A DNA stretch of 29,169 nucleotides from a virus: positions 1 to 29,169 of the IMG/VR virus record IMGVR_UViG_3300008448_013271; one strand, written 5' to 3'. The number at the start of each line of letters is the position of its first letter. Positions within the stretch are counted from its first letter, which is position 1. Positions 1 through 29,169 of this stretch are shown in pieces. The translations under genes and the position numbers were made by a program. The notes below the pieces were generated by a model. The model saw only the letters and a list, made by a program, of their open reading frames with translations, made no database searches and was not told the DNA's origin.

Positions 1-1
1 G

Positions 2-67
2 GCAGGCGCGCGCGACGGCCGGGTTTTGCTATTCCTGAGGAAGGCCAAAGGGGGGCCAAAGAAGTAA
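2..67 (+). CDS. C-terminal end of an upstream gene (partial)
   Basis: This frame is open from the window edge and ends at TAA 65-67, 14 bases before the methyltransferase start. The 21 visible residues end in a basic stretch (FLRKAKGGPKK). No family can be recognised. The methyltransferase frame is also open to the window edge, so this may be a chance frame and the methyltransferase may begin further upstream. Confidence 0.3.
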   Translation, partial: AGARDGRVLLFLRKAKGGPKK

Positions 68-80
68 CAAAGGGGGGCCA
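47..80 (+). repeat. Direct repeat AAAGGGGGGCCA, 22 bp apart
   Basis: AAAGGGGGGCCA occurs at 47-58 and again at 69-80. The second copy supplies the purine-rich ribosome binding site of the methyltransferase gene (ATG at 82). The 22-base spacing is about two helical turns, which would suit a repressor site or RNA-level autoregulation. It could also be a duplicated ribosome binding site. Confidence 0.5.
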
Positions 81-81
81 C

Positions 82-1317
82 ATGGCCAAGAAAACTGTCG
101 CGCCGTGGCGGAACCGCATCGTTGAAACCGGCACGCTTGCTCCATCCCAAATCGTCCCGAACCCGGAGAACTGGCGTGAACACCCCGAAAAGCAACAGAA
201 GGCGATGACTGGCGCACTGGCTGAACTCGGATGGGTTCAGCCGGTGATCATCAACCGAACCACTGGACGACTGATCGACGGACACATGCGCGTTGCCCTG
301 GCCCTTCGACAAGGCGAAGAAGCGGTCCCTGTCTCTTGGGTAGAGCTAAACGAAAACGAAGAGCGTCTTGCGCTCGCCACTATCGACCCGCTTGGCGATC
401 TTGCCAAGACCAGCGACGACGACCTTCGTCAGTTGCTTGAGCAGCTGACCGTCAGCGAAAAAGATCTTGGGGAGTTCCTCTTCTCGCTGGACGAGATGGC
501 CGACTCGACCGGAGGCGAAAAAGAGGACGCGGAAGACAAGGTCGACCGAGCCGACGAACTTCAGCAGAAGTGGCAGGTTCAACCCGGAGATCTCTGGCAG
601 GCCGGAAAACACCGGATCATCTGCGGCAACAGTACAGACCAAGAAACAGTGGCCCGACTTCTCTCTGGCGCAAAACCCGGACTGATGGTCACCGATCCTC
701 CCTACGGCGTCAACTACGATGCCGAGTGGCGAGAGAACGCCGGACTTGCTCGACGAGGAACTGTTGCCAAAGGAAAAGTTGCGAACGATCACGAAGACGA
801 CTGGACAGAAAGCTATCGCCTATTCCCAGGAGACGTTGCCTATGTCTGGCACGCCGCTGAACACGGGGTCGTGGTCGCACGGGGGCTCGCCGACAACGCC
901 TTCGAGCTTCGCGCTCAAGTGATCTGGGCCAAATCTCAGCTGGTCATTTCTCGAAGGCACTATCATCCACAACACGAACCTTGCTGGTACGCGGTTCGAA
1001 AAGGGGCTTCGGCCAAATGGAACGGTGACAGGAAGCAGAGCACGCTCTGGGAGATTGATCACCGCAAGAGCGAGACCGGCCACTCAACGCAGAAACCAGT
1101 TCTCGCTATGTTGAAGCCGATCCACAACCATGACTTCGCTGAAGTCTACGATCCGTTCCTCGGATCTGGAACGACTCTCGTTGCCGCAGAGAAGTTGGGG
1201 CGAACTGGCTTCGGCGTCGAGCTTGAACCTAAATACGTTGCGGTCGCGCTTGATCGTCTTGCTGACCTTGGTCTGGAACCGAAGTTGATCCAACGAGATG
1301 GGAAGCCCGTCGAGTGA
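82..1317 (+). CDS. ParB-like nuclease domain/DNA methyltransferase fusion
   Basis: Probable SAM-dependent adenine-N6 or cytosine-N4 DNA methyltransferase. Residues 15-130 look like a ParB/Srx-type domain (IDGHMRVALA at 65-74). The catalytic motif DPPYG lies at 205-209, HSTQKPV at 334-340 and the SAM-binding motif DPFLGSGTT at 357-365. The order catalytic motif first, SAM motif last is that of the beta class. At 411 residues it is typical of phage ParB-methylase fusions. ATG at 82 follows an AAAGGGGGG ribosome binding site, but the frame stays open to the window edge. Its stop overlaps the GTG of the next gene by 4 bases. A sampled line of the gene is about 57% GC against about 70% in terL, suggesting later acquisition. 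The target sequence cannot be read from the protein. Confidence 0.9.
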   Translation: MAKKTVAPWRNRIVETGTLAPSQIVPNPENWREHPEKQQKAMTGALAELGWVQPVIINRTTGRLIDGHMRVALALRQGEEAVPVSWVELNENEERLALATIDPLGDLAKTSDDDLRQLLEQLTVSEKDLGEFLFSLDEMADSTGGEKEDAEDKVDRADELQQKWQVQPGDLWQAGKHRIICGNSTDQETVARLLSGAKPGLMVTDPPYGVNYDAEWRENAGLARRGTVAKGKVANDHEDDWTESYRLFPGDVAYVWHAAEHGVVVARGLADNAFELRAQVIWAKSQLVISRRHYHPQHEPCWYAVRKGASAKWNGDRKQSTLWEIDHRKSETGHSTQKPVLAMLKPIHNHDFAEVYDPFLGSGTTLVAAEKLGRTGFGVELEPKYVAVALDRLADLGLEPKLIQRDGKPVE

Positions 1318-1682
1318 AAGACGCGTTCGGCACTCCCGACTTCGGTCCGAAGCACCGTGGCAAAAACAACAACCGCCGCGGCAAAGCGTGGGAGAAGGAG
1401 ATCGCCGAACGCATCGGGGGCGAGCGCGTTGGACAAAAAGGTGGCAAGGACGACGTTCAACATGAGCGCTTCGCCATCCAGGCGAAGGTCGGCAAGATGT
1501 TCCCGGAGCGCTTCTGGTCCTGGCTCGGAGCCATTCCGACCAAGCCAGGTCAGCGCCGAGCGCTGATCGTTGGGGACGCACCGGGACCAGGACGACGGCG
1601 CCGAGCGATCGTCATCCTTGAACTTCGGGAGTGGGAAAAAGCAGAGGGCCTTGAGCCGCTCGACAAGGAGGACAACGGATGA
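1314..1682 (+). CDS. Small PD-(D/E)XK-like nuclease candidate
   Basis: Basic protein of 122 residues. GKAWEKEIAERIGG (23-36), an aspartate pair at 46-47 and AIQAKVG (54-60) reproduce the E-x(n)-D-x(n)-(E/Q)xK spacing of PD-(D/E)XK nucleases such as archaeal Hjc resolvases and VRR-NUC proteins. Candidate catalytic residues are E27 or E29, D46 or D47, Q56 and K58. It starts with GTG inside the methyltransferase stop and its own TGA overlaps the metK ATG, so the three genes are translationally coupled. It could act in recombination or resolution, or as a restriction-like partner of the methyltransferase. The family call is a motif reading only. Confidence 0.55.
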   Translation: MKDAFGTPDFGPKHRGKNNNRRGKAWEKEIAERIGGERVGQKGGKDDVQHERFAIQAKVGKMFPERFWSWLGAIPTKPGQRRALIVGDAPGPGRRRRAIVILELREWEKAEGLEPLDKEDNG

Positions 1683-2812
1683 ACAGGCAACTCACCAGCG
1701 AAAGCGTGACCATTGGCCACCCCGACAAGTTGGCCGACCAGATCAGCGACGCGATCCTTGACGCCCACCTGGCGCAGGATCCACTCGCGCGCGTGGCGTG
1801 CGAGACGGCGCTCGGCAACGGCACCGCCATGGTCTTCGGCGAGATCACCTCAGAGGCCGAGGTCGATCACGAGGCCGTTGCCCGTGATGTCATCCGCGCG
1901 GTCGGCTACAACGCCGAGACCGGCTTCGACCCCGACACCGCGCGCGTCATCGTCAACATCCGTCAACAGAGCCTCGACATCGCCCAGGCCGTCATCGGCG
2001 GTGCCGAGCTCGGCGCCGGCGACCAAGGCATCGTCTACGGCTACGCGACCGACGAGATCGGCAGTCTCTTGATCCCGGCGCCGCTCGCCATCGCGCACGA
2101 CCTCACGCGCATGCTCGTCGAGAAGCGTGAGACAGAAACGATCACCGGTCTCCGTCCAGACGGCAAGAGCCAGGTCAGCGTCACCTACGACCGAGACGGC
2201 GAGATCGCCTCGATCGACACGGTCGTCATCAGCGCCCAGCACGACGAAGGCAAGAGTCTCCAGGACCTGCGTCGCGAGCTCGAGGACGAGGTCCGGGCCC
2301 GCACGCCCATCGGCCTGTCGCCGATCGGGCGCGTGATCATCAATCCAGGTGGGCGCTTCGTTCTCGGCGGTCCGGCCGCCGACGCTGGCCTCACCGGCCG
2401 CAAGATCGTCGTCGACACCTACGGCGGAGCCATTCCGCACGGTGGCGGAGCGTTCAGCGGCAAAGACCCGACGAAGGTTGACAGGAGCGGAGCCTACGCC
2501 GCGCGACACGCGGCGCTCAACATCGTTGCCGCGGGGCTCGCACGCCGCTGCCAGATCTCGATCGCCTACGCCATCGGCCAGGCTGAGCCGGTCGCCGTCA
2601 CCGTCGACACCTTCGGTACCGGCCACCTGCGAGACGAGAACCTGGCCACGCTCGTCAAGGCGACCTTCGACTTCCGGCCAGGAGCGATCATCGAGCGCCT
2701 CGACCTTCGTCGACCAATCTACGCAGACACCGCGCGCAACGGCCACTTCGGGAACTACCGGTTCCCCTGGGAACAACCAAATGCCGTCGACGCACTCGAG
2801 GAGGTTGCCTGA
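1679..2812 (+). CDS. metK: S-adenosylmethionine synthetase
   Basis: Cytosolic enzyme making S-adenosylmethionine from methionine and ATP. At 377 residues it is close to the usual bacterial length of about 384. The signatures are intact: GHPDK at 13-17 (H14, D16 and K17 at the same numbers as E. coli MetK), GAGDQG with a following YGYAT, and GGGAFSGKDPTKVDRS, then NIVAAGLARRC and AEPVAVTVDTFGTG. No catalytic motif is missing, so it should be active. ATG at 1679 overlaps the previous stop (ATGA), and its TGA overlaps the next start (TGATG). A core-metabolism gene inside a phage operon, two genes after a SAM-consuming methyltransferase, suggests that the phage supplies its own SAM. The wider role in infection is inference. 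Confidence 0.96.
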   Translation: MNRQLTSESVTIGHPDKLADQISDAILDAHLAQDPLARVACETALGNGTAMVFGEITSEAEVDHEAVARDVIRAVGYNAETGFDPDTARVIVNIRQQSLDIAQAVIGGAELGAGDQGIVYGYATDEIGSLLIPAPLAIAHDLTRMLVEKRETETITGLRPDGKSQVSVTYDRDGEIASIDTVVISAQHDEGKSLQDLRRELEDEVRARTPIGLSPIGRVIINPGGRFVLGGPAADAGLTGRKIVVDTYGGAIPHGGGAFSGKDPTKVDRSGAYAARHAALNIVAAGLARRCQISIAYAIGQAEPVAVTVDTFGTGHLRDENLATLVKATFDFRPGAIIERLDLRRPIYADTARNGHFGNYRFPWEQPNAVDALEEVA

Positions 2813-3015
2813 TGCCCATCTACGAACTCGAGTGCCTACGCTGCTCCACCGTCGTCGAAATCCAGAAGACGATCACCGAAGAGGTCACCGAGCGCTTTCA
2901 CGAAGGGTGCGGCGGGGAGTTCCGCCGGATCTACAGCACGCCCGCCGTCGTCTACCAAGGCACCGGCTTCGCCAAGAAAGATCGACAAAAGGGAGGACCA
3001 AGTCATGGCCGCTAA
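2812..3015 (+). CDS. FmdB-type zinc-ribbon protein
   Basis: A 67-residue protein starting MPIYELECLRC, the opening typical of the FmdB/CxxC-type regulatory zinc-ribbon family. C8-x2-C11 forms the first zinc knuckle. The second is H30-x2-C33 followed by GG, in place of the usual CPxCG, so a CCHC site is likely. YQGTGFAKKD matches the conserved end of the family (FKGSGFYxTD). Family members are small proteins, often without a known role. It overlaps metK at the stop and the following gene by 11 bases. A link to metK or the methyltransferase is not established. Confidence 0.75.
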   Translation: MPIYELECLRCSTVVEIQKTITEEVTERFHEGCGGEFRRIYSTPAVVYQGTGFAKKDRQKGGPSHGR

Positions 3016-3388
3016 TCATTCACCGTTCCGCCGCTTCGTCGCACTCGCCAAGCGCCTCGGCCTGACCTCGGACTTCACGCTCGAGGATCGCGGGCAGCGG
3101 GCCGACGAAGACAGCTTCGCAATGGTCGAGTTCACGACCAACGCTCGGACCGCCGCGTTCTCCTACAACCCGGACCACTTCGATCGCGCATCCGAACAGA
3201 TCAAGAGCCTGGTCATCGCGCACGAAATCACGCACCTCCTTCTTCACGACGTCCAGGTTGCTGGCGAGCAGGCTATCGCCGCGCTGCCAGACGGGGCCGC
3301 GCGCTCGGTCGCCGGAGCCGCCTTCGAGCGACAGATCGAACTGGCCTGCGACCGGATCGGAAAGCTGATCATTGGAGGAACACGCTGA
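3005..3388 (+). CDS. HExxH metalloprotein, possible peptidase
   Basis: A 127-residue protein with a zinc-peptidase motif AHEITHLLLHD (H73, E74, H77, plus H81). A downstream helix, FERQIELACDRIGKL, offers E108 or E112 as third ligand, as in IrrE/ImmA-like and other small gluzincin-like proteins. No signal peptide or second domain is seen. ATG at 3005 has GGGAGG upstream and lies inside the end of the zinc-ribbon gene. It sits directly before the terminase genes (TGATG overlap). A role in cleaving a host or phage regulator is plausible but not shown. A non-proteolytic zinc protein is the alternative. Confidence 0.65.
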   Translation: MAANHSPFRRFVALAKRLGLTSDFTLEDRGQRADEDSFAMVEFTTNARTAAFSYNPDHFDRASEQIKSLVIAHEITHLLLHDVQVAGEQAIAALPDGAARSVAGAAFERQIELACDRIGKLIIGGTR

Positions 3389-3906
3389 TGGGACGACGCG
3401 GACCAGCACCAACACCAACCGCCATCAAGAAGGCGCGCGGAGAAACGCGGCCGAGCCGGATCGGCAAGAAGGAGATCGCACCGAAGGCGGTCGCGCATCT
3501 CGAGGCGCCAGAGGATCTCAGCGATGACGCCAAGCCGATCTGGATCGCTGTCGTCGACGCCATCGGCCACACCGGGGTGATCACGGCAGTCGATGTCGAG
3601 GCGCTTCGCGCCTACGCAGAAAGCGTCGCCACCTACCGCAAGGCGGCCAACATCGTCGCGCGCGGTGGGCCGATCATCAAGGGACGCAACGGGGAACTCG
3701 TGCGCAACCCGGCAATCATCGTGATGAAACAGGCCGGCGAAGCGTCGCGCGCTTGGGCTCGCGAGCTCGGGCTAACGCCGGCGAGCCGAGTCGGTCTCGA
3801 GGCGGTCGCAAGCCAGGGGCAGCACGCCGGAGCCAACGCCAAGCTCGACGCGATCCTCGCGGGGGCTGACATCGCAGCGCAGCTCCGCGAGGGGAAGGCA
3901 CACTGA
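3388..3906 (+). CDS. terS: Terminase small subunit, P27 family
   Basis: DNA-recognition subunit of the packaging motor. The N-terminus GRRGPAPTPTAIKKARGETR and the later LSDDAKPIWIAVVDAI and TPASRVGLEAVA stretches are characteristic of P27-type small terminases. The 172-residue length is normal. TGATG overlap with the HExxH gene and with terL directly downstream show a packaging operon. The packaging site itself cannot be located from this sequence. Confidence 0.88.
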   Translation: MGRRGPAPTPTAIKKARGETRPSRIGKKEIAPKAVAHLEAPEDLSDDAKPIWIAVVDAIGHTGVITAVDVEALRAYAESVATYRKAANIVARGGPIIKGRNGELVRNPAIIVMKQAGEASRAWARELGLTPASRVGLEAVASQGQHAGANAKLDAILAGADIAAQLREGKAH

Positions 3907-5405
3907 TGGCCCGCCGCCCGAAGGCGGCGACGCCGACCCACGGACAGCTGGCGATCGAGTTCATCGAGGCGTTCTGCCGCGTCCCCAAGGGCGAGATGGC
4001 CGGGCAGCTCATGAAGCTCCTGCCCTACCAACGCGAACTCCTTGAGCAGGCGTTCGAGATCGGAGCCGGCGGCACTCGCCGCTACCGTCGCGCGTTCTGG
4101 GGGATGCCGCGCGGGTCCGGCAAGTCGGGCCTCGCGTCTTCGCTCGCCCTCTTCGGCCTCTTCGACCCGCTCCACGTCGGAGCCGAGGTGGTCGTCGGGG
4201 CAGGCGACCGGCAGCAGGCCAGGATCATCTTCGACGCCGCCCGCCGGATGATCGAGCTCGACCCGATCCTCAGCGAACGGCTGCGCGTCTACAAGACGGT
4301 CATTGAAGAGCCGACGCGGGGCGGCACCTTCCGGGTGCTCTCAGCCGACGCACCGCGGGCTGAGGGTCTCAGCCCGAGTCTCGCAATCGTCGACGAGGTT
4401 CACGTCCAGCCGAACGACGACCTCTGGTCGGTGCTCTCCCTCGGAACCAGCAAGCGCCGCAACTCGCTCATCCTCGGCATCACGACCGCGGGCAAGAAGA
4501 CCGACAGCCACGGACGCGACTCCCTCGCCTACCGGCTCTGGCAGCTCGGCAACCAGATCGCCGACGGCGAGCGGACCGACCTCACCGACTTCCACTTCCG
4601 ATGGTGGGGCGCCGGTCCGAAGGACGACCCGAAGTCGCCCGAGACGTGGAAGAAAGCCAACCCGGCCTACGACATCCTCGTCCCCGCCGACGCCTTCGCG
4701 GCCGACGCCGCCGGCGGCGTTCCCTGGGACGACTTCCTCACCCGCCGCCTCAACCTCTGGGTCAGCAGCAACGAGTCGTGGCTCCCGCGCGGCTCGTTCT
4801 CCGACTGCTACGCGCCGCGTCGCATCCAGCCGGGCGAGCCGATCGTCGTCGGGTTCGACGGCGCCTTCAACGGCGACTGCGTCGCCTTGGTCGGCGCGAC
4901 CCTCGACGGCCACATCGAGCCACTCGGGCTCTGGGAGCGACCGATCGACGACCCGGCATACCAGGCGCCGATCGAGGAGGTCGAGGCCGCGATCCGCGAC
5001 CTCTGCCGCACCTACGATGTCAAGGAGATCGCCGCCGACCCATACCGTTGGGCGCGGTCGCTCCAGATCCTCGAGGCCGAGGGGCTGCCGGTCGTTCACT
5101 TCCCTCAGAACACCACGCGCATGACCCCCGCGACTTCGGGCTTCCGAGACTCGGTCATCACCAAGGCGCTGACCTGGGGCGGCGACGACAAGCTCGCCGC
5201 TGCCCTTCGACGCCACATCGAGGCCGCCACGATCCGCACGGACCGTGAAGGTCGGCAGAAGATGGCCAAGGAAAGCCGCGCCTCGGGCCGCCGGATCGAC
5301 CTTGCCGTCGCTGCCGTGATGGCGCTGTCGCGCGCTCGGTGGTATGCTACCGAAGGGAACAAACCAGACGAGAAGCCGAAGGTCAAGTTCTTCAGCTTCG
5401 ACTAA
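3906..5405 (+). CDS. terL: Terminase large subunit
   Basis: ATP-driven DNA-packaging motor with a headful or site-specific nuclease. ATPase part: Walker A GMPRGSGKSG at 66-75, Walker B LAIVDEVH at 159-166 and coupling motif GITTAG at 191-196. RNase H-like nuclease part: D318 in VVGFDGAF, D378 in IAADPYRW and D465 in RRIDLAVAA. The full 499-residue length and intact motifs suggest a functional enzyme. ATG overlaps the terS stop region (ACTGATGG). It is followed by a 59-base gap containing an inverted repeat and a recurring intergenic motif. Confidence 0.95.
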   Translation: MARRPKAATPTHGQLAIEFIEAFCRVPKGEMAGQLMKLLPYQRELLEQAFEIGAGGTRRYRRAFWGMPRGSGKSGLASSLALFGLFDPLHVGAEVVVGAGDRQQARIIFDAARRMIELDPILSERLRVYKTVIEEPTRGGTFRVLSADAPRAEGLSPSLAIVDEVHVQPNDDLWSVLSLGTSKRRNSLILGITTAGKKTDSHGRDSLAYRLWQLGNQIADGERTDLTDFHFRWWGAGPKDDPKSPETWKKANPAYDILVPADAFAADAAGGVPWDDFLTRRLNLWVSSNESWLPRGSFSDCYAPRRIQPGEPIVVGFDGAFNGDCVALVGATLDGHIEPLGLWERPIDDPAYQAPIEEVEAAIRDLCRTYDVKEIAADPYRWARSLQILEAEGLPVVHFPQNTTRMTPATSGFRDSVITKALTWGGDDKLAAALRRHIEAATIRTDREGRQKMAKESRASGRRIDLAVAAVMALSRARWYATEGNKPDEKPKVKFFSFD

Positions 5406-5413
5406 GCCCGCGA

Positions 5414-5448
5414 CGAGCGGGACGCTCGGGCGATCTATCAGGAAGACC
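5414..5448 (+). promoter_or_regulatory. Hairpin plus recurring intergenic motif, copy 1
   Basis: CGAGCG-GGA-CGCTCG (5414-5428) can form a 6-bp hairpin, and an alternative CCCGC/GCGGG pairing overlaps it. GCGATCTATCAGGAAGACC follows at 5430-5448, then AAGGAGG before the ATG at 5465. The same hairpin-plus-GATCTAWCAGGAG arrangement recurs at three further gaps. Function unknown; an RNA processing or translation-control element is an inference. Confidence 0.5.
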
Positions 5449-5464
5449 CGCAAGGAGGATCGAC

Positions 5465-5608
5465 ATGCTCTCAAACGCGTTCGAGGTGGCGGGCATCGTT
5501 CTCATCACCATCGCAGCCTGGTCCGTCGACCCCAGGCTCGGCACCTTCGTCGCCGGCATCGGATGCCTGATCGTCGGCCTGGCACTGGATAGGAGCACCC
5601 GCAAGTGA
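5465..5608 (+). CDS. Small two-helix membrane protein
   Basis: A 47-residue protein with two hydrophobic segments (about residues 6-20 and 27-42) separated by a short polar turn, so probably a small inner-membrane hairpin protein. ATG at 5465 is preceded by a strong AAGGAGG. The stop TGA overlaps the portal GTG by 4 bases, coupling the two. A longer in-frame opening from 5339 lies within terL and has no ribosome binding site, so it was not used. Small membrane proteins between terL and portal occur in other phages, but no function is known. Confidence 0.7.
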   Translation: MLSNAFEVAGIVLITIAAWSVDPRLGTFVAGIGCLIVGLALDRSTRK

Positions 5609-6966
5609 GCATCATCCGCCGCGCCCTTGGGCTCGAGGCCGAGACCCGACTCTTCCAAAGCACCTCCCTCATCCCACGACCGGGCGAAGGCTACGTCGGC
5701 GAGGCCGGGTCCCCGGTCAACGTCCAGACCGCCACCAGCCTCACCGCCGTCTGGGCCGCCGTCGGCCTGGTCGCCGACACCATCGCGAGCCTTCCGGCTG
5801 ACGTCTACCTCCGCCGCGGCGCCGCGCGCATCCCGCTCCGCCCACGCCCGAGCTGGCTCGACATCCCGGTCCCAGCCGATCCGAACTTCACGACCTGGAA
5901 CCATTGGCATCAGGTCGCCCTCTCGCTACTGCTCCACGGAAACAGCTACACCTACGTCATCCGCAATCGTCGCGGCGAGGTGGTCGAGGTTCGCGTCCTC
6001 AACCCGGAGCGCGTCGCCCCGACGATGATCAAGGACCCGAAGACCGGCGAGGAGATCGTCGCCTTCCAGATCCGCGCCAACGAAGGCAAAGAGGTCATCC
6101 TCGGGCCGAACGAGATCATCCACATCAAGCGCTGGACCAACCCAGGCGAGATCGTCGGCCTCAGCCCAATCGAGGCGTGCCGCACCAGCCTCGGCGGCAC
6201 GATCGCAACCGAGCAGTTCGGCGCGCGATGGTTCCGCAACTCCGGCGTCCCGTCGGGCGTCATCCAGGTCCCCGGCGAACTCACCGAAGAGCAGGCGGCC
6301 GAGATCGTCGGCGGTTGGCGCCGACGCCACAGCGGCAGCAACACGCCCGGCATCCTCACCGGCGGCGCGACCTTCCAGCCAATCCAGGTCAAGCCGGCAG
6401 ACATCGCCTGGCTCGACGCCCGCAAGTTCGGCATCGACGAAGTCTCGCGCATCTTCCGCGTCCCAACGACCAAGCTCAGCGGCGAGACCGGCAACCGCAG
6501 CTACAACAGCATCGAGGCCGATCAGACCGCGTTCGTCGTCGACTCGATCCGCCCGTGGCTTGAGCTCATCGAGCGCAGCTACCAGCGCATCGTTCCCGGC
6601 GGCGCGGACTCGTTCATCAAGTTCAACGTCGACGGCCTACTTCGCGGCGACGCGAAAAGCCGGTCCGAGGCATACGCCACGGGCATCCGCGCCGGCTACA
6701 TGACGGTCGCCGACGTCCGCCGACTCGAGGACCTCGCGCCATTGGGCGACGAACTCCGACAGCCGCTTCGTGAGGTCAACCTCGCGCCTGCCGCGCTTGC
6801 CGATCAGAAGCTACGCGCCGACACGGCCGCCTCGCTGATCGCCGCCGGCTTCGCGCCGGACGACGCCGCAAAGGCCGCTGGCATCGACATCCGCGCACCA
6901 CGCGTCGCCGCCGCAGTCAGCGAGGACGAGCCGCAGGTCGAAGAAACAGAAGAGGAGAACAGCTAA
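5605..6966 (+). CDS. Portal protein, HK97 type
   Basis: Dodecameric ring at the head vertex through which DNA enters. The 453 residues show the HK97-type portal pattern: SLTAVWAAVGLVADTIASLP near the N-terminus, LLLHGNSYTYVIRN, IIHIKRWTNPGEIVGLSPIE, then FRNSGVPSGVIQVPG and a DEVSRIFRVPTTKLSG segment. The GTG start at 5605 overlaps the preceding stop. The C-terminus is an acidic tail. It is followed, unusually, not by the protease but by a fibre cassette. Confidence 0.93.
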   Translation: MSIIRRALGLEAETRLFQSTSLIPRPGEGYVGEAGSPVNVQTATSLTAVWAAVGLVADTIASLPADVYLRRGAARIPLRPRPSWLDIPVPADPNFTTWNHWHQVALSLLLHGNSYTYVIRNRRGEVVEVRVLNPERVAPTMIKDPKTGEEIVAFQIRANEGKEVILGPNEIIHIKRWTNPGEIVGLSPIEACRTSLGGTIATEQFGARWFRNSGVPSGVIQVPGELTEEQAAEIVGGWRRRHSGSNTPGILTGGATFQPIQVKPADIAWLDARKFGIDEVSRIFRVPTTKLSGETGNRSYNSIEADQTAFVVDSIRPWLELIERSYQRIVPGGADSFIKFNVDGLLRGDAKSRSEAYATGIRAGYMTVADVRRLEDLAPLGDELRQPLREVNLAPAALADQKLRADTAASLIAAGFAPDDAAKAAGIDIRAPRVAAAVSEDEPQVEETEEENS

Positions 6967-6968
6967 CC

Positions 6969-7229
6969 ATGGCAACCGTACTATCCTATACCGTCAGCAC
7001 TACTCCGGTTCAGATCATCGCGCCGGTCGCCTGGGAGACTCGATGGGCGATCATCAGCCCACGCAACAGCGCCGATGTTCACATCGGACCGACCTCGGCA
7101 GTGACATCCTCTTCCGCCGCCCTAATCAAGGATCAATACCTCGAGCTGCCAATCCACGCCAACGAAGAGCTCTGGGTCGTCGCCGCAAGCAGCACCCACG
7201 TCGTTGACGTGATCATCACGGAGAACTGA
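6969..7229 (+). CDS. Small beta-rich virion protein candidate
   Basis: An 86-residue protein without charged clusters or membrane segments. The pattern of beta strands with VHIGPTSAVTSSSAAL and EELWVVAASSTHVVDVII resembles small phage proteins often found beside fibre genes, in which a bound or displayed beta sandwich is assumed. GAGGAGAA lies upstream of the ATG. It is the first gene of the fibre cassette. No experimental function is known to me for this type. Confidence 0.6.
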   Translation: MATVLSYTVSTTPVQIIAPVAWETRWAIISPRNSADVHIGPTSAVTSSSAALIKDQYLELPIHANEELWVVAASSTHVVDVIITEN

Positions 7230-7232
7230 TCG

Positions 7233-7589
7233 ATGCCAGCAGCACGCTACGACGTCCAGATCGAGCAGGGTGCGACCTTCGCACTCGACCTCAGCTACAC
7301 CGACGCCGCCGGCGATCCGGTCGATCTAACTGGCTGGGAGGCGCACGCGCAGTTCCGGCCGGACTACACCGAGGCGCCCATCCTCTCCATCACCCATGAC
7401 GACTACATCACGCTGGGCGATGACGACGGCACGGTCGAGGTTCGCGTTCCCGCGGCCGTCACTGAGGATCTTCCGGCGCCGGTCGCCGGGGTCTACGACC
7501 TCACACTCACGAACGTCAGCACCGGCTTCGTCATCCGACTGGTCGCGGGGCTCTACACAGTAAGTCCGGCCGTCACCCGGGAGGCATAA
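7233..7589 (+). CDS. p132/LtfC-like beta-sandwich protein
   Basis: A 118-residue protein opening with YDVQIEQGATFALDLSYTD and a following GDPVDLTGWEAHAQFR, which matches the QG-x-TF...DLTG-x-x-A-x-x-Q-x-R signature of the LtfC/p132/gp6 beta-sandwich family. In phage T5, p132 is a collar protein at the neck that serves as a fibre attachment point. The location next to portal and fibre genes would suit a neck or collar adaptor. Family assignment rests on this signature; a generic Ig-like structural protein is the alternative. Confidence 0.6.
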   Translation: MPAARYDVQIEQGATFALDLSYTDAAGDPVDLTGWEAHAQFRPDYTEAPILSITHDDYITLGDDDGTVEVRVPAAVTEDLPAPVAGVYDLTLTNVSTGFVIRLVAGLYTVSPAVTREA

Positions 7590-7592
7590 CTC

Positions 7593-7883
7593 ATGCCGGT
7601 CAACGTCCAACAGGACGGCCGCGTCGTCATCAACCGACAGACGTCGACCGTCACCATCTCAACGGCGGGAACGCCTGGCGCGAGCCACGACACGTGGATC
7701 TACAACCAGACGACGCCGCTTGCCGTCTGGGAGTTCAACCATCCCTTCGAGGGCCACTATCCAAGCGTCACGATCACCGACCTCTCGGGCGTGATCGTCT
7801 ACGCTGCGGTTGAATACCCCTCCTCGCAATCTATCAGGGTCACCTTCCTCGCGCCCTTCGCTGGCAGGGCGCTCATCAACTAA
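7593..7883 (+). CDS. Fibre-tip-like beta domain protein
   Basis: A 96-residue protein. After VNVQQDGRVVINRQTSTVTI and a very short AGTPGAS turn, the rest (VWEFNHPFEGHYPSVTITD, VEYPSSQSIRVTF, APFAGRALIN) matches a domain common at the C-terminal tip of phage fibres, usually after a collagen-like GPQGPPG stretch. Here that stretch is nearly absent. The C-terminus of the 661-residue fibre (TTHNLN-like VVTHNLNTADVSV...) has the same plan, so the two look like distant paralogues. Likely a short fibre or fibre-associated protein. Confidence 0.6.
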   Translation: MPVNVQQDGRVVINRQTSTVTISTAGTPGASHDTWIYNQTTPLAVWEFNHPFEGHYPSVTITDLSGVIVYAAVEYPSSQSIRVTFLAPFAGRALIN

Positions 7884-7915
7884 TCCCCAGCGGCAGCAAG
7901 TAGGAGAACACGGCG

Positions 7916-9901
7916 ATGGCTATCAAGTTCCTCAATCACGTCTCACTCGAGGGAGCAGAGCTCCAGAAGGCGCGCGTCGAGTCGCTCGCCGAAGCGCCTA
8001 CGGCCGTTGCCGGTCGCATCTACTTCGACTCCGTCCTCGGCTACACCCGCGTCTACAGCGGGACCGAGTGGCTCCGCCTCGATGACGCTCAGGCCATCGC
8101 CGACGCCGCCGCCGCACAGGGCGACGCAACGCAGGCGCTCTCCGACGCCGCTGCCGCACAGTCGGCCGCCGATGCCGCACAGGGCGACGCGACCCAGGCG
8201 CTCTCCGATGCCGCCGCCGCGCAGTCAGCCGCCGACGCCGCACAGGGCGACGCGACCCAGGCTCTCAGCGACGCCGCCGCCGCACAGTCGGCCGCGGACG
8301 CCGCGCAGGGCGACGCAACCCAGGCACTAAGCGACGCGGCCGCCGCGCAGTCGGCAGCAGACGCTGCCCAGGGCGACGCCACTCAGGCGCTCTCCGACGC
8401 AGCCGCCGCACAGTCGGCCGCAGACGCCGCACAGGGCGACGCCACCCAGGCGCTCTCCGACGCAGCCGCCGCCCAGAGCGCAGCCGATGCCGCGCAGGGT
8501 GACGCGACCCAGGCGCTCTCCGACGCAGCCGCCGCACAGGGCGACGCGACCCAGGCACTCTCCGATGCCGCTGCCGCCCAGTCCGCAGCAGACGCCGCGC
8601 AGGGTGACGCGACCCAGGCGCTCTCCGACGCCGCCGCTGCTCAAAGCGCAGCCGACGCCGCCCAGGGCGATGCGACTCAGGCGCTCGCCGATGCCGCCAC
8701 CGCTCAGGGTGCGGCCGACGCAGCCCAGGCCGACGTCGACGCACTCGACACGCGCGTAGGCGCTCTTGAGACCGGCGTCAGCTGGAAGGAGTCAGTCCGC
8801 GCCACTACAACCGCAAACATCACCCTCAGCGGGGAGCAGTCAGTTGACGGCATCTACGTCGTCGACGGCGACCGCGTCCTCGTCAAGAACCAGACGGATG
8901 CCACGGAGAACGGGATCTACGTCGTCGTCGACGCCGCAGCCTGGACCCTTGCCGCCGACGCCGACACCTTCGCTAAGGTCCGCGGCGCTGCCGTCTTCGT
9001 CGAAGAGGGCCAGACGTACCAGAACCAGGTGTTCGTCCTGGCCTCGGACATCGACTCGCCTGCTCGACAGGTCGCCGACAGCACCGACAGCTACGTCTTC
9101 ACCGAAGGGGGCGAAAGCTCCTACGCGTTCCTATCAGAAATCGACGGAACCGGATCGAGCCAGATCAAGGTCGCCGGAACGGTCACCTCGACGGAGAACG
9201 TCGTTCTCGTCATGCGAACCTTCGGGTCCGATGGCAACTGGTACGTCGCCGAGAGCGCGGTCATCACGGCCGGCACCAACGTCGCAGTTGACGTCGACTT
9301 CTCCCCAGAGGATCTCGTTCCAGAGACCAGCGGATCGCTCGTCTTCGGACCGACCTTCCAGGCGCAAGGGTTCGACCTCAACATCAAGCTCGCAACGGCA
9401 ACCGCTGACACCGTCAGCTGGGTCCTCGCAGTCACCGACGAGACCGGACCAGAGGGCGAATACGCCTGGGTCAAGATGGCGGCGCTGTCCGACATCCAGG
9501 CCGGCCAGGGTCTCATCAAGGAGGGCGCGCAGTTGCGCGTCGCTCTTGACTACGCGACGATCGAGTTCAGCGGCTCTTCAATCCAGGTCATGGACGCCGG
9601 TATCACGGCGGCCAAGCTCGCAGAGAACGCGGTCGATCTTGAAACCAACGTCGTCACCGGCGTCCTTCCGGCGGCCAACGGCGGGGCGCTTCGCTACGCC
9701 GAGACCATCGGCGACAACGCCGCAAGCTCGTTCGTCGTGACCCACAACCTCAACACCGCCGACGTCTCAGTCACGGTGAAGGAGACGGCGACCGGCGACA
9801 TCGTGATCCCGGACGTCGAGATCACCAGCGTCGACTCGGTCACCGTCAGCTTCGCAGCAGTTCCAGGCACGGATACCTATCGAGTCATCGTCCTCGGATA
9901 A
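7916..9901 (+). CDS. Fibre protein with coiled-coil repeats
   Basis: A 661-residue fibre. Residues 1-60 (FLNHVSLEGAELQKARVESL, AGRIYFDSVLGYTRVYSG) match the virion-attachment head of many phage fibres. Residues 68-270 are ten copies of QGDATQALSDAAAAQSAADAA-type units, three heptads each, which predict a long trimeric coiled coil. Next comes a globular fibre domain (about 285-385; YVVDGDRVLVKNQTDATENG). A further beta region follows, and the tip VVTHNLNTADVSVTVKE resembles the previous gene product. Likely receptor-binding. The gene lies between portal and protease, so the fibre may sit on head or neck; that is inference. Confidence 0.85.
   Translation: MAIKFLNHVSLEGAELQKARVESLAEAPTAVAGRIYFDSVLGYTRVYSGTEWLRLDDAQAIADAAAAQGDATQALSDAAAAQSAADAAQGDATQALSDAAAAQSAADAAQGDATQALSDAAAAQSAADAAQGDATQALSDAAAAQSAADAAQGDATQALSDAAAAQSAADAAQGDATQALSDAAAAQSAADAAQGDATQALSDAAAAQGDATQALSDAAAAQSAADAAQGDATQALSDAAAAQSAADAAQGDATQALADAATAQGAADAAQADVDALDTRVGALETGVSWKESVRATTTANITLSGEQSVDGIYVVDGDRVLVKNQTDATENGIYVVVDAAAWTLAADADTFAKVRGAAVFVEEGQTYQNQVFVLASDIDSPARQVADSTDSYVFTEGGESSYAFLSEIDGTGSSQIKVAGTVTSTENVVLVMRTFGSDGNWYVAESAVITAGTNVAVDVDFSPEDLVPETSGSLVFGPTFQAQGFDLNIKLATATADTVSWVLAVTDETGPEGEYAWVKMAALSDIQAGQGLIKEGAQLRVALDYATIEFSGSSIQVMDAGITAAKLAENAVDLETNVVTGVLPAANGGALRYAETIGDNAASSFVVTHNLNTADVSVTVKETATGDIVIPDVEITSVDSVTVSFAAVPGTDTYRVIVLG
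8117..8725 (+). repeat. Ten tandem 63-bp coiled-coil repeats
   Basis: Inside the fibre gene, nine units of 21 codons and one short unit of 14 codons (8495-8536) follow one another. The amino acids are nearly identical, but the codons differ between units, including serine TCC versus AGC switches. The short unit lacks exactly one heptad, which keeps the coiled-coil register. Confidence 0.9.
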
Positions 9902-9912
9902 GGGGGTAGTTC

Positions 9913-10806
9913 ATGCCGAAGATCGTCGGCTCACTCCTCGACGCGGCGGGAGCGCCTCTGGCGCTCCCTGCCGAGTCGTTGGTTGACGTCCAAGAGTTCC
10001 ACAGCTCAGGCACCTGGACCAAGCCGGCCGGCGTCACAGCCGCCTACGTTCTTGTAGTCGGCGGCGGCGGCGGCGGGCAGTCCGGCGGCGGACCAGGCAC
10101 CGGCACGGGCAACCGCTCTGCCGGCGGGGGCGGCAACGGAGGCGGCGTCGCTTGGCGGGTCTTCCCGGCATCGCAACTCTCATCCGAGGTCGTCGTCACG
10201 ATCGGCGCCGGCGGCGCAGGTGGCGGCTCAGTCGCTACCCCCGCTACGACGCAGTCCAGCGGCGGCAACGGCAACCCGACAACCTTCGGAGCCTATCTCC
10301 AGGCGACCGGCGGTCCGGGCGCGACCGGCAGCTCTACGCTGTTCACGGTTGGGCGCCTCGGCGTGACCCTCAGCAGCGCCACCAACTTTAGCTCGGACGG
10401 CCGAGGCACGGGCTCGACAACGGGCGCCACATCCGGCGCGGCGGGCGGCCGAGGGTTCTACGGACCAGGCGGCGGCGGGGCCGGCGGCAGTTCTTCAACC
10501 ACCAACATCCAGACCGGCGGCGCGGGTGGCGGCGGCTTCGGCCGCGAGACCGGCGCGACCGGATCAACAACGCCGGGCGTCGCAGGCACGGATGCCACCA
10601 ACATCGGCGACGGTGGCGGCGGCGGAACGGGCCCGACGACAAGCGGCACCGGCTCCGGGGTCGCTGGCTCGAAGGGCGGCAACGGCTACGCGGGCGGCGG
10701 CGGCGGGGGCGGCGGCGCAGGGCGCTACGTCTCCGCGGGTGAAATCTACAGCTCCGGAGCAGGCGGGGACGGGGGCAACGGCTACGTCCAGGTGATCTCA
10801 TGGTAG
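9913..10806 (+). CDS. Glycine-rich adhesin
   Basis: A 297-residue protein. Residues 25-55 (FHSSGTWTKPAGVTAAYVLVVGG) are the typical lead-in of phage glycine-rich tip proteins. The remainder is dominated by GGGGG, GAGGAGGG and similar runs separated by short polar stretches, ending in GGNGYVQVISW. Such sequences build polyglycine-II-type packed helices in fibre-tip adhesins of the S16 gp38 kind, where the variable loops bind the receptor. It immediately follows the fibre gene (AAGGGGG ribosome site) and probably forms the tip on that fibre. Confidence 0.75.
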   Translation: MPKIVGSLLDAAGAPLALPAESLVDVQEFHSSGTWTKPAGVTAAYVLVVGGGGGGQSGGGPGTGTGNRSAGGGGNGGGVAWRVFPASQLSSEVVVTIGAGGAGGGSVATPATTQSSGGNGNPTTFGAYLQATGGPGATGSSTLFTVGRLGVTLSSATNFSSDGRGTGSTTGATSGAAGGRGFYGPGGGGAGGSSSTTNIQTGGAGGGGFGRETGATGSTTPGVAGTDATNIGDGGGGGTGPTTSGTGSGVAGSKGGNGYAGGGGGGGGAGRYVSAGEIYSSGAGGDGGNGYVQVISW

Positions 10807-10982
10807 GTCGTTGGGCCGTGGTCTCTCAATCCGGCGCAGTCGAGACGGTGATCGTCTGGGACGGCGTCGCCGCGTTCTCGCCCTGCCACGAAACCGACCA
10901 GCTCGTCCAGTGCGAGCCGGCGGTCTCCGCGGGCTGGACATACACCGCCGGAGAGTTCATCGCGCCGGCCGAGGAGGCATAG
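10800..10982 (+). CDS. Small fibre-associated protein
   Basis: A 60-residue protein. The pattern WAVVSQSGAVETVIVWDGV, then GWTYTAGEFIAPAEE, resembles short proteins found next to tail-fibre genes and the ends of some fibres (AVI..G.V.NVIVWDG ... GWTYDGTNF.P). It overlaps the adhesin gene by 7 bases in another frame, and its TAG overlaps the next GTG by one base. It may be a fibre assembly or tip accessory. Function not established. Confidence 0.6.
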   Translation: MVGRWAVVSQSGAVETVIVWDGVAAFSPCHETDQLVQCEPAVSAGWTYTAGEFIAPAEEA

Positions 10983-12559
10983 TGCCCTACTCCATCAAGA
11001 CCGACCACCCCGACTGCGAGTCAGGCTACGCGGTCATCAAGGACGAAACGGGCGAACTCATCCCCGGCGGCTGCCACACGACAAAGGCCGAGGCCGAGGA
11101 TCAGATCACCGCGATCAACATCAGCGAAGCCACTCGTCAAGACGGCTATACGCCGACCGAGGGGATGAAGGAAGAGGCCGAGCGCGGCCTCGCCTGGCGC
11201 CGGGAGTTCGGGCGCGGCGGCACGCTGATCGGCGTCGCCCGAGCGCGCGACATCATCAACGGCGCCGAGCTTCCGCTCGAGACCGTCGTCCGCATGCGCA
11301 GCTACTTCGCCCGCCACGAGGTCGACAAGCAGGGTCAGGGATGGTCTCCGGATCAGGACGGCTATCCGTCCGCCGGGCGCATCGCCTGGGCGCTATGGGG
11401 GGGAGACCCAGGCCGAACCTGGGCCAACGCCATCGTCGAGGCGGCGCAGGACGACGACCAGGGGCGATCTATCATTGAGGAGATCGAACTCCATCACGAG
11501 ATCGAACGCCGGGCTCGACTCGACTACGGAACCCGAAAGGTCGGGCATCGCGTTGAGGTCCACGGGCTCCGACGCCTCGCCGACTACGAGGCACTCCGCA
11601 ACGGGGACCCGCAGGCAAACTGGCAAGACGCGGACCTGCTCCCCGTCGGCCACCCACGACGAACAGAGGAGACCACACCGATGGCCCGAACGAAAGAAGT
11701 CCGAACAGCACCGATCGCCGAGTTCGAAGTCCGCGAGACCGAGACCGGCGGACTCCGCTTCAGCGGCTACGCCGCACTCTTCGACACCCCGAGCCAGCCG
11801 CTCCCGTTCATCGAGACCATCGCGCCGGGCGCCTTCGCCCGCACCCTCGGTCGCGCTTCCAAGGGCCAGGCAGTCGTCAAGCTGCTCCACGGCCACAACT
11901 CCGACGAGATGCTCGCTGCCACCCCGACCAGCCTTGAGCTGAGCGAGGACGAGCGCGGACTCAAGGTCGCCGCCGAGATCATCGACAGCCCACTGGGTCA
12001 GCACGTCGCCGCTCTCGTTCGCCGCGATCCTCAGGCCGTCTCGATGTCCTTCGGCTTCCGCGTTCCTAAGAACGGCGAGCGCTGGGACGGCAACAACCGC
12101 ACCATCACCCAAGCCGACCTCGCCGAGGTCAGCATCCTGACCGGCCACAGCCCGGCCTACGCTGAGACCACCGGTCTCGCTTCCGTTCGCTCCTACACCT
12201 CACTCGCTGAGAAGCTCGGCGTTGATGCCGAGACCCTCGCCGCCGCCTTCGGGGCAGCCGCGATGGGCAACGAGTTGAGCGCCGAAGACGCCGACCTCCT
12301 CGCCGCCGCCGCCAAGGCGCTGCGCGTGGACGCGGTCGCCGAGGCGCTTGACGAGGCCGCAGAGGCACTCGACGAGGCAGCGGAGAAGATCGAGGAGGCC
12401 GCCGAGATGGTGGCCGAGGCCAAGCCGGAAGGCGAGGAAACCCCGGTCGAAGAGGCTCCGGTCGAAGAGATGCCGGCAGAAGAGGTCGACGCAGTCGAGG
12501 ACAAGTCCCCGGCCGCCCGTGCGCTTCTGGCGGAAATCACCCGTCGCCGGGCTATCTAA
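10982..12559 (+). CDS. Prohead protease with extra N-terminal module
   Basis: A 525-residue protein. Residues 1-55 (YSIKTDHPDCESGYAVIKDE, PGGCHTTKAEAEDQI) and 60-150 (RGLAWRREFGRGG, RHEVDKQGQG, GRIAWALWGGDPG) are modules seen in other phage head proteins. From residue 234 follows a Caudovirus prohead protease (S78 type): FSGYAALFDTPS, catalytic histidine H303 in LLHGHNS, serine S354 or S356 in AVSMSFGF. The end is an alanine/glutamate-rich coiled coil that could act as scaffold. The GTG at 10982 follows GAGGAGG. An in-frame ATG at 11681 with AGAGGAGA upstream would give the 292-residue protease alone. A longer opening from 10811 overlaps the previous gene and was rejected. Confidence 0.87.
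   Translation: MPYSIKTDHPDCESGYAVIKDETGELIPGGCHTTKAEAEDQITAINISEATRQDGYTPTEGMKEEAERGLAWRREFGRGGTLIGVARARDIINGAELPLETVVRMRSYFARHEVDKQGQGWSPDQDGYPSAGRIAWALWGGDPGRTWANAIVEAAQDDDQGRSIIEEIELHHEIERRARLDYGTRKVGHRVEVHGLRRLADYEALRNGDPQANWQDADLLPVGHPRRTEETTPMARTKEVRTAPIAEFEVRETETGGLRFSGYAALFDTPSQPLPFIETIAPGAFARTLGRASKGQAVVKLLHGHNSDEMLAATPTSLELSEDERGLKVAAEIIDSPLGQHVAALVRRDPQAVSMSFGFRVPKNGERWDGNNRTITQADLAEVSILTGHSPAYAETTGLASVRSYTSLAEKLGVDAETLAAAFGAAAMGNELSAEDADLLAAAAKALRVDAVAEALDEAAEALDEAAEKIEEAAEMVAEAKPEGEETPVEEAPVEEMPAEEVDAVEDKSPAARALLAEITRRRAI
11665..11683 (+). promoter_or_regulatory. Internal ribosome binding site and start for short protease
   Basis: AGAGGAGA at 11665-11672 lies 8 bases before an in-frame ATG (11681-11683). 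The product would begin MARTKEVRT, exactly where the protease domain starts. The preceding residues (HPRRTEETTP) look like translated spacer. Two products from one frame are likely but not proven. Confidence 0.5.
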
Positions 12560-12566
12560 CAGGAGC
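12540..12566 (+). promoter_or_regulatory. Recurring intergenic motif, copy 2
   Basis: A weak hairpin CCCG-TCGC-CGGG (12540-12551) leads into GCTATCTAACAGGAGC (12551-12566), which spans the protease stop codon. It is 90 bases ahead of the major capsid ATG at 12656. The rest of the gap holds no clear terminator; AAGGAGAA precedes the capsid start. This is the least exact copy of the motif. Confidence 0.4.
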
Positions 12567-12655
12567 GAAACGGCACCGGCCGTCGGCACCGAGCGCAACG
12601 CGCTACGCCCCGATCAGCGGCACGCCCCGGTCTCGCAGGTAAGGAGAAACACACG

Positions 12656-13963
12656 ATGAGCAACATCGAGCAGCGCAAGGCAGAGCACGCCGCTCTTCTC
12701 GATCAGGCTGAGGCGGTCGTCGTCACAGCGATCGAGGAAGGCCGAGAGCTCACCGAGGCTGAGACCAACAAGGTCGACGAGACACTCGCCAAGAGCGAAG
12801 TCGTCGCCGCCGACATCAAGCAGGAGACAGAAATCATGGAAAGCCGCAACGAAGCCGCCGAGGCTCGCGTCGAAGAGGTCGCTCGACCTGAAATCGTCGT
12901 GACCCGCGCCGAGCTCCCATACAAGCCACAGGGTGGCCCAAGCTACTTCCGAGACATGATCGACGCCAAGAACGGCGACAGCGAAGCGCGAGAGCGCCTC
13001 ACCGTCAACGAGCGCGCAGCCGAGACCCGCGACGGGTCGACCGGCTCGAGCTCCTTCGGCTCGTTCATCGCCCCAGTCTACTTGATCGACGAAGCCGCCG
13101 CGCTTGCGCGCTCCGGCCGACCGTTCGCCGACGCCCTTCCTAAGGGCGGCGCTCCGACCGGAACGACGATCTCGATCCCACGCATCACGACCGGTTCGTC
13201 GGTTGCCGCCCAGAACGGCGACAACGGAAGCGTCGCTGAGCAGGATCTTGCCGCAACGTCCTATGACATCAGCGTCAAGACGATCGCCGGACAGGTTGAC
13301 ACGTCCGTCCAGAGCCTCGAGCTCGCCAACGGCGCAGCAATCGACCGCATCATCTTCGCTGACCTCGCAGCTGCCGCTGCGCTCGAACTCGACCGACAGC
13401 TCCTCAACGGCGCTGGCGCGAACGGCGAGCTCATCGGTCTCCGCGGGATTACGGGCCTCAACGAAGTCACCTACACCGACGGCACGCCGACGGCGGGTGA
13501 GTTCTTCAGCAAGCTCGCGGCCGCAGTTGCCGAGTGCCACGCCGACCGCAAGGTTGCGCCAACGGCAATCGTCATGCACCCACGACGCTGGGCCTGGCTG
13601 CTCGGTTCGACCGACAACAGCAACCGCCCATTGATCACCCCGGTCGCCCCACAGAACGGCCTCGGCACCTTCGCCAACGTGGCAGAAGGCGTCGCCGGCT
13701 CGCTCCTCGGGCTCCCCGTTCTTCTCGACGCCAACGTCCTCACGGACCGCGGTGCCGGCGCGAACGAGGACGAGGTGTTCGTCATCCGCGCTCAGGACCA
13801 CATCCTCTTCGAGGGTCCGCTCCGCACCCGCGTGCTGAGCGAGGTCGGCTCGGGCAACCTGACGGTTCGCTTCCAGGCGTACCAGCACGCTGCCTACGCC
13901 GGTGGCCGATACCCGAAGGGCATCGTCCGCGTCCACGGCACGGGTCTCGTCAATCCGTTCTGA
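12656..13963 (+). CDS. Major capsid protein, HK97 fold
   Basis: Main shell protein, 435 residues. Residues 1-100 are charged and helical (HAALLDQAEAVVVTAIEEG, then KSEVVAADIKQETEI) and correspond to the delta domain that acts as internal scaffold and is cut by the protease. The fold core follows: SSFGSFIAPVYLIDEAAALA, TTISIPRITTGS, GQVDTSVQSLELANGAAID, LNGAGANGELIGLRG, VMHPRRWAWLL and HILFEGPLRTRVL. No separate scaffold gene is seen, consistent with delta-domain assembly. AAGGAGAA precedes the ATG. The cleavage site is not assigned. Confidence 0.95.
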   Translation: MSNIEQRKAEHAALLDQAEAVVVTAIEEGRELTEAETNKVDETLAKSEVVAADIKQETEIMESRNEAAEARVEEVARPEIVVTRAELPYKPQGGPSYFRDMIDAKNGDSEARERLTVNERAAETRDGSTGSSSFGSFIAPVYLIDEAAALARSGRPFADALPKGGAPTGTTISIPRITTGSSVAAQNGDNGSVAEQDLAATSYDISVKTIAGQVDTSVQSLELANGAAIDRIIFADLAAAAALELDRQLLNGAGANGELIGLRGITGLNEVTYTDGTPTAGEFFSKLAAAVAECHADRKVAPTAIVMHPRRWAWLLGSTDNSNRPLITPVAPQNGLGTFANVAEGVAGSLLGLPVLLDANVLTDRGAGANEDEVFVIRAQDHILFEGPLRTRVLSEVGSGNLTVRFQAYQHAAYAGGRYPKGIVRVHGTGLVNPF

Positions 13964-13978
13964 TCAGCTGAGCTGATC
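13962..13978 (+). repeat. Perfect 17-base palindrome at the capsid stop
   Basis: GATCAGCT-G-AGCTGATC overlaps the end of the capsid TGA. It may form a small RNA hairpin or be a protein-binding site. The bases after it, GATCTAAGCAG, partly match the motif seen after hairpins in other gaps. Confidence 0.6.
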
Positions 13979-13989
13979 TAAGCAGCGAA

Positions 13990-14021
13990 GAGGGGCGGGA
14001 GTCGAAAGGCTCTCGCCCCTC
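13990..14021 (+). terminator. Strong hairpin after major capsid gene
   Basis: GAGGGGCGGGAG (13990-14001) pairs with CTCTCGCCCCTC (14010-14021), giving a 12-bp stem with one G-U pair and an 8-base loop TCGAAAGG. No T-tract follows, so it is not a classical intrinsic terminator. It may be a partial terminator, an mRNA 3' end stabiliser or a processing site that raises capsid mRNA over downstream genes. Confidence 0.6.
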
Positions 14022-14040
14022 AACGCGACAGGGGGTCAAC

Positions 14041-14265
14041 ATGTCGAAAGCAACCATCGCCGCACTTCTCCGCGAGCGCGAGAGCTATCTCCGCCGTGGA
14101 CTCACCAAGCGCGTCGCCGACGTCGACGCGTCTCTCGCCGCACTCGGCTACCGAACGCCAACCGAGGACGCCGTCCTTCACGCACAGCCGATCGAGACCG
14201 CCGAAGTTGAGCGCCCGATCGAGACTGCCATCAAGCGCATCGTCAAGAAGTCCAAGAGGGGATAA
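14041..14265 (+). CDS. Small basic protein between capsid and connector
   Basis: A 74-residue protein with an N-terminal helix pair (IAALLRERESYLRRGLTKRV, ADVDASLAALGY) and a lysine-rich end (KRIVKKSKRG). Short proteins with the same RERExYLxRGL start occur directly after capsid genes in actinobacterial phages. Their function is unknown. AGGGGG precedes the ATG, after the strong hairpin. Confidence 0.7.
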   Translation: MSKATIAALLRERESYLRRGLTKRVADVDASLAALGYRTPTEDAVLHAQPIETAEVERPIETAIKRIVKKSKRG

Positions 14266-14268
14266 CCC

Positions 14269-14901
14269 ATGGCCATCATCTACGGTCTCGTCTCGCTTCA
14301 GGAAGTCAAAGCCGCGCTCGGCATCTCGCCGACCGACACCGCGTCCGACGCCGAGCTCGAGGGCGTGATCGAGGCCAGCTCCCGACTCATCGAGCGCCAC
14401 TGCGGGCGCATCTTCCGCAGCGTCGCCGAGGTGCGCCGCTTCACTGCGACCGATAACTATGAGGTCCAGATCGACGACCTCCACGAGGTCATCTATGTCC
14501 GCACCGACGATGACGGCGACGGCGTCGCCGAGGAGACATGGGCCTCGACCGACTACGAGCTTCTGCCGGTCAACCGAGCGGTTGCCGCCGCCGGCGAACT
14601 CCAGCCGTGGACTCAGATCGTCGTCCCATCCTGGGGCACGCGCGTCTTCCCCGCCGGACTCCTCAAGGGCGTCGCGATCAACGGCCGCTGGGGCTTCGTC
14701 CAGAACGATCTCACCACCCCAGAGCCGGTTCGTCAGGCCGCGCTCATCCAGGCACAGCTGATCTTCAAGGCCAAAGACGCGCCGTTCGGCGTGGTCGCCA
14801 CGGGCATCGACGGCAACGTCATCCGGATGAGCTCACGCCTCCACCCAGAGGCCAGCCTCCTCCTCGAGCCGTACCGCAAGCGCTCTGGGCTCGCCTACTG
14901 A
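14269..14901 (+). CDS. Head-tail connector, HK97 gp6-like
   Basis: Adaptor ring that joins the portal to the tail. The 210 residues open with SLQEVKAALGISPTD, then SDAELEGVIEASSRLIERHC, the helical pattern of gp6/gp15-type connectors; the later LKGVAINGRWGF and EPVRQAALIQAQLIFKAKDA complete it. Position directly after the capsid genes agrees. Its TGA overlaps the next ATG by one base. Confidence 0.8.
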   Translation: MAIIYGLVSLQEVKAALGISPTDTASDAELEGVIEASSRLIERHCGRIFRSVAEVRRFTATDNYEVQIDDLHEVIYVRTDDDGDGVAEETWASTDYELLPVNRAVAAAGELQPWTQIVVPSWGTRVFPAGLLKGVAINGRWGFVQNDLTTPEPVRQAALIQAQLIFKAKDAPFGVVATGIDGNVIRMSSRLHPEASLLLEPYRKRSGLAY

Positions 14902-15332
14902 TGAACGACCTCTCCGTCGCCAACGCCCTCGCCGAGCGCCTCCGCCTCTGGGCCGAGCCGGCCGAAGAGCAGGCGCTCGCCACGGTCTACCCCGTGCCGC
15001 CGAACACCATCGGGACCTGGCCGTCGATCATCATCTACCCAGACGCCGACACGATCACCTACGGGGCGGCGACTCGGATCACGACCCTCAGCTACCGCAT
15101 CCGGGTCTACCTCCGCCCGAACGCCGACCTCACGCGCCGCCTCACGACCCTCCTCCGGTGGCGCTCCCATCTCCGCATCGCCTTCGACGGCAACGCCTCC
15201 CTGGGCGGACTCGTCGACGCGGTGAACGTCACGCAGACGAGCCTCGGGGACGAGGAGTACGCCGGTGAGCCCATGGTCTACGCCGAGGCCACCGTCGAGG
15301 TCATCAAAGTCGATCCGATCACCGTCAACTAA
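14901..15332 (+). CDS. Tail terminator or tail completion protein candidate
   Basis: A 143-residue protein starting MNDLSVANALAERLRLWAEP. A helical start followed by beta strands (WPSIIIYPD, LSYRIRVYLRPNADLT, VYAEATVEVIKVD) and the location between connector and tail tube suggest a tail terminator of the lambda gpU/SPP1 gp17 kind. ATG at 14901 directly follows the connector stop. The frame opens upstream inside the connector gene, but that part has no start signal. No diagnostic motif is present, so the call is mostly positional. Confidence 0.6.
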   Translation: MNDLSVANALAERLRLWAEPAEEQALATVYPVPPNTIGTWPSIIIYPDADTITYGAATRITTLSYRIRVYLRPNADLTRRLTTLLRWRSHLRIAFDGNASLGGLVDAVNVTQTSLGDEEYAGEPMVYAEATVEVIKVDPITVN

Positions 15333-15336
15333 CCTG

Positions 15337-15374
15337 CGCGCCGGAACGCCCGCCGGCGCGATCTAACAGGAGCC
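15337..15374 (+). promoter_or_regulatory. Hairpin plus recurring intergenic motif, copy 3
   Basis: CGCGCCGG (15337-15344) pairs perfectly with CCGGCGCG (15353-15360) over an 8-base loop. The last GCG of the stem starts GCGATCTAACAGGAGCC (15358-15374). AAGGAG (15391-15396) and the major tail protein ATG at 15407 follow. It has the strongest stem of the motif-bearing gaps. Confidence 0.55.
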
Positions 15375-15406
15375 ACATCGCGGGCCACGCAAGGAGACTG
15401 ACCACC

Positions 15407-16429
15407 ATGGCAACCGGGACCAATACGTTTACGAAGATCGTCGTCAAGGGCGAAGGCACCTACGCTGCCGGCACGGCCGGAAACTTCTCGAGCGGCGGCC
15501 GCCGCCTGGTCGTCGCGCCCACGGGCGTGATCAACCGCGGCGTCGAGCACGATACGGGCTCGGACCGCACGATCGGCGTCCGCAACCCGATCCTGGCTCA
15601 GCGCGTCACCAAGCTCTCGGAGAACCCCGAGATCAGCTTGAGCGTCCCCGCCCTCAACACCCACGATCTCGTGGTCTACCTCTCGGCGATCCAGGAAGTC
15701 AGCCCAACCGGAGCCGGCCCAGACTACGACTGGACCTTCGACTTCGACATGACAACCGGAGCCCCGGCTCCGAAGAGTCTCCAGGCGATCGTCACCGACG
15801 GCAACCAGTCGTTCCACGTCAAGGGCATCCTCCCGACGAGCCTTGAGCTGTCGGCCGAGGCCGCTGGCATCACGACCGCGACCTTCTCCGGGTTCGCCAA
15901 GGCCGTCGCCAAGACAAGCCAGGCAACGGCCGAAGGGATCCCGACTTCCGGCGCAAGTGTCGCCGGCCGTCTCTGGACCCCGAGCTACGCAGCCAGCTGG
16001 TCCGGCCTCACGTCGGCTACGCCGTTCGAGCACCTCTTCGACTGGACCCTTACCATCGAGCCGGGCATGGCTCCGCTCAACGCGCAGGCCGGCGCCTACA
16101 CCCTCAGCGACTACAGCCAGTTCGCTGGTCCGTTCGCCGGCACGCTCTCGATGACCGTCGCCTCCAACGCGGAAGCGGTCGCCGAACTCTACGACAAGCT
16201 CGGACAGCCGGTCTTCTGGAACCTCGTCTGGTCCCAGACGCCCGCCGGCTCGGCCGTTGAGCACGCCGTCGTGATCCGCATGTGCGCGGTCCCGACCTCG
16301 GTCCAGCCGATCGCGGCAGACACCGATGGCATCGTGACCTACGCCGTTGAGGCCGCCCTGGCCTACGACGAGGACAGCGACAACTGCCTGACGATCCAGG
16401 TCATCAACGAGCTCCCGGCGCTCCCATAA
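15407..16429 (+). CDS. Major tail protein (tail tube)
   Basis: Subunit of the tail tube, 340 residues, rich in beta strands. NTFTKIVVKGEGTYAAGTAG opens it, followed by RNPILAQRVTKLSENPEISL, LVVYLSAIQE and LFDWTLTIEPGMAPLNAQAG; the plan resembles siphovirus tube proteins. Position right before the chaperone pair and tape measure supports this. The upstream hairpin, motif and strong ribosome binding site fit high expression. Confidence 0.85.
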   Translation: MATGTNTFTKIVVKGEGTYAAGTAGNFSSGGRRLVVAPTGVINRGVEHDTGSDRTIGVRNPILAQRVTKLSENPEISLSVPALNTHDLVVYLSAIQEVSPTGAGPDYDWTFDFDMTTGAPAPKSLQAIVTDGNQSFHVKGILPTSLELSAEAAGITTATFSGFAKAVAKTSQATAEGIPTSGASVAGRLWTPSYAASWSGLTSATPFEHLFDWTLTIEPGMAPLNAQAGAYTLSDYSQFAGPFAGTLSMTVASNAEAVAELYDKLGQPVFWNLVWSQTPAGSAVEHAVVIRMCAVPTSVQPIAADTDGIVTYAVEAALAYDEDSDNCLTIQVINELPALP

Positions 16430-16463
16430 GGAGCACGGGGGGGAAGTAGAAGGAGGGACAGAG

Positions 16464-16790
16464 ATGTCCAACATCAAGCCGGCGCCCGCGCGCGCCATCA
16501 CCGTCGTCCGAGTAGAACTCAAGGACGATCTCGCCGGATGGTGGGCGGACTGCCGCTCGCCGAAGGACCTTCCAGCCCGCGTCTTCGGGCAGCTCGCCGA
16601 GATCGGCGAGGCCGACGCCGCCGCACTGGTCAAGCTCGCGGGAGCACTCGAGACGATCGTCGTCGAGCACAACTTCCCTGATGCGACGACCGGCAAGCTC
16701 GCCGCCTCACTTCTCGATGTCGCGCCCGACGCACTCGCGGCACTCGCCGCCGGTTGGTCGGAGAAGGCGTTCACGCCGGACCCTCGCTAA
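16464..16790 (+). CDS. Tail assembly chaperone, upstream frame (G-like)
   Basis: A 108-residue protein, mostly helical (LARVFGQLAEIGEADAA-like stretch, LVKLAGALETIVVEHNFPD, ALAALAAGWSEKAF). Location between tail tube and tape measure and the overlapping next frame identify it as the G-type chaperone that coats the tape measure protein during tail assembly. GAAGGAGGG precedes the ATG. A fraction of ribosomes is expected to shift -1 before the TAA at 16788 into the next frame. Confidence 0.75.
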   Translation: MSNIKPAPARAITVVRVELKDDLAGWWADCRSPKDLPARVFGQLAEIGEADAAALVKLAGALETIVVEHNFPDATTGKLAASLLDVAPDALAALAAGWSEKAFTPDPR

Positions 16791-16996
16791 CGGCGTCGGC
16801 GTTCCGCTACGGCCTGGGAGAACAGGTCGCCGCGCCGCCGCCGGAGCTATCGTTCTGGATCCTGGCCCGGGAGTTCGGGATCGGACCGTGGGAGGTCGCA
16901 GAGGCGCCATTGAGCGAAGTGCTCAAGGCTCTCGAGATCCTCTCGGCAGTTCGGAAGGGTGAGGCACAGCGGGCCGAGCGTTCGAACAGGAAGTAA
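16754..16996 (+). CDS. Tail assembly chaperone, frameshift extension (T-like)
   Basis: This frame is open from 16682 to 16996 and has no ATG or GTG start with a ribosome site, only a TTG at 16754. It encodes FRYGLGEQVAAPPPELSFWI and AREFGIGPWEVAEAP, typical of the C-terminal extension of G-T chaperone fusions. It lies in the -1 frame of the upstream gene. The slip site is not certain: GGAGAAG (16760-16766) in the zero frame G-GAG-AAG is imperfect, and CCT (16782-16784) could re-pair one base back as CCC. The fusion via the second would read FTPDP-SLTASAFRYG. Confidence 0.65.
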   Translation: MVGEGVHAGPSLTASAFRYGLGEQVAAPPPELSFWILAREFGIGPWEVAEAPLSEVLKALEILSAVRKGEAQRAERSNRK

Positions 16997-17005
16997 GGAG
17001 ACAAG

Positions 17006-17449
17006 ATGGCCATCAAGAGCGGCTTCGACGTCAAGGTGACCGGGCTCGACGGGATCCGTCTGGCCATGGCCGCCGCCGGCGATCCGAAGAAGATCGACAA
17101 GGCCATCACCACCGCCGCCAAGGCGGCGGCGAAGCCGATCACGGCCGAAGCCAAGCGCCGCGCCCCGAAAAAGACCGGTCGTCTTCGCAAGGCCATCAAG
17201 ACGCAAGGGGTCAAATACGAGAAGCCCGGCGCGTTGATCACCATCGCCCCAGGAAAACGCCGAGACGATCTCTCGGGCGCCTGGTATCGTTGGTTCATCG
17301 TCAGCGGCGTGCCGAAGCTCGGCATCGCGCCGCGTCCGTTCATCGATCAGGCCGAGGCCGCGCGTCGAGACGAGGCGCTCGAGATCTTCCAGACAAAGGT
17401 CGATGAGCTGATCAGCAACAATCTCACCCCACGACGCACAGGAAGGTAG
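17006..17449 (+). CDS. HK97 gp10-like protein
   Basis: A 147-residue protein with AITTAAKAAAKPITAEAKRR, APKKTGRLRKAIKTQ and APRPFIDQAEAARRDEALE, the basic signature of the HK97 gp10 family of head-tail joining/tail completion proteins. That family is normally found between connector and tail tube. Here it is between chaperones and tape measure, so it is displaced, or its role differs. AAGGAGA precedes the ATG. Confidence 0.75.
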   Translation: MAIKSGFDVKVTGLDGIRLAMAAAGDPKKIDKAITTAAKAAAKPITAEAKRRAPKKTGRLRKAIKTQGVKYEKPGALITIAPGKRRDDLSGAWYRWFIVSGVPKLGIAPRPFIDQAEAARRDEALEIFQTKVDELISNNLTPRRTGR

Positions 17450-17453
17450 AACC

Positions 17454-19232
17454 ATGGCGCGCACGGGCAACGTCTACATCACCATCAACGGGCGGGACAA
17501 CGTCTCGAAGACGATCCGCCAGGTCAACAAGGGCCTCGGATCTCTCTCAACGAAGTCTCTCGCCGTTGGAACGGCCATCGGAACCGCGCTCGGCGGCATC
17601 GCCCTCCAGGGCATCAACGCCCTCGCCGGCGGCATCAAGGACGCCTTCGGCAACGCGGCGACCTATCAGAAGCTCGGCAACCAGCTTGCGCAGACCATCG
17701 AGACTACGGGCAACGCGGCACAGATCAGCGTCGATGGCGTCAAGGCGCTCGCCGGCTCACTCGAGTCGCTCTCGGGTGTTGACGAGAACCTAATCGTCCA
17801 GAACGCCAACCTCCTTGCCACCTTCAAGGGCATCGAGAACGAGGGCGGCAAGGCGGGCGGAACCTTCGACCGCACGATGCAGGCCGCGCTCGACCTCTCG
17901 ACCGCCATGGGCATCGACCTCACTGCCGCGACCAAGGGGTTGGGCAAGGCGCTCTCGAACCCGATCAAGGGTCTTGGCGCCCTCAGCAAGGCCGGCATCG
18001 TCTTCACTGATCAAGAGCTCAAGCGCATCAAGGCGCTCCAGCAAAGCGGCAAGCTCCACGAGGCGCAGGCGATCATCCTCAAGAAGGTCGAGGGTCGCTT
18101 CGAGGGCGCGGCTGAGGCGGCGGGCAAGGGGTTCGAGGGATCGATCGCCCGGCTCAACGACGCAATCGGCGACCTGCTCCGCGACGCGGTCACGCCGCTC
18201 CTTGAGCCGCTGGCCTCGATGGCAGAGAAGATCGCCTCGGACGTCATCCCGGCAGTCAAAGAGCTCTTCGGCAACGTCGGCAAAGACAAGAGCATCTCCG
18301 GCTTCGTCTCGATCCTGACAAAGGATGTCGTTCCGGCAATCATGCGGGTCGCAAACTTCATCTTCAACGACGTCGTTCCGGCGGTCCTCGAGTTCCGCGA
18401 GCGGCTGATGAACGGCCTGATGCCAATCATCAAGACCGTCGCCGGCTTCATCAAGAACACCGTCGTCCCGATCTTCCAAAGCATCGCGACCGTGGTCGTT
18501 CGCGACGTGCTGCCAATCATCAAGCGGCTCGCCGACTTCTTCATCACTCGGGTCCTTCCAGCCGCGTCAACAGTGGCCGCCTTCCTGGCCGGCGTTCTCG
18601 GGCCGATCTTCCGCAAGGTCGCCGACGTCATCACGCAGAAGGTTCTCCCGGTAGTCGTCAAGCTGGCGAACTTCTTCGTCAACAACGTGCTGCCGGTGAT
18701 CGCCGATCTCGCCGGCGCGCTCTGGGGCAACGGCTCCGGGCCGCTCCCGACCGCGCTCAACGCGATCGCCGGGGTCTTCGACTTCGTGGCCACGGCCGTC
18801 GGCACGCTCTTCGGCTGGCTCGAGGATCTCCTCGACATCCTTGGACAGGTCGCCCAGGCAATCGCCGATAGCCCGATCGGACAGATCGCCGGCGCGATCG
18901 GCGGGTTCCTCGGTAACCTCTTCGGCGGAGAACGCGCGCAGGGCGGACCGGTCGCCGGTGGCAAGGCGTACCTCGTCGGCGAAAAAGGACCGGAGCTCTT
19001 CGTTCCAGGACAGAGCGGATCGATCGTTCCGAACACCGGGCTCGCGATGCCGTCGGTCTCCGCTGGCGCCGCAGGCGGCGTCGCCGGAGAGATCCGTCGC
19101 GCGTTCGCCGGGCTCGGCATCTATCTCGACGGCGAGTCCGTCGGTCGGGTCTCCGACCGCCGGCTATCCGTGGCACTCGCAACCACCGGCACGACCAGCA
19201 GGAGCGCAGGCGCGTTCCGCTACGGCCGATAA
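17454..19232 (+). CDS. Tape measure protein
   Basis: Sets tail length and is ejected with DNA. The 592 residues start with GNVYITINGRDNVSKTI and a hydrophobic segment (VGTAIGTALGGIALQGI). A TMP helical core follows, with SLESLSGVDENLIVQNANLL and LSNPIKGLGALSKAGI. Residues 291-425 are nine 15-residue repeats. The end AQGGPVAGGKAYLVGEKGPE, LFVPGQSGSIVPN is a classic tape measure C-terminus. With about 1.5 A per residue the tail would be near 90 nm, short for a siphovirus. No lysozyme or peptidase domain is seen. Confidence 0.92.
   Translation: MARTGNVYITINGRDNVSKTIRQVNKGLGSLSTKSLAVGTAIGTALGGIALQGINALAGGIKDAFGNAATYQKLGNQLAQTIETTGNAAQISVDGVKALAGSLESLSGVDENLIVQNANLLATFKGIENEGGKAGGTFDRTMQAALDLSTAMGIDLTAATKGLGKALSNPIKGLGALSKAGIVFTDQELKRIKALQQSGKLHEAQAIILKKVEGRFEGAAEAAGKGFEGSIARLNDAIGDLLRDAVTPLLEPLASMAEKIASDVIPAVKELFGNVGKDKSISGFVSILTKDVVPAIMRVANFIFNDVVPAVLEFRERLMNGLMPIIKTVAGFIKNTVVPIFQSIATVVVRDVLPIIKRLADFFITRVLPAASTVAAFLAGVLGPIFRKVADVITQKVLPVVVKLANFFVNNVLPVIADLAGALWGNGSGPLPTALNAIAGVFDFVATAVGTLFGWLEDLLDILGQVAQAIADSPIGQIAGAIGGFLGNLFGGERAQGGPVAGGKAYLVGEKGPELFVPGQSGSIVPNTGLAMPSVSAGAAGGVAGEIRRAFAGLGIYLDGESVGRVSDRRLSVALATTGTTSRSAGAFRYGR
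18324..18728 (+). repeat. Nine tandem 15-residue repeats in tape measure
   Basis: Units such as DVVPAIMRVANFIFN, GLMPIIKTVAGFIKN, DVLPIIKRLADFFIT, KVLPVVVKLANFFVN and NVLPVIADLAGALWG run without gaps. The consensus is x-V-(V/L)-P-x-(I/V)-x-x-x-A-x-F-x-x-x, with proline at position 4 in every unit. DNA identity between units is low. Confidence 0.85.
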
Positions 19233-19250
19233 GCATAGGAGAACCTGACC

Positions 19251-19871
19251 ATGGCACTAAGCAGCATCAGCATCAGCGAGGGCGATGGCGATAAGATCCT
19301 GGCCACCGACGAGGTGACCCAGGACGCGCTCATCGTTCAGCGACAGCGCTTCCTCGTCGACCCAAGCCACCTGGCCAGCTACGGCGTCAACCAGATGGCA
19401 ACGGCCAACACCTCGGCGGGCGTCCTCGCGGCGCTCTACGCCGGCGGGGCAAACAACATCTACATCCGCCGGATCGAGCTGGTCCAGGAGGTCCTGGCCT
19501 CGGCCTCGACGCTCTACACCGTAGAGTTCGGCCGCGTTCTCACGCAGCCAACCGGCGGCACGACGCGAACCCCGACCGACCTCGACTCCGCCGACGCCGC
19601 CTCAACGGCGACCCTTCGAGTCTCGTCCTCGGCTACGCCGAACACTGGGCTCACCGCACCGACGGCGATCTTCTCCAAGACCATGGTCTTGGTCGACACG
19701 AACGACAAGCTCGCCACGAGCTCGTCGGTCGTCTTCGACTTCCCGGATCTGGTCAAGGCGCCGAAGATCAACGCCGGGAGCACCGAGACGTTCGTGATCA
19801 GCACCCCGACGGCAAGCGCCGCATCGGGTCGACTGCGCATCAACGTCCTCTTCTACGAGACCGACTTCTAA
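19251..19871 (+). CDS. Probable virion structural protein
   Basis: A 206-residue, beta-rich protein with serine/threonine-rich stretches and no membrane segment. AGGANNIYIRRIELVQEVLA, then a central region of repeated threonine/serine strands and a final GRLRINVLFYE suggest a beta-sandwich structural protein. No family is recognised with certainty. It sits between tape measure and tail-tip genes, so a tail or tail-tip role is likely by position. Confidence 0.6.
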   Translation: MALSSISISEGDGDKILATDEVTQDALIVQRQRFLVDPSHLASYGVNQMATANTSAGVLAALYAGGANNIYIRRIELVQEVLASASTLYTVEFGRVLTQPTGGTTRTPTDLDSADAASTATLRVSSSATPNTGLTAPTAIFSKTMVLVDTNDKLATSSSVVFDFPDLVKAPKINAGSTETFVISTPTASAASGRLRINVLFYETDF

Positions 19872-19883
19872 GAGGCCGCCCCG

Positions 19884-22094
19884 ATGGCGAGCAGTTGGCT
19901 CAACGGAGTCGTGCCCAGGCAGCAGCCGTATTCGCTGCGCATCCAGGGCATGTGGCGCGGGCTTGACCTCATGGTCAGTCGAGCCTCGCGCAGCTCCGCC
20001 GTGCGCGACTACGCGCCATCGGTGATCCCCAGCAGCATCAGCCTCGACTCATCCGCCGACGACCTCGGCGGCACGCTGACCTTCGAGGTGCTCCAGGACA
20101 AGACCCCCGCCCAGGGTCCGTGGTGGTCGCGCGACCTACTCCCGGACAACGCGCTGATCACCTTCTCGCAGAACCGCTCGGTCGACGGGACCTATGCCCC
20201 CCAGACTCGGCTGTTCACCGGGTTCGTCGACAACATCGACGCCCGACTCTTGGGCGGCGGCACGGGCTCGTTGGCTACGGTGACCTGCGTCTCACTCACC
20301 TCGATCCTCGACCGGATCCTCGTCCGCAAGGTCGCTGACAGGCGAACCGGTCTCGCCCTCTCCAAGGCGGTCATCAAGACCGGCACGGACCGGGACCAGA
20401 TCCGAGAGATCCTGGCCATCGCCGGCGGCCGGCGCCGCGTCGGCAACGCGACCATCTTCAACCCGACCAACATCGCCCTGGTCGAAGAAACGGCCACCAA
20501 CCTCCCGCAGCTCGAGATCCAGCTCGGCACCCTCCGGCAGGCGCTCGAGGCCGTCTGCGAGTCGGCTCAGAACAAGGACGGCAAGCGGCGCCACTTCTAC
20601 CTCGACAGCCGAACCGGCAAGCTGGTCTACGGGTTCGCCGATGCCTCCGAGGTCACCTACGCCGATGCCCCGCTCGAGTTGGTCACCGACCCGGCAGACC
20701 AGGAGCTTGACGCGCCGGTCGACTTCGGCCACGACGAGTGGCTCCGCAGCTCGGGCCGCCTTGCCCTCTACCTCAATCCGCTCAACACGGGCAACGGGAC
20801 CGTCCGCAACACCGGCGCCCGCAACGTCGCGATCCAGGAGAGCGTGCTGATCTCCGGCACCGGGCTCTTCACCCCGAGCTTCGTCCCCAAGCCGATCACC
20901 TCCGAGGCCAACAGCAACGCCATCGTTCTCCGCTCCGCCCAGACCGACAGCGGCGGCACGATCGGTACCAACTCCGCCCGCTACTTCCGGACGCCGTCGA
21001 AGGGGTCGTTGGTCGGCTCCAAGTTCACGCTCTCGGGATGGTTCCGCAACAACACCGAGGACCAGGCGACGCAGCCGGCGACCGGCAACTCCTACTACTT
21101 CATCGACTCGATGGTCGGCGCCTCGGGCTTCGGCATCCGCCTCGAGGACGTCACCGGCGTGGTCCCGCCGGTCATCCCGCCGACCCGCTTCATGCGCGTC
21201 CACCTGGCACGCGCCGGGGTCAACGTCATCTCGTCCAGCGCGGGCGGCATCGTCAACGGCGCCTGGCACCACATCGCCGCTACCTTCGACGGCACCACCG
21301 CGAAACTCTTCGTCGACGGCGCCCTCGTCGGGTCGGCCGCTTGGGCGCCGATCAATCCAGACACCGAGATCCGCATCGGCGCGATGCTCGGCGTCACCGA
21401 TGCGTTCCCCGGTGCCTACGCCCATCTCGCGATCCACAGCGAGGCGCTGACCGACGGCGAAATCCAGGGCCTCTACAACGCCGGCAGTTGGACCCGCGCC
21501 ACTTCCAAGATCATCCCGCGGGACCTCTTCGTCGGCACGGACCACAGCCGCGTGGTCAAGCGGGTCTTCGTCCTCGCCGCCGACACCTCGGCCGACAAGG
21601 ATGAGGACGCCGACCCATACATGCGCGACTACGCCGCTGTCCTCAACGAGGCCGGCACCGCAACGGCCTACGCCAAGCGATCCGCCTCGATCGTCTTCGA
21701 GGACGTCCTCGAGGCCCCCTACATCCGCACCCGTCAAACCGCCGCGCGGAAGACCCGCATCGACCGCGCTGCGCGGTCCTTCTTCGGCGAGCGCCGACGG
21801 CCGGAGCAGTCGGTCACGGCAACGATCCGCGGCGCCTCCGACACCCAGGCGTGGTGGGCCTACGGCTTCAACTCCGGCTGGCGACAGTCCGGCTCGACCT
21901 ACTCCTTCGTACGCGAGGGATGGCGACCAGGGCAGTGGGTCAAGGTCGACGCGCCGGCGCTCGGCCTGGTCGGCCTCTACCGCATCGCCTCGGTCTCGAT
22001 GAGCCTTGAGCCGAACTCCCTAATCCGCCGCTTCGACCTCGAGCTCGACGCACGCCCGCGCTACCGCATCGGCCGCCTGGCGGCGATGGACTGA
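19884..22094 (+). CDS. Tail-tip protein with LamG-like domain
   Basis: A 736-residue protein. Residues 1-320 and 545-736 are beta-rich and look like one tail-tip/hub scaffold (VIPSSISLDSSADDLGGTL, FTGFVDNIDARLLG, late YRIASVSMSLEPNSLIRRFD). Between them, about 330-535, lies a LamG/concanavalin-like jelly roll: KFTLSGWFRN, WHHIAATFDGTTAKLFVDGA, EIRIGAMLG, AHLAIHSEALTDGEIQGLYN. Such domains bind glycans, so this one probably helps host-surface recognition. The start has a weak ribosome site (GAGGCCGCC) 13 bases after the previous stop. Confidence 0.8.
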   Translation: MASSWLNGVVPRQQPYSLRIQGMWRGLDLMVSRASRSSAVRDYAPSVIPSSISLDSSADDLGGTLTFEVLQDKTPAQGPWWSRDLLPDNALITFSQNRSVDGTYAPQTRLFTGFVDNIDARLLGGGTGSLATVTCVSLTSILDRILVRKVADRRTGLALSKAVIKTGTDRDQIREILAIAGGRRRVGNATIFNPTNIALVEETATNLPQLEIQLGTLRQALEAVCESAQNKDGKRRHFYLDSRTGKLVYGFADASEVTYADAPLELVTDPADQELDAPVDFGHDEWLRSSGRLALYLNPLNTGNGTVRNTGARNVAIQESVLISGTGLFTPSFVPKPITSEANSNAIVLRSAQTDSGGTIGTNSARYFRTPSKGSLVGSKFTLSGWFRNNTEDQATQPATGNSYYFIDSMVGASGFGIRLEDVTGVVPPVIPPTRFMRVHLARAGVNVISSSAGGIVNGAWHHIAATFDGTTAKLFVDGALVGSAAWAPINPDTEIRIGAMLGVTDAFPGAYAHLAIHSEALTDGEIQGLYNAGSWTRATSKIIPRDLFVGTDHSRVVKRVFVLAADTSADKDEDADPYMRDYAAVLNEAGTATAYAKRSASIVFEDVLEAPYIRTRQTAARKTRIDRAARSFFGERRRPEQSVTATIRGASDTQAWWAYGFNSGWRQSGSTYSFVREGWRPGQWVKVDAPALGLVGLYRIASVSMSLEPNSLIRRFDLELDARPRYRIGRLAAMD

Positions 22095-22096
22095 CC

Positions 22097-23374
22097 ATGA
22101 GCAAGATCGGCGTCTCCTCGGGATCCCTGGCCTCCTCAACCGGTGCCGTCGTCGACGAGCTTGGTCAGCTGCTCATCGGCACCGACACGACCGGCGGAGA
22201 GGCGCAGGCGATCGGTCCATCGCTCCGCCGAGAGCTTCTCACCGGGTTCGCCAACGGAGACTGGTCCTCGGCGCCGCAGAGCCGTGGCAACGTCACCGAA
22301 GAGTCGAACCCGCTTCCCTTCTGGACTCGCGGCAGCACCGACGCCACAGCCGGCACGCTCCCGGTCGAAGAGCGGGTGACTATTGAGGTCATCGAGAATA
22401 GCTCCGCCGCCTCCGGGAACGAGCTCAGGTTTACGATTACTAAAGACGCAGTTGCCACAAAAGAGTACTTCGTCTCGCGCTACATCCCGGTGGTCGGCAG
22501 CCGCGCCCGGTCGTTCACCTACGAGCCGCGGGCGCACGTCGTTGGATCGAGCGGGGCCTCGGCCGCAAACATCGACGCCTACATCCGAGCCTACTACGTC
22601 AACGCCGCGCTGGTCGCTACGGGCACGACTGCGACCAACTCCCCGGTCCTCACCGCTATCGACCGAGAGATCCAGGCGCTCCCGAACGGCGGCGCCCAGC
22701 TGCCGTCCGACGCCGCGTTCCTCTACGTCGAGATCGGGGTCCTGATCAACGGCGCAATCACGACCACCGAGACGATGACCGTCCCTGAGGCGCGGCTCGA
22801 CGTCGGCGGCATCCAGCTCCTGCTCACCGACCAGAACGCCGCAGACCCAACGCGGGGCGGCGCCTACATCGCCTCCGGTCAGCTCTACCTCTCGGCCGAC
22901 GCCAACGACGGCGTTGGCGGCGATCCGGCCATCATCCTCGACACGGCCAGCGATCGCTACTACATGGACGCCAAGCCGGTCGCGGGCCGCGCCACCGGTC
23001 CGGCGACGACGACCCTCACCGGAGCCGCGACCCTTCTCGATCTTGATGCGTCCTCGGAGTCGGGCGTATACCGATCAGGCGACACGATGGTCGCGCAGTT
23101 CGCCGGGTTCTACCTCATCACCGCGCGGGTCTCCTTCCAGTCGTCCGGTGCCGGCACCTACCGCCGCATCTTCGTCCGCAACAACGGCACGACCATCGCC
23201 ACCGCCCAGGACGCAATCTCGACAGCGGCAATCTCTCACAACATCAACGTCGCGACCCAGCTCAACCTGGCCGCCAACGACGCGATCGACGTCCAGGGGC
23301 AGCAGAACAGCGGCGGAAACCTGACCGCCACCGTCCTCGAACTCACGGTCACTCGACTCGGAAACTCGATCTAA
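22097..23374 (+). CDS. Tail protein with C1q/TNF-like end
   Basis: A 425-residue protein. A short N-terminal part (LASSTGAVVDELGQLLIG) is followed by a beta-sandwich region (about 55-240) resembling carbohydrate-binding jelly rolls. The last 120 residues (TLLDLDASSESGVYRSGD, FAGFYLITARVSFQSSGAGT, RRIFVRNNGTTIATA, LNLAANDAIDVQG) fit a trimeric C1q/TNF-like jelly roll, found in phage fibre tips. Coupled to the tail-tip gene (2 bases between). Likely a receptor-binding or tip protein. Confidence 0.72.
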   Translation: MSKIGVSSGSLASSTGAVVDELGQLLIGTDTTGGEAQAIGPSLRRELLTGFANGDWSSAPQSRGNVTEESNPLPFWTRGSTDATAGTLPVEERVTIEVIENSSAASGNELRFTITKDAVATKEYFVSRYIPVVGSRARSFTYEPRAHVVGSSGASAANIDAYIRAYYVNAALVATGTTATNSPVLTAIDREIQALPNGGAQLPSDAAFLYVEIGVLINGAITTTETMTVPEARLDVGGIQLLLTDQNAADPTRGGAYIASGQLYLSADANDGVGGDPAIILDTASDRYYMDAKPVAGRATGPATTTLTGAATLLDLDASSESGVYRSGDTMVAQFAGFYLITARVSFQSSGAGTYRRIFVRNNGTTIATAQDAISTAAISHNINVATQLNLAANDAIDVQGQQNSGGNLTATVLELTVTRLGNSI

Positions 23375-23377
23375 TCG

Positions 23378-23414
23378 CGCCGCTGGGCAGGTGGCGGCGA
23401 TCTATCAGGAGACC
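23378..23414 (+). promoter_or_regulatory. Hairpin plus recurring intergenic motif, copy 4
   Basis: CGCCGC (23378-23383) pairs with GCGGCG (23394-23399) over a 10-base loop. The stem end begins GCGATCTATCAGGAGACC (23397-23414), followed by GCAGGAGG and the endolysin ATG at 23432. This copy agrees with copy 1 at all but one inserted A. GATCTAA also overlaps the preceding stop codon. Confidence 0.55.
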
Positions 23415-23431
23415 GCAGGAGGATCCTCACC

Positions 23432-24316
23432 ATGGCATACCGAACGCTCAAGGTCGTGACGCAGACCGACCAGATCGAAGGGAAGAGCACCAAGACCACC
23501 GCAGACAACTGGATGGACGACTGCGGGCCGGCCAGCTTGATGACCATCGCCAACCACCTACTCGGCACCAGCTACAAGTCGGCCGACGGCATCGCCTTCA
23601 TGGCTAAGGCGGGCCGTGTTGACCGCGACGGCAAGGGCGACCCAACGACCTACGCCATGATGGAAAAGGCCGCGCCGCTCGTCGGCCTGACCCTGACCTA
23701 CCCGAAAAACTGGGCCGAGGTCACGGCCGCCCTCCGCGATCCAGAGGCCGCGCTTCTGATCTCGGTGGATCAGCCAAAGAACTACCCACCGACGGTGCCC
23801 CTCAGCGCCTGGGCCAAGCGGCACAAGGCGCGCACCGGCGGAAAGAGCTACGGCCACGTCACCGCCGCCGCCGGCGGCGATCTCGGCGCCCAGTGGGCCG
23901 ATCCGACGATGAGCGGCAAGGGCGCAGAGAAGGACGCGGTCCAGATCACCGTCGCCGAGCTTCGTGGCATTCTGGCCAGCAAGAACGCCGCCCATCCGCA
24001 CAAGGGCGTGCGCATCCTTCGCGCCAAGGCCAAGCCGGAGCCAAAGCCCGAGCCGAAGCCAGAGCCGAAGCCGGAGCCGAAGCCAGAGCCGAAGCCGGCG
24101 CCAAAGCCCGCGCCAACAACTCCGGCCAAGCCCACGCCAAAGCCGGCTCCGCGCCCCGATCGCAACCCGCCGCCGTTCCGGCACCAGGAGGTCGCGGCAC
24201 GCAAGGAGCTCGCCGCCATCCTAAAGGAGATCGACAAGACCCCGTGGGGCAAGGCGAAGCAAGCGCTCTGGCGCCGGGTCGAACAACTCCGCAAGATCAT
24301 CAACCGTAACAAGTAG
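23432..24316 (+). CDS. Endolysin-like cysteine peptidase
   Basis: Probable peptidoglycan peptidase, 294 residues. Residues 1-195 form a papain/C39-like domain: C31 in DDCGPASL, H142 in SYGHVTAAAG and D157 in QWADPTMSG are the expected triad. Residues 201-248 are a proline linker of KPEP and KPAP units. Residues 250-294 are a basic helical end (REVAARKELAAILKEIDKT-like, WRRVEQLRKIINRNK) that may bind the wall or membrane. No signal peptide. GCAGGAGG precedes the ATG. Position just before the holin supports the lysis role; a virion-bound or bacteriocin-type peptidase is the alternative. Confidence 0.75.
   Translation: MAYRTLKVVTQTDQIEGKSTKTTADNWMDDCGPASLMTIANHLLGTSYKSADGIAFMAKAGRVDRDGKGDPTTYAMMEKAAPLVGLTLTYPKNWAEVTAALRDPEAALLISVDQPKNYPPTVPLSAWAKRHKARTGGKSYGHVTAAAGGDLGAQWADPTMSGKGAEKDAVQITVAELRGILASKNAAHPHKGVRILRAKAKPEPKPEPKPEPKPEPKPEPKPAPKPAPTTPAKPTPKPAPRPDRNPPPFRHQEVAARKELAAILKEIDKTPWGKAKQALWRRVEQLRKIINRNK
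24032..24151 (+). repeat. KPEP/KPAP linker repeat
   Basis: A 12-base unit AAG-CCN-GAG-CCN repeats about five times within the endolysin gene and passes into KPAP variants. It encodes a stiff, extended proline-lysine spacer separating the catalytic domain from the basic C-terminus. Confidence 0.8.
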
Positions 24317-24325
24317 GAGACAGCC

Positions 24326-24739
24326 ATGGAAGCCAATCCGTTTCTCTCAGAGCTCGCCACCGCCCTCGTCGTCGCGCTGGTCCCAGTCGCCATCGGCGCT
24401 CTCGGGTTCGTCGCCCGTTGGGTGGTCGCCTACATCAAGGCGCGAGTTGCCGCCGAGCACTACGTTATTCTCGGCCAGCTCGCTCGCCGCGCGGTCGAGG
24501 CCGTTGAGCAGACCCTCAAGGCCGAGCCAAACAAGACCAAGCTCGCGGCCGCAGTTGCCGCCGTCCAGGGTGCCCTGCTCGCCAGGGGCATCAAGCTCGA
24601 CGAGGAAGAGGTCGTCTCGGCCATCGAGAGCGCCGTCTACGCCGAGAAGCTCAACACGACCTTCGTCGTTGAGCAGTCGGCTCCGTCCGTCGCTGCCGCC
24701 ATCCCGGCGGTCGAAGAGACTGACGAGGCGATCGTCTAA
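24326..24739 (+). CDS. Holin, LL-H type
   Basis: A 137-residue protein with one N-terminal membrane helix (LATALVVALVPVAIGALGFV) followed by ARWVVAYIKARVAAEHY, then a helical region with LARRAVEAVEQTLK and a long acidic tail. This plan matches the LL-H holin family, whose members hold a single N-terminal membrane segment and an AVEAVEQ-like motif. Located 9 bases after the endolysin with a TAGGAGA ribosome site. It would form the membrane lesion that releases the endolysin. Confidence 0.8.
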   Translation: MEANPFLSELATALVVALVPVAIGALGFVARWVVAYIKARVAAEHYVILGQLARRAVEAVEQTLKAEPNKTKLAAAVAAVQGALLARGIKLDEEEVVSAIESAVYAEKLNTTFVVEQSAPSVAAAIPAVEETDEAIV

Positions 24740-24741
24740 CC

Positions 24742-25056
24742 ATGAAGATCCTCGTCGCCGCCGACATGGGCGCCGACGGGATCGAGGTGGTCGTCTGGCT
24801 CGACGAGAGCAAGACGGTGATCGGTCCCGACGGCGACGAGCGCCCGGACCCGTCGTGGGTCTGGCGGACCTTCGCGCCCCGCGACACCTGGGAGATCAAC
24901 CGAACCTTGGCGCTTGCCGAGGTCGCCGCACGCGCCGAGGCCGAAGGGCGTCGCCGCCGACCGGTCGAGGTTCTCGATCTCGCCGGAGCTGACCTCGATG
25001 CCTTCCTGGCCGTCGCCCCCGCGCCGCAGGAGACCACGCCGGAGGACGGAGACTGA
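24742..25056 (+). CDS. Hypothetical protein in lysis operon
   Basis: A 104-residue acidic protein. N-terminal strands KILVAADMGADGIEVVVWLD are followed by a helix rich in alanine and glutamate (LALAEVAARAEAEGRRRR) and a low-complexity end. No signal peptide, membrane helix or recognisable domain. It starts 2 bases after the holin stop and its TGA overlaps the next ATG, so it is part of the lysis transcript. Confidence 0.6.
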   Translation: MKILVAADMGADGIEVVVWLDESKTVIGPDGDERPDPSWVWRTFAPRDTWEINRTLALAEVAARAEAEGRRRRPVEVLDLAGADLDAFLAVAPAPQETTPEDGD

Positions 25057-25238
25057 TGGCCGGCGTCAAGACCGCTAAGAAGGGCAAGGGCAAGCAGCCG
25101 ACTGCGTCGTTGACGAACCGCCGCTGCGTCAAGTGCGAGAACAAGATCATGAGCAACGAGGTCGCCACGATCCTGCTCATCGACATGGCCGCGCGCACCC
25201 GCCGGATGGCCTTCTATCACCGAGGCTGCCGACCATGA
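25056..25238 (+). CDS. Small zinc-binding protein candidate
   Basis: A 60-residue basic protein. C24-x2-C27 (RRCVKCENK) and H55-x2-C58 (YHRGC) could bind one zinc ion in a treble-clef or ribbon-like fold. A basic N-terminus (KTAKKGKGK) suggests nucleic acid contact. It overlaps both neighbours (TGATG and ATGA). Role unknown; presence in the lysis operon may only reflect coupling. Confidence 0.6.
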   Translation: MAGVKTAKKGKGKQPTASLTNRRCVKCENKIMSNEVATILLIDMAARTRRMAFYHRGCRP

Positions 25239-25609
25239 CCCTCCCAAGCGTCGAGATCGTCGCCACCATCGCCGGGCTGATCGGCACCGCCATCGCCGCC
25301 GGTCTTGGCGCTGCGCGTGCCGAGACCAAGCGGCAGCGCGGCGCGATCGCATCGGACATCAAGCGCGAGGTGGCCGTCATCGAGCGAAAGCTCACCACGA
25401 CGACCCGCACCCTCGCCGGTCAGATCGCCAAGCTCGAGGACGAGCTTGCCGAGACTCGACAGTTGAACGCATCCCTCCAGGAGTCGATCGCCGAGCTCAC
25501 CACCCGCATCGATGCCGCCCTTCGGGCGCTCGACCTGGGAGCCGCCGGCGTCGCCCCCGCGAAGGAGATCCTCGGCAAGGCACGAAAGGCGCGAGGAAAG
25601 AAGGCATGA
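25235..25609 (+). CDS. Membrane-anchored coiled-coil protein
   Basis: A 124-residue protein. Residues 5-27 (VEIVATIAGLIGTAIAAGLG) form a membrane helix, followed by a basic and then heptad-like region (about 45-95; LAGQIAKLEDELAETRQLNA, LQESIAELTTRIDAAL) and a lysine-rich end. The plan resembles an inner-membrane spanin-like or accessory holin protein, but in a Gram-positive host a classical spanin would not be expected. ATG at 25235 lies in the ATGA overlap; an opening from 25133 was rejected since it overlaps the previous gene. Confidence 0.6.
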   Translation: MTLPSVEIVATIAGLIGTAIAAGLGAARAETKRQRGAIASDIKREVAVIERKLTTTTRTLAGQIAKLEDELAETRQLNASLQESIAELTTRIDAALRALDLGAAGVAPAKEILGKARKARGKKA

Positions 25610-25770
25610 GCCCGGAGATCGGAGAGGCGCTCGGCTTCATCGCCGTCTTCGCGCTACTCTTCGCGGGGCTCGCCTTCGAGGCGCGACGTCAGGAGAGGGT
25701 CGACGAGGCGGCTCGACAAGAGCGCCTGTCGAAGACGCGAACGGTCAAGATCGACCGTCGAGACTGGTAG
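25606..25770 (+). CDS. Small single-helix membrane protein
   Basis: A 54-residue protein with one membrane helix (about residues 10-24, GFIAVFALLFAGLAF) and a charged cytosolic tail (ARRQERVDEAARQERLSKTR). It starts in an ATGA overlap with the previous gene and ends the plus-strand operon. Its last 26 bases overlap the end of the convergent minus-strand gene. It may be an accessory holin or antiholin; this is inference from place and shape. Confidence 0.6.
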   Translation: MSPEIGEALGFIAVFALLFAGLAFEARRQERVDEAARQERLSKTRTVKIDRRDW

Positions 25771-26086
25771 ATCGCTTCGTTCGGCGCTTGCGTCGACGGC
25801 GACCCTCGGGGGGAACGATCCGACTCATCGCGGGCTCATTGAACGCGCCCGGCGAGGTCGCGTCGTCCGTCTGTTGAACGACCGACGAGAGCGGCACCAG
25901 GCTCACCCGACGAAGATCATCCCATTGAGTCGGTGACGTCGAGACGATGATCCCCTGCTCGCGCGCCCAGGCGGACCAGCCGAGATCGGTCTCGCCGGCC
26001 GCAACTTGCCGCTCCCACTCAGCCCGCAGCCACTTGGTGGCTGGGTCGAGGACGTCTCGGAAGGCGGGGTTCCCGGAGTAGGGCAT
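25745..26086 (-). CDS. Hypothetical protein, end of minus-strand operon
   Basis: A 113-residue protein, with tryptophan-rich helical segments (ATKWLRAEWERQVAAGETDL, GWSAWAREQG) and a basic C-terminus (RRRRKRRTKRS). No family recognised. Its start overlaps the preceding gene's stop (ATGA on the minus strand) and its stop overlaps the plus-strand operon end, giving convergent genes without an intervening terminator. Confidence 0.55.
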   Translation of the reverse strand: MPYSGNPAFRDVLDPATKWLRAEWERQVAAGETDLGWSAWAREQGIIVSTSPTQWDDLRRVSLVPLSSVVQQTDDATSPGAFNEPAMSRIVPPEGRRRRKRRTKRSTSLDGRS

Positions 26087-26346
26087 CAGGCGGGACCCGG
26101 AAGATCGACGCCCTCGAGTTCGCGCGCCCCCGCCTGTTCGGCGGCGTGGTAGGCGACGAGCATCTTCTGGAGCAAGGCGTTCTCGCTCACGATCCCCTCG
26201 ACGACCACGAACCGACGCCCACAGGCATCAGAGAGGCAGCGGCGGCGTCGATACACGAGACCCCCCATCTCGCGCGGTCGATCGCCGCCGCCATACGTCG
26301 ACGGGTGATCGCAGAACGGGCAGTGGCGCTCGATCGCGGCGCTCAC
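26086..26346 (-). CDS. Zinc-ribbon protein, NrdR/Ogr-like
   Basis: An 86-residue protein with C9-x2-C12 (HCPFCDH) and C37-x4-C42 in YRRRRCLSDACGRRFVVVEG. The RRRxC...CGRRF-x-x-x-E run recalls the zinc-ribbon of NrdR regulators, while CxxC-x24-CxxxxC is close to the Ogr/Delta late-gene activators of P2-like phages. No ATP-cone follows, so NrdR itself is excluded. A DNA-binding or transcription role is possible. GTG start overlaps the previous stop. Confidence 0.6.
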   Translation of the reverse strand: MSAAIERHCPFCDHPSTYGGGDRPREMGGLVYRRRRCLSDACGRRFVVVEGIVSENALLQKMLVAYHAAEQAGARELEGVDLPGPA

Positions 26347-26540
26347 TGGATCGCCTCCTCATCGTCGTCATCCGCGGTGATCGCGGCGACGGTTCGAAGG
26401 AGAACGACCGCAAGCTCATACGCTGCGATCGGAGTCAGGGCAAGCGGCTGCGCTCCGCCGCGCCCAATCACGAGCGCGACGCCTCCCTGGGCAGCGGCCT
26501 CGACCTCAACGATCGGGGCCTTCTCATACAGTGCCATCAT
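26343..26540 (-). CDS. Hypothetical small protein
   Basis: A 65-residue protein (MMALYEKAPIVEVEAAAQ...) with an acidic C-terminus (ITADDDDEEAIQ). A central hydrophobic stretch (IAAYELAVVLLRTVAAI) looks amphipathic rather than membrane-spanning. An earlier ATG at 26576 exists, but a promoter-like sequence overlaps that part and the ATG at 26540 lies 7 bases after its -10 box. No family recognised. Confidence 0.55.
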   Translation of the reverse strand: MMALYEKAPIVEVEAAAQGGVALVIGRGGAQPLALTPIAAYELAVVLLRTVAAITADDDDEEAIQ

Positions 26541-26547
26541 ACACCTC

Positions 26548-26576
26548 ACTCTACCACGGCCGGGCGACCGGCGCAA
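26548..26576 (-). promoter_or_regulatory. Promoter-like TTGCGC-N17-TAGAGT, leaderless
   Basis: On the minus strand, TTGCGC (26576-26571) and TAGAGT (26553-26548) are 17 bases apart. The ATG at 26540 begins 7 bases after the -10 box, so a transcript would start at or next to the start codon. A GAGGTG also lies there. The same -35, spacing and near-identical -10 occur at 28531-28559 on the plus strand. Confidence 0.45.
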
Positions 26577-27167
26577 TCAGAACGACATCGGTCGCTCAAC
26601 GTACGGGTTCTCGGGGTCAAACCACCAAGGCGCCTGAACACGGCCATCGGTGTAGAGCTTGGCGTCGGGGCCGCGCAGCTCGATCCGATGGGCGAACTCG
26701 GGGTGCCACCAGAGGAACCACCGCGCCCAACCAGCCGAGAGGCGGTTGTCGACCTTCCACTCGCCGGACATCCCAGATCCGCGATACCGAGAGCGGGCGA
26801 GCTCCCAGACAAAGCGGGCGCTCAGGATCGAGCCGCGGTTGCGCTCGAGCTCGGCGATCGCCTGCTCGGTCGCCCACTTGATCAGGCGTCGGCCGTTCTC
26901 CGTTCGAAGGACGGCGCGCAGGCCATCGATCGCTTCGGTCTTCGGCGCTTCCTGGCGAGGCAGGCGCTCCGGCTTCGGCTCGAGCTTCTTGGGCATCTTG
27001 CCGCCGCCGGCTACGAAGCCCGACCAGTAGGCTGCGGCAAGCGCCGAGTCCATCGGGGGACGAGCCGGCTGCCGGCTCTGAGCGGCAAGCATCCCGTTCG
27101 TCACGGCGCTCCGCTCCTGGATCGTCATCGCGCGGAGGGTCTCCGCATTGATCGTCTTGATCGTCAT
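26577..27167 (-). CDS. Conserved phage-type hypothetical protein
   Basis: A 196-residue protein. The N-terminal half is helical and low complexity (RLPRQEAPKTEAI). The C-terminal half contains FVWELARSRYRG, then EWKVDNRLSAGWARWFLWWH and PEFAHRIELR, a pattern I associate with small unnamed phage domains. No catalytic motif is seen. An ATG at 27173 is only 2 bases after AGGAG, whereas the ATG at 27167 is 8 bases away, so the latter was chosen. Confidence 0.6.
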   Translation of the reverse strand: MTIKTINAETLRAMTIQERSAVTNGMLAAQSRQPARPPMDSALAAAYWSGFVAGGGKMPKKLEPKPERLPRQEAPKTEAIDGLRAVLRTENGRRLIKWATEQAIAELERNRGSILSARFVWELARSRYRGSGMSGEWKVDNRLSAGWARWFLWWHPEFAHRIELRGPDAKLYTDGRVQAPWWFDPENPYVERPMSF

Positions 27168-27184
27168 GGTCATCTCTCCTTCTT

Positions 27185-27285
27185 CACTTCGGTTGGCGGG
27201 ACTCGATGATCACCAGCGCGATCATACCGAGCCCCCCAACCACTACCGCAACTACACCGAGTAGGTCCGAAAAATCGGTGCTCAT
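27185..27285 (-). CDS. Possible frameshifted small membrane protein
   Basis: ATG at 27285 overlaps the metallophosphoesterase stop (ATGA). The zero frame reads MSTDFSDLLGVVAVVLGGSV and stops at 27223-27225. At codons TTG-GGG-GGC it holds the classical slippery heptamer GGGGGGC (27238-27232). A -1 slip there would continue with LGMIALVIIESRQPK to a TGA at 27187-27185, making a 33-residue single-helix membrane protein. It lies just before the ribosome site of the next gene. A single-base error or chance frame are alternatives. Confidence 0.35.
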
Positions 27286-28409
27286 CGATCGAGCCACCGC
27301 TGACCGCGCCACGAGAGCGTGCCGTCCTCGGGATCGATCGTCGCAAGGTCGAGCGAGAACCCGCCTTCGGCGAACACGGTCGCCGTCGCGAAGCCGGCCT
27401 GCCAGTCAGGTGCCGCGTTATACCCGAGGCGCTGGCGGCACATCATCCCGGTCGAGACGGCGGCCAGTCGGCGGAGCGGAACGTTCGCAACGCCGCCGAC
27501 CGAACGGTAGGCGATGCCGGCGCGGTGGTCGTGACCACCAACGACACTCACGCCCCAGCGCTCAACGAGCGGAAGGATCGACGAACCGCCGCCGCCCTTG
27601 CGCGAGTGGTATCCGTGGGTCGCGACCAATCCATCGGTCACCACGACCTGGGCGTTCACATAGTCGCCACCAAGATCGCCATCGTTCGCGCCGACCCAGG
27701 TCACGCCGAGCGAGTCGGCGGCGACGAGGTAGGGCAGCGACAGGACCGACTCGTGATCGCCACCGGCTCGGCGCAGGCCGATCAGCGGCTGCGCAACGCG
27801 AGCCAGATAGGAGACCAAGCGCTCCTCGTGGTTGCCGGCGATCCACAGGATCTCGGCGTCGGCACCGGCAGCCGAGCGGAGCTCGGCCAGACGCGCGTGG
27901 GCGTAGGCGATCTCTTCCTGGATCGACGGACGAGGAGCGCCGCCGTCAGCGCCGAAGCGCGAGATCTCGTAGGCGTCGATCATGTCGCCGGTCAGATAGA
28001 TCGCGTCGGGTCGGGCGTCGCGCACCCAAGCAAGGAACAGCCGCCACGCGGTCGGGTCCTCATACGGCCACTGGGTGTCGCCCATGAAAGCGACGAGGCG
28101 CTCGCCGGCGGGCTTCGCCGCCGTCGGCAACTTCGACTTCAGGTAGGTCAGCGACGGCACGGCTTCGACGCGCCCGAAGGGGAGCGCGGCGACCGGCGTC
28201 GTCACCGAGGCGACGACCGGAGAGATCGTCGTCGGCTGATGGCGCAAGCGCTCGAGGCGGTTGCCGATGCTCTTCTTCGTCGCCGGCACACCGGCTGCCG
28301 CGGAGAGCAGCTCGGCGAGCTTGGATTGGCTCGCGCCCGGATGGGTCGCGACCAGGGAGAGGAGCTGCGCGTCGAGCTCCGGGGTCCAGGTGATGGTGGT
28401 CTTCGTCAT
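27282..28409 (-). CDS. Metallophosphoesterase with N-terminal helix-turn-helix
   Basis: A 375-residue protein. Residues 8-56 (TWTPELDAQLLSLVATHPGA, KKSIGNRLERLR) resemble a Myb/SANT-like or other DNA-binding helix-turn-helix. From residue 103 follows a calcineurin-like phosphoesterase: GDTQWP (110-115, with Q where H is common), GDMID (141-145), GNHEE (192-196), H265 in THGYH and GGHDHR (291-296). All metal-ligand motifs are present, so a nuclease or phosphodiesterase activity is likely; substrate unknown. GAGGAA lies upstream of the ATG. It heads the minus-strand operon. Confidence 0.85.
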   Translation of the reverse strand: MTKTTITWTPELDAQLLSLVATHPGASQSKLAELLSAAAGVPATKKSIGNRLERLRHQPTTISPVVASVTTPVAALPFGRVEAVPSLTYLKSKLPTAAKPAGERLVAFMGDTQWPYEDPTAWRLFLAWVRDARPDAIYLTGDMIDAYEISRFGADGGAPRPSIQEEIAYAHARLAELRSAAGADAEILWIAGNHEERLVSYLARVAQPLIGLRRAGGDHESVLSLPYLVAADSLGVTWVGANDGDLGGDYVNAQVVVTDGLVATHGYHSRKGGGGSSILPLVERWGVSVVGGHDHRAGIAYRSVGGVANVPLRRLAAVSTGMMCRQRLGYNAAPDWQAGFATATVFAEGGFSLDLATIDPEDGTLSWRGQRWLDR

Positions 28410-28459
28410 TCTCTCGTTCCTCAGCTTCGCGCCGCAGGGAGCCCCCCGGCGTCAGAGAC

Positions 28460-28488
28460 ACCCTGGGCAACGCGCCCCGGGCTGTCAA
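28460..28488 (-). promoter_or_regulatory. Candidate promoter for minus-strand operon
   Basis: On the minus strand a perfect TTGACA (28488-28483) is followed after 17 bases by CAGGGT (28465-28460). The -10 differs from TAnnnT only at its first base. A leader of about 45 bases would run to the ATG at 28409. It is divergent from the plus-strand promoter at 28531. Confidence 0.4.
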
Positions 28489-28530
28489 GCAATACCGCAC
28501 CGCAGCGACCGAGGCCCCGTTCTCGGGCAC

Positions 28531-28559
28531 TTGCGCAGGGTCAGGGCGTGGGGTAGGAT
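28531..28559 (+). promoter_or_regulatory. Promoter-like TTGCGC-N17-TAGGAT
   Basis: TTGCGC (28531-28536), 17 bases, then TAGGAT (28554-28559). A transcript would start about 30 bases before the ATG at 28598, leaving room for the AAGGGGGG ribosome site. Same -35 and spacing as the box at 26576-26548. It would drive the small membrane protein and the integrase. Confidence 0.5.
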
Positions 28560-28597
28560 AGACGACGGAGAGACCAACACAGCAAGGGGGGAACGCC

Positions 28598-28831
28598 ATG
28601 AGCCACTACACCGACCTCGGCACCGCACGCCGAGCCGAGCTCCTCAACCAGGCCGCCGAAGCCCGCCGGGGTGCCGGGTTCGAGATCAATCCGCCCACGC
28701 CGCGGGCTTCCGTCGGCATCGGCGGGGTGATCATCGTCGTCCTGCTCACCGCCATCGCCATCGGCACGACGCCGGTCCTCGCCGCCACCTCGCAGCCGGG
28801 CGGCGGGGCAGCTCGCTACCTCACGAAGTAG
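28598..28831 (+). CDS. Small membrane protein
   Basis: A 77-residue protein. A polar, helical N-terminus (DLGTARRAELLNQAAEARRG) is followed by one membrane helix (about 40-62; VGIGGVIIVVLLTAIAIGTT) and a short tail. No motif for a function. AAGGGGGG precedes the ATG. It is the first gene after the divergent promoters and is 17 bases upstream of the integrase start. Confidence 0.6.
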   Translation: MSHYTDLGTARRAELLNQAAEARRGAGFEINPPTPRASVGIGGVIIVVLLTAIAIGTTPVLAATSQPGGGAARYLTK

Positions 28832-28848
28832 GAAAGGAGACGACACTC

Positions 28849-29169
28849 ATGCCCAACCGAACTCGGACACCCCGCACCACGAACCGGAGGGTCGCACGCT
28901 CAGATAGAGAGCGTCCGACACCGCAGGAACCCGGACACACACGCACCACAACGGCCCTCGTTCCGGCCGCGAAGGGGGGTCGCCGGAGGACCGTCGGGGT
29001 CCAGGTTCTCGGACACGGGGACTCGCCCTCGATCACCGCAACCTGGCTCGGCGGCCGGCAGCAGGCGACGAAGAGCGCCTACGCCACCGACCTCCGAGCC
29101 TGGGCGACCTGGCTCGGGGTCGAGGGGCCAGAGGCGGCGATCGCCGCGCTGCTCGATCTCGACAGCGGC
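28849..29169 (+). CDS. Tyrosine recombinase/integrase, N-terminal part
   Basis: Partial gene, 107 residues up to the window end. Residues 1-55 are basic and disordered. From about residue 65 the sequence TWLGGRQQATKSAYATDL, RAWATWLGVEGPEAAIAALL matches the SAM-like core-binding domain of tyrosine integrases (T-x-x-x-Y-x-x-D-L-x-x-F/W-x-x-W). The catalytic domain lies outside the window. GGAAAGGAGA precedes the ATG. It suggests a temperate phage. Confidence 0.72.
   Translation, partial: MPNRTRTPRTTNRRVARSDRERPTPQEPGHTRTTTALVPAAKGGRRRTVGVQVLGHGDSPSITATWLGGRQQATKSAYATDLRAWATWLGVEGPEAAIAALLDLDSG

Follow-up and report, generated by a model that had tools for sequence, protein, structure and literature searches.

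The window, that is, the whole analysed stretch of 29,169 bases (IMG/VR record IMGVR_UViG_3300008448_013271), contains a head operon of the HK97 type. The terL gene (3906–5405) and the portal gene (5605–6966; PF04860, E 9.5e-77) are followed by the prohead protease gene, which begins with a GTG at position 10982 (PF04586, E 1.9e-28), by the capsid protein gene (12656–13963) on the 3' side of the protease, and by a head–tail adaptor gene (14269–14901). Between portal and protease lie six plus-strand open reading frames, separated by gaps of 2–32 bases or joined by short overlaps, and a consensus scan of 5300–14100 for promoters and terminators on the plus strand returned none. The initial annotation described these six genes as a fibre cassette inside the head operon. 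The position, 6969–10982, is correct, but the cassette comprises five genes, as 6969–7229 has no fibre feature. That this interval houses a fibre module is very probable.

The first of the six genes (6969–7229, plus strand) encodes A86, a jelly-roll head-operon protein of 86 aa, which was characterised by means of a 22-sequence family alignment, an AF2 model and fibre-less relatives. No Pfam or PHROGs family matches it, and almost all of the viral proteins that it does match are uncharacterised. A homologue occupies the same position in relatives with about 40% portal identity, and the gene is kept between portal and protease in about 30 relatives lacking the cassette. It is the only gene there in 20 of the 39 loci with a complete portal–protease interval and is found beside other genes in more. 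Because relatives without fibres retain it, A86 was no longer counted with the cassette; it is a permanent gene of the head operon that neighbours the cassette, not a fibre gene. Its model (pLDDT 80) resembles a cupin- or Ena-pilin-like beta sandwich (spore-appendage subunits) at Z scores of about 10 against the PDB. These neighbours (cupins, spore-appendage subunits and PirA) were taken to reflect a common fold only. In L008 (1400–2107) and L046 (5987–6694), A86 is replaced by a 235-aa protein that looks like an A86 domain with a large insertion (phrog_5335).

The cassette proper opens with the gene of a free-standing 118-aa protein of the p132/LtfC type with a predicted Ig fold (7233–7589, plus strand), a putative fibre socket. 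The earlier identification holds, with matches to phrog_1084 (E 7.5e-21) and to phrog_3304, "L-shaped tail fiber protein assembly" (E 4e-7). A family profile of ten relatives finds the p132 proteins of T5 (7qg9_R, E 1.6e-5) and DT57C (8hqz_Q, E 3.8e-6), as well as a structural protein of KPP25 (E 4e-13), and the ten-sequence alignment offered no conserved block for a degenerate-pattern scan. Pfam family PF23926 does not reach E 1 with the window protein, and in the fusion protein of L102, treated below, it scores 2e-5, under its cut-off. The Ig fold was recognised on the model of a homologous fused domain, which resembles p132 at Z 12; such fused domains align with the window family at an hhalign E of 5.6e-18. 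The fibre gene begins 327 nt downstream of this gene, whose product is likely to be a p132-type socket for that fibre.

The next gene (7593–7883, plus strand) specifies C96, a small protein that consists largely of a beta tip domain; the initial annotation is corrected here in that this gene represents a stand-alone tip domain. It matches R5C gp39 (E 5e-11), a protein of Mvi-JY20 (E 6e-11), RcSalem gp10 (E 2e-9) and phrog_30556 (E 1.5e-14). The fibre itself (661 aa; 7916–9901, plus strand), likewise predicted at the outset, consists of an N-terminal module, a heptad rod of about 230 aa, a conserved mid domain and a tip domain. It agrees with a trimeric coiled-coil pattern of N-terminal anchor, heptad rod and C-terminal domain, the trimer state being putative. 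The anchor module (aa 1–58; 7916–8089), delimited by homology to other fibre N-termini, is presumably the portion held by the socket; it is homologous to that of GMA4 (E 5e-5) and to those of L093 (E 2e-10) and L102 (E 2e-8), two of the neck-fusion phages described below. The alanine-rich rod (aa 57–285; 8084–8764) contains a 63-bp DNA repeat equal to 21 aa, or three heptads (TRF arrays at 8104–8740), and in an alignment with the relative L005 its length changes only by steps of 7 aa, i.e. whole heptads. The mid or "SWK" domain (aa 285–378; 8768–9049), which often reads SWKxSVR, matches phrog_11518 (4e-26). This domain and the C-terminal tip domain (aa 585–661; 9668–9898) align in the same order with residues 29–108 and 161–242 of PDB chain 9nx3_A. 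The tip domain is common to cassette fibres, with E values from 1e-16 to 5e-5.

The fourth cassette gene (9913–10806, plus strand) encodes a glycine-rich, adhesin-like protein of 297 aa. The glycine-rich protein of the initial annotation was confirmed, with matches to PF21722 (E 1e-4, just under the cut-off) and phrog_863, tail fiber assembly (E 5.6e-21); in L102, a PF21722 protein (E 1.3e-18) also lies 3' of the cassette. The end of this gene is overlapped by that of a 60-aa protein (10800–10982, plus strand; phrog_14370, E 3.5e-7). Two tail-tip proteins had also been proposed for this phage. The one with a LamG domain was recovered (19884–22094; PF13385, E 6e-17), and for the supposedly C1q-like one no C1q match was found in 22097–23374.

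Cassette proteins are 88–95% identical in close relatives, and dN/dS relative to L005 is 0.087 for the p132-like protein, 0.112 for C96 and 0.086 for the portal. As these values are close to that of the portal and the rod changes only in 7-aa steps, the cassette is maintained. One alternative holds that it is recent cargo, expressed but remaining outside the virion, or already decaying. Its movement between phages and genome positions would suit this explanation, which is nevertheless highly improbable in view of the purifying selection in close relatives, the whole-heptad changes in rod length and the finding by mass spectrometry of a homologue, P-SS2 gp074, in virions, albeit with two peptides only (PMC2784084).

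The gene order recurs elsewhere. The sequence of socket, tip protein and fibre is clear in Microcystis phage Mvi-JY20 and in the L089–L102 group. It is probable in Dinoroseobacter phage R5C, where the genes lie directly 3' of the portal and the p132 match is weak (E 3e-5). Pairs of tip protein and fibre, with a gene of similar size upstream, occur in Gordonia phages Yvonnetastic and GMA4 and in Rhodobacter phage RcSalem; the p132 match of the upstream gene is weak in Yvonnetastic gp54 and absent or too weak in RcSalem gp9 and GMA4 Orf64. The RcSalem pair (gp10–11; L133, 8854–10249) is flanked by genes for DNA polymerase and ribonucleotide reductase and lies at a distance from all known structural genes. 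Of 39 fibre loci retrieved via nothing but the mid and C-terminal part of the fibre, a p132-like gene or domain lies at most 800 nt upstream in 24. Control loci came from screening bacterial genomes with the portal, which brought up nothing but distant prophages, chiefly of Firmicutes; none of these 113 distantly related portal loci, in which the portal usually abuts the protease, contains p132, the tip protein or the fibre. Purifying selection in close relatives, together with a gene order that recurs in unrelated phages, implies that the cassette is more than a chance assembly. The fibre cassette as such is firm, and it is best explained as a horizontally transferred module that occupies an exchangeable position among the head genes. 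The same mobility makes gene position a weak guide to the place of attachment, so the original argument that fibre genes located here belong to the head or neck carries little weight.

A second alternative, suggested by the head-operon location, is that the module decorates the capsid, binding to its shell or vertices, perhaps via A86. Database names seem to favour it: phrog_2647 is labelled "head decoration", and the SWK and tip domains align with PDB entry 9nx3, "Capsid decoration protein", both matches being at the level of the name. These labels were rejected as independent evidence. The name "head decoration" probably originates from P-SS2 gp074. This decoration protein was named from a match to gpH of the lambdoid tail collar/fibre, and its gene stands among fibre genes, beside and just before that of the tape measure (PMC2784084). 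The C-terminal 82 residues of 9nx3 are the C-terminus of a 1151-aa protein of Bxz1-like phages, encoded beside minor tail genes. A86, the conceivable link to the capsid, also occurs where there are no fibre genes at all. Capsid decoration is unlikely, and the label "head decoration", which for these fibres rests on name transfer, should be used with caution. The SWK domain is common to the window fibre and those of P-SS2 (gp074), Mvi-JY20, GMA4 and Yvonnetastic, the last three of which also share the tip domain. All four differ from the window in genome position, and the "head decoration" label remains putative for them. The p132 member gives no more than a weak match in Yvonnetastic and GMA4, and next to P-SS2 gp074 no such gene was detected.

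An indirect indication of the attachment site comes from phages in which the socket is part of a larger protein. In L089, L092, L093, L094 and L102, p132 forms the C-terminal part of a protein of 349–440 aa, which is followed by the tip protein and the fibre. In the group that comprises L089–L102 and L141–L219, the fusion gene lies two genes after the capsid gene. A scan with the N-terminal 240 residues of the fusion returned 80 loci; a p132 domain at E<1e-3 is present in 67 of the 77 proteins scored, and many of these are directly followed by tip protein and fibre. The AF2 model of one fusion (352 aa, pLDDT 77) shows two parts joined by a disordered linker (195–245). Residues 242–351 find T5 p132 (Z 12.1, 2.6 A over 107 residues) and DT57C p132 (Z 12.2) as their best PDB matches. 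For residues 20–91, the top matches are chains from the neck of DT57C (Z 10.5, 1.4 A over 68 residues) and neck chains in the portal complex of T5 (Z 10.1), followed by the LME-1 portal–tail complex and the Mycofy1 head-to-tail interface, and longer segments match the VP1 portal–tail complex (residues 2–194, Z 8.1) and the T4 neck protein gp13 (residues 1–207, Z 8.1). The fold of the N-terminal 72-residue beta domain also occurs in the tailspike 7rfo_B (Z 9.0), and the helical part matches less strongly (Z 8.1). Judged by modelled fold and gene position, the N-terminus of the fusion is predicted to be a neck adaptor. Since the fibres of the fusion group carry the same anchor module as the window fibre (E 2e-10), the fusion supports attachment at the neck. 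In the window, the p132-like protein is a separate polypeptide and no p132 domain was detected in the adaptor gene (14269–14901); these two points and the tailspike match count against the neck.

A further indication is provided by sister phages, in which the portal–protease interval contains a Gp80 protein (PF23140, E 3.5e-22; phrog_240, "head protein") and a rope-like protein with 5–6 repeats of exactly 21 aa. The ropes always come after Gp80 (L024, 4568–5275; L029, 5303–6124; L039, 3475–4230), have a conserved acidic C-terminus and gave no PDB or family match. Solved relatives of Gp80 include 8jou_a (10 chains, E 2.6e-8) and, more weakly, 9mt4_I (E 0.0015), from a PDB entry titled as the connector structure of phage Bas63. 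The arrangement is reminiscent of Gp80 "fiber I" (PF23140) of podophage GP4; the bead-and-rope analogy draws on what structural work on GP4 reportedly showed and on the repeat pattern seen here. Its proteins are unrelated to those of the window, a bead with a rope of 21-aa repeats taking the place of a socket with a coiled-coil fibre, and the genes at 6969–12559 contain no PF23140 match. The presence of two unrelated fibre systems in one head-operon interval suggests that the slot serves fibres working from the head or neck.

T5 itself points to another location, as its p132 surrounds the tail tip as a dodecameric collar (PMC10038345). The fibres of the window may accordingly be side tail fibres of the T5 type, held by a p132-like collar at the tail tip, their genes having landed in the head operon by recombination. 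Among solved homologues whose place in the virion is known, the p132 proteins of T5 and DT57C are the nearest, and both sit at the tail tip. Phages phiHAP-1 and ACP17 have their p132-like genes amid those for tail fibres, and in pelagiphage Mosig such a gene belongs to a tail-fibre cluster; many PHROG matches of the fibre parts are also labelled as tail. These gene positions, like that of the pair among the replication genes of RcSalem, count against the neck. On the other side, the fusion of p132 to a putative neck adaptor and the second, unrelated fibre system in the same slot count against a tail-tip collar, and T5 p132 requires a special p140 ring. In Streptomyces phages Wakanda and Faust, the p132-like gene is located between capsid and adaptor genes (the adaptors of the Streptomyces phages have an N-terminal beta domain that does not match the p132 profile). 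We consider the tail tip improbable as the site in this phage, though less so than the capsid. The Streptomyces positions were counted for the neck, as was cyanophage DSL-LC02, whose p132–fibre block abuts the Ad2 and Hc2 neck genes. It is in this neck-gene neighbourhood that T4 has its whisker gene.

Ranked ahead of the tail tip and the capsid, the best single reading is that the cassette is a neck-attached fibre module on a p132 socket, and we infer this attachment with about even confidence. The initial proposal that a p132-type adaptor mounts the fibres on the neck or head thus gains comparative support from the adaptor fusion, the shared anchor and the second fibre system in the slot, and stays inferential. 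According to this model, about twelve copies of the p132-like protein would form a ring at the head–tail joint, around the portal or adaptor, and hold trimeric fibres by their N-terminal anchors. With about 229 residues, or about 34 nm if it is one continuous helix, the heptad rod would carry the mid and tip domains outward, and the glycine-rich protein would probably cap or join the fibre and bind the host as its tip. Neck fibres would then be present on the virion besides the LamG protein at the tail tip, possibly to make a first contact with the cell that is weak and reversible.

Among known systems, the p132 (LtfC) collar and L-shaped tail fibre of T5 and DT57C correspond most directly, in that a socket of the Ig-fold p132 family is encoded beside a long fibre. 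The window differs from them in having these genes in the head operon rather than among tail or fibre genes, in the extra tip-domain protein between socket and fibre, and in the probable neck site. The fibritin (wac) whiskers of T4 and the neck fibres of Anabaena phage A-1(L) offer a functional likeness, as both radiate from the head–tail joint. In A-1(L), a ring at the neck bears five such fibres (PMC10966104). Its proteins are different ones, gp82, gp81 and gp80 mounted on a 15-fold gp5 ring, and a p132-type socket has not been described for it. In the marine siphophage R4C, an Ig-like domain of the dodecameric neck adaptor lies outside the capsid (PMC10276861), which was also counted for the neck. 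This domain resembles the p132-domain model at Z 8.6, a likeness at fold level only, given that antibody-type Ig folds reach about 7.5. It is N-terminal rather than C-terminal, and the relevant passages describe no fibre on it (PMC10276861).

A broader interpretation is conceivable, although we hold it somewhat more tentatively than the neck reading itself: p132 may be a general fibre plug used on different virion rings, one at the tail tip in T5 and one at the neck in both this phage and the adaptor-fusion phages, and the portal–protease interval would be a site where two unrelated systems of neck fibres are exchanged. If this is true, one small Ig protein lets phages shift host-binding fibres between tail tip and neck. 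It would also explain fibre genes in head operons and give the question of neck-fibre function a concrete target. The comparison further indicates in which gene neighbourhoods receptor-binding proteins can be sought when the host of a phage is uncultured.

Some other features of these genomes may be mentioned. Between the capsid protein and head–tail adaptor genes, several loci have one to four glycosyltransferase-like genes (L009, 6349–8186; L015, 5971–8541; L024, 8937–12101; L030, 8458–9771), and in L011 and L043 a TAGT glycosyltransferase (PF20691, E 4e-31) is encoded between A86 and the protease. The prohead protease of the window (10982–11700) has an additional N-terminal part of about 240 aa, with phrog_2859 matching residues 15–159; a domain similar to this part is a separate open reading frame in L032 (3616–3948). 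Upstream of the terminase, translations read by eye suggest a ParB-like/DNA methyltransferase gene (82–1317), a small gene and a SAM synthetase (MetK-like) gene (1679–2812), which are perhaps linked to phage DNA modification. Finally, the 294-aa protein encoded at 23432–24316, possibly a lysin, reads as a peptidase domain of the C39 type with a long linker of KPEP repeats behind it.
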